A stretch of 55,723 nt of DNA from an uncultured Clostridia bacterium (GTDB lineage Bacteria; Bacillota; Peptococcia; Peptococcales; Peptococcaceae): contig CALXUG010000014.1 of NCBI GenBank assembly GCA_944391625.1, positions 1-55,723 on the forward strand, given 5' to 3'. Below are positions 1 through 55,723 of the stretch, one piece after another. Below the pieces are notes generated by a model that saw nothing but the letters and a program-made list of their open reading frames with translations, searched no databases and was not told the origin of the DNA. How positions within the stretch are numbered: position 1 is the first letter of the stretch; each line of letters begins with the position of its first letter. Made by a program: the position numbers and the translations under genes.

Positions 1-90
1 ATGAGAAAAAGATTTATGAGAAGTATTTTCTATTCCGAATACTTAGAATTTTTGCTTTACGGGTTTAAAATTTATACGTTTCTGCACAAC

Positions 91-132
91 AAAAAAAGTG
101 GTTATATAGTAGAAAACTACTACATAACCACT
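91..132 (-). terminator. Intrinsic terminator for a minus-strand transcript
   Basis: Positions 97-132 form a long hairpin (AGTGGTTAT pairs with ATAACCACT and the stem continues with one mismatch to an AAAA loop). A run of seven A at 91-97 becomes a T tract on the minus strand. This would end a minus-strand transcript, but no convincing minus-strand gene lies just to its right. The weak 48-codon frame at 1-147 crosses the hairpin and is not called. Confidence 0.5.
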
Positions 133-175
133 AAATATGTGTTATAAATCAGTATCTGAAAATGTATAATCTATC

Positions 176-315
176 GGACAATATCTGTTGCAGCGTCCAC
201 ACGCTGCTCTGGACAGCAGCTGCACGTATTTTTGTCGCTTTGGGCTTCGTCCGGCTCCATAAAATATGCTTGCCGCAGTCCATCCAGAGGTAGACTTTCT
301 GCAAAGAGATTGTCC
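176..315 (+). repeat. Structured dispersed repeat, copy A
   Basis: This 140-bp element recurs at 27763-27902 and, diverged, at 37755-37898. Outer arms 176-193 and 299-315 are complementary. GCTGCT (203-208) and AGCAGC (215-220) form a hairpin with loop CTGGAC (209-214). CGTATTTT (225-232) and AAAATATG (261-268) form a second hairpin whose loop contains GTCCGG (249-254), complementary to the first loop, so a kissing interaction is possible. The copy is about 230 bp upstream of dctP. Function is unknown. The rest of 1-543 shows no convincing gene. Confidence 0.7.
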
Positions 316-543
316 TCTTGGGGATTTTGAGAACTGCGATTACAGATGGTGTAACTGTATGGAAAACCGGTTAATTGTACTGATAATTTATGTGAAGTGC
401 TTTGACATTTCAAAAGAGGGAGGACAGCAGACGCATTTCACAGCAACATATTATACCAACAAGATGTGTATTGTTTTGTGATATAAAGCAGCACACCTGA
501 ATGAGCAATTATTTTTAAAATTAAGTAATGGGGGGTTTTTTCA

Positions 544-1599
544 ATGAGTTTAAAAGGAAAAAAATTAGTAGCAGGATTAGTATTAACAACATTTGCTATG
601 GCATCCGTTTTAACCGGTTGCGGTGGCGGCGACAAACCAGCGCAGGATGCAAACGCTGATGCTAATGCAGAACCAATTGTATTTACAGTAGCAAACGTAA
701 TGGCTACCGGCAACAATGTAACATTGGGGATTGAAAAATTTGGTGAATTGTTGGAAGAAAAATCCGGCGGTACAATGAAGCTGGAAATCCACTCCGATGC
801 CGAACTGGGCAATGATGTAGATACTACACAGCAGGTACAGGCCGGTTCTTTGGATATGGCCAACAGTTCTTCTGATAACTTTGGTGTATTTGTTCCAGAT
901 ATTCTGGCACTGTCCTTACCATACATCGTAAGCAGCGATAAACTGCCTGCTCTGTATGATGCAATTGATAATGGCGAACTGGGTAAATACTACAGAGAAA
1001 AAATGGCTGAACAGAATCTGCATCCAGTACTGTGGTGCGAATATGGATTCCGTTGCTTCCACTCTGCTACCAAACCAATTACCAGCCCGGCTGATATGAA
1101 AGATATGAAACTGCGTGCTACCAGCTCTCAGGTAGAACTGGCTGCTGCTGAAGCACTGGCTGCTCCTGCTCAGACTGTAGGTTGGGGCGAAACATACACT
1201 GCATTACAGCAGGGTACTGTAGATGGCGAATCCAACACATTTGGTCTGCTGCATGCTGCAAAACATGACGAAGTATTGAAATATGCTGTAACAAGTGAAC
1301 ACAACTATTCTAACCATATTCTGTTTATGGCTGAAGATAAATATCAGGCTCTGACCGATGAACAGAAAGGTTTCATCGACGCAGCTGCTGCTGAAGCACT
1401 GGCTTACGAACGTGAACTGACTGCACAGAGCGAATTGGACGCAAAAGAAGGCTTTAAAGAAAATGGCGTAGAAATCGTTGAACTGACTCCTGAACAGAAA
1501 GCCGAATGGGCAGATGCTATGAGCAGTGTTTATGACAAACTGGTTCCATCTGTTATTTCGCAGGAAGTTGTAGACTTGATCAAAGCTACGCAGGAATAA
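544..1599 (+). CDS. dctP: TRAP transporter solute-binding lipoprotein (DctP family)
   Basis: This is the extracytoplasmic solute receptor of a TRAP transporter. It captures a small carboxylate-type solute and delivers it to the membrane permease. At 351 aa it has the usual family length. The N-terminus is a lipoprotein signal: basic start, hydrophobic run, and lipobox L-T-G-C with Cys26, followed by a Gly/Asp/Ala-rich tether. The family block MKLRATSSQ is present; its Arg normally salt-bridges the substrate carboxylate. The block GWGETYTALQQGTVDGESN also follows the family pattern. The fused permease follows at 1837. Between them lies a stem-loop that probably lowers downstream expression, so receptor exceeds permease. 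Codon choice is strongly biased, suggesting high expression. The substrate cannot be told from sequence. Confidence 0.93.
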   Translation: MSLKGKKLVAGLVLTTFAMASVLTGCGGGDKPAQDANADANAEPIVFTVANVMATGNNVTLGIEKFGELLEEKSGGTMKLEIHSDAELGNDVDTTQQVQAGSLDMANSSSDNFGVFVPDILALSLPYIVSSDKLPALYDAIDNGELGKYYREKMAEQNLHPVLWCEYGFRCFHSATKPITSPADMKDMKLRATSSQVELAAAEALAAPAQTVGWGETYTALQQGTVDGESNTFGLLHAAKHDEVLKYAVTSEHNYSNHILFMAEDKYQALTDEQKGFIDAAAAEALAYERELTAQSELDAKEGFKENGVEIVELTPEQKAEWADAMSSVYDKLVPSVISQEVVDLIKATQE

Positions 1600-1639
1600 T
1601 GTTGCTGCAGGCTGAACAACGAAAATTTTGAATAATAAG

Positions 1640-1695
1640 GCAGAACTGCTGTGGAGAAACGCAATTTTAAAAGCCGCAGTTCTGCTTTCTTTTTC
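1640..1695 (+). terminator. Terminator or attenuator between dctP and dctQM
   Basis: GCAGAACTGC (1640-1649) pairs perfectly with GCAGTTCTGC (1676-1685) and is followed by TTTCTTTTT. The position, between receptor and permease genes of one transporter, suggests partial termination or 3'-end protection of the dctP mRNA. Confidence 0.65.
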
Positions 1696-1836
1696 ACATA
1701 ATCAGGATGGAGTTATTTTTATATTCGTAAAAAGGATTTGTTATTTTAGCTGTCCTACATAACAGTGTTTTTACTGTTACTGTCAAGATCATTCTTAAAC
1801 ATCATGTATTTGTACTTATTTAGAGAGGTGAGTTGT

Positions 1837-3720
1837 ATGACAGAAGCACTTGCAGGAAAAAAAAGCGGCGGTAAAAATCCGTTGCGCTGGTTGAATGACA
1901 ATTTTGAAAGTATTTTTCTTGTAACCGGGTTGCTGGGTATGATTTTTTTGATTACCTGGCAGGTTGCCTATCGTTATGTTATTACCAAATTTACGCCTGG
2001 CGCCAGCACTATGGTGGCTGCAGCGCCGGAAGAATTGGCTCGTTATCTTTTTGTATGGATTTCTTATCTGGCTGTGCCGGTTGCCATCAAAACAAGAGAT
2101 TTAATTCGTGTAGATATTGTGTATGATATGCTGCCGAAACGGCTGCAAAATATGAGCTGGGTTATCGTAGATGCCGCCATGCTGATTTGGGCCGGTGTAA
2201 TCACGTATGAAGGTATTATTCATGTATCAAAACTGATGGGTTTTGCATCTGCAACACCGGTATTAAAAATTCCTTTCTGGATTTTATATCTGATTTTGCC
2301 AATTGCTTTTGGTCTGTGCATATTCCGTACTTTACAGGACCTGGCAAAACAGGTGAAAGAAACAGGAACAGTAGATACCTTGCTGGCTATCGCACTGGCA
2401 GTGGTGCTTTGTCTGCCATTTATATTTAAACTGCCGATTGCCACAGCGGTATATCTGTTTGGTTATTTTGCAATTTTACTGGTGCTGGGTGTGCCAATCG
2501 CGATGTCTTTAGGGATTGCTGCCATGTTTACCATTTGGGCGGCGCATCCGATTGATATTTCCTACACTGCGCAGGTATCCTTTGCAGCCATTGATAAAGC
2601 CTCCATTATGGCAATTCCGTTCTTTGTTGCATCGGGGAACTTTATGGGCGAAGGCGGACTTTCTCGCCGATTGTTCCATATGTGCGATGAATTTTTGGGC
2701 AATGCCTTTGGCGGTTTGGCCATTGCTACCGTTGTAACCTGCGTATTGTTTGGGGCTATGAGCGGTTCTGGTCCTGCTACAGTAGCGGCCATTGGCGCAT
2801 TGTGTATTCCTGCTATGGTTGACCGCGGCTATGACAAAAAATTTGCTACTGCGGTGGTTGCCTGTGCCGGCGCCATTGGTGTATTGATTCCGCCAAGTAA
2901 TCCGTTTGTGGTATACGCCATTTCAGCCAATGTTTCCGTAGGGAAATTGTTTATGGCCGGTATTGTACCGGGATTGTTGGTTGCTGCCGTATTAATTTTT
3001 TATAGTTATTTTGAAGCAAAAAAACATGGCTGGCGTGGTGAAAACCGTGTGCGTACTGCCAAAACAAAAATGACTGCCGTTTGGGATGCCAAATGGGCGC
3101 TGTTGGTTCCGGTTATCATTCTGGGCGGTATTTACGGCGGTTTTATGACACCGACCGAAGCTGCCGCAGTTGCTTCTTTCTATGGATTGATTATCGGTAT
3201 CTTTGTGCATAAAGAATTGAATAAGGAAAATCTGATTCCTTGCTTGATCAGTTCTGCCTGCACTTCGTCCATGATTATTGTGCTGATGGCTATGGCGCAG
3301 ATTTTCGGCAGTATCATGTCCATCGAACGAATTCCAACCATGGTTGCCGAATTTATTTTGAGCTTAACAACCAATAAGATTTTGATTCTGATTTTAATCA
3401 ACGTTCTGCTGCTGATCGTGGGTACTTTTATGGAAGCCCTGGCTGCCATCATTATTCTGGTTCCGCTGTTGCTGCCGATTATTACCCAGTTGGGCGTAGA
3501 TCCGCTGCATTTTGGTGTGATTATGGTATTAAACTTAGCGATCGGTTTCATTACGCCTCCGGTAGGTGTAAACCTGTTTGTGGCTTGCGGTATATCCAAG
3601 TTAAAGCTGTTTGATGTAGCCAAGGCCGCGCTTCCGATGCTGGGTTTGATGATTATTGTACTTTTGGTGGTAACCTATTGGCCGCCGTTGTCCTTAGCGT
3701 TAACAGCCTTTGTAAAATAA
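1837..3720 (+). CDS. dctM: TRAP transporter fused permease (DctQM)
   Basis: This membrane protein fuses the small DctQ subunit to the large DctM subunit of a TRAP transporter and imports the solute bound by the upstream DctP, driven by an ion gradient. The ATG at 1837 is chosen because GAGAGGTGAG precedes it; the frame is open further upstream without a ribosome site. Residues about 1-190 carry the four DctQ helices, including the block ARYLFVWISYLAVP. The rest is a DctM domain with many helices and family motifs GEGGLSRR, FGAMSGSGPATVAAIG, IPPSNPFVVYA and GFITPPVGVN. At 627 aa it fits Q-M fusions. It pairs with dctP. Confidence 0.93.
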   Translation: MTEALAGKKSGGKNPLRWLNDNFESIFLVTGLLGMIFLITWQVAYRYVITKFTPGASTMVAAAPEELARYLFVWISYLAVPVAIKTRDLIRVDIVYDMLPKRLQNMSWVIVDAAMLIWAGVITYEGIIHVSKLMGFASATPVLKIPFWILYLILPIAFGLCIFRTLQDLAKQVKETGTVDTLLAIALAVVLCLPFIFKLPIATAVYLFGYFAILLVLGVPIAMSLGIAAMFTIWAAHPIDISYTAQVSFAAIDKASIMAIPFFVASGNFMGEGGLSRRLFHMCDEFLGNAFGGLAIATVVTCVLFGAMSGSGPATVAAIGALCIPAMVDRGYDKKFATAVVACAGAIGVLIPPSNPFVVYAISANVSVGKLFMAGIVPGLLVAAVLIFYSYFEAKKHGWRGENRVRTAKTKMTAVWDAKWALLVPVIILGGIYGGFMTPTEAAAVASFYGLIIGIFVHKELNKENLIPCLISSACTSSMIIVLMAMAQIFGSIMSIERIPTMVAEFILSLTTNKILILILINVLLLIVGTFMEALAAIIILVPLLLPIITQLGVDPLHFGVIMVLNLAIGFITPPVGVNLFVACGISKLKLFDVAKAALPMLGLMIIVLLVVTYWPPLSLALTAFVK

Positions 3721-3910
3721 TTCTTGGTTTCCCCTTAAAATGTAATACAAATAGAAAGAGTCAGCCCCTGCGGCTGGCTTTTTCTTATGTAAAAATTTGT
3801 AATTCTATGGACAGTGTAATGTTTTGGCAGGAAAACTTTAGAATACAAATAGTGAATATTTATTCAATATATATCTTCGGAAAATGGCGCTGATTTCAGT
3901 GATGAACAAC

Positions 3911-3942
3911 AGGTGTAGTTTGTAGACGACACCTATTTTTTT
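3911..3942 (+). terminator. Terminator-like hairpin, repeat family 2 (copy 1)
   Basis: AGGTGT (3911-3916) pairs with ACACCT (3929-3934) and is followed by ATTTTTTT. The same design recurs at 4124 and 54191, each preceded by an A-rich stretch. Confidence 0.6.
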
Positions 3943-4123
3943 GTCCGTTGTGCAGCCCAAAATGAGAGCGACAACAGGAGATGGATAAGGGACAATGACA
4001 TGCAGGGAAAAGGTACAGTTTTGCCGTAGAAGACGTGAAGTTGGAATCAATGGGCAGAGGTGAGGAAACTGCTTTGGGCTGTTAAAACGCCATATAAAGC
4101 CTTGTGCAAGGATATTGAGAAAG

Positions 4124-4154
4124 GGTGTAGTCTGTAGGCTGCACCTATTTTTTT
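4124..4154 (+). terminator. Terminator-like hairpin, repeat family 2 (copy 2)
   Basis: GGTGTAG (4124-4130) pairs with CTGCACC (4139-4145) using one G-U pair, then ATTTTTTT. It resembles the copies at 3911 and 54191. Confidence 0.65.
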
Positions 4155-4342
4155 GTGCAGCAGGAGATCGGTTGATGGCTGTTGAAAGAATACCTCCAAA
4201 GAGCGGATAAAACAGAATTTGCTGTGATTCACAGACAGAAAAACAAACAGGGAAAAGTAGAATGATTGTCTTGGTTTTGATCAGAACCGGAGCAATCATC
4301 ATATTCATTCCACAAATGCTTATATAATATATATACTACTGT

Positions 4343-4471
4343 GAAAACATAAAACATGCTAAAACATTAAAACATACAAACACTGAAAAACATTACAACC
4401 GTAAAAACAAAAAACAAATAAAACACCCTTAAACATAAATAAACATAACAAACATGGAAAACAAGAAAAAC
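4343..4471. repeat. A-tract array (AAAACAT-like units)
   Basis: Runs of three to six A separated by short C/T spacers recur roughly every 9-12 bases. The strand is almost free of G. Such spacing is compatible with intrinsic DNA curvature. No coding frame is supported. Confidence 0.5.
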
Positions 4472-5153
4472 GGCAGTGCCGTTAAAAATAAAATTAATAA
4501 ATAAAGCTGTCAGGTTCATTGGCTGAAAATGCAAAAGTGAAGTTGCGGCGCAAATAAAGTAACTTAGCGTACAAAGAAAAAGCAGAGCAATCCTGTGGAT
4601 GTAATGGCAGCAAACCCTGTGACAGACAGCGTTACAGACGCTTTAAAAAAATAAATTCTGTAAGTTTTGCAAAGAAATCTGCCGATTTGCGTGTATACTG
4701 CCAGCAGTGTTATCCATCTGAGAAGCGGCACAATTGGTTTTAAGAGCAGAAATACCACTATCAGGCATCAGTGTTCCATCGGGGAGAAAACCATAGCTTA
4801 AAAACAAAAATACAGCTTCTCGGCAATTTGGAGACATGTTTGAATAAAAACAGGAGCAAAAACTAAAATTGTTGACAGGGTGTCGGTAAGTGGAAAAAGA
4901 ACGCAAATGTGATTAAATATACATATATGTGAATACAATTAAAAACTAAAATTATTATTTTTAGCGAAGAATGGGCAGTAAACAATATATTTTGTCAAAG
5001 GGGCTTGTATTGTTTGAAAAAAATGCATAAAATAATACCAGCTGTTTTTCATTGCGTTGAACACAAATAACAATTATATAGAAGGAATTGCTACAGTAAA
5101 TTTTTAATTTTTGTTTTGCTGCGCTATTATTTTACATAGAAAGAAGGAACGAA

Positions 5154-6587
5154 ATGGAATCTATACAAAAAATTCACCGTAAAAGGTGGTTTATTTTTTT
5201 TGCTGTTGTGCTGACAACTTTTATTAACTGTGTAGACGGCAGCAGTGTTAATGTGGCACTGCCCAGTATGGCCGATGAGTTGGGTGTTACCATGGCCGGT
5301 ATCGAATGGGTGGTAACTGCGTATACGTTAGTGATTATCTGTTTGATTTTAGTGTTTGGCAAGCTGGGCGATACAATAGGAAAGGATAAAATCTTTAAGG
5401 CCGGAATTTTGGTTTTTTTAACCGGTTCGACAGTTTGTTTCTTATCCGGCAGTTATGCTATGCTGCTGACAGGCCGTATTATTGAAGGGATTGGTTCCGC
5501 TGCAACTATGGCTAACAGCCAGGGGATTATTGTACAGAGCTTTCCTGTTCACGAGCGGGGAAAAGCGCTGGGAATTTCCGGCAGCAGTGTGGCGTTAGGT
5601 TCTATGGTGGGGCCGTCTATCGGCGGATTTATTGTGTCTTATTTCAACTGGAACGTAATTTTTGCGTTAAATATCCCCATTGCATTGCTGTGCTTTATAT
5701 TGAGCTGCAAATTTCTGCCGGATATGTCCAGCGGAAAGCAGGAGAAAGCCGATATTGGCGGTGTGCTGTTGTTTATGGTGATGATTCTCTGTGTGTATGG
5801 CGGGGTCAAGCTGCTGCAGGCGGGAGCCAGCTATTATCTGTATTGCTTGCTGATCGTGCTTGCAGCCATCGCAGTGGGTTTTGTATTTGTGCGTTGGGAG
5901 CGGCGGCGCAGCAATGCAATGCTCAATCTGCATCTATTTGAAAATAAATTGTTTGCAGTCAGCATCTTTTGCGCTTTTTTATCCTTCTTTGCTATTGCAG
6001 GACACAATTTTATCCAGCCCTTCTATTTGCAGAAGGTGCAGATGCTGGATGCAGCCCATACCGGATTGCTGATGATGGCCTATTCTCTGACCATGTGTAT
6101 TGTTGCGCCATTTAGCGGACAGTTGTCGGATAAAATTGGTTCGGAGTTTTTATGTTTTGTAGGTTTATGCATTATCACAGCGGCGTTATTAGTGCTGTCT
6201 ACATTAGGTGTAGATACTTCGCTGGTGGTATTTTTGATAGGTTCTATTACCATGTCCATCGGGATGGCCATGTTTCAGTCGCCCAATACGTCGCTGATTA
6301 TGTCAACGGTAGGCAGGGAAAATACTGGTATTGCGGGCAGTATCAATGGCTTAGCCCGTAATCTCGGTATGGTATTTGGTATTTCTTTATCTACAGTTCT
6401 TTTGTATAATATAATGAGCGGGCAGTTGGGCTATACGGTAATGAGTTATGTAGATGGACAGGAGCTTGTTTTTGTCACTGCCATGCAGTGGGTGTATCGT
6501 TTTATGGCCTTGATTAGTGCAATTGGCGCAATTTTAACAGGATTACGCTGGAAAAATCGAAAGGAGCAGGAACATGGATTGGATTGA
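5154..6587 (+). CDS. MFS drug/solute exporter (DHA2, EmrB/QacA type)
   Basis: This is a proton-driven efflux permease of the major facilitator superfamily. It has 477 aa and about 14 predicted helices, as in the 14-helix EmrB/QacA group. The motif GKLGDTIGKDK lies between helices 2 and 3 (family motif A). VALGSMVGPSIGGFI is the antiporter motif C. The ATG at 5154 follows AGAAGGAACGAA. The gene overlaps prmA by 14 nt, so the two are probably co-translated even though the functions differ. The exported compound is unknown. Confidence 0.88.
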   Translation: MESIQKIHRKRWFIFFAVVLTTFINCVDGSSVNVALPSMADELGVTMAGIEWVVTAYTLVIICLILVFGKLGDTIGKDKIFKAGILVFLTGSTVCFLSGSYAMLLTGRIIEGIGSAATMANSQGIIVQSFPVHERGKALGISGSSVALGSMVGPSIGGFIVSYFNWNVIFALNIPIALLCFILSCKFLPDMSSGKQEKADIGGVLLFMVMILCVYGGVKLLQAGASYYLYCLLIVLAAIAVGFVFVRWERRRSNAMLNLHLFENKLFAVSIFCAFLSFFAIAGHNFIQPFYLQKVQMLDAAHTGLLMMAYSLTMCIVAPFSGQLSDKIGSEFLCFVGLCIITAALLVLSTLGVDTSLVVFLIGSITMSIGMAMFQSPNTSLIMSTVGRENTGIAGSINGLARNLGMVFGISLSTVLLYNIMSGQLGYTVMSYVDGQELVFVTAMQWVYRFMALISAIGAILTGLRWKNRKEQEHGLD

Positions 6588-7512
6588 AATAAAAATGGAA
6601 GTACAAGACAGAGAAGCGGTGGATGGCATTTCTAATATGCTGGCCGAAATGGGGACAGGCGGTGTTATGATTGAGGATCCGCAGGCCATTGCTGATTATG
6701 CCGAAAGCGGACAGTGGGATGCCCATGAATTTAGCGATGAATTGCTGCATAGAAAAGAAATTTATATTAAATCTTATCTGCCGCAGGATGAAAATCTGAT
6801 GAGTCGGATTGAGCAGATTATCATTGAGTTGAACGAAATTGAAATTCGGATGCAGATGGGCCCTACCCGTGTTACCTATAAGCCTGTACAAGAGGAGGAC
6901 TGGGCCAATGCCTGGAAAGTATATTTTAAACCGGAGCGCATCGGCAAAAAGACTGTGATTAAACCAACCTGGGAAGCTTATGACAAGCAAGAAGGGGATT
7001 TGGTGATTGAAATTGACCCCGGAATGGCGTTCGGCACCGGTAATCATGCGACTACGGCGCTTTGTCTGCAGATGTTGGAGGAATATGTACAGCCGGGCAT
7101 GGATGTGATAGATGTTGGCACAGGCAGCGGTATTCTGGCAGTGCAGGCCGGTTTGTTAGGCGCCGGCAGTGTACAGGCGATGGATTTTGATACGGTAGCA
7201 GTATCAGCTGCAACGGAGAATGTAGCGCTAAACCATTTGGAAAAGACTGTATCTGTATGTCAGAGTGATTTGCTGGCGCAGGCGCAGGGAAAAGCGGATT
7301 TAATTGTGGCTAATATTATTGCAGATATTATTATTCGCTTAACGCCGACAGCAAAAGAATATCTGAAAGGGCCAAAATTGTTTATTTCTTCCGGTATTAT
7401 TGATACTCGCAAGGATGATGTGCTGGCAGCTTTGCAGCAAAATGGTTTTGCCGTTGTTGAAGTGCGGGAAGATAAAGGATGGGTGGCAATTGCTGCTCGT
7501 TACCAAGGGTAA
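6574..7512 (+). CDS. prmA: Ribosomal protein L11 methyltransferase
   Basis: PrmA methylates ribosomal protein L11 in the cytoplasm using S-adenosylmethionine. The 312-aa protein has the N-terminal substrate-recognition domain (about 1-120) with the block EEDWANAWKVYFKP. A Rossmann methyltransferase domain follows, with DPGMAFGTGNHATT and the SAM-binding loop DVGTGSGILA. IVANIIADIII is the post-motif region. Its 5' end overlaps the exporter gene, and rsmE starts 6 nt downstream. The prmA-rsmE order is common in Bacillota. Confidence 0.96.
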   Translation: MDWIEIKMEVQDREAVDGISNMLAEMGTGGVMIEDPQAIADYAESGQWDAHEFSDELLHRKEIYIKSYLPQDENLMSRIEQIIIELNEIEIRMQMGPTRVTYKPVQEEDWANAWKVYFKPERIGKKTVIKPTWEAYDKQEGDLVIEIDPGMAFGTGNHATTALCLQMLEEYVQPGMDVIDVGTGSGILAVQAGLLGAGSVQAMDFDTVAVSAATENVALNHLEKTVSVCQSDLLAQAQGKADLIVANIIADIIIRLTPTAKEYLKGPKLFISSGIIDTRKDDVLAALQQNGFAVVEVREDKGWVAIAARYQG

Positions 7513-7518
7513 CCGGAT

Positions 7519-8265
7519 ATGAGAAGATTTTTTGTAACGCCGGAAGCAGTGCAGGGAAATACAGTAGTATTTGATGGTGAATTGGCGCACCATATGGGTA
7601 AGGTGCTGCGTTTATCGGCTGGGGAGCAGATAACGGTATGTGTTGGTGACGGAACCGTTTATCTGGTAGAACTGGACCAATTCAACAGAGAATGTGTTAG
7701 CGGCATTATTCTGGAACAGTTGGATCATCAGACAGAAACTGATGTGGAGATTATTTTATATCAGGGAATGCCCAAGGGGGACAAACTGGAGCTGATTATT
7801 CAGAAATGTACCGAATTGGGCGTCAGCGCTATTGTACCGGTGGAAACGGCCCGCTCGATTGTACATCTGGACAGTAGTAAAGCGGCAAAAAAAATAGAGC
7901 GGTGGCAGAAAATTGCCCAGGAAGCCAGTCAGCAATCCAAACGGATTCAGGTACCGCAGGTTGGCCCGTACTTGCAATGGAAACAGTTTTTACAGCAAAT
8001 ACAACGGGAAGATGGGCTGACCATCGTCTTTTGGGAAGATGAGCAGACGCAGGGGCTAAAAGCGCTGCTGCGCAGTCAAACCGAAAAACCCAAGTGTATT
8101 CAGTTGATTGTAGGTCCGGAAGGCGGTTTGGCCGAAGAGGAAGTGGAGCAGCTGCGGCAATTGGGCGTGGTGAGCGCCAGCTTGGGCAAACGGATCCTGC
8201 GTACCGAAACAGCCGGAATGGCAGGAATTGCAATGGTATTGTATGAGTATGATGAATTAGGGTAA
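7519..8265 (+). CDS. rsmE: 16S rRNA (uracil1498-N3)-methyltransferase
   Basis: RsmE methylates U1498 of 16S rRNA. The 248-aa protein begins with the PUA-like RNA-binding region (MRRFFVTPEAV, then DGELAHHMGKVLRL). It continues into a SPOUT methyltransferase fold with the knot signatures LIVGPEGGLAEEEVE and LGKRILRTETAG. The start follows the prmA stop by 6 nt with a weak ribosome site, suggesting translational coupling. Confidence 0.96.
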   Translation: MRRFFVTPEAVQGNTVVFDGELAHHMGKVLRLSAGEQITVCVGDGTVYLVELDQFNRECVSGIILEQLDHQTETDVEIILYQGMPKGDKLELIIQKCTELGVSAIVPVETARSIVHLDSSKAAKKIERWQKIAQEASQQSKRIQVPQVGPYLQWKQFLQQIQREDGLTIVFWEDEQTQGLKALLRSQTEKPKCIQLIVGPEGGLAEEEVEQLRQLGVVSASLGKRILRTETAGMAGIAMVLYEYDELG

Positions 8266-8269
8266 AAGA

Positions 8270-8364
8270 AAAAAGAACTATCAACTTTTTGAATGTTCTC
8301 CCATCATTAGAATAAAAATCTAACGCTGGGAGGAAAGATTCGTTTTTGGTTGATGGTTCTTTTT
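8270..8364 (+). terminator. Long branched terminator between rsmE and the CDF gene
   Basis: AAAAAGAACTATCAAC (8270-8285) pairs with GTTGATGGTTCTTTTT (8349-8364) over 16 positions with one wobble. Inside are CTCCCA/TGGGAG and TTAGA/TCTAA stems. T runs occur on both sides, so it can serve both converging genes. Confidence 0.65.
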
Positions 8365-8404
8365 ATTACTTTGTTCATTTCATTTAATGAAGTGATTGTT
8401 ATAG

Positions 8405-9358
8405 TCAGACTGCTGGATTTACATGAATCATAATATGTTTGGTATTGGGAAAGTTGAATTCTACACTATGGTGTACTTGCTCGGCTACATCGTGGGCTTC
8501 GCGCAGAGACACAGAGCCGTCTACAGTAATTTCCAAATCAATGTAGACTTTATTGCCAAACATTCTGGTGTGTAGCAGGTCTACACACAGCACGCCTTTT
8601 TGTGCAGCAATAAATTCAGTCAGTCGTTTTTCGTAGTCTTCGCCGCAAGAAGTATCCAACATTTTTTTCACTGCGTCTATCAAAATATCATAAGCTACTT
8701 TTAGAATAAACAGGCAAATAATCACACTGGCGATAGGGTCCAATACAGGAAATCCGAGCATAGCACCGCCAATCCCAATCAGGGAACCAACAGATGAGAA
8801 CGCATCGGAACGATGGTGCCAGGCGTCAGCCATAAAGGCTGCAGAGTTTAAAATTTTGGCATAATGTCTTGTATACCAGTACATGGCTTCTTTGACAACG
8901 ATTGAAATGATGGCGGCTACCAGTGCAATGGTACCTGGTACAGCCAAGGTGTCATAATTACCGGCAAATATTTTTTCCAGCCCTACCTTACCAATTCCCA
9001 GACCTGTGCCCAGCAAAATGAGCCCCAATAGCAGAGATGCTACGCACTCTATACGGTCGTGCCCATAAGGGTGTTGTTTATCGGCATCTTTTTTGGAAAT
9101 TTGAACACCAATGAAAGCAATGAATGTGGCAAATACATCAGAAAAGGAATGGACAGCATCGGAGATCATAGCGCCGGAATGTCCATAAATACCAGCAAAA
9201 AGTTTAAATGCAGATAAGATGATATTGCCTACGATACCTACAAAGGAAATTTGCTTTAAAATAATCGTTTCATCAAGATAAGACAGTGCGGTTAAAATAT
9301 CTGCCTCGTTATTCTGTGCAGTGGATGCTGCTGCACTGTTATTTTTGTGTTGTTTCAT
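8405..9358 (-). CDS. Cation diffusion facilitator (CDF) metal exporter
   Basis: CDF proteins export divalent cations in exchange for protons. The 317-aa protein has six helices. Metal-site motifs are visible: HSGAMISDAVHSFSDV in helix 2 (H..D pattern) and AWHHRSDAFSSVG in helix 5 (HxxxD). A C-terminal cytoplasmic domain of about 80 residues ends in HIMIHVNP. The ATG is preceded by GGAGGG. The leader carries a NiCo (czcD) riboswitch with terminator and a strong promoter, so induction by Ni, Co or Fe is expected. That argues for export of one of these metals rather than zinc. Confidence 0.92.
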   Translation of the reverse strand: MKQHKNNSAAASTAQNNEADILTALSYLDETIILKQISFVGIVGNIILSAFKLFAGIYGHSGAMISDAVHSFSDVFATFIAFIGVQISKKDADKQHPYGHDRIECVASLLLGLILLGTGLGIGKVGLEKIFAGNYDTLAVPGTIALVAAIISIVVKEAMYWYTRHYAKILNSAAFMADAWHHRSDAFSSVGSLIGIGGAMLGFPVLDPIASVIICLFILKVAYDILIDAVKKMLDTSCGEDYEKRLTEFIAAQKGVLCVDLLHTRMFGNKVYIDLEITVDGSVSLREAHDVAEQVHHSVEFNFPNTKHIMIHVNPAV

Positions 9359-9433
9359 AGAATGAGCCCTCCAATTGTGTTAAGTAACTATCTATTCTCT
9401 CATGCGATTTGTTGAGTGAACGCTATCCAAGGG

Positions 9434-9556
9434 CAAAAAAATACACCCGCAGGATATTTCTGTCCCACGGATGTTTTGTGCTTCATCCATTGCCGGATTG
9501 TTCCGGCCCGACTACAATTACTGCATTGCAACATTGCGTCTGCTCAGTTTATACTG
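9434..9556 (-). promoter_or_regulatory. NiCo (czcD) riboswitch with overlapping terminator
   Basis: Read on the minus strand, the leader has CTGAGCAG, then AGTCGGGC, a CCGGA/TCCGG hairpin, GGCAATGGATG and CATCCGTGGGACAG. From memory this matches the order and conserved bases of the NiCo riboswitch class. CATCCG can instead pair with CGGGTG just before TATTTTTTT, forming a terminator that excludes the GGATG/CATCC aptamer stem. It is therefore probably a transcription-terminating ON switch for the CDF exporter. Confidence 0.85.
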
Positions 9557-9606
9557 TTACTCGTATATCATATTAGATATGCAAAAGCAGTGTAAAGAAT
9601 GACTTA

Positions 9607-9635
9607 ATCATAACAGGATGCGGTTAAAGTGTCAA
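9607..9635 (-). promoter_or_regulatory. Promoter of the CDF exporter
   Basis: The minus strand has TTGACA (9635-9630), a 17-bp spacer and TATGAT (9612-9607). Transcription would start near 9600 and give a leader of about 240 nt containing the riboswitch. Confidence 0.75.
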
Positions 9636-9844
9636 CATTTTTTTTATAATAAAATAAAAATTTGCGCTTGAAACTATCCGATTTTACAAAAAATAATATA
9701 AGTGTTTGCTTATAAAAATATTTTTGGGCAACGACGGTTTTAAATAAGCCCCTACGTTGATATGCAGAGGCTTAGAATTTTTTGATGTGAGAATGGTTTA
9801 TTGCTTAATGATATGGCGAAAGACTGTAAAAATATTTCTTTTGT

Positions 9845-10564
9845 TTATTTCAGCAACAGAATGAATCCGTAAATCAGCATAATGGCATACACGATATTTT
9901 TCAGCCTTTGCGGATTCATATGGTTGAGCAGTTTGTTGCCCAGGTAAATTCCCGGTGGGATGGCCAGCAGGCCGATGGCAGAATAATGAACTGCTTCCGG
10001 CGTAACCAGACCGTTTATATAACGAATGCCCAGCAAAAATACTTCCGTAACGGCAAACCACGCCTGCACGCTGGCAGTATACCGGCGCACATCATTACTG
10101 ACAGTGAGCAGATACAGCACGATTGGCGGTCCGCCAACACAAAACAGGCTCTCCAGTGTGCCGCTTAATGCGCCGGCGATAAACCCGTTGCGTTTTGTGG
10201 GCTGCATTTTGATTTTCTTTTGAAAAAAGATAAAATACAAGCTGAGTAAGATGAGAACAAGCCCTAAAATCTTTTTGATAAAACCGTCATCTACTGCGTT
10301 AAGCAGTTTGACAGCAAAAAAACTGGCGATAAAGTAACTGACAAAGGTTGGAACAATCCATTTCCAGACGATATCATGCCGCATACGAATGGCGTTGATT
10401 GCGGTAAAGGCCAGAGTCAATACGGTAACGCAAACAGTGGCGCAAGAATAGCTGGGCATCAGCAATGGAAACACCATAATTGTAATAATACCAAATCCAA
10501 AACTGGTGGAGGTATGGATGGCTGTTGCAATAAAAGTGACCAACAACAGAATGGCAATGGACAT
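9845..10564 (-). CDS. TauE/SafE-family membrane transporter
   Basis: Members of this family are eight-helix permeases linked to export of sulfite, sulfoacetate or other organic anions. This protein has 239 aa and several hydrophobic helices. It shows the family pattern of two repeats, with TSTSFGFGIITIMVFP in the first and SGTLESLFCVGGPPIVLYL in the second. The ATG at 10564 is chosen because AAGGAG lies 10 nt upstream; a longer frame to 10645 has no ribosome site. It is divergent from the LysR gene at 10759, which probably regulates it. The substrate is unknown. Confidence 0.85.
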   Translation of the reverse strand: MSIAILLLVTFIATAIHTSTSFGFGIITIMVFPLLMPSYSCATVCVTVLTLAFTAINAIRMRHDIVWKWIVPTFVSYFIASFFAVKLLNAVDDGFIKKILGLVLILLSLYFIFFQKKIKMQPTKRNGFIAGALSGTLESLFCVGGPPIVLYLLTVSNDVRRYTASVQAWFAVTEVFLLGIRYINGLVTPEAVHYSAIGLLAIPPGIYLGNKLLNHMNPQRLKNIVYAIMLIYGFILLLK

Positions 10565-10758
10565 ATTGACAAGACTCCTTTTGTGAAAAATATTATTAAC
10601 AGGGATACCCTTGTATCTAAAGGTTTTAAATGATATACTAAACACACTATATAAAATCTGTGAAATAGAAACTGCTGATATTCCGCGATTCTTTTGATGA
10701 AAACCGTGGGACGGGCATAAACAGATAACGCAGTTTGCAGCAAAGGAGGCACATAGAA

Positions 10759-11661
10759 ATGCGTATTGATCAGCTGGCAGCTTTGGTAGAAGTAGCCAAA
10801 TCTGGCTCCATCAATTCTGCTTCAAAAAAATTACATGTTACGCAGCAAAGTTTAAATAAGTCATTAAAAAGTCTGGAAAATGAAATGAATTGTCATTTGC
10901 TGGACCGCACCAAAAAAGGAATTCGTCTCACTGCTGATGGTGGAAAGGTGCTTAGCGCAGCGCAGGACATTATCAGCCGCTTAAATAAATTGGAACGGGA
11001 ATTAAATCTGACCAAAAATGCGGATACGTCTTTACATGGCAATCTCAATGTAAATTTGTCGCCGATGTTGAATATTTCTGTGCTTCCTGTAGCGTTTAAG
11101 GATTTTATATCTCATTATCCGGAAGTAAATTTATTTACTGCCGAGCGATACCGAGATCAGATTTTAGAGCGATGCTTAACCCATCAGGAATTGGGCTTAT
11201 TGTGTGTATCACCGCTGATTACAGAATTTTTTGAACAGATTCCTGAGGATATTGAATTAATCTTGTTAAAACAATATCCTATTTATGTTGCCGTATCAGC
11301 AGGGCATCCATTGGCAGACCACAAATCGCTTTCGGTCAGCACAGTGGCGCACTATCCAATCGTAGTATATGAAATAGGCGGCACCGGCGGTGTGCATGCG
11401 TTTCAGAAGATGGGGCACACAAAGGTGGCGCTGTCTACCAACAATTATAAGCTGTGTGAAGAAATTCTGCGTAATGATACAGCCATTATGTATAGTTTTC
11501 CGCCTTATCTGGAACGAAATGTATTTCCTAATTTGGTGCATATTCCAATTAAAGATAAGCAGGCTACATTTACAATCTATGCGGCAATTAATAAAAAAAT
11601 AGATAAAGCGCAACTGGGTTTGGCCCGTGCTTTTATCCATGTATTCAGTGAATATCTGTAA
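10759..11661 (+). CDS. LysR-type transcriptional regulator
   Basis: This 300-aa protein has an N-terminal winged helix-turn-helix (MRIDQLAALVEVAKSGSINS, then VTQQSLNKSLKSLE) and a C-terminal periplasmic-binding-protein-like effector domain from about residue 90. The ATG at 10759 is preceded by AAAGGAGG. It is divergent from the TauE/SafE transporter with about 190 bp between the start codons. By the usual LysR arrangement it would control that gene. The BMC operon begins 650 bp downstream, after a terminator, so a role there is possible but not indicated. Confidence 0.92.
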   Translation: MRIDQLAALVEVAKSGSINSASKKLHVTQQSLNKSLKSLENEMNCHLLDRTKKGIRLTADGGKVLSAAQDIISRLNKLERELNLTKNADTSLHGNLNVNLSPMLNISVLPVAFKDFISHYPEVNLFTAERYRDQILERCLTHQELGLLCVSPLITEFFEQIPEDIELILLKQYPIYVAVSAGHPLADHKSLSVSTVAHYPIVVYEIGGTGGVHAFQKMGHTKVALSTNNYKLCEEILRNDTAIMYSFPPYLERNVFPNLVHIPIKDKQATFTIYAAINKKIDKAQLGLARAFIHVFSEYL

Positions 11662-11771
11662 GTTGTCAAAAATTCAATAGGATTATAGCATATTGCAGAT
11701 GATTATACAATGTTGTAAAAATTTGTTGAAAACGAAAGAAGAAGCATCGACCGGTGCTACGTTAAAAAGTA

Positions 11772-11810
11772 AAAAAATCCTGTATGGTTCTAAGAACTGC
11801 AGGATTTTTT
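11772..11810. terminator. Bidirectional terminator after the LysR gene
   Basis: AAAAAATCCTG (11772-11782) pairs perfectly with CAGGATTTTTT (11800-11810). A and T runs on both sides allow termination on either strand. Confidence 0.85.
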
Positions 11811-12013
11811 ATTTGCAGTTAAATATGCTGAGACTTGTGTTGCAGCATATTGCTATGGTGATGATTACAGAAACTGACAGAGTGTTCATAAAAAGCATAG
11901 GAATGGAAAAGGGTGTAGAATATAAGAGCATGCTCCAAGATTATCCGGAAAGGAAAAGTTGAAAATAAAGGATTGATACAACTAGAAGTGGCAAAGAATA
12001 AATTGAAAAAAGC

Positions 12014-12042
12014 TTGCTCAGGCGGTATACTTAAAATATAAT
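12014..12042 (+). promoter_or_regulatory. Candidate promoter of the BMC operon
   Basis: TTGCTC (12014-12019) is followed after exactly 17 bp by TATAAT (12037-12042). The -10 box is consensus and the -35 box weak, which would suit an activated or regulated promoter. Transcription would start near 12049. Confidence 0.45.
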
Positions 12043-12134
12043 AAATTTATAATAATTATTTGTAAGCATGTCGCTGCCTAAATACGGTGTAAGTAGCTTT
12101 TTTTCATAATTTTATGATAGTTGAGTATTTCTGC

Positions 12135-12155
12135 ATCAGATAGCCGATATCTGAT
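12135..12155 (+). promoter_or_regulatory. Hairpin in the BMC operon leader
   Basis: ATCAGATA (12135-12142) and TATCTGAT (12148-12155) form a perfect 8-bp stem with a GCCGA loop, followed by TTTGATT. It could be an attenuator or an RNA- or protein-binding site. No ANTAR (EutV) regulator is present in the window. Confidence 0.4.
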
Positions 12156-12314
12156 TTTGATTATGTGATTGCCCAATTTTATCTGGTAAAATAGAAAAGA
12201 GACTGCAAAAAAGTATGATAAGCAGATTGACTGCTGCAATTTTTTATGTTTGAAAATATATGCCAGGCAGAATCAGTCATAATCTGTAATTTTTAAATTG
12301 TGGGTGAGTTCATG

Positions 12315-12662
12315 ATGATGGAAAACAAACAGCGTATTATTCAAGAATTTGTGCCTGGTAAACAGGTAACATTAGCGCATATTATTCCCAGTCCGGTTCC
12401 GTCTTTGTATATGAAGTTAGGTTTAATAGATGCGGAAGGCGCCATTGGTATTTTTACAATTACGCCCAACGAAGCTGCGATGATAGCTGCTGATGTAGCG
12501 GCTAAGGCTGCCGATATCGAGCTGGGTCTGGTGGACCGGTTTAACGGCAGTTTGGTAATTACCGGAGATGTAGCTGCAGTGGAAGCGGCTATGTCTGAAG
12601 TTATGCATGTACTTTGTGAGCAGATGGGTTTTACTGCTGCAGCTGATTTTACCAGAAGCTGA
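12315..12662 (+). CDS. eutS: EutS/PduU-type circularly permuted BMC-H shell protein
   Basis: This hexameric shell protein has the permuted BMC fold of EutS and PduU. The start RIIQEFVPGKQVTLAHI is the family signature, whose N-terminal strand forms the beta-barrel over the pore. It continues with GAIGIFTITPNEAAMIAADVAAKAADIELG and ends in a short helix. At about 115 aa it has family length. Three ATG codons (12312, 12315, 12318) follow GGTGAG; spacing favours 12315. It is the first gene of the operon, as in many eut operons, with eutP 10 nt downstream. Confidence 0.93.
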   Translation: MMENKQRIIQEFVPGKQVTLAHIIPSPVPSLYMKLGLIDAEGAIGIFTITPNEAAMIAADVAAKAADIELGLVDRFNGSLVITGDVAAVEAAMSEVMHVLCEQMGFTAAADFTRS

Positions 12663-12672
12663 GGTAGTGCTG

Positions 12673-13158
12673 ATGGCGAAAGAAGAAAAAGAGCAGGTTG
12701 GCCCAAAACGGGTAATTTTAATTGGTGGTTCTTCTTCCGGAAAAACCACATTATGCCAGTATATTGTTCAGGAAGATTTGCATTATCATAAAACGCAAAC
12801 AGTACAGATCGTGAATAAAAATTTGATTGATACGCCGGGCGAATATCTGGAATCTGATAATCTTCGCGGTGCATTGACAGTCACCGCTGCTGATGCAGAT
12901 GTGATTGTTCTGGTGCAGGATGCTACAGAGAACGGCACCATGTTTTGGCCGGCATATTCTACGATGTTTGCCAAACCGGCTGTCGGTGTGGTGACAAAAA
13001 GCGATATTGCAACAGAAAAGCAGATTGAGATTGCGAAAAAATATTTAACAATGGCTGGGGCAAGACAATTATTTGTTACCAGCAGTATAGCGGGAACAGG
13101 CTTTGAAGATTTTTTAGAATATTTAGAATATCCCAAAAGAACAGAACAGGCAGAATAA
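12673..13158 (+). CDS. eutP: EutP/PduV-like small P-loop NTPase
   Basis: EutP/PduV proteins are Ras-like P-loop proteins of microcompartments. Salmonella EutP has been reported to have acetate kinase activity, and PduV has been linked to BMC positioning. The 161-aa protein has P-loop GGSSSGKT near residue 20, switch-like IDTPGEYLE, and VTKSD in place of NKxD. The ATG at 12673 is chosen because GAGG lies 8 nt upstream and an earlier in-frame ATG (12607) would overlap eutS by 56 nt. No separate acyl kinase gene is in the operon, so EutP could supply that step; this is inference. Confidence 0.88.
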   Translation: MAKEEKEQVGPKRVILIGGSSSGKTTLCQYIVQEDLHYHKTQTVQIVNKNLIDTPGEYLESDNLRGALTVTAADADVIVLVQDATENGTMFWPAYSTMFAKPAVGVVTKSDIATEKQIEIAKKYLTMAGARQLFVTSSIAGTGFEDFLEYLEYPKRTEQAE

Positions 13159-13253
13159 GAGCAGTATTTAAAATGTGTGTTAAGTAAACAATTTTTGATA
13201 TAAAACTTAACGGCAATGCGGCAATGATTCTGTCTGTTTGCTGCAAAGCGATT

Positions 13254-13320
13254 TGTCCACTCTCACGCTATTTAATAATCTATAGAAATATCTGATTGTT
13301 AAACAGCATGAGGGTGGACA
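13254..13320 (+). promoter_or_regulatory. Long stem-loop between eutP and the next BMC gene
   Basis: TGTCCACTCTCACGCT (13254-13269) pairs with AGCATGAGGGTGGACA (13305-13320) over 16 positions with one wobble and one mismatch, closing a 35-nt A/T-rich loop. A second GGACAT/ATGTCC inverted pair lies just before the next ribosome site (about 13385-13418). The 275-bp gap may hold an internal regulatory or processing point. Confidence 0.5.
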
Positions 13321-13433
13321 TAAAATGAATATGGGCATGTGGGAGGTGGTAACCAGATAAAGAACGGATTATGTGGTGGAATTGGACATGATTATCCTTG
13401 ATTTATACTCAAAATGTCCGATGGAGGTGACAT

Positions 13434-14021
13434 ATGAAAGCGTTAGGTTTAATTGAACTCTTAGGATATGTTCCTGCAGTAGTGGCGTTGGATACCGCAT
13501 TAAAAACAGCTGAAGTATCATTCCAACAAATCAGTAAAATTGACAAGGGAATTATTTCCTTGACGGTAACTGGTGACGTTTCTGCGGTACAGGCTGCTAT
13601 GGATGCAGCTGCAGCAGCGGCAGAACAGGTTGGACAGGTTCTTTATGTACATGTCATTCCTCGTCCCCATGATGAAGTGGATGAAATGCTGAACCCGCCT
13701 CCGGCTGCCCCGCAGGCTCCGCAGCCGCCTTCTGCTTCAGATGATTCCGGCGATGAACCGGATCCTGAAACAGCGGCAGAATTGCCGCAGGCAGAGACTG
13801 CGCAGGAAGTATCTGCAGAGGAATCGGCAGAATTAACTGCTGATTTGAAAGCGCAGATGGAAAATCTTACTCTGGAAGTATTGGAAGAGATGACAGTGAA
13901 AGAGCTGAGAACCGTTGCTCGGGAGCTGAACATCACAAATATGAGCCGGAAAGAAATCAGATTTGGCAAAAAAGAAGACTTGGTAGCTTCTATTTGTAAA
14001 TATTTGGAACAGGAGTGTTGA
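13434..14021 (+). CDS. BMC-H shell protein with C-terminal Rho-N/SAP-like domain
   Basis: Residues 1-86 are a BMC-H domain (MKALGLIELLGYVPAVVALD through [15 protein letters not shown]). A Pro/Ala-rich then acidic linker follows (about 90-140). The last 50 residues contain LEEMTVKELRTVARELNI and a basic turn leading to KKEDLVASICKYL, which resembles the helix-extended-helix Rho-N/SAP fold, a nucleic-acid-binding module. EutK of enterobacteria similarly joins BMC to a helix-turn-helix tail, though with a different domain. GGAGGTGA precedes the ATG. The gene ends 3 nt before the aldehyde dehydrogenase. The tail might bind RNA or DNA or organise cargo; that is inference. Confidence 0.85.
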   Translation: MKALGLIELLGYVPAVVALDTALKTAEVSFQQISKIDKGIISLTVTGDVSAVQAAMDAAAAAAEQVGQVLYVHVIPRPHDEVDEMLNPPPAAPQAPQPPSASDDSGDEPDPETAAELPQAETAQEVSAEESAELTADLKAQMENLTLEVLEEMTVKELRTVARELNITNMSRKEIRFGKKEDLVASICKYLEQEC

Positions 14022-14024
14022 TTT

Positions 14025-15569
14025 ATGCAACTTTTTGACAAAGACCTTTTGTCTGTACAGGAAGTACGTGGTTTAGTAAGTGCAGCAAAAGAAGCACAGG
14101 CAGAACTGGCAGGTAAAACGCAGGAAGAAGTAGACCGCATTGTAAAATCCATCGCTGATGCTGGTGTGCGCAATGCAGCTAGACTGGCTGTAATGGCTAA
14201 TGAAGATACCGGTTTTGGTATCGTAGCCGACAAAGTGGTAAAAAACGTATTTGGTAGCTACAATGTTTATCAGGCTATCAAAGATATGAAAACAATTGGT
14301 GTAATCGACAGAGACGCTGAAAAAGGTCTGGTTACAATTGCAGTACCTCTGGGCGTAGTTGCTGGTATCGTTCCATCTACCAACCCAACATCTACCGTTT
14401 TCTTTAAAGCGGAAATCGCTATTAAATCCGGTAATGCGATCGTATTCTCTCCACATCCATCTGCTCTGCGTTGCATCCAGGAAGCTGTAAAAGTTATCCG
14501 TCAGGCAATTGCTGAAGTTGGCGGTAACGAAAACCTGGTTTCCGTTATCAGTATTCCAACCAGACAGGCTACTGAAACATTGATGACTCACCCAGACACC
14601 GCTATGATTTTGGCTACTGGTGGTTCTGCAATGGTTCATGCTGCTTACTCTTCTGGTAACCCAGCAATCGGTGTAGGCCCTGGTAACGGCCCTGCATTTA
14701 TTGATAAGAGTGCTGATCTGGCTCTGGCTGTAAAACGTATCATGGATTCCAAAACATTCGATAATGGTACTATCTGCGCTTCTGAACAGTCTATTATTTG
14801 CGAAGAAGATTACAAACCAGCTGTACAGGCTGAAATGGAAAAACAGGGCGCTTATTTCCTGAGCGATGAAGAAAGCACAAAACTGGGCAAATTCATTCTG
14901 CGTGCAAACGGAACAATGAATCCTGCTATCGTTGGTAAGAGCGTACAGACCATTGCTGGCTTAGCTGGCCTGGAAGTTCCAGCCGGTGCTCGCGTACTGG
15001 TATGTAAAGAAGATGGTGTTGGCCGCGGTCATCCATATTCCAACGAAAAACTGGCTCCAATCCTGGGCTTCTATACTGGGAAAGACTATCAGGATGTTTG
15101 CGAAAAAGTTTGCATGATCCTGAGCTACGAAGGGAAAGGTCATACCTTCTCCATGCACACCAATAATCAGGAAATGGTTGAATACTTTGCAAAACGTGTT
15201 CCAGTTTCCCGTATCTGCGTAAATACCCCAAGTACAATGGGCGGTATCGGCGCAAGCACTGCTCTGCTGCCATCCCTGACACTGGGCTGCGGCGCAATCG
15301 GCGGTTCTGCTACATCTGAAAACGTTGGTCCAATGCAGTTATTGAACCTGCGTTATGTTGCAATGGGTATGCTGGAAATGGAAGATATTCGTGCAAGTCT
15401 GCCAGATTGCTCCAGTGGCGTATGCGTAATGAAAAATGCTGCTGATGCTCCGGCTGCTGTCGCTCCAACAATGGCTGCTCCAGCTGCAAACGCTGCAAGT
15501 ACAAATCTGAATGATAATCAGATGGATGAACTGGTTCGTAAAATTATTGAACGGTTACAGAATGCTTAA
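14025..15569 (+). CDS. eutE: CoA-acylating aldehyde dehydrogenase (EutE/PduP type) with C-terminal encapsulation helix
   Basis: This lumen enzyme oxidises an aldehyde to acyl-CoA with NAD+. The 514-aa protein has the catalytic Cys251 in NGTICASEQ, and the blocks [13 protein letters not shown] and [10 protein letters not shown] that fit CoA-dependent aldehyde dehydrogenases. After the catalytic domain there is an Ala/Pro-rich linker (about 470-493) and a terminal amphipathic helix, [18 protein letters not shown]. This is the linker-plus-helix design of a C-terminal encapsulation peptide. It starts 3 nt after the preceding shell gene. Codon bias is strong. The chain length of its substrate cannot be read from sequence. 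Confidence 0.93.
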
Positions 15570-15651
15570 TTAAAAAAGCATAATTGATTAGTTTTAAATT
15601 TTATAGATAAACATCAAAATATTGAAAAATATTTGAGGAGGAAATTTTATT

Positions 15652-15933
15652 ATGGCTACAATGCAAGCATTAGGCATGATTGAAACAAAAGGTGTAGTAG
15701 CTGCTATCGAAGCTGCTGACGCAATGGTAAAAGCTGCGAATGTTACTCTGATTGGGAAAGAACACATTGGCGCTGGTTTGGTAGATGTAATGGTACGCGG
15801 TGATGTAGGGGCTGTAAAAGCTGCTGTAGACGCCGGCGCTGCTGCTGCTGAACGTGTTGGTGAACTGGTATTTGTTCACGTAATTCCAAGACCACATGAT
15901 GAAGTAGAAGAAATTCTGCCAACTCTGGGCTAA
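15652..15933 (+). CDS. BMC-H shell protein (PduA/EutM type), copy 1
   Basis: This 93-aa protein is a canonical hexameric shell tile. It has [25 protein letters not shown], the KAANVTLIG strand and the C-terminal [12 protein letters not shown]. The pore loop reads K-E-H-I-G-A-G, with G40-A41-G42 where PduA has G-S-G. A GAGGAGG site lies upstream. It differs from the next two copies mainly around the pore (HIGAGLVD versus QVGGGLIC), so the pores may select different molecules. Confidence 0.96.
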
Positions 15934-15973
15934 TTACCCCAAATATTATCGAATATAAAAGGAGTGTATATAG

Positions 15974-16255
15974 ATGGCTACAATGCAAGCATTAGGCATG
16001 GTTGAAACAAAAGGTCTGGTACCTTCTATCGAAGCTGCAGATGCTATGGTAAAAGCTGCAAACGTAACTTTGATTGGCAAAGTACAGGTAGGCGGCGGTT
16101 TGATCTGTGTAATGGTGCGCGGTGATGTAGGAGCTGTAAAAGCATCTGTAGATGCAGGCGCAGCGGCAGCAGAACGCATTGGCGGACTGTTGGCAGTGCA
16201 TGTAATCCCAAGACCACATGAAGAAGTAGAATCCATTCTGCCTAAATTAAAATAA
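15974..16255 (+). CDS. BMC-H shell protein (PduA/EutM type), copy 2
   Basis: This 93-aa hexameric shell tile has pore loop K-V-Q-V-G-G-G (residues 36-42) and a Cys45 after it. The protein is identical to copy 3 at 16340-16621. The two genes differ at only five bases over the coding region, all synonymous. An AAAGGAG site precedes the ATG. The extra G-G-G pore may be wider or less polar than that of copy 1; this is inference. Confidence 0.96.
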
Positions 16256-16280
16256 ATCTGAATGAACAATATCGGCCTTT

Positions 16281-16306
16281 GAGCAGAATCCTAATCGGTT
16301 CTGCTC
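16281..16306 (+). promoter_or_regulatory. Perfect hairpin between duplicated shell genes
   Basis: GAGCAGAA (16281-16288) and TTCTGCTC (16299-16306) form a perfect 8-bp stem with a 10-nt loop and no T tract. It may be an mRNA-stabilising or processing structure that tunes the amounts of shell proteins. Confidence 0.5.
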
Positions 16307-16339
16307 GAAAAGTCGAAGTTTGAAGGAGTGTATAGATAG

Positions 16340-16621
16340 ATGGCTACAATGCAAGCATTAGGCATGGTTGAAACAAAAGGTCTGGTACCTTCTATTGAAG
16401 CCGCAGATGCTATGGTAAAAGCTGCAAATGTAACTTTGATTGGCAAAGTACAGGTAGGCGGCGGTTTAATCTGTGTAATGGTGCGCGGTGATGTAGGAGC
16501 TGTAAAAGCATCTGTAGATGCAGGCGCAGCGGCAGCAGAACGCATTGGCGGACTGTTGGCAGTGCATGTAATTCCAAGACCACATGAAGAAGTAGAATCC
16601 ATTCTGCCTAAATTAAAATAA
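16340..16621 (+). CDS. BMC-H shell protein (PduA/EutM type), copy 3, identical to copy 2
   Basis: This 93-aa shell tile has the same amino-acid sequence as copy 2. The ribosome site region AAGGAGTGTATAGATAG also nearly repeats that of copy 2 (AAGGAGTGTATATAG), so the duplicated unit includes the translation signal. It probably raises the dose of the main hexamer. Recent tandem duplication or gene conversion explains the near-identity. Confidence 0.96.
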
Positions 16622-16663
16622 TTGTGCAGTTTAATTTTTTAACCCAATAAGGGGGTGGAGCGT

Positions 16664-17458
16664 TTGAAGGTAATTACGGAAGCAAAGGTGAGAGCAGAAG
16701 TACCGCGCAGCGAACACCCGGAAGCTTATTATATTGAGCCGGGTTATATTCTGTCTCCCGCAGCACGTGAATATCTCATGGGACGCCAAATTAAAATTGT
16801 AAACGGACCAAAAGCCGGTCAAGAGCCTGAGCCTGAATCCGTCGTCATTGCAGCTGAGGTACCCCCTATGCCTTCTGCAAATCCTCAGTCAAAGGTTGAA
16901 AGCGCCAAATATGTGGATTATGCCACAGGTGCCTGTTATTTTGAAAAGCCAGTTCATATGACCATTTTATGCGGCAATGTGCTGGTGCCGAAAGATCATC
17001 CGCAGATTGCATTCCGGGGTAAACTGGAAAGTCTGCAGGCACAGATTATTTTAAGTCAGGCAATGATCGCAGGCCATAACGGAAACCAGAAACTGATAGA
17101 TGATTTAAACGATATTTTGATTCATTTACGGAACATATTGCGAAAACATATTCTGACAGAACCTTTGGAGCCGGTTAAAATGCTGGGCTTAACCGCCAGT
17201 GAACTGCGGGAACGGGCCAAAAATCCAATGCAATACTTTAATGTAGAGCAGGTTGGAATACCGGATTATACCAGAGGATTGGAATATGCGCAGCTGAATC
17301 AGCTGTATACACAGACGCGGGAAGCAGAAGTGGCAGCGGTAGCAGCATTCCGTGAAGGAAATCGTTATACCAGAAATGACATCCTGGAAACATTGAATGA
17401 TATGTCCAGTGCTTTTCGGGTAATGATGTTTATGCATTTGGCAGGTGAATATAAATGA
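16664..17458 (+). CDS. eutT: EutT-like cobalamin adenosyltransferase
   Basis: EutT makes adenosylcobalamin from ATP and reduced cobalamin. The 264-aa protein follows the E. coli EutT layout as I recall it: ILSPAAREYLMGRQIKI near the N-terminus, FRGKLESLQAQIILSQ in the middle, then EPLEPVKMLGLTASELRERA and REAEVAAVAAFR. The metal motif of classical EutT (H-x11-C-C-x2-C) is absent; only one Cys lies in that region. This would fit the class that needs no metal. The start is TTG at 16664, preceded by AAGGGGGTGG; GTG at 16655 would lie inside that site. It overlaps pduL by 4 nt. No B12-dependent enzyme is encoded in the window. Confidence 0.8.
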   Translation: MKVITEAKVRAEVPRSEHPEAYYIEPGYILSPAAREYLMGRQIKIVNGPKAGQEPEPESVVIAAEVPPMPSANPQSKVESAKYVDYATGACYFEKPVHMTILCGNVLVPKDHPQIAFRGKLESLQAQIILSQAMIAGHNGNQKLIDDLNDILIHLRNILRKHILTEPLEPVKMLGLTASELRERAKNPMQYFNVEQVGIPDYTRGLEYAQLNQLYTQTREAEVAAVAAFREGNRYTRNDILETLNDMSSAFRVMMFMHLAGEYK

Positions 17459-18081
17459 GCGAAGCAAGCATGATTGATCAGGTAGTCAATGCTGTTGTTG
17501 ATACAATTTCCAAAGAATATGTACAGGTTGAAGTTTCCGCGCGTCATGTGCATTTGAGTCAGGCAGACCTGGAAAAGTTATTTGGACCTGGCGCAACACT
17601 GACTCCAAAACGTGAACTGTCTCAGCCTGGTCAGTTCCTGTCTGAACAGCGTGTTACTCTGGTAGGACCAAAAGGCAGAAAAGAAAACGTTTCTGTTTTG
17701 GGACCTGTTCGGAAAGCGACACAGGTAGAATTGTCCAACAGCGATGCCAGAGGATTAGGGGTAAAAGCTCCTTTGCGGGAGTCCGGCGATGTTGCTGGAT
17801 CCGGAGCAATCACTCTGGAAGGGCCAAAAGGCAGTGTAGAAATTCCAGAAGGCGTTATTGTGGCCCATTGCCATATTCATATGACCACTGCGGATGCCCG
17901 CAGAATGGGTCTGTCCGATAACCAGCATGTCAGCGTGGAAATCGGCGGAGAACGTCCTGTTGTGTTTAAAGATGTAATTGTCCGTGTCAGCGATAAATTC
18001 CGTTGCCGGATGCACATTGATACAGATGAAGGGAATGCAACCAGTTTAGGAAAACTGACCTTGGGCAGAATTATAAAATAA
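17455..18081 (+). CDS. pduL: Phosphate propanoyltransferase (PduL)
   Basis: PduL converts acyl-CoA to acyl-phosphate in the lumen and recycles CoA for the aldehyde dehydrogenase. The 208-aa protein shows two PduL half-domains. Zinc-site histidines are visible: SARHVHLS (H31, H33), AHCHIHMT (H138, H140, H142) and RMHIDTDEGNA (H187). Residues 1-20 form an amphipathic helix before the core and could be an encapsulation peptide, as in enterobacterial PduL. ATGA overlap with eutT indicates translational coupling. Confidence 0.95.
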   Translation: MSEASMIDQVVNAVVDTISKEYVQVEVSARHVHLSQADLEKLFGPGATLTPKRELSQPGQFLSEQRVTLVGPKGRKENVSVLGPVRKATQVELSNSDARGLGVKAPLRESGDVAGSGAITLEGPKGSVEIPEGVIVAHCHIHMTTADARRMGLSDNQHVSVEIGGERPVVFKDVIVRVSDKFRCRMHIDTDEGNATSLGKLTLGRIIK

Positions 18082-18121
18082 AGTAGTTGAAATAAAGCTG
18101 TCAGCGAAGGAGTTTTCAAAA

Positions 18122-18955
18122 ATGATGGATTTACAGCGAGTAAATGCATACATGGAACGGGTAGCGCAGTCAGAAAAGAAGACATTCCAGCCGGTAAGCG
18201 ACAAGCTGAAAGTGGGATTGGACCTGGGAACTGCCTATATCGTTCTGGTTGTACTTGATGAAGAAGATAATCCTGTTGCCTGTGAAAAGCAGGCAGCCAG
18301 TGTATTAAAAGACGGTGTCGTAGTTGATTATGTGGGTGCGCTGCAAATTGTGCGGGAGCTGAAAGAAAAGTTGGAAAAGCGTCTTGGTACAGAGCTGCAA
18401 TATTGTGCCATCGCCATGCCGGCCGGAACAGAGGACAGCATAAAAACCCATCAATATATTGCTGAAGGCGCAGGATTGGAAGTCACCAATGTTTTGGATG
18501 AACCATCGGCAGCCAATGCCATTTATCAGATTGACGACGGTGTTGTTGTTGATATCGGCGGCGGAACCACAGGATTGGCGATTCTGAAAAACGGGGTTGT
18601 GGCCCAAATTGAAGATGAACCAACAGGCGGTACCCATCTTTCTCTGGTACTTGCAGGAAACTATCGAATCTCTTTCGATGAAGCAGAGAAAATCAAACAG
18701 GATTATAAACGGCACAAGGAAATTTTTCCAATTGTCAAACCTGTAATTGAAAAAATGGCTACGATTGTCAAACGGTATGTCAATAAAGATGAGGTAGATA
18801 CTTTGTATCTTTGTGGAGGTACTTGTTGTTTGACCGGAATCGAAACCATTTTTGAAAAGGAAACGGGCATTCATACTGTGAAGCCGGAAAATCCTTTCCT
18901 GGTGACGCCAGCCGGTATTGCTATGAATTGCAAACTGGATGGAACAGTTGTATAG
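18122..18955 (+). CDS. eutJ: EutJ-like Hsp70/actin-fold protein
   Basis: EutJ proteins have an actin/Hsp70-type ATPase fold and are suspected chaperones or reactivases of microcompartment enzymes. The 277-aa protein has phosphate-1 loop GLDLGTAYIVLVVLDEE (about 31-47), phosphate-2 loop VVDIGGGTTGLAI and adenosine motif LYLCGGTCCLTGI. It is half the length of DnaK because it lacks the peptide-binding domain. The N-terminal 25 residues are a helical extension. ATG codons at 18122 and 18125 follow AAGGAG. In eut systems EutJ is usually near EutBC, absent here. Confidence 0.9.
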   Translation: MMDLQRVNAYMERVAQSEKKTFQPVSDKLKVGLDLGTAYIVLVVLDEEDNPVACEKQAASVLKDGVVVDYVGALQIVRELKEKLEKRLGTELQYCAIAMPAGTEDSIKTHQYIAEGAGLEVTNVLDEPSAANAIYQIDDGVVVDIGGGTTGLAILKNGVVAQIEDEPTGGTHLSLVLAGNYRISFDEAEKIKQDYKRHKEIFPIVKPVIEKMATIVKRYVNKDEVDTLYLCGGTCCLTGIETIFEKETGIHTVKPENPFLVTPAGIAMNCKLDGTVV

Positions 18956-18971
18956 AGAAAGAAGGGATACC

Positions 18972-19730
18972 TTGGACTTCGATGCGATGGTAGAAGAACT
19001 TGCAAATCGTGTGATTGCTGCAATGGCAGAAATTGAAGCGGAGCAGAAGCCGGCAGAGGCTTGCAGTACAACAGGTTTTTGCTATGCAGATACCCCTGAG
19101 TCAAAGAAGCCGATTTTAATTGGGCTGACACAGGACAGTGCTTTGCCTCCCTGCCGCTTTACTCTGTTGGAAAGTGCCAGAGTAAAAGAAAAATACCGCA
19201 TTCAATGTGCGCAGAAATGTGACTATGATGTGGATATTGCCAGTTGCGAAGCCGTGGTGCTCCATGATTTGACCAATGAATCGCTGGCTAAAATCGCTAG
19301 TGGTATTTGTGATACAGCATACACAAAACTGGTATCACAGGCGCTTTTACTGGGCAAAACAGTTTATTTGCTGCAAGATCAGATTGAATTATATAATTAC
19401 AGACAGACTGCTGCGAAGGTATATTACAAAATGTTCCGCGAGAAATTGGGACTGTTGGAGCAGTCTGGATTGATTATTTGCTGTCCGGATAAAATAGAAG
19501 ACATTCTTGTAAACGGTCAGCCCACAGAAGCAACTTGTCCTGCAAGTGAAGTAAAAAAGACGGCTGTAGAAAAAACTGTTACACTGGAAAAACATTTAAT
19601 CAGTGAACGGGATGTAGTTACAGCCTGTCAGTCTGGTGCAAACCGGATTGTCGTTGGTGCGAGGGCGATTGTAACTGATTTGGCCAAAGAATATGCGCAG
19701 AACCATGATGTAGCATTGGTTCGGGAATAA
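18972..19730 (+). CDS. BMC-associated protein of the ethanolamine-utilization hypothetical family
   Basis: I do not recognise an enzymatic function. The roughly 252-aa protein resembles a family found beside PduL and EutN in clostridial eut and related BMC operons. It has an N-terminal helix (DFDAMVEELANRVIAAMAEIE), a central region with a flavoprotein-like alternation (PILIGLTQDS, ASCEAVVLHDL), and a C-terminal module ERDVVTACQSGANRIVVGA with TDLAKEYAQNH, also seen in EutQ/PduM-type proteins. The TTG at 18972 is chosen because GAAGGG lies 5 nt upstream and it begins at the BMC-type helix. An ATG at 18939 inside eutJ is possible. Confidence 0.6.
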   Translation: MDFDAMVEELANRVIAAMAEIEAEQKPAEACSTTGFCYADTPESKKPILIGLTQDSALPPCRFTLLESARVKEKYRIQCAQKCDYDVDIASCEAVVLHDLTNESLAKIASGICDTAYTKLVSQALLLGKTVYLLQDQIELYNYRQTAAKVYYKMFREKLGLLEQSGLIICCPDKIEDILVNGQPTEATCPASEVKKTAVEKTVTLEKHLISERDVVTACQSGANRIVVGARAIVTDLAKEYAQNHDVALVRE

Positions 19731-19755
19731 TTGCGTAATAAGAGGAGGAATTTCA

Positions 19756-20040
19756 GTGCAAATCGCCAAAGTAATCGGCAATATCTGGGCGACCAGAAAA
19801 GAATCCACCCTTACTGGAATGAAGCTGCTGATTGTGCAGCCAATCAATATTCTGGATAATGATACACCCTGCAGTGTACCCATTGTGGCTGCAGATATGA
19901 TCGGAGCCGGAATGGGTGAAACCGTTATCATTGTTACCGGCAGCACGGCTCGTGTGGCCACCGGTTCTGCAGAGGCATCGGTAGATGCAACTGTAGTAGG
20001 GATTGTAGATGATAAAGAACTTGATTCCAGTTTGGTTTAA
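19756..20040 (+). CDS. eutN: BMC-P pentameric vertex protein (EutN/CcmL family)
   Basis: This protein forms pentamers that cap the vertices of the polyhedral shell. The 94-aa sequence starts QIAKVIGNIWATRKESTLTG and contains AADMIGAGMGETVIIVTGSTAR and the C-terminal DATVVGIVDD, all typical of EutN/CcmL. The start is GTG with AGAGGAGG 8 nt upstream. It is the only BMC-P gene in the operon. Confidence 0.96.
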   Translation: MQIAKVIGNIWATRKESTLTGMKLLIVQPINILDNDTPCSVPIVAADMIGAGMGETVIIVTGSTARVATGSAEASVDATVVGIVDDKELDSSLV

Positions 20041-20089
20041 TTGTTAAGAAAGTTCCATAGATTTTCTTTAGAAAAGTGTGGTGTAGACC

Positions 20090-21436
20090 TTGAGTTTTAT
20101 TGATACAGTAAAAGATGCAGGTATCGTAGGGGCCGGTGGTGCCGGATTCCCCACACATGTAAAGCTGAATGCAAAAGCAGAATACTTTATTGTCAATGCA
20201 GCAGAATGTGAACCATTGATCGAAACAGATAAATATCTGTGCCGTACCTTTGCTGATCAGATCGTAGAAGCAGTTATGGCTACTGCGGCCCATATCGGCG
20301 CAAGCCGTAAAGTGATTGCGCTCAAAGGCAAATACAAAGAAGAAATCGCTTCTTTGCAGGCTGCTATTGACCGTGCCGGTTCTGATATCGAGATATTCCA
20401 GATGCCAACCTTCTATCCGGCTGGTGATGAACAGACTATGGTACAGATGGTTACTGGCAGAAGTGTCCCGGAACGCGGTCTTCCATTAGATGTCGGCGCT
20501 GTTGTAGACAATGTTGGTACTATGCTGAATTTGTATGAAGCATTGCATGGTGCGCCTGTTACAGAAAAATATTTGTCTGTAGTTGGTGAAGTAAAAGAAC
20601 CAATTATGCTGAAAGTGCCAATTGGTACTCCAGTAACAGAATGTATTGCCGCTGCACAGCCAACCATCAGTGATTACAGAATCATTTTGGGCGGTCCAAT
20701 GATGGGTAAAATCCCAGCTGACGCGCAGGCTATTGCAGATGCAGTTGTTACCAAAACAACCGGTAACATTATTGTATTGCCAAAAGATCACTATCTGTTC
20801 CAGCGTGCAGAACTGCCGCTGGCAGCTATCAAACGTCAGGCGCGCGCTGCTTGTATCCAATGTAAGATGTGTACAGATTTGTGTCCTCGTTATATGATTG
20901 GACATCAGATTCGTCCTAACATGGTAATGCGCAATATCTGGCGGGAAGATCAGATTACAGATGATGAAGAATATTTAGCAACCTTTGGCGAAGCTATGAA
21001 CTGCTGTGACTGTGGCGTATGCGAAATGTTCGCCTGCCCAATGGGATTATCCCCACGTAAAGTAAATAGCTATGTAAAAGGCCAGTTGCGCGAAAAAGGC
21101 ATCAAAGTTCCACGTAATATGGAACCTGTTGCTCGTGAAGGCATTGACAACCGTCGTATTCCAACCCACCGACTGATTGCCCGTCTGGATTTGGCAGAAT
21201 TTGATGGTTTGCATGCCCATGAATGCTTTGAATTGAAACCGGAAACCGTATATGTACCATTCCGCCAGCATATCGGTAAGCCTGCTGTTCCTGCTAAGGC
21301 AGCCGGTGATCGTGTTGTAAAAGGCGAAGTGTTAGCTGCTGCGGCAGAAGGATTATCTGCCAATATTCACGCCAGCATGAATGGTATCATTGTTGCTATT
21401 GATGAAAACGGCGCTCGTATTAGAAAGGAGGTATAA
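20090..21436 (+). CDS. pduS: PduS-like flavin/iron-sulfur oxidoreductase
   Basis: PduS is an RnfC-related flavoprotein that reduces cobalamin in B12-dependent microcompartments, and it may carry electrons across the shell. The 448-aa protein starts with VVGAGGAGFP-like IVGAGGAGFPTHVKL (FMN/NADH region). It has two 4Fe-4S motifs, CIQCKMCTDLCP near residue 255 and CCDCGVCEMFACP near 305. An N-terminal-like biotinyl-lipoyl fold closes the protein. The start is TTG at 20090, fixed by homology to the family start; the ribosome site is weak. It is followed by the PduT-like shell protein, its usual partner. Confidence 0.93.
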   Translation: MSFIDTVKDAGIVGAGGAGFPTHVKLNAKAEYFIVNAAECEPLIETDKYLCRTFADQIVEAVMATAAHIGASRKVIALKGKYKEEIASLQAAIDRAGSDIEIFQMPTFYPAGDEQTMVQMVTGRSVPERGLPLDVGAVVDNVGTMLNLYEALHGAPVTEKYLSVVGEVKEPIMLKVPIGTPVTECIAAAQPTISDYRIILGGPMMGKIPADAQAIADAVVTKTTGNIIVLPKDHYLFQRAELPLAAIKRQARAACIQCKMCTDLCPRYMIGHQIRPNMVMRNIWREDQITDDEEYLATFGEAMNCCDCGVCEMFACPMGLSPRKVNSYVKGQLREKGIKVPRNMEPVAREGIDNRRIPTHRLIARLDLAEFDGLHAHECFELKPETVYVPFRQHIGKPAVPAKAAGDRVVKGEVLAAAAEGLSANIHASMNGIIVAIDENGARIRKEV

Positions 21437-21440
21437 TGCT

Positions 21441-21980
21441 ATGGGAAATGCATTAGGCATGATTGAATTGTCCAGTATTGCCCGGGGCATCGAAACCTGC
21501 GATTATATGGTGAAAGCAGCCCAGGTAGATCTGGTACGTGCTTCTACTGTTTGTCCAGGTAAATACATCATCATTATCGGTGGTGATACTGCTGATGTAA
21601 GAGCCTCCATGACAGAAGGATCTAAAATTGGGGGGCCGTATGTAGTTGATACATTGCTCATTCCTAATATTAATGAACAGGTGATTCCAGCCATCTCTAT
21701 GACCAATCAGGTAACAGACAGAGATGCCATCGGAATCCTGGAATTCTACTCTATCGCATCTGCAATCACAGCTGCCGATGTGGCTGCGAAAGCTGCCGAT
21801 GTTACTTTAATCGAAGTAAGAATTGGCTATGCTATTGGTGGAAAAGGCTTTGTTACTTTGACTGGTGATGTAGGCGCAGTTCGCGCTGCTGTCTCTGCAG
21901 CCAAAGAAAATGCTGAATTGCTGGTAAACACAAGTATTATCCCAAGACCGGCAAATCAGTTGTTTGACGCATTATTATAA
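21441..21980 (+). CDS. pduT: BMC-T trimeric shell protein with Fe-S pore (PduT type)
   Basis: This 179-aa protein has two fused BMC domains (1-88 and 95-179), forming pseudohexameric trimers. The first domain has VRASTVCPGKYII, placing Cys38 where PduT binds a 4Fe-4S cluster at the three-fold pore. With PduS encoded next to it, an electron path from lumen to cytosol is plausible. The ATG at 21441 follows AAAGGAGGT; the longer frame starting at 21381 lies inside pduS and is rejected. It is the only BMC-T gene; no EutL or PduB homologue is present. Confidence 0.95.
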   Translation: MGNALGMIELSSIARGIETCDYMVKAAQVDLVRASTVCPGKYIIIIGGDTADVRASMTEGSKIGGPYVVDTLLIPNINEQVIPAISMTNQVTDRDAIGILEFYSIASAITAADVAAKAADVTLIEVRIGYAIGGKGFVTLTGDVGAVRAAVSAAKENAELLVNTSIIPRPANQLFDALL

Positions 21981-22040
21981 TCCAGTAAGAGATAATTCAA
22001 ATAAGATATTGTAAAAATCTTGTTTAAGGAGAGAGATAGA

Positions 22041-22997
22041 ATGGATTTATTGAAACTTCAGGAAGAGCTGAGAGAAAAAGCTCTGCAGAGATCTAGAGAA
22101 GAAAAAGCTGCCAATAAAGCAAAAGCACCAGCTGCTGGTCCATTAAAAGGTCCTATTATTGACTTCCGGTATCGTCCAAATACCAAAAGTATCATTGGCG
22201 GTATTGCTGAAAGCCCAATTTTCCGTGCTGGTCTGATTGCCAATGGTGTAGATATTGATGAATTCTACAGCAGAGCAAGAACCATGCCGGAAATTATTGC
22301 AGACCTGAAAGAACACAATGTAATTAAAGCTGTTATCGTTGGTCGTGACGCGGAAACAACCTATGGCTACAAACCAAACAACCCAGAAATCAGACAGTTC
22401 GTTCAGGCTTGTCCTGAAATTTTCCTGGGCTACTATGGTGTAGACCCTCACAAAGGCATGCAGGCAATCCGTGATCTGGATGCAGCTGTAAAAAGTGGTG
22501 ATTTCCACGGCGCTGCTATGGACCCAATGTATGCACAGCTGAAAACCAGCGATGCAAAAATGTATCCAGTTTATGCAAAATGCTGCGAACTGAACATTCC
22601 TATCGTTATCACTGCTGGTCCAGCTCGTTATACAGCAAATACCGTTATGGATTACACCCATCCAAGTGAAATCGATATCGTAGCAAAAGACTTCCCAGAT
22701 CTGAAAATCATCGTAAGCCATGGTGCATGGCCATTCGTTGATGAAATGATCGGCGTGACCTTCCGGAACAGAAACGTATTCCTGGAAGTATCCGAATATG
22801 AAGAATATCCAGGTGCAAGCGACTTCCTGGATGCTGCAAAAACTATCCTGAAAGATCAGTTCTTGTTTGCCAGCGCTTGCCCATTCGTACCATATTTGGA
22901 AGCAGCAGAAAAATACACAACCTATGGTTTTGATGATGAAATCATGGAAAAAGTTATGTGGAAAAATGCTGCAAGAGTATTGGGTATGGATGTATAA
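22041..22997 (+). CDS. Amidohydrolase-2-type TIM-barrel enzyme with putative N-terminal encapsulation peptide
   Basis: This is the last gene of the BMC operon and the only candidate signature enzyme in it. The catalytic part (about 37-318) resembles amidohydrolase family 2 (ACMSD/lactonase/decarboxylase group). Residues 1-22 form a charged amphipathic helix followed by an Ala/Lys/Pro linker to residue 38, the usual layout of an encapsulation peptide. Canonical metal ligands look substituted: HxH is R43-x-R45, the strand-5 His position is T191, and the strand-8 Asp is A279; only H227 (SHGAW) remains. It may be metal-free or use another chemistry. The ATG at 22041 follows AAGGAGAG. Reaction unknown. 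Codon bias is strong. Confidence 0.8.
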   Translation: MDLLKLQEELREKALQRSREEKAANKAKAPAAGPLKGPIIDFRYRPNTKSIIGGIAESPIFRAGLIANGVDIDEFYSRARTMPEIIADLKEHNVIKAVIVGRDAETTYGYKPNNPEIRQFVQACPEIFLGYYGVDPHKGMQAIRDLDAAVKSGDFHGAAMDPMYAQLKTSDAKMYPVYAKCCELNIPIVITAGPARYTANTVMDYTHPSEIDIVAKDFPDLKIIVSHGAWPFVDEMIGVTFRNRNVFLEVSEYEEYPGASDFLDAAKTILKDQFLFASACPFVPYLEAAEKYTTYGFDDEIMEKVMWKNAARVLGMDV

Positions 22998-23059
22998 TTG
23001 CCTGAATTCTGGTAAAAAGAATTTTGCGATTTAGATTGCAAAAAAATAGTTTTAAAGTA

Positions 23060-23092
23060 AAGCGGTATGGCGATAAGTCATACCGCTTTTTT
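23060..23092 (+). terminator. Terminator of the BMC operon
   Basis: AAGCGGTATG (23060-23069) pairs perfectly with CATACCGCTT (23079-23088), followed by TTTTTT. Confidence 0.9.
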
Positions 23093-23230
23093 GTCCACAA
23101 AAATATAGAAACAGATAAAGAAACATATGCAGGGCAATCTTGTATCCCCATATTAGAGATGCTATAATAATGATAGTATACTCTGTGCAACTGATAGAAA
23201 GTTCTGTAAATCAGAGAAAGGATACATAAT

Positions 23231-25528
23231 ATGAAAAAATTAAGGGATAACATACAAAAATGGCCCAATTTTAAGTTCGTTTTGGACCAAAAACTGCAAA
23301 TGGGGGTATTGACCATATGTTTATTGGTAATCATTCTGGTTTCGTTTGGTAATACCGTTCGGTTGAATACTGTTTTGTTGGGCAGCACAGAAAATTATGT
23401 AGAAGATGTGGCTTATCAGCTTACCAATGAAATCAATACCAAACTGGAGTCTGATTTGATTGCGGTACAATTGGTAGCAGACAGCATTCAAAGATTGCGG
23501 ACCGGTGTCAATGGTGATTTGGTGATGCAAAGTTATTTGGAGCGAAAATCAGCCATTATGGGAATGGATTCCTTTATTGTTTTGGAGCCGGATGGTACTG
23601 TTTCTCAGTCTGAGTTCACCATAGAGAATCCATTGGAAATAGCCAGCGTTCAGGATGCGTTTCAGGGTAAAAGCAGCATTACTCATATTGGCAATGAAAT
23701 GCTGCTTTTTACAGTGCCTGTTTATTATGGTGAAGACATCGAGAAAGTTTTGCTGGGTGTGCGCAATCAAAGTACAGTACAGAAAATGATTCAGCCTAAA
23801 AGTTTTGAAGGAGAAGGACTTAGCTGTATTGTAAACAGCCAGGGGGATGTTATCATTTCTCCTACTGATATCAGCCCGTTTGCTCAACTGGCGGATATTA
23901 TTGATGAAGGTTCCGATGATCAGATCAATCGGCAAATCGAGCAGCTGCAGGACGATTTGCAAAAAGGGAATTCCGGCGTTTTGCATTTTACTTCAATTAC
24001 CGGTACTAAAATTATTATGTCCTATCATAATCTGAACATTGGGAATTGGGTGTTATTGGTTATGATTCCGGCTGATTTGGTCATAGCCGAAACTTCCGAA
24101 TATGTACTGCGTACTGTAGTAGTAACCGGATTGATTGCATTGGTGATACTGCTCTTTTTGCTGGTGGTTAGCCGTTTTTACTATCGTTACAATAAAAATC
24201 TGGAGAATATCGCCTATACCGATGTGCTGACAGGCGGTCTGAACAATCTGGCTTTTCAGACTAAGTATCGTGCGTTGGCCAAAACCATGCAGCCCAATAG
24301 TTATGCAGTGGTATTATTTAATATCAAAGGGTTTAAGCTGGTCAACGAAAATTTTGGTGTTGTCGCCGGGGACGATACCATCAGATATGTTTATCAGATT
24401 ATGAAGGAGAATATGTCCGAGCATGAATTTGTAGCCAGAGGTGAATCAGACTTTTTCTTTGTGTGTATGAAAGAATCCAAACCGGAAAAAATTAAAGCAA
24501 GAATTGAACAGATTGAAAAAGAAATCAATGCGTTCAATGCCTATGCAGAAATTCCCTATAATCTGAACTTCTTCCAGGGTGTTTATTTGATAGACGATCC
24601 TGCTTTGGAAATCACCATTGTGCAGGATAGAGCCCGAGCTGCCTGCCAGAGTCAGCGTTTAACAGGGCAAACAGGCTGCAGTTTCTATAGCACGGCATTG
24701 ACGCAGCAGATGCAGATAGAACAGGAGCTGGATACATTATTTGATGAATCCATCCAGAATGGGGACTTTAAAGTATATTTACAGCCGAAGGTTTATCTGA
24801 ACGATAACACCTTAGGCGGCGCAGAAGCATTGGTTCGTTGGCAGCATCCAAAACGGGGCATTATTTCACCCGCCGATTTTATCCCTGTATTAGAAAAGAA
24901 CGGAAAAATATGCACTTTGGACTTGTATGTGTTTGAAGGCGTTTGCGCGTTGCAGGAACGCTGGTATCAGGAAGGGAAAAAACTGTTCCCTATCTCAGTT
25001 AATTTATCCCGACAACACTTTAAAAATCTGAATTTTCTAAAACGATTCTCTGAAGTTGCCGGCAGATACCAGATTCCGCCGGATATGCTGGAATTTGAAT
25101 TAACCGAATCCATTTTTGTGGATGACCAGCAGCTCTCGCTGGTAAAATACGGCATTCAGGAAATGCATAATAAAGGCTTTTTATGCTCTCTGGATGATTT
25201 TGGTTCCGGTTTTTCCTCGTTGGGCATGTTGAAAGCATTTGATGTAGATACGTTAAAACTGGATCGCCGTTTTTTTGACGATATGTCCAGCGGCAAAAAT
25301 CAAAAAATCATTGCCTGTCTGACCGAGCTGGCCGATAAACTGCAGGTTAAAACCGTTGCCGAAGGTATTGAAACACCTGATCAGCTGGAATATTTACGGG
25401 CTGTACATTGTGATATGGTTCAGGGTTATGTTTTCTCCAGACCACTGTCCATTCCTGATTTTGAACTTTGGGAACAGCAATTTGCAGCAGCAGATCATAC
25501 TGAAAATAAAATGGAGGTTCGTCCATGA
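23231..25528 (+). CDS. Membrane sensor with degenerate GGDEF and EAL domains
   Basis: This 765-aa protein probably degrades cyclic di-GMP. It has a transmembrane helix near residues 20-42, an extracytoplasmic Cache-like sensor to about 275, a second helix near 290-315, a GGDEF domain whose active motif is degraded (RGESDF), and an EAL domain with intact EALVRW at 532 and DDFGSGFSSLG. A phosphodiesterase with a regulatory, inactive cyclase domain is likely. The stop overlaps the next start by 4 nt. The BMC terminator separates it from the operon upstream, so a link to BMC metabolism is positional only. Confidence 0.9.
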   Translation: MKKLRDNIQKWPNFKFVLDQKLQMGVLTICLLVIILVSFGNTVRLNTVLLGSTENYVEDVAYQLTNEINTKLESDLIAVQLVADSIQRLRTGVNGDLVMQSYLERKSAIMGMDSFIVLEPDGTVSQSEFTIENPLEIASVQDAFQGKSSITHIGNEMLLFTVPVYYGEDIEKVLLGVRNQSTVQKMIQPKSFEGEGLSCIVNSQGDVIISPTDISPFAQLADIIDEGSDDQINRQIEQLQDDLQKGNSGVLHFTSITGTKIIMSYHNLNIGNWVLLVMIPADLVIAETSEYVLRTVVVTGLIALVILLFLLVVSRFYYRYNKNLENIAYTDVLTGGLNNLAFQTKYRALAKTMQPNSYAVVLFNIKGFKLVNENFGVVAGDDTIRYVYQIMKENMSEHEFVARGESDFFFVCMKESKPEKIKARIEQIEKEINAFNAYAEIPYNLNFFQGVYLIDDPALEITIVQDRARAACQSQRLTGQTGCSFYSTALTQQMQIEQELDTLFDESIQNGDFKVYLQPKVYLNDNTLGGAEALVRWQHPKRGIISPADFIPVLEKNGKICTLDLYVFEGVCALQERWYQEGKKLFPISVNLSRQHFKNLNFLKRFSEVAGRYQIPPDMLEFELTESIFVDDQQLSLVKYGIQEMHNKGFLCSLDDFGSGFSSLGMLKAFDVDTLKLDRRFFDDMSSGKNQKIIACLTELADKLQVKTVAEGIETPDQLEYLRAVHCDMVQGYVFSRPLSIPDFELWEQQFAAADHTENKMEVRP

Positions 25529-27426
25529 AAAAAATGATTCAGAAAAATCTGCTCGGAGTCATTGTGATAGCCATGCTGGTTTCTTTAGCCTTGAATTATG
25601 GCGTGCAGGTTGTACGGGTGCAAAAGGATATGCGTGCTACGTCTTCGCATCTTTTTTGGCAAATTGAGCAGATTTTATCGCAAAACCAGATAGAAACGCA
25701 GACAGTTGTAGAAGAATTTAAAAATACCTGCCTGATTCAAGCCAAAGCCGCGGCGTATATCGTACAGCATCGGCCCTCTGTTCTGGAGGAACAGGCCGAA
25801 CTGGAAAAAATAGCTGCATTGCTGCAGATTGATGAGCTGCATGTATTTGACCAAAAAGGTAATTTATATGCCGGCACAGAACCGCAGTACTTTGGTTATA
25901 CCTTTGATTCAGGCGAGCAGATGCGGTTCTTTCTGCCCATGCTGCAGGACCGCAATCTGGAACTATGCCAGGATGTGATGCCCAATACTGCGGAGAGCAA
26001 GCTGATGCAGTATGCCGCTGTGTGGCGGGAAGATGGCGAGGGCATTGTACAGATTGGTATGGAGCCGGAGCGAGTGCTGGAAGCTACAAAGAAGAATGAG
26101 CTGTCCTATATTTTTTCTCTGCTGACAGCTGACAGCGGTGCTACGTTATATGCAGTGGATCCCAAAACCTATGTAGTATTGGGCTCTACGGATCATGATC
26201 TTGTAGGAAAGCATATTTCAGAAATTGGCTTGGATGCAGAGGAAATCTCCCATGGCGAAAAAGGGTTTTATGATAAAGTAGCGGATCGGTTTGTTTACGG
26301 TGTTTTTGAACTGTCCGATGGAATGTCCGATCCGATTTTGCTAGGGCGTGTCTGCACAGTAGACAGCTTATTTCGTGATATTACCGAGGAAAGTATATTA
26401 TTGGGCGTCTATCTGTGTTTGTTGGCAATCCTGATGATTATCAATATTTCCCGCTATTTAGATAGAATTATCGTCAGCAGCATTGCAGTGATTAACGGAA
26501 AATTGCAAAAAATTACAGATGGTGACCTGGATGAACGGGTAGATGTGCAGACAACATCGGAATTTACCGAATTGAGCGGTCACATCAACCAAATGGTGCA
26601 CAGCTTGCTGCAAACAACCGATAAACTGTCGTCTGTTTTGGATATTGCGCAGATTCCTATCGGCGTATATGAATACAACAAAGGTATGGAGCGGGTGCGC
26701 ATTACCAATCGTGTTCCGGATATGTTAGGTTTATCTGAAACCGAAAAAGACAAATTGATTTCCAATTATATTTGGTTTGAAGAGCGGCTGCAGCATCTGC
26801 GCCAATTCCCATTTGATAAAGAACATTCCATTTATCAGCTGCCCGGTTTACCAGTTCGTTATATACGGTTGGAATCTTTCCAGAAAGATAATAATATTTT
26901 GGGAATTCTGATGGATGTCACCAAAGATGTGCAGGAACGGCAGCTGATTGAGCAGGAACGGGATGAAGACAGTCTGACAGGCTTGTGTAACCGTCGGGCG
27001 TTTTATGCCCATATGGAGGAATTGTTTGCCCGTCCGGAACAGCTAAAGCATTCTGCCATGCTGATGATAGATGCCGACAATCTAAAACAGGTCAATGATA
27101 ACTATGGACATGAAGACGGCGACCGTTATCTTTGCAGCGTAGCTGATGTGCTGCGCACGGTTACTGCAGAGCATCAGATTGTTACCCGGCTGGGCGGCGA
27201 CGAGTTTGCGGTGTTCCTGTATGGCTGCGATGAACGGCAGCAGTTAGAAGAACTGATTGAACAGTTGAAAGAAAAACAAAATGGTTATATCCTGTCATCA
27301 GAACAGAAACGTCCGGTGCATTTTTCCATGGGTTGTGCATTTTATCCTGAAGATGGCAATGACTATCATGCATTGTTAAAATGGGCGGATATTAAAATGT
27401 ATGAAGAAAAGCGCAGAAAAAAATAA
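25525..27426 (+). CDS. Membrane diguanylate cyclase (sensor-HAMP-GGDEF)
   Basis: This 633-aa protein probably makes cyclic di-GMP. Order of parts: N-terminal helix (about 10-25), extracytoplasmic sensor, second helix near 290-310, HAMP-like segment (LQKITDGDLDERVDV), a PAS-like region, then a GGDEF domain with intact LGGDEF at 557-561. The inhibitory RxxD site five residues before GGDEF is not present, so product feedback at that site is unlikely. It is translationally coupled to the EAL protein by ATGA overlap, giving opposing activities in one transcript. Confidence 0.9.
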   Translation: MKKMIQKNLLGVIVIAMLVSLALNYGVQVVRVQKDMRATSSHLFWQIEQILSQNQIETQTVVEEFKNTCLIQAKAAAYIVQHRPSVLEEQAELEKIAALLQIDELHVFDQKGNLYAGTEPQYFGYTFDSGEQMRFFLPMLQDRNLELCQDVMPNTAESKLMQYAAVWREDGEGIVQIGMEPERVLEATKKNELSYIFSLLTADSGATLYAVDPKTYVVLGSTDHDLVGKHISEIGLDAEEISHGEKGFYDKVADRFVYGVFELSDGMSDPILLGRVCTVDSLFRDITEESILLGVYLCLLAILMIINISRYLDRIIVSSIAVINGKLQKITDGDLDERVDVQTTSEFTELSGHINQMVHSLLQTTDKLSSVLDIAQIPIGVYEYNKGMERVRITNRVPDMLGLSETEKDKLISNYIWFEERLQHLRQFPFDKEHSIYQLPGLPVRYIRLESFQKDNNILGILMDVTKDVQERQLIEQERDEDSLTGLCNRRAFYAHMEELFARPEQLKHSAMLMIDADNLKQVNDNYGHEDGDRYLCSVADVLRTVTAEHQIVTRLGGDEFAVFLYGCDERQQLEELIEQLKEKQNGYILSSEQKRPVHFSMGCAFYPEDGNDYHALLKWADIKMYEEKRRKK

Positions 27427-28016
27427 ATTGATTACATTGTAGTACCTTGTCAAACGGATGGGGCTGCGGTATAGAGCAACAATCTAACAGATGCTTGGTG
27501 AAACGGTTTTTGTAAAAATGATGTTTCGATTCTGTTGAGATGACAGCCGATTACTGCAGCCCTGTTGTGTTTTTGCAGATAATTGTAGTTTTATTATAAA
27601 TGTTAAAAAAGCGAACGAAAAATTTCAGGTAAAGTCTACGGAGCGTAGATTGTTTTTTCTGTCGCAATTGCGTAAAATACAACAAGAGGAATCAGACAGT
27701 CAAAAACAGCAGCGAAACAAAAATAACGCCAAAAAATCATTGGTTCAATATCCTAATTTATCAGACAATATCTGTTGCAGCGTCCACACGCTACTCTGGA
27801 CAGTGGCTGCACGTATTTTTGTCGCTTTGGACTCCGTCCAGCTCCATAAAATACGTTTGCCACAGTCCATCTAGAGGTGGACTTTCTGCAAAGATATTGC
27901 CCTCCTGGTGATTTTGAGGAAAGCCATTGAAAATGAAGTAAACACATTGGATCATGAACCAATGATTTTTGAGCACGAAACAAAAACAGATACCATATAG
28001 GAGGATTAAAAATCAT
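27427..28016. other. Intergenic region with structured repeat copy B
   Basis: The 590-bp gap contains repeat copy B (27763-27902). GGGCTGC near 27461 could pair with GCAGCCC near 27556, followed by a T-rich stretch, perhaps a long-loop terminator of the cyclic di-GMP operon. No gene is supported. Confidence 0.4.
27763..27902 (+). repeat. Structured dispersed repeat, copy B
   Basis: This copy matches copy A over 140 bp. Arms 27764-27780 and 27886-27901 pair. GCTACT (27790-27795) and AGTGGC (27802-27807) form a hairpin with loop CTGGAC. CGTATTTT (27812-27819) and AAAATACG (27848-27855) form a second hairpin whose loop holds GTCCAG (27836-27841). A third hairpin is AGTCCA/TGGACT. Compared with copy A, one pair changes from G-C to A-T on both sides. 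Confidence 0.75.
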
Positions 28017-28379
28017 ATGAATACGACTAAATTTTATCGCTGCCCCCAATGCGGCAGTGTGTTTACAGGCAGTAAGAATGGGCAGCTTGCTTGCTGCGGG
28101 CAGCAGTTGGAACCGTTGGCGGCGCAGGAATTGGATGCGCTGCATCAGCTGACCATAGAAGAACTGGATGATGAATATTACATCACCCTGGATCATCCCA
28201 TGACCAAAGAACATTACATTGCTTTTGTGGCCTGGACAGCCTATGATCGCACTATGCTGGTACAGATGTATCCGGAGCAGAATGCCGAGTTGCGCATGAA
28301 TTTGCCGCGGCGGGGCGAAGTATATGTATGCTGCAGTCAGCATGGATTGTTTCGCAGTAAAGTAAATTTTAGAAAATAA
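28017..28379 (+). CDS. Desulfoferrodoxin-like (superoxide reductase family) protein
   Basis: This 120-aa protein probably takes part in oxygen defence. The N-terminus has the desulforedoxin-type iron site: CPQC near residue 9 and a CC pair in LACCGQ. The rest resembles the superoxide reductase domain, with HPMTKEHYI and a C-terminal CCSQHGLF supplying Cys and His ligands. The family's first His ligand (usually in a KHVP-like block) is not evident and the protein is a little short, so activity may be altered. The ATG at 28017 follows TAGGAGGA; an earlier in-frame start has no ribosome site. The gene stands alone downstream of repeat copy B. Confidence 0.75.
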   Translation: MNTTKFYRCPQCGSVFTGSKNGQLACCGQQLEPLAAQELDALHQLTIEELDDEYYITLDHPMTKEHYIAFVAWTAYDRTMLVQMYPEQNAELRMNLPRRGEVYVCCSQHGLFRSKVNFRK

Positions 28380-28402
28380 GCAAAAGCACACATAAGAATA
28401 AG

Positions 28403-28450
28403 CGCCCCCTGTTTTATCTGTTTTGTGAAAATAGATAAAAGCAGGGGGCG
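28403..28450. terminator. Bidirectional terminator between converging genes
   Basis: CGCCCCCTG (28403-28411) pairs with CAGGGGGCG (28442-28450), and the stem extends through TTTTATCT/AGATAAAA. It separates the desulfoferrodoxin-like gene from the converging LysR gene. Confidence 0.8.
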
Positions 28451-28455
28451 TTTGT

Positions 28456-29385
28456 TTAGTTACTATACTCGGCTGTGCCTTTTTGCTGGTTTTTCATTAA
28501 CTTAATCAAACTGCGGACCGCATAGGATTTTAAAGTATCCGGATGATAAATCAATCGTAAGTCGAATTGCACAGGCTTTTCAAAGGGAATTCGCACAATG
28601 GTGTTATCGCCTTCCAGAATATTGGGCTTGGCAATGGTAAAGCAATTTTTCTTTTGCAGCATACGGAATAATAACATCGGGTTATCTACCATATATTGCA
28701 CATTGGGATTTCCGTAGGATTGGAGCATTTGATAAATTGGTGAAATATCCGCAGACTGGGGTATTAATAATGCCAGTGGCAAAGTCAGCGCTTTTTCAAT
28801 GGAAATGACCGAATATTTTTGCGCCAGCGGATTTGTTTTGGCGGCGTACAGCATCATTGGGAGTGAATGCAGTGTCTGGTAGGTCAATCCGGCAGGCAGC
28901 TTCTTTTCAAATTGTTCTTGAGAAATATTAGACGGATAGAGAAATAAACTATTTAATACAGATAATTGAGCCGGCAAAGTTTCGTCCAATCCCTGTGAAC
29001 TAACAGACACTTCCACATTGGGAAAATAGTCATTAAATGTATCCAGCAAATCTACAAGCCGGTTACTGTCCAAATAAGCGGGCAGATAAAGCGTAATGGA
29101 GTCGGTACAGTCCAGCTGCTTTTGATTATCCGGATACTGATAACTGGCCTCCATATCGTCAAACAATGTTAAAATTTTTCGCGCTTTGTCAATCAAATAC
29201 TGACCGTTAGCAGTGGGGACAACGCCTTTGGATTGCCGCTCAAAAATCTGCACATCAAAATAACGTTCCAACGATTTCATCACATTGCTGACATATTGCT
29301 GCTTGAGCAGCAATTGTCGGCTGGCTTCGTGAATGGAGCCGCAGTCTGCTACCATGACCAAATATTTTAAATGTTCAATATTCAT
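28456..29385 (-). CDS. LysR-type regulator 1 of the 28-40 kb regulon
   Basis: This 309-aa protein has an N-terminal winged helix-turn-helix (NIEHLKYLVMVADCGSIHEA, then KQQYVSNVMKSLE) and a C-terminal effector domain. Its DNA-binding domain is almost the same as that of LysR 2 at 34460, so both should read similar sites. It is divergent from the zinc-ribbon/ABC operon, with a composite operator between them. The ATG at 29385 follows GGAGGAAAT. The effector is unknown. Confidence 0.92.
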   Translation of the reverse strand: MNIEHLKYLVMVADCGSIHEASRQLLLKQQYVSNVMKSLERYFDVQIFERQSKGVVPTANGQYLIDKARKILTLFDDMEASYQYPDNQKQLDCTDSITLYLPAYLDSNRLVDLLDTFNDYFPNVEVSVSSQGLDETLPAQLSVLNSLFLYPSNISQEQFEKKLPAGLTYQTLHSLPMMLYAAKTNPLAQKYSVISIEKALTLPLALLIPQSADISPIYQMLQSYGNPNVQYMVDNPMLLFRMLQKKNCFTIAKPNILEGDNTIVRIPFEKPVQFDLRLIYHPDTLKSYAVRSLIKLMKNQQKGTAEYSN

Positions 29386-29406
29386 ATTTCCTCCTGAAAA
29401 ACGACA

Positions 29407-29484
29407 GACAATCATTTAATTGTCAGATTCTCGAAAAAGAACAAAAGTTATGGTTCTATGCAATATGTATAAAGCAATTATAAT
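29407..29484 (+). promoter_or_regulatory. LysR-type operator and promoter of the zinc-ribbon/ABC operon
   Basis: GACAAT/ATTGTC (29407-29424) is followed by AGAAC-N10-GTTCT (29438-29457). TATAAT (29479-29484) begins 21 nt after that site, facing the + strand. There is no good -35 box, as expected for an activator-dependent promoter. The design recurs at 32181, 35404 and 38251. The transcript leader to 29714 is about 220 nt and has no supported gene. Confidence 0.75.
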
Positions 29485-29713
29485 AAAAGAATAAATAAAA
29501 AGCAATGTAAAGCTATTTAGAAAAATGTGAAGAATATCTTACAAGAAAAAAATAAGAAAACATGTTGCATGGAGCGAAGCAGACAATACGCAAACAGAGT
29601 CATAGCAACAATTGCTTTATGGAGTGTAGCAGCCTGCCGATGTCGTTTGTCGGTGGGCTTTGTCTGTTTACTTTGCCTGCAAGATGCGCTGCAATCGAAA
29701 ACAGGAGGGTTTT

Positions 29714-30163
29714 ATGATGAGTAATAATTCGGTGAATCAATTATTTTGCTCTGAAAACAGAGTGGAAACATTAAAACGGCGGGCCAAACGATGCCGTTGT
29801 AAATTTTGCGGCGGTAAATTGAGTGTAAAACGCATCAGTCTCAGTGAATTTGAAGACGCCCGCATTGAATTGTACTGCGATGCCTGCCAGCAGATTGAGT
29901 ACGGTGTGGAACCGGAAATTTATCAGAGCGCGGAAAACTTTGTAGATAATTTAGAATTTAATCATTATCCCGATTTAGATCAAAACCCGCGCACCCGACG
30001 GATGAATATTGCCAAAGTTTGCGAGATTATGGCCTGGGGCTTTAAAAATACCGGTCTGCTCACAGAAGATGGATTTACAGCGCCGGTAACCTGCGCAGAC
30101 CATTCTTTAGACCAATGTCTAATCATTACGGAAGATGAATTGGCTGCAGAAACGGAGGCGTAA
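29714..30163 (+). CDS. Small zinc-ribbon protein of unknown function
   Basis: I do not recognise the family. The roughly 149-aa protein has two CxxC pairs, CKFCGGKLS near residue 32 and CDACQQIEYG near residue 57, consistent with a zinc ribbon. A mostly helical acidic C-terminal half follows. ATG codons at 29714 and 29717 follow AGGAGGG. The ABC ATPase gene starts 2 nt after the stop, so the products likely act together. The gene is the first of an operon under the LysR-type composite promoter. Confidence 0.7.
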   Translation: MMSNNSVNQLFCSENRVETLKRRAKRCRCKFCGGKLSVKRISLSEFEDARIELYCDACQQIEYGVEPEIYQSAENFVDNLEFNHYPDLDQNPRTRRMNIAKVCEIMAWGFKNTGLLTEDGFTAPVTCADHSLDQCLIITEDELAAETEA

Positions 30164-30165
30164 CC

Positions 30166-30996
30166 ATGAGCGATGAAGTAATCATTCAAACCAAGCAGCT
30201 TTGTTTGCAGTCAGGACAGCGCTATCTGCTTCGCGATATTGACTGGACTGTAAAACGAGGCGAACATTGGCTGGTATTTGGCATGAACGGCAGTGGAAAG
30301 ACCACTTTGCTGAGTACCGTAGCCGGTTTTAAATCTCCCACAAGCGGCAAATTGGAAGTGTTTGGTCAGCAATACAGCAACCAAAATATTTTAAAGCTGC
30401 GCAGCAAAATTGGCTGGGTCAGCGGTTCCTTTTTTGAAAAATGCTATTCCCATGAATCGGCGCTGCATATTGTGCTGTCCGGCTTATTTGGCACTCTGGG
30501 CATTGATTTTTCCATTACCGACGGGCAGATTCGTCAGGCCAAGGCGCTACTGCGAGAACTGCGTATGGGTGACAAAATGGATATGCCTTTCGATTTTATG
30601 AGTAAAGGGGAGCAGCAGAATGTGTTAATTGCCCGCGCTTTAATTGCCAATCCGGAAATTTTGGTGCTGGATGAACCGGGCACCGGGTTGGATGTGTATG
30701 CCCGAGAGCATATGATGCGCACCGTGCGGGAATTGGCAGAACAGCGGCAGGCAACGGTGATTTATGTCACCCACTATCCGGAAGAAATTCAGCCATTTTT
30801 AAGCAGGACATTATTACTGCAAAATGGCAGAGTGTTTGCCCAAGGCAGCACCGAAGAAGTTTTAACAGCAGAAACCATCAGCAGCCTTTTGCATGAACCG
30901 GTAATCGTCCGCCAGGATACAGAAGGCCGCGTTCGTATGGTGTTGGATGCTGCCACTGCCGTCGGCGATATTTGCTACACAGGAAGGGAGGTATAA
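30166..30996 (+). CDS. Stand-alone ABC-type ATPase
   Basis: This 276-aa protein is a single ABC nucleotide-binding domain. Walker A is GMNGSGKTT (about 44-52), the signature is MSKGEQQ (slightly degenerate relative to LSGGQ), Walker B is ILVLDEP, and the switch His is in YVTHYPEE. Its best resemblance is to ATPases of the ModF/YlmA or iron-uptake type. No permease or binding protein is nearby, so it may be a soluble ABC protein or use a distant permease. The flanking zinc-ribbon and unknown genes are packed within 3 nt on each side. Confidence 0.9.
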   Translation: MSDEVIIQTKQLCLQSGQRYLLRDIDWTVKRGEHWLVFGMNGSGKTTLLSTVAGFKSPTSGKLEVFGQQYSNQNILKLRSKIGWVSGSFFEKCYSHESALHIVLSGLFGTLGIDFSITDGQIRQAKALLRELRMGDKMDMPFDFMSKGEQQNVLIARALIANPEILVLDEPGTGLDVYAREHMMRTVRELAEQRQATVIYVTHYPEEIQPFLSRTLLLQNGRVFAQGSTEEVLTAETISSLLHEPVIVRQDTEGRVRMVLDAATAVGDICYTGREV

Positions 30997-30999
30997 GCC

Positions 31000-31956
31000 A
31001 TGGGGCGGGAAAATCACGTAACGGGAGGCATGTCCCGTGATGAAGCCTGCGCTTCCGGCGCCAGCTTTTTGGCATCATTGGGCGCCTTCGGAGAAGATAT
31101 TTTAATGTATGGCTGTGCCTATTTGGAACATGGAAAGGTGACATACCGCATTAGTCCAAAGGCAGAGCAGATTTATCAGTTTCAGGAAGACAGCGCTTTG
31201 CAGCAGTTATATCCAACAGCTGTAGACAGCTATGTGTACCGCAGCTCTGTGCCGGGCGGTATGCGTGAACAAATGATTCATCAGGTTAAACTGACATTGG
31301 CGCGGCAGATTCAGCAACAGTATCCCCGCTGTTTTTTTGAGCTGTTAGAACCGTTCGCCCAAACACCGGCCAACAACAGCAGCTATCCGTTGCTGGCCGA
31401 AATGGCCGATGCTTTTGACGGTTATTTTAACGATGGACAGCTGATGCTGCTGGAAGGCACCATGAAACTGGCATATACCGCCAAAGTATTGGATGACAAC
31501 GGTTATCGGCAGTTACAGCAATGGCTGCAAAAAACACGGCAGCAAATGGACAACGATACGGTGGTGCGGGATAAAATCAGCCGCACCATGTATGGCTTTT
31601 GTTATCAGGAAAGCAATGGCGCTGTCAAGAGCGTTATCAATGCTCAGCTGGGAAAAGTTTGCGAGCGCCGCATGACGTTGGAACAATCGGGCAAACCGGT
31701 GGGACCGTTGCTGCGGCGCACTTATTGGATGAAAGATTTTAACGATATTGCACCGGCTCGCGAGAAATTTAAACTAGTATTGGAACAGTTGGAGAATGAA
31801 CCATATTTCAAATTGCTGGCGCACATCAAAGCGCTGCCCGGCGTAATTGATGCGCAGGCATTTGGGCAAGCGCTGGCGCAGATAGAGGCCACCGGACAGA
31901 GCAAAGCCATTGCTGATTTTAAACTGTATGGGCAGCGGTGGAATGTTATGATGTAA
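31000..31956 (+). CDS. Uncharacterised protein of the zinc-ribbon/ABC operon
   Basis: I do not recognise this 318-aa protein. It has no signal peptide, transmembrane segment or cysteine-rich motif, and seems soluble and largely helical (MREQMIHQVKLTLARQIQQQ, YRQLQQWLQKTRQQMDN). It starts 3 nt after the ABC ATPase gene with GGGAGG upstream, so it is part of the same transcript. Confidence 0.75.
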   Translation: MGRENHVTGGMSRDEACASGASFLASLGAFGEDILMYGCAYLEHGKVTYRISPKAEQIYQFQEDSALQQLYPTAVDSYVYRSSVPGGMREQMIHQVKLTLARQIQQQYPRCFFELLEPFAQTPANNSSYPLLAEMADAFDGYFNDGQLMLLEGTMKLAYTAKVLDDNGYRQLQQWLQKTRQQMDNDTVVRDKISRTMYGFCYQESNGAVKSVINAQLGKVCERRMTLEQSGKPVGPLLRRTYWMKDFNDIAPAREKFKLVLEQLENEPYFKLLAHIKALPGVIDAQAFGQALAQIEATGQSKAIADFKLYGQRWNVMM

Positions 31957-31978
31957 TTGTTAAGGTAGTATGGTTTGA

Positions 31979-32020
31979 GGGACAATATCCAAAGGTGGAC
32001 TTCCTGCAAAGATATTGACC
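31979..32020 (+). repeat. Structured repeat remnant D (internally deleted)
   Basis: GACAATATC (31981-31989) and GATATTG (32011-32017) are the two outer arms of the repeat seen at 176 and 27763, with AGGTGGACTTCCTGCAAA between. About 100 bp of the interior are missing. Confidence 0.65.
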
Positions 32021-32079
32021 TGCGTAATTAAAAAAGGTCATTACAAATGGAATAAACGGACAAAATAAAGGCAGTATGA

Positions 32080-32143
32080 AAAAGAGTTGTTGTAATCAAC
32101 AGTTGTCATTGGCAGGATGGCAAGATTACAGCAGCTCTTTTTT
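32080..32143 (+). terminator. Terminator of the zinc-ribbon/ABC operon
   Basis: AAAAGAGTTGTTGTAATC (32080-32097) pairs with GATTACAGCAGCTCTTTT (32124-32141) over 18 positions with two wobbles, then TT. Confidence 0.8.
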
Positions 32144-32180
32144 GTGTGCGTGACAGCGTGCTTGTCGTTCTCAACAACAG

Positions 32181-32259
32181 GACAATTATTTTATTGTCAG
32201 TTTAAGAACAAACGAACAAAACTTATGGTTCTACACAGTTTTTTTGAAATAGCTATAAT
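32181..32259 (+). promoter_or_regulatory. LysR-type operator and promoter of hydrolase gene 1
   Basis: GACAAT/ATTGTC (32181-32198) precedes CGAAC-N10-GTTCT (32213-32232), and TATAAT (32254-32259) begins 21 nt later. The arrangement matches the sites at 29407, 35404 and 38251. Confidence 0.75.
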
Positions 32260-32329
32260 AAAGACATAAGATACATGCAAGACAAACAATTGAAACAACA
32301 ATAAAAAATTTTAAAAGGAGAAGAGAAAC

Positions 32330-34384
32330 ATGACTTTACAGAGAAAAGCATTAGCAGACAAAATTATGATTCTGGGCGTTGACGGTATGGACCCAAGCCT
32401 GACTAAAAAATTCCTGGCCGAAGGTATCATGCCAAACGTACAGAAATACATCGAAAAAGGTTCCACAAGAGAAGACCTGATTATGCAGGGGGCGCACCCA
32501 ACCATTACCCCGCCAATGTGGACATCTATGGCCACCGGTACTTGCCCGGGTACTCACGGTATCACCTGCTTCTGGAACCAGGATCATTCTTCCCTGGACA
32601 CCATGGTATATGCATTAGATTCCCGTAAATGCAAATCCGAACCACTGTGGAACGCATTTGCCGAAGCCGGCAAAAAAACATTGGTATGGCACTGGCCAGG
32701 TTCCAGCTGGCCTCCAACCAGCGATAACGCAAACCTGCACGTAGTAGATGGCATCTCTCCATCCGGCGTAGGTATGGGTAACGCTGTAGGTGACTGGGAA
32801 AAATTAATTGTTGCCGATACCAAATTTGAAGGTGTTGTAGTAAAACCAAGAATTCAGGTTAACAACGGCGCAGGCTGCATCATTACCGACTTGCCGGATG
32901 AAGCACCGGAAGCAAATGCTGTAGGTACTGCTGTAGTAGCAGAACTGGATGAAAAAGGTGAAAAGAAAGTAACCAACATTGAACTGAGCGAAGCAGACGG
33001 TGAACTGGGCTTAGATAACTGCCCAATCGACATCGTTAACTCCGAAATTAAAGAACCAACAGGTTGGGCTGCAACTCTTCCAGAAGGCGCAAGAGAATTT
33101 ATTGCAGTTTATGCCGAAGGCTTAGTAAGACGTCCTTGCCTGGTTCTGAAAAATGAAGCTGGCAAATATGACCGCATTGCTATTTACAAAAACAAAAAAG
33201 AAGCAGAACCAATGCTTACACTGGTTGCCGGTGAAAAAATGGTTACTTGGGTAGAAGAAATGCCATATAAAGACACCAAAGCTCAGTGTTCTCGTAACGT
33301 AAAACTGTTAGATATGAACGAAGACGGTACTCATCTGCGTTTCTGGATTGGTAACTGTGTAAATATTGAAAATGATAATCTGTGGCATCCAACTTCTCTG
33401 CATGATGCAGTAATCGAAAATGTTGGTCCTCAGACTCCGACCGCATTATATGGTGCATTTGACCCAGTTCTGGCAAAAAAATTACAGGTTGAATCTTGGG
33501 ATAGATACTGTGAATGGCAGAGCAATGTACTGCACTATTGCGCACAGGAAGAAGGCTTTGAAGTAATTTACAGTCACATTCACAACGTAGACGCTATGGG
33601 CCATAAATTCTGGCACTATGCCAAACCGGAAGAAAACACACCGGAAGCAATCGAAAGAGCAGAAGCATATCAGAATATCATTCGTGACGTATATCGTCAG
33701 ACTGACGACTATCTGGGCAGCTTCCTGCACTTCCTGGATGAAGGCTGGACTATCTTGATCATGAGTGACCATGGTTTAAATGTCATGGAAGATCCACATC
33801 CACCACTGATTGGCGACGCATTCGGCTGTAATGTGCGTGTGCTGGAAGAACTGGGCTTTACCGCTTTAAAACATGATGAAAACGGCAATGCTCTGAAAGA
33901 AATCGACTGGGAAAACACCAAAGCGGTTGCTACCCGCGGCGGCCACATCTGGATTAACCTGAAAGGCAGAGACACCAACGGCGCAGTAGAACCGGAAGAT
34001 AAATATGCTGTAGAAGAAGAAATCATCACAGCACTGTACAAATACGAACACAAAGGAAAACGTGTTATCGAACTGGCTCTGCGCAACAAAGATGCTAAAG
34101 TATTGGGTATGTATGGCCCTGAATGCGGCGATATTATCTACTTCCTGGCAGAAGGGTTCAACCGTATTCATGGTGATTCCTTAACCACCATGGAAGGGTT
34201 CTGGGATTCTTCCGTATCCCCAATCCTGATTATGGCAGGGAAAGGCGTCAAAGAAAACTACAAAACAGACCGTATCATGCATCAGTTAGACTTTGCTCCA
34301 ACAGTAGCTGTACTGGGCGGCGTGCGTATGCCTCGTGACTGCGAAGGCGCGCCAATCTATCAGGTACTGACCGAAGAATTTTAA
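32330..34384 (+). CDS. Alkaline-phosphatase-superfamily hydrolase 1 (type I phosphodiesterase-like)
   Basis: This 684-aa protein has the metal-dependent hydrolase fold shared by nucleotide pyrophosphatases and phosphodiesterases. Visible landmarks: ILGVDGMDPSL (metal Asp18), PTITPPMWTSMATGT with Thr60 as likely nucleophile, IYSHIHNVDAMGHKFWH and IMSDHGL (metal Asp/His sites), and TRGGHIWINLKGRD. A segment of about 230 residues inserted in the middle is unusual. No signal peptide is seen, so it is cytoplasmic and distinct from secreted phosphatases. Strong codon bias suggests abundance. The paralogue at 35545 shares both ends closely. The substrate (phosphodiester, phosphate or sulfate ester) is unknown. 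Confidence 0.85.
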   Translation: MTLQRKALADKIMILGVDGMDPSLTKKFLAEGIMPNVQKYIEKGSTREDLIMQGAHPTITPPMWTSMATGTCPGTHGITCFWNQDHSSLDTMVYALDSRKCKSEPLWNAFAEAGKKTLVWHWPGSSWPPTSDNANLHVVDGISPSGVGMGNAVGDWEKLIVADTKFEGVVVKPRIQVNNGAGCIITDLPDEAPEANAVGTAVVAELDEKGEKKVTNIELSEADGELGLDNCPIDIVNSEIKEPTGWAATLPEGAREFIAVYAEGLVRRPCLVLKNEAGKYDRIAIYKNKKEAEPMLTLVAGEKMVTWVEEMPYKDTKAQCSRNVKLLDMNEDGTHLRFWIGNCVNIENDNLWHPTSLHDAVIENVGPQTPTALYGAFDPVLAKKLQVESWDRYCEWQSNVLHYCAQEEGFEVIYSHIHNVDAMGHKFWHYAKPEENTPEAIERAEAYQNIIRDVYRQTDDYLGSFLHFLDEGWTILIMSDHGLNVMEDPHPPLIGDAFGCNVRVLEELGFTALKHDENGNALKEIDWENTKAVATRGGHIWINLKGRDTNGAVEPEDKYAVEEEIITALYKYEHKGKRVIELALRNKDAKVLGMYGPECGDIIYFLAEGFNRIHGDSLTTMEGFWDSSVSPILIMAGKGVKENYKTDRIMHQLDFAPTVAVLGGVRMPRDCEGAPIYQVLTEEF

Positions 34385-34415
34385 TAGTTAAATAACCATC
34401 CTGAAACAAAATATC

Positions 34416-34472
34416 TATAGAACAATAAAACAGCTGTCCCACAAACTGGGACAGCTGTTTTATTGTTCTATA
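34416..34472. terminator. Bidirectional 26-bp perfect-stem terminator
   Basis: Positions 34416-34441 pair without mismatch with 34447-34472 around a CAAAC loop. A and T runs flank the GC part on both sides. The last codons of LysR 2 (stop at 34460-34462) lie inside the stem. Confidence 0.9.
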
Positions 34473-35383
34473 AATTTGTCGGGTGAACTTCTTAAAATAC
34501 GAATTAAGCTACGCATAGCATAAGACTGTGATGCTGCTTTGTTATAAATTAAAAAGAGATTTAAATTGATAGGTTTTTGTAACGGAATGGATACAATGGT
34601 CTGGTCATCAATGAATGCATCGCTTTTAGCAAAAGCGTAACAGTCATTTTTTTTCAATAAGCGCAGTAACAATGCCGGGTTATCTACAATATACTGCACA
34701 TTTGGTTTTCCAAAAGCACAAATGGCTTGATAAAAAGAGGCATGTGATAAATCTTGTGGTGCAAGAAATACCAATGGTAGTTTTAGTGCGTTTTCAATGG
34801 AAAGGGAAGTATAGTTTTTAGCATATTCATTATGACTTGAAGTCAATAAACTCAATGAAAAGGATTTCAGCAGTTGACAATCCAAATCTGCGGGTAGCGT
34901 TTCTTTAAAGGTATCAATCGTAACATGGGTAGGCAAAAATGCTATACTGTTTGGTTCTTCGTATAATGTAGTAAAAAAATCACCTGCATTTTTAGAAATT
35001 AATGAAAATTTTACATTGGGAAAATGTTTTTTGAAAGCCTCTATTGCTAATAGTAGTTTTCCTGTATCTAAATACATAGGAATATAGATATTGATGGTTT
35101 CGTGACAATCCTGAGACTGCTGGTTATCAGGATAAGCAAAATCATTTTCCATGGTGTTATAAAGGGCGATAATCTGTCGGGCCGTGTCGATCAAAAATTG
35201 TCCATTGGCGGTAGGTACTACACCCCGCGGACGTCGTTCAAAAATTTGTGTGCCGAAGTGTTCCTCTAAGGATTTCACCACATTGCTGAGATATTGCTGT
35301 TTAAACAGCAGCTGACGGCTGGCTTCGTGGATAGAGCCGCAGTCCGCTACGGTAATTAAATAATTGAGATGTTCGATATTCAT
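34460..35383 (-). CDS. LysR-type regulator 2 of the 28-40 kb regulon
   Basis: This 307-aa LysR protein begins NIEHLNYLITVADCGSIHEA and has recognition region KQQYLSNVVKSLE, nearly identical to LysR 1. The C-terminal effector domain is more diverged (for example EAFKKHFPNVKFSLIS), so the two may sense different ligands at shared operators. It is divergent from hydrolase gene 2. The ATG at 35383 follows AAGGAGGAAATT. Confidence 0.92.
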   Translation of the reverse strand: MNIEHLNYLITVADCGSIHEASRQLLFKQQYLSNVVKSLEEHFGTQIFERRPRGVVPTANGQFLIDTARQIIALYNTMENDFAYPDNQQSQDCHETINIYIPMYLDTGKLLLAIEAFKKHFPNVKFSLISKNAGDFFTTLYEEPNSIAFLPTHVTIDTFKETLPADLDCQLLKSFSLSLLTSSHNEYAKNYTSLSIENALKLPLVFLAPQDLSHASFYQAICAFGKPNVQYIVDNPALLLRLLKKNDCYAFAKSDAFIDDQTIVSIPLQKPINLNLFLIYNKAASQSYAMRSLIRILRSSPDKFIEQ

Positions 35384-35403
35384 AATTTCCTCCTTACCCA
35401 AGG

Positions 35404-35479
35404 ACAACCAATTGGTTGTTAATGGTGCTGTAAGAACAAAACTTACGGTTCTAGGCTGTTTTTATAAAAACATTATAAT
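35404..35479 (+). promoter_or_regulatory. LysR-type operator and promoter of hydrolase gene 2
   Basis: The perfect palindrome ACAACCAATTGGTTGT (35404-35419) precedes AGAAC-N10-GTTCT (35433-35452), and TATAAT (35474-35479) begins 21 nt later. LysR 2 is divergently transcribed from the other side. Confidence 0.8.
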
Positions 35480-35544
35480 AAAAGTATAAAGCAAAAGCAA
35501 TTTAAACTATATAAAAAATTAGAAACGAAAAAGGAGAGAAACTT

Positions 35545-37596
35545 ATGAGTTTGCAGAGAAAAGCATTAACTGACAAAATTATGATTCTGGGCGTTGACGG
35601 TATGGACCCAAGCCTGACCAACAAATTCTTAAAAGAAGGCATTCTGCCAAATGTACAAAAATTTATTGAACGGGGTTCTACCAGAGAAGACTTGGTGATG
35701 CAGGGAGCGCACCCAACCATCACCCCGCCGATGTGGACATCTATGGCCACCGGTACTTGCCCGGGTACGCACGGTATCACCTGCTTCTGGAATCAGGACC
35801 ATTCTTCCCTGGATACCATGGTATATGCACTGGACTCCCGCAAATGCAAATCCGAACCATTGTGGAATGTGTTTGCTGAAGCCGGCAAAAAAACATTGGT
35901 ATGGCACTGGCCCGGTTCCAGCTGGCCTCCAACCAGCGATAATCCAAACCTGCATGTTGTAGATGGGATTCAGCCGGCCAGTATTGGTACCGGAAATGCA
36001 GTAGGTGACTGGGAAAGATTGGTGGTTGCTGACACTAAATTTGATGGGGTGGTAGTAAAACCAAGAATTCAGGTACAGAATGGTGCTGGCTGCATCATCA
36101 CCGACCTGCCGGATGAACCACAGGAACAGAATGGTGTGGGTAGTGCAGTAGTAGGCGAGTTGGATGAAAGTGGGGAAAAAAAAGTAACCAACATTGAATT
36201 GACCGAAGCTGATGGTGAATTGGGCCTGGATTCTACTCCAATCGATGTTATCAACTCCGGCATCAAAGAGCCAAGCGGTTGGGCTGCTGCTCCGGAAGGC
36301 GCGCTGGAATTTATCACTGTATTGGCAGAAGGCTTGGTAAGACGTCCTTGTCTGGTACTGAAAAATGCTGAAGGCAAATATGACCGCGTAGCTATCTACA
36401 AAAATAAAAAAGATGCAGAACCAATTATCACTGTAGTTGCGGGCGAAGAAATGAAACCACTGATAGAAGAACTGCCATTTAAAGATAAAAAAGCAATGTG
36501 TTCTCGCTCTGTAAAACTGATTGATGTAACAGAAGATGGCAGTCATCTGCGCTTATGGTTCGGTGTTGCTGTAGATATCACCAATGACCATATGTGGCAT
36601 CCGGCCGCATTGCATGATGCAATTATTGAAAATGTAGGACCTCAGACACCACAGGCAATTTATGGTGCATTTGATCCAGATTTAGCAAAAGGCTTAATGA
36701 TTGAAAGTTGGGAAAAATACTGTGAATGGCAGAGCAAATGTCTGAACTATTGTGCAACAGAAGAAGGTTATGATGTCATCTACAGCCATATCCACAATGT
36801 AGATGCGATGGGTCATAAATTCTGGCATCACGCAAAACCAAGAGCCAACACACCGGAAGCTGAGCAGCGCGCAGAAGCATACCAGGAACTGATTCGTGAA
36901 GTATATCGCCAGACCGACCGTTATCTGGGCAGCTTCCTGCACTTCTTAGACGAAGGCTGGACTATCTTGATCATGAGTGACCACGGTTTGCTGACTATGG
37001 GCGAAGAACATCCACCACTGATTGGTGACGCTTTTGGCTGCAACGTGCGTGTGCTGGAAGAACTGGGCTTTACAGCTCTGAAACATGACGAAAAAGGCAA
37101 TGCGCTGAAAGAAATCGACTGGGAAAACACCAAAGCTGTAGCTACCCGCGGCGGACATATCTGGATTAACCTGAAAGGCAGAGATGCACACGGTATTGTA
37201 GAACCGGAAGACAAGTATGCAGTAGAAGAAGAAATCATTACAGCACTGTATAAGTACGAATATATGGGCAAACGGGCTATCGAACTGGCTCTGCGCAACA
37301 AAGATGCCAAAGTATTGGGTATGTATGGTCCGGAATGCGGCGACATCATCTACTTCCTGGCAGAAGGGTTCAACCGTATCCACGGTGACTCTCTGACCAC
37401 CATGGAAAGCTACTTTGATACTTCCGTAGCACCAATCCTGATTATGGCCGGGAAAGGTATCAAAGAAAACTACAAAACAGAACGTATTATGCATCAGTTA
37501 GACTTTGCGCCAACTGTAGCTGTATTGGGCGGCGTGCGTATGCCTCGTGACTGCGAAGGCGCGCCAATCTATCAGGTACTGACTGAAGAATATTAA
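35545..37596 (+). CDS. Alkaline-phosphatase-superfamily hydrolase 2 (paralogue)
   Basis: This 683-aa paralogue of hydrolase 1 keeps all the same landmarks: ILGVDGMDPSL, PTITPPMWTSMATGT, IYSHIHNVDAMGHKFWH, IMSDHGL and TRGGHIWINLKGRD. The first 160 and last 250 residues are nearly the same; the middle insertion (about 170-400) is more diverged, which suggests different substrate preference with a common catalytic core. It also lacks a signal peptide. GGAGAGAAACTT precedes the ATG. LysR 2 is divergent from it. Confidence 0.85.
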   Translation: MSLQRKALTDKIMILGVDGMDPSLTNKFLKEGILPNVQKFIERGSTREDLVMQGAHPTITPPMWTSMATGTCPGTHGITCFWNQDHSSLDTMVYALDSRKCKSEPLWNVFAEAGKKTLVWHWPGSSWPPTSDNPNLHVVDGIQPASIGTGNAVGDWERLVVADTKFDGVVVKPRIQVQNGAGCIITDLPDEPQEQNGVGSAVVGELDESGEKKVTNIELTEADGELGLDSTPIDVINSGIKEPSGWAAAPEGALEFITVLAEGLVRRPCLVLKNAEGKYDRVAIYKNKKDAEPIITVVAGEEMKPLIEELPFKDKKAMCSRSVKLIDVTEDGSHLRLWFGVAVDITNDHMWHPAALHDAIIENVGPQTPQAIYGAFDPDLAKGLMIESWEKYCEWQSKCLNYCATEEGYDVIYSHIHNVDAMGHKFWHHAKPRANTPEAEQRAEAYQELIREVYRQTDRYLGSFLHFLDEGWTILIMSDHGLLTMGEEHPPLIGDAFGCNVRVLEELGFTALKHDEKGNALKEIDWENTKAVATRGGHIWINLKGRDAHGIVEPEDKYAVEEEIITALYKYEYMGKRAIELALRNKDAKVLGMYGPECGDIIYFLAEGFNRIHGDSLTTMESYFDTSVAPILIMAGKGIKENYKTERIMHQLDFAPTVAVLGGVRMPRDCEGAPIYQVLTEEY

Positions 37597-37626
37597 TATT
37601 GAATTAGACCAAACCAACAAAATATA

Positions 37627-37680
37627 AAAACAAGGCCGGTTATCCTGTTTTTCGGACAGGATAGCTGGTTTTGTTTTTTT
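37627..37680 (+). terminator. Terminator of hydrolase gene 2
   Basis: Positions 37627-37647 (ending TTATCCTG) pair with 37657-37677 (starting CAGGATAGCTGG) with several wobbles, followed by more T. Confidence 0.8.
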
Positions 37681-37754
37681 CAGGACTTTTTACAATTGTT
37701 TCGTGTGAAAGATTGTGTAGTCGGTTATCCTACCTTTGCCTATCTTATACAATC

Positions 37755-37898
37755 GGCTGTCCTATCTTTGCCGATCCCTCAGTGGTGCTGGACATCAACT
37801 TGATTGTTTTCCTCGCCATGGACTGTGTCCAGCTCGGATAAAACAATCTGCGTTGCTGACCATCCCAATTCGGAATTTTGGCAAAGGATAGGCCAGCC
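37755..37898 (+). repeat. Structured dispersed repeat, copy C (diverged)
   Basis: The outer stem is GGCTG plus CCTATCTTTGCC (37755-37772) with GGCAAAGGATAGG plus CAGCC (37880-37898). A small hairpin exposes CTGGA(C) near 37788-37793. GATTGTTTT (37802-37810) pairs with AAAACAATC (37840-37848), and the loop between holds GTCCAG (37827-37832). The second stem has a different sequence from copies A and B but keeps pairing. Confidence 0.6.
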
Positions 37899-37913
37899 TT
37901 ATGCACACAACTA

Positions 37914-38072
37914 GGGAGATGTTTTGTTGCCGTTGTCGACATTGAAGCGGACAGTTTGGCCAGCTGTTCCAACCGTGGCGGACGTAGTCCGACTAAGGGG
38001 AACGGCGGTAAAACTGTCCGCTGCCCGACGCCTTTCTGGTCAGGTAGGAGGGCAGGCAACAAACAGTCTCCC
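37914..38072. repeat. Long nested inverted repeat beside parS
   Basis: Arms 37914-37931 and 38055-38072 (GGGAGA...TTGCC with GGCAAC...TCTCCC) form a nearly perfect outer stem. Inside, AGCGGACAGTTT (37946-37957) pairs perfectly with AAACTGTCCGCT (38011-38022), and CGGAC-GTA-GTCCG (37979-37991) caps the structure. It could be a structured RNA or a cruciform. Confidence 0.7.
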
Positions 38073-38093
38073 GACGATAGAGCATTGCAAAAA

Positions 38094-38109
38094 TGTTTCA
38101 CGTGAAACA
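38094..38109. other. parS centromere site (ParB binding)
   Basis: TGTTTCACGTGAAACA is a perfect 16-bp palindrome matching the conserved ParB/Spo0J site TGTTNCACGTGAAACA. Such sites load ParB and SMC and usually cluster near the chromosome origin. No parA, parB or dnaA gene is in the window. Confidence 0.92.
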
Positions 38110-38250
38110 TAGTTATTAACCAAATATGTTATTTTTTTATTCTGGTTCATGCCAGACAGAGATCATGTTTTGTGTTTGTGAGATGGCTGGGGGATTGTTT
38201 GAGTTGTGCCATAAAATGATTGGTGGACAAGTTTTATACAATTTGCAGCT

Positions 38251-38328
38251 AACAAGTATTTTGTTGTCGATTTATCTGAAATGAACCTAGTTTATGGTGC
38301 TACTCTGTTATGTAGAGATAGTTATAAT
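38251..38328 (+). promoter_or_regulatory. LysR-type operator and promoter of DASS gene 1
   Basis: AACAA/TTGTT (38251-38265) precedes TGAAC-N10-GTGCT (38282-38301), one base off in each arm from the other sites. TATAAT (38323-38328) begins exactly 21 nt later. The leader to the start codon is about 165 nt. Confidence 0.65.
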
Positions 38329-38499
38329 AAGATTAGATAATGGAACAGAGAGATTGTATCGAATCGTTTTTTACATCTTGCCGGCCGGCGAAACAGATGT
38401 GCAAATAATAAATAACAAAATTGTATGACAGAATGATGTGAATTTATTTCACAATTTTATTCAAACAAGAACTATTTCATTATGAAGGGAGTTATTTTT

Positions 38500-39978
38500 A
38501 TGTCAGCTGAAACGGAACGTACAAATGTGCGAACAAAGTATTATATTCATTGCGTTATCATGTTTGCTTTAATGTTCATCATTGCCAGTTTACCGCCTTT
38601 TGCCAATATTACACCGCTGGGCATGCAGGTATTGGGCATTTTTGTAGCTGCAGCTTATGGTTGGTGTACAGTGGGGTTATTATGGCCGAGTTTATTTATT
38701 TTAATTGCATTAGGCTGTACGGAATACTGTACTGTGAAAGAGTCATTTATAACAGGGTTTGGTGATCATGTTGTTATTTCTATTGTGGCAGTATTTGCTT
38801 TCGCAGCTTATTTAGAAGAAAGTGGCTTAAGTCAGTACATTGCTAACTGGTTTATCAGTCGGAAAATCGGCGAAGGCCGCCCTTGGGTATTTACATTACT
38901 GATTTTTGCCGCAGCCTATGTATTATCTGCATTTGTAAGTTTATATGCAACCATCGTTATTATGTGGAGTATCTTTTATAAGATTTGTGAATCTGTTGGT
39001 ATTGAACGGAAAAGTAATTATGCAACCATGGTAATTTGCGGTATCGTAATCACTACTTGCCTGACCAGTACGATCTTTCCGTTTAAGCCTTTTACGCAGG
39101 TATACTACGGTTTGGTTATGAAAGCAACCGGTATTACCGATATGCCAATTGATTTTGTCCCTTGGACGATCTGTAATATTGTAATTGGTATTGTAATGAT
39201 TGGGCTATACATTTTGGCTTCCAGATTTATTATGCGTCCGGATGTTACATTGGTAAAAGAAGCCGGTGCAAAGCTGGCACATTTACGGAATGAAAAAATG
39301 AATAAAGACCAGAAACTGGCTTTTGTTGTATTGATGTTATTCGTTATTTCGCAGGTATTGCCAAGCTTTTTACCAAAAACGATGCCTCTTGCTGTTGTAT
39401 TGAATAACTTGAGTTTGCTGGGCTGTGCTGTAATTGCGTTAATTGTGCTTACTATTTTGCGCAGTAAAGAAGGAAAACCGGTGATTGAAGTGGGTCATTT
39501 AATCAGCAAAGGTACAAACTGGGATATCATTATTATGATGGCTGCTACCATGCCGTTAAGTGCAGCGCTGGAATCTGACACAACTGGCATTATTGCTTCT
39601 GTAACAGAATGGATGTCAACAGCTCTGGCAGGTGTATCCCCAACCATGTTCCTGGTATTGATTGTAGTTGTGTTCATTATTGCAACACAGTTTGCTCATA
39701 ATCTGGTATTGGCGATGGTATTAATGCCAATGCTGGCAACTCTGGGCTTAAACTATGGTATTCATCCATTTGTGATCATCAATCTGGTTTGGTTTGCAGC
39801 GCAATCAGCGTTCTTACTGCCGGCATCTTCTTCTCCGTCAGCTATGATTTATGGAAATGTGAACTGGATTTCTACCAAAAAAGCATATATGTATGATGCG
39901 ATGTTTGTGGTACTGGCGATGCTGACATTGATTGTAGTAGGTATCCCGTTAACACAGTTCTTGTTCCCTGGAATGTAA
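38500..39978 (+). CDS. DASS/SLC13-family anion transporter 1
   Basis: This 492-aa permease has about 11-12 helices and the divalent-anion:Na+ symporter (CitT/SLC13) layout. It carries two repeat halves with reentrant loops, PLGMQVLGIFVAAAYGW near the start and QFAHNLVLAMVLMPML and LLPASSSPSAMIYG in the second half. Substrates of the family are di- and tricarboxylates or sulfate. The ATG at 38500 has AAGGGAG 8 nt upstream. Its promoter carries the LysR composite site, linking it to the two hydrolases. It may import their substrate or export a product. Confidence 0.88.
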   Translation: MSAETERTNVRTKYYIHCVIMFALMFIIASLPPFANITPLGMQVLGIFVAAAYGWCTVGLLWPSLFILIALGCTEYCTVKESFITGFGDHVVISIVAVFAFAAYLEESGLSQYIANWFISRKIGEGRPWVFTLLIFAAAYVLSAFVSLYATIVIMWSIFYKICESVGIERKSNYATMVICGIVITTCLTSTIFPFKPFTQVYYGLVMKATGITDMPIDFVPWTICNIVIGIVMIGLYILASRFIMRPDVTLVKEAGAKLAHLRNEKMNKDQKLAFVVLMLFVISQVLPSFLPKTMPLAVVLNNLSLLGCAVIALIVLTILRSKEGKPVIEVGHLISKGTNWDIIIMMAATMPLSAALESDTTGIIASVTEWMSTALAGVSPTMFLVLIVVVFIIATQFAHNLVLAMVLMPMLATLGLNYGIHPFVIINLVWFAAQSAFLLPASSSPSAMIYGNVNWISTKKAYMYDAMFVVLAMLTLIVVGIPLTQFLFPGM

Positions 39979-40007
39979 TGAGAGAAGATAGTCAAAATAT
40001 TGTAACA

Positions 40008-40036
40008 AAAAGGGCATTGTGTGCGGATGCCCTTTT
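40008..40036 (+). terminator. Terminator between the two DASS genes
   Basis: AAAAGGGCAT (40008-40017) pairs perfectly with ATGCCCTTTT (40027-40036). Confidence 0.75.
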
Positions 40037-40086
40037 ACATAGTAATATATATAATCATTAAAAGGTATAGGAGAGAAAAGAAAGCA

Positions 40087-41529
40087 ATGAGTAAGATGGC
40101 AAAAACATATTTTCACGTTGTTGTAGTATTGGCACTTATGATTGGGATTGGAATGCTGCCGGCGGTGGAACCGATTACACCGTTTGGGATGAAAATTTTA
40201 GGTATTTTTGTAGGTATGCTGTATGGCTGGACTTTTTGTTCCATGATTTGGGTCAGCTTTTTGGGTATGCTGATGTTATGTTTGACAGGCGCATATACTA
40301 TGACAGATTTTATGGCAATCAGTTTCGGCAGTGAGACAGTTATGTTCATTATGCTGATGTTTGTATTTACTGCATTGCTGGAGCATTTTGGACTAACCAA
40401 ATATATTGCCAACTGGTTTATCAGCCGCAAATTTGTAGAGGGCAGACCGTGGCTGTTCAGTTTTATTTTGTTAGTCGGCGCTTTTTTTGCCGGTGGATTT
40501 ATTAATATGATTGCATCTATGATGGTATTCTGGGGTGTGATTTATGCAGTATCGGATAAATTTGGCTTTAAACCTTATGAGAAATATCCGACCTTGATGA
40601 TTTTGGGGATTGGCATTGCCAGCTGTGTAGGCGGCGCAGTACCGCCTTATAAAATGGTGCCGATGGTATTGCTGACCGCTTATGGCAATGTAACAGGGGA
40701 AAGCGTGACATTTTTTGATTATATTTGTTTCTCTCTGCCTGTAGCTTTGTTGGTGGTTGTAGTTTATACTCTGACCTGCCGGTTTGTTTTCCGCCCGGAT
40801 ATGAAAGAATTAAAAAATTTGCGCGCCGATTTGGTAGATCCATCTGAATTAGTGTTGGATAGAGATAAAAAAGTAGTGCTGGGCTTTTTTGCCGCCTTTT
40901 TATTCTTAATTTTGGCGCCGGGATTTCTGCCGCAGGAATGGCTGTTTGCGAAAGTGTTGAATCAGTTGGGCGTTGTAGGTGTGGTGATTACCTTAATTGT
41001 GTTGCTGAGCTGGATCTATTCTGCCGCTGAAAAACAGCCGATGCTGGATTTTCCCAAAATGGCAGCCAAAGGTATCAGCTGGGATATTGTAATTATTATG
41101 GCAATTATTCTGCCGTTTACTACCATTTTGACTTCAGATGCCACAGGGATTAAAGAATTTTTGAGCGGGGCGTTGGCGCCGTTCTTATCCAGTATGCATC
41201 CGTTGGTATTTATGGTAGTGGCGCTGCTGATTGCCACAGCGTTGACCAATGTAGCTAATAATATGGTAATTGGGGCAATCTTTGTTTCTATCATTCTGTC
41301 TGTTTCAGATGTAATGGGATTAAATGCATTTCCTATTGTGGCAACGTTGATTATTTGCTGTAATCTGGCTTTTGTGACACCGGCTGCATCTCCAATCGCA
41401 GCATTTGTGTTTGCTAATCACCAATGGGTAAAAGCGACCGATATTTATAAATATGCAGGCATTTTTATCTGTATTGCGGTTGTTTTGGTAATTGCAGCTG
41501 GGTTGTTGTGGGCTAATGTAATTTTTTAA
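40087..41529 (+). CDS. DASS/SLC13-family anion transporter 2
   Basis: This 480-aa paralogue of the preceding transporter begins with a similar PFGMKILGIFVGMLYGW block. It has FWGVIYAVSDKFGFKPYEKYP in the loop and TNVANNMVIGAIF and FVTPAASPIAAFVFA in the second half, matching the SNT-like and PxxSP-like signatures of the family. The ATG at 40087 is chosen over an upstream in-frame ATG (40021) that lies in the terminator of the first gene. It lacks the LysR composite site and is probably expressed by read-through or a separate promoter. Confidence 0.88.
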   Translation: MSKMAKTYFHVVVVLALMIGIGMLPAVEPITPFGMKILGIFVGMLYGWTFCSMIWVSFLGMLMLCLTGAYTMTDFMAISFGSETVMFIMLMFVFTALLEHFGLTKYIANWFISRKFVEGRPWLFSFILLVGAFFAGGFINMIASMMVFWGVIYAVSDKFGFKPYEKYPTLMILGIGIASCVGGAVPPYKMVPMVLLTAYGNVTGESVTFFDYICFSLPVALLVVVVYTLTCRFVFRPDMKELKNLRADLVDPSELVLDRDKKVVLGFFAAFLFLILAPGFLPQEWLFAKVLNQLGVVGVVITLIVLLSWIYSAAEKQPMLDFPKMAAKGISWDIVIIMAIILPFTTILTSDATGIKEFLSGALAPFLSSMHPLVFMVVALLIATALTNVANNMVIGAIFVSIILSVSDVMGLNAFPIVATLIICCNLAFVTPAASPIAAFVFANHQWVKATDIYKYAGIFICIAVVLVIAAGLLWANVIF

Positions 41530-41546
41530 GTAATATTAGGATGAAT

Positions 41547-41587
41547 AAAAAACCAACAGTGCCGAGATGGTACTGTTGGTTTTTTTT
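41547..41587. terminator. Bidirectional terminator after DASS gene 2
   Basis: AAAAAACCAACAGT pairs with ACTGTTGGTTTTTT around a short loop. It overlaps the stop codon of the converging membrane-protein gene. Confidence 0.85.
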
Positions 41588-41948
41588 ACAGTTTTTTGAT
41601 ATACCGTTTGTTGAGAATATACAGGGTGATAAAAAAGAGCACCATGTAAAGCAGTAAAGCAAGCAAAAATGGCGGATTTGCTAAAAAGCGTTCATATAAA
41701 TTACTGAAGAAGATTCCCAAAACGCCTAAGGAAATAATCAAAACTCCCAGCTGATGGGAATAGGTATTGGCATATCCTTTTTTGGCATATTCCACGGCGC
41801 TTTTATATGGTTTAAACAGGCCGTAAGCGCCGTAGGGAATTGCCAGTACGGCAATAAAATAACCAATGTAAGCCCGCTGTTTGAAATAGAGGTAAATTCC
41901 AATGACAACTGCCAGCACAGCGCCAATTTTGATAAGCTTATCTTTCAT
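41586..41948 (-). CDS. Small multi-helix membrane protein of unknown function
   Basis: This 120-aa protein has about four hydrophobic segments (IGAVLAVVIGIYLYF, IGYFIAVLAIPYGAYGLF, LGVLIISLGVLGIFF, LLALLLYMVLFFITLYIL) and ends in basic residues. I do not recognise a family. The ATG at 41948 is preceded by AAAGGA and overlaps the end of the SIR2-like gene by 11 nt, so the two are probably co-translated. Confidence 0.7.
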   Translation of the reverse strand: MKDKLIKIGAVLAVVIGIYLYFKQRAYIGYFIAVLAIPYGAYGLFKPYKSAVEYAKKGYANTYSHQLGVLIISLGVLGIFFSNLYERFLANPPFLLALLLYMVLFFITLYILNKRYIKKL

Positions 41949-42837
41949 GTGAACAACGTCCTTTCTTTGCTGCATTTTTTTGTTGTAAAAGCCGTTCAAT
42001 AACTATGGCTGCATCCATATTGAGCGATACCGATTTGTCTGCAATGGGGCGGGGAATCTCCGGATAGGCGATTTCTTCCTCGCTATCGGGATAGTCGGCG
42101 GTAACACGGAAGAACCGCACCTGCTCCCGTTCCTCGGTGATGCGCTCAAAGGGCACCCGAATAACGCCGGGCGAATTAAACCCTACGCCCAGTTCAACGA
42201 TACACAGCATTCCCTGCTCTGTTTGCTGCAGCCATTGTTGATACTGCTGCTTTTGCTGCGTATATTGGGGATAATCTCGAAAAGCCAGCCGCAGCGGCGT
42301 GCCGCAATGGGGACAGTGGGGCAGCAATTCATTCGGTATGGCTGCATCATCAACCCCAATGTGGGACAGCATTTGTTTCATAACAGGATAAAAGGGCCAC
42401 ACCTGAGCGGTGCAGCCTTGGCTGCAGCAGAGCAGATCATAACTGCCCTGATACTCAAATACACGCTGGGCCGGAAATCCACTGCGCAAAAACTGTCTGT
42501 CTACGTTAGAGGTCAGAATATAATAATCCTTTCCCTCCAGCAAAGCACCAAGCTGTTGATATAATGGCAGCGGCGGCATTTCCCAGCGCACTCGGCTGAT
42601 ATGGCTGGCCATATAGGCCCATTGCTGCGCTTCTGTCCATTGGTTGAAGCTGATCATCTGATATTCACTGTGCAATCCGCGCTGCGCCCAATAAGGGTAC
42701 CGCTGCGCAAATATTTGTTCATCGGCAAAACTGATACCGGCAGCGGCAGAAAGTCCGGCGCCTGCACCCACCAGAACAAAATCAGCCTGCTCGATTCCCT
42801 GCCGGAGTTGTAAAATGGCATCCTCAACTTCCTGCAA
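41938..42837 (-). CDS. SIR2-like NAD-dependent protein, possibly ADP-ribosyltransferase
   Basis: This 299-aa protein has the sirtuin Rossmann fold: GAGAGLSAAAGI for NAD and a zinc ribbon (LLCCSQGC, then PHCPHCGTPL). The block that reads TQNVDxLH in deacetylases is TSNVDRQF here, so the usual motif is altered, as in the SirTM group of protein ADP-ribosyltransferases. SirTM genes usually sit beside a macrodomain, lipoate ligase and GcvH-like genes, none of which is present, so the assignment is tentative. The start appears to be TTG at 42837 after GGGGAATCATT. The membrane protein gene overlaps its 3' end. Confidence 0.78.
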   Translation of the reverse strand: MQEVEDAILQLRQGIEQADFVLVGAGAGLSAAAGISFADEQIFAQRYPYWAQRGLHSEYQMISFNQWTEAQQWAYMASHISRVRWEMPPLPLYQQLGALLEGKDYYILTSNVDRQFLRSGFPAQRVFEYQGSYDLLCCSQGCTAQVWPFYPVMKQMLSHIGVDDAAIPNELLPHCPHCGTPLRLAFRDYPQYTQQKQQYQQWLQQTEQGMLCIVELGVGFNSPGVIRVPFERITEEREQVRFFRVTADYPDSEEEIAYPEIPRPIADKSVSLNMDAAIVIERLLQQKNAAKKGRCSHER

Positions 42838-43069
42838 AATGATTCCCCGTTTCTTCTATAGATTCCTTTTATTTTAGCATAGAGCCTCTAATTTGAATAG
42901 GGTTTCCCGGCAGATGGTTCAAAAACTTGCGGCATGTTGCTGTTTCCTTCAGAGCGTGCTTGAAGTGCGGTGAGGAATTGCTTGTATTTTGAAAAAACTT
43001 GCTTTATAATTGATTTTGTTGTAAGGAAATCAATTTAATTGGCTGCAGAAGCGAGAAGGAGGCGGTGTG

Positions 43070-43813
43070 ATGAAGCTGTCCAAAGGTAAAAAACATACTT
43101 TATGGCTAGCAGGTGGGTTCTTGTTGCTGGCCTGTATTTTTCAGTTTGCCTTGATTGGCTATCAGACTATTGTGTTGTTGTGTCTGGGCTTGTCTTTGTA
43201 TTCGCTATTGTGGAGTTTATTGCCGTATCGTTGGTTTCATCGGCTGCTGGCCGGAGCAGCGGTGGTGGGTGTACTTGTCATAGCCGTTATAGAGGTGCCC
43301 ATTGTTGCTGCTTCCCGTGGGGATGAGCAGGCCGATGCGCCTTATGTAATTGTGCTGGGCGCCGGTGTTAATGGCGATGTGCCGTCGCTTTCGCTGCAGA
43401 ACCGCTTGTTGGCAGCGCAGCGGTGGCTGACTAATCATCCTGACAGTAAGGCTATACTCAGCGGCGGGCAGGGATCGGGCGAAAATATCAGTGAGGCGCA
43501 GTGTATGTATCAGTGGCTGACCCAGTATGGCATAGCAGGAGAACGATTGCTGCTGGAGGACCAGTCCCGCTCTACAAGAGAAAATTTTAAATATTCAGCG
43601 GCGCTTTTGCAGGCAGATAACGGCGGCGCTTTGCCGGATCAGGTAGCGGTGATCAGCAGTGAATATCATCTTTATCGGGCCAGTCTTTTGGCGGAGCAGG
43701 CTGGGATTCATATGATAGGCGTGCCGGCCAAAACCACCTTGCCGGTGCTGCGTATCAACTATTTTCTGCGGGAAGCTGCTGCAGTGGGACGGCTGTGGGT
43801 GTTTGGGTATTGA
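43070..43813 (+). CDS. DUF218 family membrane protein (SanA/YdcF-like)
   Basis: This 247-aa protein has two or three N-terminal helices (to about residue 80) and a DUF218 domain with YVIVLGAGVNGDVPSLSLQNRLLAA, AILSGGQGSGENISEAQCM, LLLEDQSRSTRENFKYSA and SSEYHLYRASLLAEQ. Relatives affect envelope integrity (SanA, ElyC). GAGAAGGAGG precedes; ATG at 43070 has the better spacing than GTG at 43067. Confidence 0.88.
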   Translation: MKLSKGKKHTLWLAGGFLLLACIFQFALIGYQTIVLLCLGLSLYSLLWSLLPYRWFHRLLAGAAVVGVLVIAVIEVPIVAASRGDEQADAPYVIVLGAGVNGDVPSLSLQNRLLAAQRWLTNHPDSKAILSGGQGSGENISEAQCMYQWLTQYGIAGERLLLEDQSRSTRENFKYSAALLQADNGGALPDQVAVISSEYHLYRASLLAEQAGIHMIGVPAKTTLPVLRINYFLREAAAVGRLWVFGY

Positions 43814-43866
43814 TGTGTCCGGTAGTGACTGATATAAATATTTGACAGAAATGGGGCGAGCGTCAA

Positions 43867-44772
43867 ATGCTGCAGAAGAAAGAGATGCAGAAGCTATGTT
43901 ACATTTATATTTTAGCCGCAGGCAGCTTGTGGGGAACCATCGGGTTTTATTTTCATTATCTGTCCGATTTTGGGTTGGACAGGTTTCAGATTATGCTGCT
44001 GCGTATCGGCATTGCGGCTATCTTCTTAGGGATTTATATATTGCTTACCAACAGGCAGCTGTTTCGGATAGACTGGCGGGATCTTTGGATGTTTGCAGGG
44101 ACAGGAATCTGTAGTTTGATGTTTTTCAGCTATTGTTATTTTACCTGCATTGAATTGGTGTCGGTATCGGTGGCGGCGGTGCTGCTATATACATCGCCCA
44201 TGTTTGTTATGGTTTTATCGGTGATTTTGTTTGGGGAGAAATTTACGGTACGCAAGGCCGCAGTTGTGCTGATGACTTTTGCCGGCTGTGTGCTGGTAAC
44301 CGGCATAAGCGGCGGCAATACCATAGGGATGAACGGAATCCTGATTGGTCTTGCCTCCGGTTTTGGCTATGCGTTATACAGCATATTCAGTACCTATGCC
44401 CTTAAAAAATATCACAGCATTACCATTACATTTTACACCTTTGTGCTGGCAGCGTTGGCTACATTGCCGTTTAGCCGGATGAATCAGATGCTGCCTCTTA
44501 TACAGGAGCCCAAGGTTTTGTTATATGGATTGGGTTTGGGAATATTGGCCTGCTTGTTTCCTTATTTGCTGTATACCCGAGGGCTGACCGGTGTAGCGGC
44601 CAGCCATGCAGCGGTGCTGGCTACAGTGGAGCCGGTTGTTGCAACAATCATAGGCGTTGCCTGGTTTGGAGACGGTATGACACCGGGCAAATTGATGGGA
44701 ATTGTTTTCATTCTGGCAGGCATTATAGTTTTAAATACGAAAGCGGAACCCGATCATGCTGCGGCAAGATGA
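43867..44772 (+). CDS. EamA/DMT-family transporter
   Basis: This 301-aa protein has ten helices in two EamA repeats, typical of drug/metabolite transporters such as RhaT- or YdcZ-type permeases. The blocks GSLWGTIGFYFHYLSDFGLD, ELVSVSVAAVLLYTSPMFVMVLSVILFGE and its repeat GVAASHAAVLATVEPVVATIIGVAWFGD are visible. The ribosome site is weak. The transported compound is unknown. Confidence 0.88.
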   Translation: MLQKKEMQKLCYIYILAAGSLWGTIGFYFHYLSDFGLDRFQIMLLRIGIAAIFLGIYILLTNRQLFRIDWRDLWMFAGTGICSLMFFSYCYFTCIELVSVSVAAVLLYTSPMFVMVLSVILFGEKFTVRKAAVVLMTFAGCVLVTGISGGNTIGMNGILIGLASGFGYALYSIFSTYALKKYHSITITFYTFVLAALATLPFSRMNQMLPLIQEPKVLLYGLGLGILACLFPYLLYTRGLTGVAASHAAVLATVEPVVATIIGVAWFGDGMTPGKLMGIVFILAGIIVLNTKAEPDHAAAR

Positions 44773-44799
44773 ATAAAAAAGAAAAAGTGCATATAACGA

Positions 44800-44848
44800 C
44801 AAAACGACGTTTTCCAAATGAAATAGATTTGGAGAACGTCGTTTTTTA
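44800..44848. terminator. Bidirectional terminator
   Basis: AAAACGACGTTTTCCAAAT pairs with ATTTGGAGAACGTCGTTTT around a short loop with one irregular position, followed by TT. It lies between the converging EamA and MarR genes. Confidence 0.85.
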
Positions 44849-44901
44849 GGCTGTAATAAACTTATTTTGCAGCAATCTTTTCTTAATAAAAATCCACAGC
44901 A

Positions 44902-45345
44902 TTATTCCTGCATTTTTTTCAGAATGCGCAGAATGGTTTGCAGCGATGCTACCAGATCCTGCCGATCCTGTTTTGGCAGCCGTTCAAATTTTTTTTCTAA
45001 AGATTGATGCAGGTGTTCTTTTGTTTCGTGCAGAAATGTTTTACCAGAGGACGTGAGACGGATCAATACCAGCTTGCGGTTGCTTTCATCATGAAAACGG
45101 TCCACATAGCCGGCTTCCACCAGCAGTGCAACTGCCCTTGTTGCCTGTTCTTTGGAGGAAGCAATATAAGTGGCCACCTGGGTCATGTTTAAAGATTCGT
45201 TGCTCATCAAAGCCAATAAGATAAAGAACTGACTTTTGGTTAAATGAATGGATTTCATTTCAATTTCGTTCAGTACAATCTTGTGGTACATCGGCATCAT
45301 TTCCAGCAATGCCGAAATGGATGGATCTGAATTTTGAGTATCCAC
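44902..45345 (-). CDS. MarR-family transcriptional regulator
   Basis: This 147-aa protein has the MarR winged helix fold: LTKSQFFILLALMSNESLNM, VATYIASSKEQATRAVALLVEAGYV as recognition helix, and the wing DESNRKLVLIRLTSSGK. The GTG at 45345 is chosen because GAGGTGA lies 5 nt upstream; an in-frame ATG at 45375 has no such site. A perfect inverted repeat lies 40 bp upstream, between this gene and the divergent citrate synthase gene, so it probably controls itself and perhaps that gene. Confidence 0.9.
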   Translation of the reverse strand: MDTQNSDPSISALLEMMPMYHKIVLNEIEMKSIHLTKSQFFILLALMSNESLNMTQVATYIASSKEQATRAVALLVEAGYVDRFHDESNRKLVLIRLTSSGKTFLHETKEHLHQSLEKKFERLPKQDRQDLVASLQTILRILKKMQE

Positions 45346-45384
45346 AGACTCACCTCTTCTTTTTTCATAGTACAAAATAATACT

Positions 45385-45407
45385 GTTAGTATAACTTTAA
45401 TACTAAC
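45385..45407. promoter_or_regulatory. Probable MarR operator
   Basis: GTTAGTAT (45385-45392) and ATACTAAC (45400-45407) form a perfect 8-bp inverted repeat with a 7-bp spacer, a typical MarR site. It lies 12 bp upstream of the citrate synthase -35 box. Confidence 0.7.
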
Positions 45408-45419
45408 AAAAGTCAATGA

Positions 45420-45448
45420 TTGACAAAAATCAATTATTAAAGTAAAAT
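45420..45448 (+). promoter_or_regulatory. Promoter of citrate synthase
   Basis: TTGACA (45420-45425), a 17-bp spacer and TAAAAT (45443-45448). Confidence 0.75.
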
Positions 45449-45499
45449 AAATATACATGAAACTAGTTTGGGCACATACAACACGGGAGGTAATGGTAT

Positions 45500-46864
45500 A
45501 TGAGCAAAACAACCAATATGATGGATTACATGGCGGAGAAAGCAGTTATCTGTGAAGAAAATTGCCGGATCGATTACAAACTGTACGATGAATATGGCGT
45601 CAAAAAAGGATTACGTGATAAAAATGGGATGGGTGTGCTGGCAGGGCTCACCAATATCTCCCATATTCAGGCTTACGATACCAATGAAAACGGCGAAAAG
45701 GTGCCCTGCGACGGTAAATTACTGTATCGAGGCTATAATGTAAATGATCTGGTGCGGGGCTTTGTAGAGGAAAAACGTTTTGGTTTTGAAGAAACCACCT
45801 ATTTATTGCTGTTTGGTCAGTTACCAAATCCGCAGGAACTGCAGGAATTTACCGAAACTTTGGCGCAGCTGCGCACCTTACCGACCAACTTTACCCGTGA
45901 TGTCATTATGAAAGCGCCCAGTAAAGATATTATGAATACCTTATCACGCAGTATTCTGACTCTGGCTTCTTATGATGATAACCCGTCCGATTTATCCATG
46001 AGCAATGTACTGCGGCAGTGTTTGATGATGATCAGCGTGTTCCCTATGCTGACTGTGTATGGCTATCAGGCATATAATCATTACGAATGTGATGACAGCT
46101 TATATATTCATCGGCCGGACCCAAAACTGGGCATGGCGGAAAATATTTTGCGCATGCTGCGGCCGGATAAACAATATACCGACTTGGAGGCCCATGTGCT
46201 GGATATTGCTCTGGTGCTGCATATGGAGCATGGCGGCGGCAACAACTCATCTTTTACTACCCATGTGGTAACTTCGTCCGGTTCCGACTCCTACTCGGTA
46301 ATTGCTGCGGCGTTGTCCTCGCTGAAGGGGCCTAAGCATGGCGGGGCTAACATTAAAGTGGTAGAAATGATGAATGATTTAAAGAAACACGTGACAGATA
46401 TTACAGATGAACAGCAAGTGCGGGCTTATCTGGAACAAATTGTTGATAAGCAGGCATTTGACCGCAAAGGTTTGATTTATGGCATGGGCCATGCTGTTTA
46501 CAGTATATCCGATCCCCGCGCGTTGATTTTCAAAGGCTTTGTAGAGCAGTTAGCCAAAGAGAAAGATCATTATGATGATTACGCATTATATGCGCTGGTA
46601 GAAGAACTGGCGCCGCAGGTCATTGCGGAAAAACGGAAAATCTACAAGGGCGTCAGCGCCAATGTGGACTTCTACAGCGGTTTTGTGTACAGCTTGCTTA
46701 ATATTCCAGAAGAATTATATACGCCTATTTTTGCTATGGCGCGTATTGTAGGCTGGAGCGCGCACAGACTGGAAGAATTGACCAATGTAGATAAAATTAT
46801 TCGTCCTGCTTACCGCAGCATTGGCGGCGAAAAGGATTACACCGAATTATCACAGAGAGATTAA
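45500..46864 (+). CDS. gltA: Citrate synthase family enzyme
   Basis: This enzyme condenses acetyl-CoA (or propionyl-CoA) with oxaloacetate. The 454-aa protein has the active-site blocks MEHGGGNNSSF, GPKHGGAN, GMGHAVYSISDPRA and NVDFYSGFVYSLL with the catalytic His and Asp residues. The N-terminal extension of about 60 residues and the total length fit the longer form common in anaerobic Bacillota. GGGAGG precedes the ATG. It stands alone, divergent from a MarR gene, and not with other citric-acid-cycle genes. Citrate versus 2-methylcitrate activity cannot be separated by eye. Confidence 0.93.
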   Translation: MSKTTNMMDYMAEKAVICEENCRIDYKLYDEYGVKKGLRDKNGMGVLAGLTNISHIQAYDTNENGEKVPCDGKLLYRGYNVNDLVRGFVEEKRFGFEETTYLLLFGQLPNPQELQEFTETLAQLRTLPTNFTRDVIMKAPSKDIMNTLSRSILTLASYDDNPSDLSMSNVLRQCLMMISVFPMLTVYGYQAYNHYECDDSLYIHRPDPKLGMAENILRMLRPDKQYTDLEAHVLDIALVLHMEHGGGNNSSFTTHVVTSSGSDSYSVIAAALSSLKGPKHGGANIKVVEMMNDLKKHVTDITDEQQVRAYLEQIVDKQAFDRKGLIYGMGHAVYSISDPRALIFKGFVEQLAKEKDHYDDYALYALVEELAPQVIAEKRKIYKGVSANVDFYSGFVYSLLNIPEELYTPIFAMARIVGWSAHRLEELTNVDKIIRPAYRSIGGEKDYTELSQRD

Positions 46865-46934
46865 TTAAAAAAATAAAAAAGGGTAAAATTTTATATTGCC
46901 GGAGACTGTCATACAGGCAGGAAAATCAGCAATC

Positions 46935-46996
46935 AAAAAAGAACTTTTCCTTGTAGCCGGTTTGTGTGACCGGACAATTCAGAAAAGTTCTTTTTG
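46935..46996. terminator. Bidirectional terminator between citrate synthase and queF
   Basis: AAAAAGAACTTTTC pairs with GAAAAGTTCTTTTT, and an inner CCGGT/ACCGG stem caps the loop. Confidence 0.85.
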
Positions 46997-47037
46997 TTTA
47001 TTTCCCACTATTTATTTACACAGCTGTGTAATTTATT

Positions 47038-47535
47038 TTAGCGATTATCTACTTTTTCAGGGTATAGATCATGGTTTGCCAATCGGTTGAATGCCACCTC
47101 GGCCCATGGTGTACCCGGTTGTCCGTAGTTGCAGTATGGATCAATAGAAATACCGCCGCGAGGGGTAAACTTGCCCCACACCTCAATGTATTTGGGTTCC
47201 ATCAGCCGAATTAAATCTTTCATGATGATGTTCACGCAGTCTTCGTGGAAATCGCCGTGATTGCGGAAACTGAACAGATACAGTTTTAATGACTTGCTTT
47301 CTACCATGCGTTCTCCCGGTACATAGGAAATATAAATGGTAGCAAAGTCCGGCTGGCCTGTCATAGGGCAGAGGCTGGTAAATTCAGGACAATTAAATTT
47401 TACGAAATAATCGTTTTCCGGATGTTTATTGGGGAAGGTTTCCAATACTTCCGGCGCATAATTGTCGGGATATTTTGTTTTTTGATTGCCAAGCTGGGTG
47501 ATACCCTGCAAATCTTGTTGGGTTCTGCCTGCCAT
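47038..47535 (-). CDS. queF: NADPH-dependent 7-cyano-7-deazaguanine reductase
   Basis: QueF reduces preQ0 to preQ1 in queuosine synthesis. The 165-aa single-domain protein has the catalytic Cys in [17 protein letters not shown], the QueF motif [20 protein letters not shown] for NADPH and substrate, and [16 protein letters not shown]. The ATG at 47535 follows AAGGAG by about 7 nt. No preQ1 riboswitch core was seen upstream. Other queuosine genes are not in the window. Confidence 0.96.
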
Positions 47536-47633
47536 AAGCACACTCCTTTGTTTAAGAATCTGTAGTTAACTATACCAAATTTCATATTGTTCCGCAAGAA
47601 GTTTGCGCGTAAAAACAGAAAGGGGCTGGTTGT

Positions 47634-48092
47634 ATGAAAAAAGAAAAGAAACTCACCTGGCAGGCAGCGGTGCTGTCAGCCGCCGGCATTGCCGGAACCG
47701 TACTGTGGCAGAAAAAAGATTTGGTGAAAGCCATAGCGCAGCTGCATCGTTATCCCAATGGCTGGGTGTTGCTGCAGCGGGAACCGGAGGTCTTTCTGAC
47801 CAAACAGACAGATAAAAGCAAAGAAAATTTGTTTGAATATTTGCGGCAAAGTCCGTGGCGTTTGGTGGACCAAGTGGCAGACGGCTATTTCTGGATGAAT
47901 GAAAAAGAAGAAATTTTGCTGTTGACCCAGAAAAAAGTGATGAAGGACTATTGGAGCTGGACAGCCTCCCGTTCCTTCTTTCAGGCAGCTGCCGAGGCGC
48001 AAAAGCCCATTGAATTTGATGAGTATGATTATGATATGACCCAGGTGGAGGATGAGCCGGAGAATCCGGCTGATAAACAGCCGACAGAATAA
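47634..48092 (+). CDS. Hypothetical protein with N-terminal hydrophobic helix
   Basis: I do not recognise this 152-aa protein. One hydrophobic segment (about 9-25, QAAVLSAAGIAGTVLW) may anchor it, followed by a soluble region and an acidic C-terminus (EFDEYDYDMTQVEDEPE). GAAAGGGG lies upstream of the ATG. A terminator follows. Confidence 0.65.
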   Translation: MKKEKKLTWQAAVLSAAGIAGTVLWQKKDLVKAIAQLHRYPNGWVLLQREPEVFLTKQTDKSKENLFEYLRQSPWRLVDQVADGYFWMNEKEEILLLTQKKVMKDYWSWTASRSFFQAAAEAQKPIEFDEYDYDMTQVEDEPENPADKQPTE

Positions 48093-48105
48093 CAGTTTAT
48101 AGTGG

Positions 48106-48152
48106 AAAGCAGACATTTACCAATAATTTTTGGTAGAATGCCTGCTTTTTTA
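48106..48152. terminator. Terminator
   Basis: AAAGCAG (48106-48112) pairs with CTGCTTT (48142-48148) plus an inner TACCA/TGGTA stem, followed by TTT. Confidence 0.75.
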
Positions 48153-48191
48153 TTTATCCAAAGACAATTTGCAGATTGGTTATCAGTCACA

Positions 48192-48923
48192 TTATTGGGG
48201 ATTCTGCGCAGACAGATAATTGTTGATGCCCAGATAAACGGCCCAGGCCAACTGCTGCTGATAAGCAGGGTCCTGCAGTTTGGCAGCTTCTTCCTGGTTA
48301 GATAAAAAGCCGCATTCTACGATAACGGTTGGTACAGCTGCATTTTTGAATAAATAGGTGTCTTCCCGGGGTAAAGCTTCTCTGTCATAATCGCCCAGCT
48401 GTTCTACCAGCATTTGCTGAATGGCCTGCGCCAGTTTTTGACTTTCCGGGTCTTCCGGATTATAAAAAGTTTGCGCGCCCTGCCATTTATCGTTGGGGAT
48501 GCTGTTGCAGTGAATGGAGATAAAGTAATCGGCTTTGGCCTGCTCGCTCATTTGGATGCGTTGCTCCAAATCGGCCCGCTGCTGCAATAATAATTTTTCT
48601 TCTTTGCTTTCCGGCGGAATCAAATCGGTGTCGGCCCGTCTGGTCATAACCACCTGTGCGCCGGTTTCCTCCAGCAATTGATCCAGTTTCAGCGCAATGT
48701 CCAGATTAATCTCCTTTTCCAGCACCTTGTCTTCGTTGACTCTGCCGGGGAACGTGCCGCCGTGTCCCGGGTCTACCAGAAAGGTTTTCTCTCCCATAAT
48801 CCAGGATAAAGTGGGTGAGGTGGCAGGCTGATTATTTAAAATCATAAAAAAACCACCGACCACAAGCAATGCGCTGATAATTACCACTGTAAGAAAGCTG
48901 CGTCGGCGAAATAGTAAAAACAT
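48192..48923 (-). CDS. N-acetylmuramoyl-L-alanine amidase (Amidase_3)
   Basis: This cell-wall hydrolase cleaves the bond between N-acetylmuramic acid and the stem peptide. The 243-aa protein has an N-terminal membrane anchor (about 9-28) and an Amidase_3 domain: VDPGHGGTFPGRVNEDKVLEKEIN with the zinc His and Glu, ISIHCNSI with the second His, and VIVECGFLSNQEEA with the catalytic Glu. It resembles CwlD/AmiC-type enzymes. GGAGGT lies upstream. Confidence 0.93.
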   Translation of the reverse strand: MFLLFRRRSFLTVVIISALLVVGGFFMILNNQPATSPTLSWIMGEKTFLVDPGHGGTFPGRVNEDKVLEKEINLDIALKLDQLLEETGAQVVMTRRADTDLIPPESKEEKLLLQQRADLEQRIQMSEQAKADYFISIHCNSIPNDKWQGAQTFYNPEDPESQKLAQAIQQMLVEQLGDYDREALPREDTYLFKNAAVPTVIVECGFLSNQEEAAKLQDPAYQQQLAWAVYLGINNYLSAQNPQ

Positions 48924-49022
48924 AATAAGACCTCCTTTGACAGATAACAGTTTCTAGTAATAGATATGCGCAAACCCATGGAGTATGCTGTTTTTTTCTG
49001 ATTTTACGTTGGAACCAAGACT

Positions 49023-49039
49023 TTTACAAAGTCTTTACG
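49023..49039 (+). promoter_or_regulatory. Candidate Pho box upstream of alkaline phosphatase
   Basis: TTTACA (49023-49028) and TTTACG (49034-49039) are direct repeats with a 5-bp gap, the pattern of Bacillus PhoP sites. A further TTTACA lies at 49057. PhoP/PhoR genes are not in the window. Confidence 0.45.
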
Positions 49040-49127
49040 CACTGTGCAGTTTGTTTTTTACATTGCCTTGTTATCCTGAGTACATGGAAAAGACAACTTC
49101 TAAACGAGGGAAAAGGAGAATGTTACA

Positions 49128-50660
49128 ATGAAAAAACAAATGAAAAAAATTGCAGCATGTGCAGTTGTTGCTTGTATGGCAGTGTCCGCAGTGGGCTTTG
49201 CGGCACCCAATACCGATGGTAAAAATTTGAGTCCGGTACAGTCTATCAGCCAGAAGGCCGCAGCAGTAAACGCTAAGACCCCAAAATATGTATTTCTGTT
49301 TATCGGCGATGGCATGAGCTATCCGCAGATTCAGAGCACTTCCTACTATCTGGGCGCTAAAAACAGCAACGGCGGTGTACAAACTCAGGAGCTGAGCTTT
49401 ATGGATTTTCCGGTAGCAGGTTCTGCGCAAACCTTTGACAGCACATCGTTCTGTCCTGATTCTGCTTCTACTGCAACTTCCATTGCCACTGGCTATAAAA
49501 CCTACAGCGGCACCATCAATATGGACACCACCTTTACCAAATCCTATGAAACCATTGCAGAAAAACTGAAAGAGCAGAAAGGCTACAAAATCGGCGTGAT
49601 TTCTTCGGTAAACTTAAACCATGCCACACCGGCAGCCTTTTATGCCCATCAGAAATCCCGCAACAGTTATTATGAAATCGGGCAGGAACTGATTGAAAGC
49701 AACTTTGACTACTTTGCCGGCGGCGCACTGTTAAAACCGACAGGCAATAACAACGACAAAGAAAGCCTGTATCTGGTAGCAGAAAAGAACGGCTATCAGG
49801 TGGTAGACAGCCAGCAAGAGGCAGAAGCATTACAGCCGGAAGATGGCAAAAGTATTGTAATTGCTGAAACACTGGCCGATTCCGATTCCATCAGCTATGC
49901 GCTGGATGCCGACAGTCAGGAATGGCAGCTGGCAGATTATGTAGACAAAGGCATTGAAATGCTGGACGGCGATCAGGGCTTCTTTATGATGGTAGAAGGG
50001 GGCAAAATTGACTGGGCTTGCCACGCCAATGACGCCGGCTCTACCATTCATGACACAGCCGCTATGAGCAAAGCAGTAGACAGAGCCATCGAATTTTATA
50101 ACGCCCATCCTGATGAAACGCTGATTGTAGTAACAGGCGACCACGAAACCGGCGGTCTGACTATCGGTTTTGCAGGTACAGACTACGACACCTATCTGAC
50201 CAATCTGAACAATCAGAAAGTATCCTATGCCAAATTTGATGAAGACTATGTAGCTGGCTACAAAGCCAACAAAACTTCCTTTGAAGACGCTATGAAGGAC
50301 GTGAAAGCAAACTTTGGGCTGATGATGCCCGGCGATGCCGATGCTGCTAAAAATCCAAATCTGGTACTGACCGATTATGAAGTCAGCAAATTAAAAACCG
50401 CATATCAGAAAACTTTGACCATGAAGGATGATGACACCTTATCCCAGGCAGAATATGTATTATATGGCAGCTACGAACCGTTCAGTGTAACCGTAACCCA
50501 TATCCTGAATAATAAATCCGGCATCAACTTTGCCTCCTATGCCCATACTGGCCTGCCAGTTCCAGTATTCGCGCAGGGTGTAGGCTGCGACAGCTTTGAA
50601 GGCTACTACGACAACACAGACATTTACGACAAAATGGCTGCGCTGCTGCAGGTAAAATAA
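49128..50660 (+). CDS. phoA: Secreted alkaline phosphatase (PhoA family)
   Basis: This exported metalloenzyme releases phosphate from phosphomonoesters. The 510-aa protein has a signal peptide (KKIAACAVVACMAVSAVGFAA). Active-site landmarks: FIGDGMSYPQI (metal Asp), CPDSASTATSIATG with the nucleophilic Ser, VEGGKIDWACHAND, VTGDHETGG and ASYAHTGLPVPV (metal His). AAAAGGAGAA precedes the ATG. The YibE/F gene starts 3 nt after its stop. A candidate Pho box upstream suggests induction by phosphate limitation. Confidence 0.95.
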   Translation: MKKQMKKIAACAVVACMAVSAVGFAAPNTDGKNLSPVQSISQKAAAVNAKTPKYVFLFIGDGMSYPQIQSTSYYLGAKNSNGGVQTQELSFMDFPVAGSAQTFDSTSFCPDSASTATSIATGYKTYSGTINMDTTFTKSYETIAEKLKEQKGYKIGVISSVNLNHATPAAFYAHQKSRNSYYEIGQELIESNFDYFAGGALLKPTGNNNDKESLYLVAEKNGYQVVDSQQEAEALQPEDGKSIVIAETLADSDSISYALDADSQEWQLADYVDKGIEMLDGDQGFFMMVEGGKIDWACHANDAGSTIHDTAAMSKAVDRAIEFYNAHPDETLIVVTGDHETGGLTIGFAGTDYDTYLTNLNNQKVSYAKFDEDYVAGYKANKTSFEDAMKDVKANFGLMMPGDADAAKNPNLVLTDYEVSKLKTAYQKTLTMKDDDTLSQAEYVLYGSYEPFSVTVTHILNNKSGINFASYAHTGLPVPVFAQGVGCDSFEGYYDNTDIYDKMAALLQVK

Positions 50661-50663
50661 ATA

Positions 50664-51821
50664 ATGATGGATAAGAAGCTGCATCAAAAACAAAGTTTCT
50701 TACACAGCATACAGAACAAAAAATTAATGCTGCCCGTTTTGGGCAGCATTTTGCTGGCTTTTGTACTGTGGCTGCTGCCCACCGGTTACGAAGATGCGCA
50801 GATTTATCAGGAGGCGGATCGCTGTCGGGCTCGTGTGGTAGATGTGGATAACAGCAGTATTATTGATACCGGTTTGGTGCGTTCCGGTGAGCAGCGCTGT
50901 ACGCTGGAACTGGAAACCGGTTTATTTGCCGGACAAACCGTTACCGGGATAAACATGCTGTCCGGTTCGCTGGAAGCAGATAAAATTTTTGCGCCCGGTG
51001 ATTTGGCCCAGGTGGTAGTCAGTTACGAAGGCGATACCGTTTTGACGGTGACCATGACTGACCATTTCCGCTTGTGGCAGGAAGGCGCTCTTGCTTTGCT
51101 TTTTGCTGTCTTTTTGTTTGCCTTTGCCGGCATTGCCGGTCTGCGGGCTATTTTATCCTTTGTGATTACGGTACTTATGCTGTGGAAGATACTGGTGCCC
51201 TGTTATTTAAACGGTTGGAATCCGGTTTTGACCGGTTTGCTGCTGGTGTTGGTCTTAACAGCGGTGATTATTTTGCTGGTGTATGGCTGGGAACGCAGAA
51301 CCATTGCGGCAGTATCGGGGGCTTTTCTGGGTATCTTAACAACCGCTCTGATGGGTGCCATATTTACCAATGCCTTTCGGATTCACGGCGCAGTCATGCC
51401 CTATTCCGAATCGTTGCTGTACAGCGGATACCAATATTTGAATTTAACCCAGATTTTCATGGCCAGTATCTTTATCGGCGCATCGGGCGCAGTGATGGAT
51501 TTGGCTGTGGATATTACATCTGCCGTTTATGAGGTGGTGCAGAAAAAGCCGGATATCAGCTGGCAGGAAGCAGCCCGCTCCGGCATGAATGTGGGACGGG
51601 CGGCCATGGGCACCATGACCACAACGCTGCTGTTGGCCTATTCGGGCGGTTATATTGCGCTGTTAATGGTATTTATGGCGCAGGGCACTCCCATTGATCA
51701 TATTTTGAACTATAAGTATGTTTCTGCCGAGATACTGGATACCATGGTGGGCAGTCTGGGCTTGGTGACGGTAGCGCCCTTCACCGCCTTGACCAGCGGA
51801 TTGCTGTTTGGCAAAAAATAA
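50664..51821 (+). CDS. YibE/F-family membrane protein
   Basis: This 385-aa protein has an N-terminal helix, an extracytoplasmic domain of about 100 residues (RARVVDVDNSSI onward) and eight or so C-terminal helices with the YibE/F signature SIFIGASGAVMDLAVDITSAVYEV. The family's function is unknown. It starts 3 nt after phoA, so it shares the transcript, but no functional link is established. Confidence 0.88.
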   Translation: MMDKKLHQKQSFLHSIQNKKLMLPVLGSILLAFVLWLLPTGYEDAQIYQEADRCRARVVDVDNSSIIDTGLVRSGEQRCTLELETGLFAGQTVTGINMLSGSLEADKIFAPGDLAQVVVSYEGDTVLTVTMTDHFRLWQEGALALLFAVFLFAFAGIAGLRAILSFVITVLMLWKILVPCYLNGWNPVLTGLLLVLVLTAVIILLVYGWERRTIAAVSGAFLGILTTALMGAIFTNAFRIHGAVMPYSESLLYSGYQYLNLTQIFMASIFIGASGAVMDLAVDITSAVYEVVQKKPDISWQEAARSGMNVGRAAMGTMTTTLLLAYSGGYIALLMVFMAQGTPIDHILNYKYVSAEILDTMVGSLGLVTVAPFTALTSGLLFGKK

Positions 51822-51853
51822 TTGCAGGCGGGGCTTTGCTTGTTCCGTTTTTC

Positions 51854-51887
51854 TGCCAATGGGTATTGCCTGTTGGCAGTTTTTTTA
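51854..51887 (+). terminator. Terminator of the phoA-yibE/F operon
   Basis: CTGCCAA (51854-51860) pairs with TTGGCAG (51874-51880), followed by seven T. Confidence 0.85.
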
Positions 51888-52101
51888 TTGTGCGCATAGC
51901 TGCGTTTCTGCCCAGCGATACTTTTGCTGCCGAGAAGATTTGGTATCTGGTTGTTTTTTTGTGCGGCAAACTGTTATAATAAAGGCGTTCTGCTTTGGAG
52001 AGCAGTTTGATATATATACATAAATGCAGGATTTCTGTTTATCTGACAGGAAGCATTCCTGTAGAAAGTGTGGTTGATGTTTGGGAAAGGGCGGTCTGAC
52101 G

Positions 52102-53235
52102 ATGCAAACAACAGAGGCGGTTTACATTCATATTCCTTTTTGTTTGAAAAAATGTAATTATTGTGATTTTTTAAGTTTTGCCCAGCCGGAGCAAATGACA
52201 GCTTATATAGACGGTCTGCTGACGGAGATGGCCTTGGCGGCAGAGCGGTATCCGGTGCAGGCTAAAAGTATTTTTATCGGCGGCGGTACGCCCAGCTGTC
52301 TGCCCGATGATTTGCTGGAAAAACTATTGCAGGCAGCGGCCCGGTATTTTGTAACCGATAGCTTACAGGAATACACCATAGAAGCCAATCCCGGTACGGT
52401 ATCGCTGCAAAAGCTGCGTCTGATGAAGCAATATGGCGTTAATCGGCTGTCCTTCGGCGTGCAGAGTGACAGGGCGGATCATCTGCAGCTTTTGGGGCGC
52501 ATTCACAGTTTTGCTCAGGCGGAAGAAGCGGTGCACTTAGCCAGAGAGGCCGGATTTGCCAATATCAATCTGGATCTGATGTACGGTTTGCCGGGGCAGA
52601 CATTGGAGCAGTGGCAGCAGACATTGCTCCATGTGCTGACATTACAGCCCCGGCATTTATCGCTGTATCAGCTGAAAATTGAAGAAGATACGGTGATGGA
52701 GCAGTGGCTTCAGCAAGGCGTTATAGAAGAATTTGATGATGGGTTGGCTCTGGAGCTGTATCGGGCCGGGCAAACAATATTGGCGGAGCATGGCTATCAT
52801 CAGTACGAAATTTCCAATTATGCTTTAGATGGATACAGCAGCATTCACAATCAGGTTTATTGGAAAACAGAGCCTTATTTAGGATTGGGATTGGGCGCTT
52901 GCAGCTGGCTTCGTCCGCTGCGTTGGAATAACAGTTTTGATATGGATGATTATCTGACACAGCTGCAGCAAGGCGCATTGCCTCAGCAGGAACCGGAACA
53001 ACTGACCGAGCAGGAGCAGATGGAAGAAATGGTATTTATGGCGCTGCGGATGAATCAGGGGTTGTCGAGGGAAGCCTTTGCCCAGCGGTTTGGCAAGCGG
53101 GCAGAGGATGTATTTTCTGCTGCTTTGCAGCGCTGTAAGGCGCAGAACTGGCTGGCAGAAACGGCAGACCGAATCATGCTGACAGAAGAAGGCCGTGTTC
53201 TGGGTAATCTGGTATTTTTAGAATTTATGGAATAA
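52102..53235 (+). CDS. hemW: HemW-like radical SAM protein
   Basis: HemW is a heme chaperone related to oxygen-independent coproporphyrinogen III oxidase. The 377-aa protein has the radical SAM motif CLKKCNYCDF near residue 14, the SAM-binding GGGTPS and the HemN_C domain with GLGLGACSWL and MEEMVFMALRMNQGL. The CxxxCxxC motif lacks the fourth Cys region that marks true HemN, which fits HemW. The ATG at 52102 is preferred; TTG at 52081 is in frame but poorly placed. Confidence 0.92.
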   Translation: MQTTEAVYIHIPFCLKKCNYCDFLSFAQPEQMTAYIDGLLTEMALAAERYPVQAKSIFIGGGTPSCLPDDLLEKLLQAAARYFVTDSLQEYTIEANPGTVSLQKLRLMKQYGVNRLSFGVQSDRADHLQLLGRIHSFAQAEEAVHLAREAGFANINLDLMYGLPGQTLEQWQQTLLHVLTLQPRHLSLYQLKIEEDTVMEQWLQQGVIEEFDDGLALELYRAGQTILAEHGYHQYEISNYALDGYSSIHNQVYWKTEPYLGLGLGACSWLRPLRWNNSFDMDDYLTQLQQGALPQQEPEQLTEQEQMEEMVFMALRMNQGLSREAFAQRFGKRAEDVFSAALQRCKAQNWLAETADRIMLTEEGRVLGNLVFLEFME

Positions 53236-53414
53236 TGGTGATTGGCATCAGTGGTCTGTAGAAAAAATAAGCAGCAATGAAAGTGATAATCCGTTTCTTT
53301 TTTTGGTAAAATAAGAGATAGCACTTGTATTTTGAAATAAATAGTGTTACTATAAATTATATAATCTAGTATTAAAAACTAGATAAAGAACGGAAGAAGA
53401 ACGGAGGAGATAAC

Positions 53415-54068
53415 ATGTCTCAATATTGGATGAAGGCCAGAGATCCCATCAGCAGTTTTACCCATATGATCGGCGCAGTATTTTTTGCAGTTGCTACCGT
53501 ATTGTTGGTTTGTAAGACACTGATTTTTCCGGCTTGGTCTGTGAAAGTGTTAGTGGGGGTTATTTTGTTTGGTTGTTCTTTGGTCGCCTTATATTCGGCC
53601 AGTTCTATTTATCATTTTTTTAATGGCTCCGGCAAAAAGTTGATGATATTGCGCAAGCTGGATCATGCTATGATTTATGTGCTGATTGCAGGAACCTATA
53701 CGCCTATTTTGCTGAAGTATTTGCCTGCTTTGGAAAGCGAAATTTTTACCATTGCAATCTGGGCCTGCGCCTGTATCGGCATTATTATCAAATTGTGCTG
53801 GTTTTCTGCGCCCCGTTGGCTGCAAACGGCACTGTACATTGCCATGGGTTGGGCAATTTTGTTTGATCTTTCCATTTTTCAGTCTATGAGCGGCGCTGCA
53901 GTATTTTTGCTGGCTGCCGGCGGAATCAGCTATACAGTCGGCGGCGTTATTTATATGCTGAAAAAGCCTAATATTTCTGCGCAGTTTGGATTTCATGAGC
54001 TGTTTCATATTTTTGTGCTGTTGGGCAGTTTATTTCATTTTTTAATGATATTTTTCTTTGTATCCTAA
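53415..54068 (+). CDS. Hemolysin III family membrane protein (YqfA/HlyIII)
   Basis: This 217-aa seven-helix protein belongs to the PAQR-like hemolysin III family. It begins ARDPISSFTHMIGAVFFAV, has ASSIYHFFNGSGKK, RKLDHAMIYVLIAGTYTPI and ends GFHELFHIFVLLGSLFHF, with the His and Asp residues of the metal site. GGAGGAG precedes the ATG. Function in bacteria is unclear. Confidence 0.93.
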   Translation: MSQYWMKARDPISSFTHMIGAVFFAVATVLLVCKTLIFPAWSVKVLVGVILFGCSLVALYSASSIYHFFNGSGKKLMILRKLDHAMIYVLIAGTYTPILLKYLPALESEIFTIAIWACACIGIIIKLCWFSAPRWLQTALYIAMGWAILFDLSIFQSMSGAAVFLLAAGGISYTVGGVIYMLKKPNISAQFGFHELFHIFVLLGSLFHFLMIFFFVS

Positions 54069-54128
54069 CGATTGCCTTCTGAGTGATTTGGGGAAAGGCT
54101 GTCATAAACAGGGTCAAATGGCAGTCTG

Positions 54129-54150
54129 TCGGGCAATATCTGCTGCAACG
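54129..54150 (+). repeat. Structured repeat remnant E (5' arm only)
   Basis: CGGGCAATATCTGCTGCAACG matches the left arm of the repeat at 176 (CGGACAATATCTGTTGCAG). The rest is missing. The third copy of the terminator-like repeat lies 40 bp downstream. Confidence 0.5.
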
Positions 54151-54190
54151 ATTATAAATAGAATCAATATATTGTTTGTGATTGAAAAAG

Positions 54191-54218
54191 GGTGTGGTCT
54201 GCGGACTGCACCTTTTTT
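54191..54218 (+). terminator. Terminator-like hairpin, repeat family 2 (copy 3)
   Basis: GGTGTGG (54191-54197) pairs with CTGCACC (54206-54212) with wobbles, followed by TTTTTT. It is similar to the hairpins at 3911 and 4124. Confidence 0.65.
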
Positions 54219-54430
54219 TGTAAAGCTATGACGGAGTATGTCTAAAAAGGAAGTGGGAAAAGACAAACTATTTGAAAAAATATAATAATTCTATTTTTTT
54301 ATTTTTGCTGTCGTTTCTCTCCAACGTCCGCCGCAGTTTTTGTCGAAGGAAAATGATTTACAGTAATTTCCTTTCACGTTATACTACATCTAACACAAAA
54401 AAGGTAAAATCAGGAAATGAGGAAGGAAAG

Positions 54431-55321
54431 ATGTCTATGGACAACGAGAGCAAAGAAAACGAAGAAAGACGGCATCGGCTTGAGGTGGAATCCATTGTGG
54501 CCCAGCTGCGGGCTATTGACGATATCATGTTCCGCAAGCTGTGTGAAAATATTGCCTTTGTAGAAGAAATCTTGCGTGTCATATTAGAAGATGATAAAAT
54601 AACAGTAGTGGAAGTCATTCCGCAGGACAGCATTCAAAACTTGCGGGGACGCTCGGTGGTGCTGGACGCCTATTGCAAATTGGGCAATGGCAGCTACTGC
54701 AATGTGGAGGTGCAGCGAAGCGACAGCGATGATCACTTTCGGCGAGTGCGGTATCATGCCGCCTGCATTACAGCCAATGTGGTAGATCCGGGTGAACAGT
54801 TTGAACAAGTGGACGATTTAGTGGTAGTATACATCTCAGAATTTGACCCCTTTGATGAAGGGCGAACAATATATCATGTACGAAATATGGTAGAAGAAAC
54901 AGGCCGTGCAGTATTGGACGGATTGCGGGAGATTTATGTCAATACCAAGTATAACGACGGCAGTGAAATTGCCGAACTGATGCAGTGCCTTTTAGAGCCG
55001 GTAGTAACCAATCCCAAATTTCCGGCACTGGCTAAAGAATTGCAGGCGGAGAAGGGCAATGTGAAAGGAGATGAGTCTATGTGTAAGCTGGTAGAGGAAT
55101 ATGGACAGAAACAAAAGGCTGAGGGCTTGATTGAAGGCAGAAAAGAAGGTATAAAAGAGGGTAGAGAAGAAGGTCGTAAAGAAGGTATAAAAGAAGGAAA
55201 AACTGCCGGGATATTGGAAACGCTGGTTTCGTTGGTCAAAGAAAAATCACTGGATCCTGTAGATGCGGCCAGAAAGGCCAATATGAGTGAAAGTGAATTT
55301 ATGAAGCTGGTGCAGGGATAG
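54431..55321 (+). CDS. Rpn family recombination-promoting nuclease
   Basis: Rpn/PDDEXK-2 proteins are transposase-like DNases that promote RecA-independent recombination and are reported in phage defence. The 296-aa protein begins with a FRKLCENIAFVEEILRVIL region, then the nuclease core with GRSVVLDAYCKLG and CNVEVQRSD (D..ExQ of PD-(D/E)xK). The C-terminal third carries EGRKEGIKEGREEGRKEG-type repeats. ATG at 54431 or 54437 follows GGAAGG. An internal ATG at 55079 has AAAGGAG 8 nt upstream and could start an 80-residue C-terminal product. The 3' end is duplicated downstream. Confidence 0.85.
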   Translation: MSMDNESKENEERRHRLEVESIVAQLRAIDDIMFRKLCENIAFVEEILRVILEDDKITVVEVIPQDSIQNLRGRSVVLDAYCKLGNGSYCNVEVQRSDSDDHFRRVRYHAACITANVVDPGEQFEQVDDLVVVYISEFDPFDEGRTIYHVRNMVEETGRAVLDGLREIYVNTKYNDGSEIAELMQCLLEPVVTNPKFPALAKELQAEKGNVKGDESMCKLVEEYGQKQKAEGLIEGRKEGIKEGREEGRKEGIKEGKTAGILETLVSLVKEKSLDPVDAARKANMSESEFMKLVQG

Positions 55322-55366
55322 ATATAGGTTTGCTCAATTGGCGCAGCATGGTTTATTTTCTTTGCA

Positions 55367-55670
55367 TGGCAGCGAGATTGCCGAATTGATGCAGTGCCTT
55401 TTAGAGCCGGTAGTAACCAATCCCAAATTTCCGGCACTGGCTAAAGAATTGCAGGCGGAGAAGGGCAATGTGAAAGGAGATGAGTCTATGTGTAAGCTGG
55501 TAGAGGAATATGGACAGAAACAAAAGGCTGAGGGCTTGAAGGAAGGAAAAACTGCTGGTACATTGGAAACGCTGGTTTCGTTGGTAAATGAAAAATTGCT
55601 GAAGCCAGCTGATGCGGCCAGAAAGGCCAATATGAGTGAAAGCGAATTTATGAAGCTGGTGCAAGGTTAG
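55367..55670 (+). pseudogene. Duplicated 3' end of the Rpn gene
   Basis: From about 55367 the sequence repeats the end of the Rpn gene (from GSEIAELMQCLLEPVV to the terminal SEFMKLVQG) without the nuclease core. The charged EGRKEG repeats are shorter and a few residues differ (LVNEKLLKPA instead of LVKEKSLDPV). The internal ribosome site and ATG (55488) are kept, so a 60-residue C-terminal protein may be made. Otherwise it is a fragment, or a recombination donor for the variable tail. Confidence 0.75.
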
Positions 55671-55723
55671 ACACAAGGCTTTGTGCAAAAAGACTGCTTT
55701 TCTGATAATTTAGAGTAACACTA

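Follow-up and report, generated by a model that had tools for sequence, protein, structure and literature searches.

The isethionate sulfo-lyase IslA, a glycyl radical enzyme (GRE), releases an aldehyde together with sulfite (PMC6453916), and the roles of its active-site residues and the corresponding mutants have been described (PMC8473560). In Bilophila wadsworthia, IslAB belongs to a bacterial microcompartment (BMC) cluster; the last entry of its published Table 1 is a gene of 'predicted amidohydrolase function' beside PduS, with no role assigned (PMC8667426). In Desulfitobacterium hafniense, the genes of IslA/IseG and of a TRAP transporter (DctP plus a fused DctQM) stand together, and just upstream lie BMC genes, among them that of acetaldehyde dehydrogenase (PMC9888536); the main text of that paper names no amidohydrolase.

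Here, we analysed 55,723 nucleotides (referred to as the window) from an uncultured Clostridia bacterium of the Peptococcaceae, whose near relatives come from the guts of dairy cattle, goat and water buffalo. The forward-strand open reading frame at 22041-22997 encodes a protein of 318 amino acids with an amidohydrolase fold and stands at the end of a BMC operon. A ribosome-binding site, AAGGAG, lies nine bases 5' of the ATG (22026-22031).

The BMC operon and its neighbourhood

The genes preceding the amidohydrolase-like gene (12300-21980) are all on the forward strand. They begin with an EutS-type shell protein (12300-12662), an EutP/PduV-type GTPase (12607-13158), a BMC-H shell protein with a Rho_N-like C-terminal domain (13434-14021) and an acylating acetaldehyde dehydrogenase with a C-terminal targeting-type helix (14025-15569; TIGR02518, 690.7 bits vs 620.1). 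Three BMC-H shell proteins follow (15652-15933, 15974-16255 and 16340-16621). The last two are identical in sequence, as from a recent duplication, and three BMC-H genes are likewise found at this place in another member of the genus (L003). Next come an EutT-like adenosyltransferase (16655-17458), the phosphotransacylase PduL (17455-18081) and an EutJ-like actin-fold protein (18122-18955), which we named by BMC gene order and fold, the Pfam matches being to PilM/MreB/FtsA/HSP70. A TIGR02536-like ethanolamine-utilisation protein (18939-19730; 79.7 bits, below the cut-off), an EutN/CcmL-type pentamer (19756-20040), a PduS-like RnfC-family protein (20090-21436) and a PduT-like tandem BMC shell protein (21381-21980) complete the series.

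With its acylating aldehyde dehydrogenase, phosphotransacylase (PTAC), PduS, PduT and shell genes, the operon has the gene set of an isethionate-type BMC. IslA itself is absent from the BMC locus and from the window in this genus and is encoded elsewhere in the genome, so that its delivery to this shell is presumed. EutB was not detected in the window genome, with a positive E. coli control, and an ethanolamine lyase is therefore unlikely to be the signature enzyme. The search for diol dehydratase with PF02286 was silent in the window genome and in all controls alike. An EutT-like adenosyltransferase is present despite no EutB being detected, and the Bilophila IslAB cluster poses the same puzzle. 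The window genome also has a separate BMC locus with a choline lyase, CutC (L072, 10126-14856).

The BMC operon is preceded by a LysR regulator (10735-11661, forward strand), which shares 43% identity with the LysR proteins encoded next to IslA in sister genera, and divergent from it lies the gene of a TauE/SafE sulfite-exporter family protein (9845-10645, reverse strand). Further upstream, on the forward strand, the window encodes a TRAP solute-binding protein (544-1599) and a fused TRAP DctQM (1765-3720), with identities of 43-46% and 54-56%, respectively, to their counterparts in the IslA operons of sister genera.

An arginine cluster in place of the metal site

In the amidohydrolase superfamily, an HxH motif, a histidine on strand 5 and an aspartate on strand 8 serve as metal ligands. 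The window protein scores 92.3 bits with Pfam PF04909 (Amidohydro_2; cut-off 26.4), and its alignment with related proteins, 43 sequences in all, shows that this canonical set is missing. R43-x-R45 (22167-22175) occupies the HxH column, T191 (22611-22613) replaces the strand-5 histidine and A279 (22875-22877) the strand-8 aspartate, and the strand-6 histidine H227 (22719-22721) is invariant. All of these residues had been called in the same way by a first-pass annotation of the window. The residue next to A279, C280, is a conserved histidine in the rest of the IslA-linked clade described below. The AlphaFold2 model (pLDDT 93.1) consists of a helix (residues 3-28) and a TIM barrel, with R43, R45, T191, H227 and A279 each directly after barrel strands. 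Together with the alignment, it bears out the previously noted layout of an N-terminal helix (residues 1-22; 22041-22106), a variable Ala/Lys/Pro linker (residues 23-37; 22107-22151) and a barrel.

The R-x-R motif characterises a large subfamily whose members mostly occur outside BMCs and which includes the solved structure 3irs and dozens of paralogues. Its members have a third arginine in common, R102 in the window protein (22344-22346), which is present in 40/43 RxR members and in 0/6 HxH members, and all 43 RxR members keep H227. With R43, R45, R102 and H227 the window protein has the complete 3irs-like pattern. By the alignment, the subfamily has exchanged the metal site for an arginine cluster at the same mouth.

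The first-pass annotation had taken the lost ligands as a novelty of microcompartments. This is refuted, since RxR is widespread in non-BMC members and in 3irs: the loss predates the BMC association and did not arise in a BMC. The BMC operon and the missing ligands would also fit an amidohydrolase that gave up its metal and took on a new task within this very microcompartment, but in view of the older origin of the loss we regard this as very unlikely. A BMC-specific reaction of the window protein is possible.

The Peptococcaceae have dozens of RxR paralogues without a terminal extension, often beside DASS transporters. One 3-Mb genome (G001) has 21 matches to the window protein, and those inspected are RxR paralogues, which amounts to a large expansion. 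In the window, two similar type I phosphodiesterase/AlkP-fold genes are followed by two DASS transporters (32330-34384, 35545-37596 and 38482-41529), and an RxR paralogue on contig C12 (L044) has the same pairing of AlkP-fold and DASS genes next to it. No relative of the window protein was found in the viral contigs searched.

Compared with orthologues, the barrel has dN/dS values of 0.02-0.06, helix 1-22 about 0.11 and the linker 0.4-0.6. The barrel is under purifying selection with strong constraint, the helix is constrained and the linker is loose.

Co-occurrence with IslA

Outside the genus, the nearest relatives share 56-57% identity with the window protein; they are not BMC-linked and are encoded directly after a GRE and its activase in TRAP-transporter operons. 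The GRE of these sister-genus operons belongs with IslA, scoring about 1200 bits with PDB 7kq3 and 5ymr vs 505 for choline lyase. When 398 genomes of the phylum were searched with a profile, six further genomes from four families gave scores near 390 bits, and all six proteins are encoded in IslA clusters. Together with the window protein, the IslA-linked clade has 14 members (support 100/99).

Among the matches, NCBIfam offered no model of its own for IslA; these GREs are covered by NF048011, which is named 3-sulfopropanediol dehydratase. Hence, we distinguished IslA from HpsG by active-site residues and defined an IslA-type GRE by Q193, W374 and F682, the last being isoleucine in HpsG. The linked GREs keep the IslA residues R189, Q193, W374, C468, E470, R678, V680, F682 and G805. 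In the reverse search of the 398 genomes, eight had an IslA-type GRE, and all eight are among the nine that carry a window-type protein (hypergeometric p about 6e-16, phylogeny ignored). The homologue lies inside the IslA cluster in 7/8 IslA genomes, the window genome being the exception. In the ninth carrier, G001, the operon that contains the homologue encodes a variant GRE (N193, V682). The protein is absent from one genome whose GRE is a Q682 variant.

In the window genome, the IslA-like GRE is encoded on another contig (G000:C33) and is 65.7% identical to the sister-genus enzyme. The enzyme of the window genus keeps R189, Q193, W374, C468, E470, R678, F682 and G805, and the only difference seen is N192 for I192. 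Of the five genomes of the genus with a BMC copy of the protein, four also have this enzyme; the fifth, G005 (82% complete), gave no IslA match. The window genome also encodes dsrA (549.5 bits vs 392.85).

Taken together, the protein is very probably an accessory of isethionate (C2-sulfonate) respiration, that is of the IslA system. This link was missing from the first-pass reading, although the clade follows IslA and RxR relatives stand beside other desulfonating enzymes (see below). The loss of the canonical ligands might alternatively mark a decaying pseudoenzyme without function; given the constraint on the barrel and the retention of the protein with IslA in nine genomes of five families (the ninth with the variant GRE of G001), this is hardly conceivable.

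Several other GRE loci were observed. Three more GREs of the window genome (L082, 7798-10311 and 16437-18944; L084, 9770-12283) are related to IslA and have N193, F374 and I/V682. Judging by their residues and the nearby TauE-like and DASS genes, they probably act on other sulfonates or organic acids. At L040 (1894-8291), an IslA-related GRE (N193, V682) shares its operon with an Fe-alcohol dehydrogenase, an amidohydrolase homologue and a beta-hydroxyacid dehydrogenase, and this operon likely serves a different sulfonate. In three IslA clusters, a gene for a small protein is next after the IslA activase (L117, 17775-18116; L118, 17080-17430; L119, 10768-11115), and the L119 protein has a weak DsrE/DsrF-family match.

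RxR relatives beside other desulfonating enzymes

On annotated plasmids, RxR relatives occur in several sulfonate contexts. An Aliarcobacter plasmid has one within the ssu operon, and on Methylocystis and Azospirillum plasmids they lie beside ssuD, sfnG and msuE. In Methylobacterium nodulans (L154), the neighbour is a Rieske oxygenase with CXH-X26-CXXH, the hallmark of MsmA (PMC4433239); NCBIfam gave it no name, and it was identified by the 26-residue spacer. The accession of this plasmid occurs in a published MsmA/MsmE sequence set. On two Methylobacterium plasmids (L145, L147), the RxR relative is found beside SorA (696 and 676 bits vs 600) and sulfite or sulfate exporters; these loci have the sulfite dehydrogenase and exporters and no desulfonating oxygenase. 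At L145, which is from M. nodulans, the homologue is of the 3irs type and lies between succinate-dehydrogenase/fumarase-like genes and the SorA/TauE genes, a context that suggests a pathway for a sulfonated dicarboxylate.

Overall, sulfonate or sulfite genes were near 6/10 RxR plasmid lineages vs 0/10 non-RxR loci (one-sided p 0.005), with contexts classified by eye after the sulfonate idea had formed and with five of the six sulfur-linked lineages forming one clade, so that they are not fully independent. The sixth, the M. nodulans SorA/TauE locus, groups with 3irs. The TTT-linked loci L143 and L150 are not RxR and were set aside. The RxR loci L137, L138, L142 and L146, as well as the DASS-adjacent paralogues of the Peptococcaceae, have no sulfur neighbours, and the subfamily may therefore act on other anions.

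Terminal extensions and encapsulation

The BMC-locus homologues of two other genera (L114, L115 and L116) carry C-terminal MEKMIIESVIKELSKRGVIG-type ends like BMC targeting peptides, and the aldehyde dehydrogenase of the window operon ends in a comparable sequence. In the window genus, the N-terminal helix is found instead of a C-terminal peptide, and it is restricted to BMC-linked members of this genus. Close relatives without shell genes nearby have neither an N- nor a C-terminal extension. Counted by lineage, an extension is present in 3/3 BMC lineages vs 0/5 others (one-sided p 0.018).

The first-pass annotation had described the N-terminus as an amphipathic helix in the layout of a BMC-targeting peptide. 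The helix is predicted, with an amphipathicity no higher than in shuffled sequences: 0.64 of shuffles of the same residues reach its hydrophobic moment. Support for the layout is therefore comparative, namely the BMC operon and the restriction of the extension to BMC-linked homologues, and among close homologues outside BMC loci our search found none with this extension. Considering this distribution, the window protein is probably an encapsulated cargo of an isethionate-type BMC, which would handle the acetaldehyde.

The extension raises another explanation, in which the protein is a non-catalytic adaptor or scaffold that binds IslA and, by means of its own extension, brings it into the shell. 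IslA lacks an obvious targeting peptide: the IslA-type GREs examined, including those of BMC loci, do not differ from each other by any extra N- or C-terminal segment, and in those BMC loci it is the co-encoded RxR protein that bears the targeting-type extension. However, the protein is conserved beside IslA in operons without BMC genes, the residues of its active-site mouth are conserved, and relatives adjoin SsuD and MsmA, enzymes that do without a shell. We consider a pure adaptor role unlikely.

Proposed function

The flavin monooxygenase SsuD releases an aldehyde together with sulfite. The same pair of products is formed by IslA (PMC6453916) and by methanesulfonate monooxygenase, whose MsmA is a Rieske oxygenase (PMC4433239); the three enzymes are unrelated and their products alike. 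Carbonyl-bisulfite adducts are stable, the Kd being about 2e-4 M with formaldehyde and less than 1e-5 M with glycolaldehyde (PMC6459274). The shared release of aldehyde and sulfite, the stability of the adducts and the conserved arginines and histidine led us to propose an adduct lyase.

We suggest that aldehyde and bisulfite would combine to an alpha-hydroxysulfonate, acetaldehyde giving 1-hydroxyethanesulfonate. R43, R45 and R102 would hold the sulfonate and stabilise the leaving sulfite, and H227 would act as the base that takes the proton of the alpha-hydroxyl, driving sulfite out. Such a reaction would need no metal; the freed aldehyde would pass to the dehydrogenase and the freed sulfite to Dsr. 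That the window protein is a metal-free alpha-hydroxysulfonate (carbonyl-bisulfite adduct) lyase is a tentative proposal, to which we give somewhat less than an even chance. Spontaneous dissociation of the adduct at neutral pH may be fast enough to need no enzyme. More tentatively still, the RxR subfamily as a whole might consist of metal-free adduct lyases serving the IslA, SsuD, methanesulfonate monooxygenase and SorA systems, packaged in isethionate BMCs to undo an adduct that would sequester both products in the lumen. A literature search for a hydroxymethanesulfonate lyase found none, and to our knowledge no dedicated alpha-hydroxysulfonate lyase is known.

Two further roles have to be weighed against adduct cleavage. 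The protein might act on the aldehyde alone, for example by a retro-aldol or condensation reaction, with sulfite being incidental. The BMC operon does include an acylating aldehyde dehydrogenase, and IslA, SsuD and MsmA all release aldehydes (PMC6453916; PMC4433239); however, L147 and L145 combine a sulfite dehydrogenase with exporters and have no desulfonating oxygenase, and the conserved arginines speak for an anionic group. An action on the aldehyde alone is thus quite unlikely. Similarly, a hydrolase or lyase acting upstream, which would free isethionate or another sulfonate from an ester or amide conjugate before IslA, would agree with the amidohydrolase fold, the operon position with a transporter and the gut-type niche of the organism. 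Such a step is improbable, since the metal ligands that catalyse hydrolysis are gone, the presumed placement inside the BMC suits an aldehyde step rather than uptake, and this type of protein is shared by sulfonate pathways as different as those of SsuD and MsmA.

The fold, the BMC type and IslA were already known, and we found no published description of the partnership or of the proposed chemistry. Our data shift the reading from new BMC chemistry to a conserved, presumably metal-free partner of sulfonate desulfonation, which is packaged when the pathway is packaged. If adduct cleavage is the true function, a role would be given to a widespread uncharacterised family with a solved structure (3irs), and the exchange of metal ligands for arginines would be explained. 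An overlooked partner would be added to the pathway from isethionate to H2S of gut and other anaerobes. It also raises a question that we did not find addressed in the literature, namely how a stable adduct is handled when aldehyde and sulfite are released together in a closed compartment.

Comparison with known systems

ACMSD, LigJ, 2,6-dihydroxybenzoate decarboxylase and other PF04909 enzymes share the fold (Z about 20-23), the catalytic mouth and the strand-6 histidine with the window protein, whereas their canonical HxH, strand-5 His and strand-8 Asp are replaced by RxR, Thr and Ala. Bilophila also has amidohydrolases in the form of metallo-bile-salt hydrolases, but these are secreted and metal-dependent (PMC13081902) and do not correspond to the window protein.

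The best solved relative is 3irs/3k4w, BB4693 of Bordetella bronchiseptica (phmmer E 7e-31, Foldseek rank 1), which superimposes with a VIA Z of 30.4 over 267 residues at 28% identity. It has the same pattern of R-x-R, R102 and H227 and an alanine at the strand-8 Asp position, and differs in having no N-terminal extension. In the tree, 3irs groups with the M. nodulans protein beside SorA/TauE, outside the IslA clade. Our literature search found no paper on BB4693.

Among the described BMC systems, the plan of D. hafniense with IslA, TRAP and BMC genes is shared by L115, which contains the homologue. At L115 the extension is C-terminal and IslA lies in the cluster, whereas in the window genus the extension is N-terminal and IslA is encoded elsewhere. 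The B. wadsworthia gene HMPREF0179_00649 has the same place as the window gene, beside PduS and together with acylating aldehyde dehydrogenase, PTAC, EutT-like and PduT-like genes (PMC8667426), a likeness of gene position and annotation. IslAB lies within the BMC cluster in Bilophila, whereas in the window genus the sulfo-lyase gene and its presumed shell are found at separate places in the genome.
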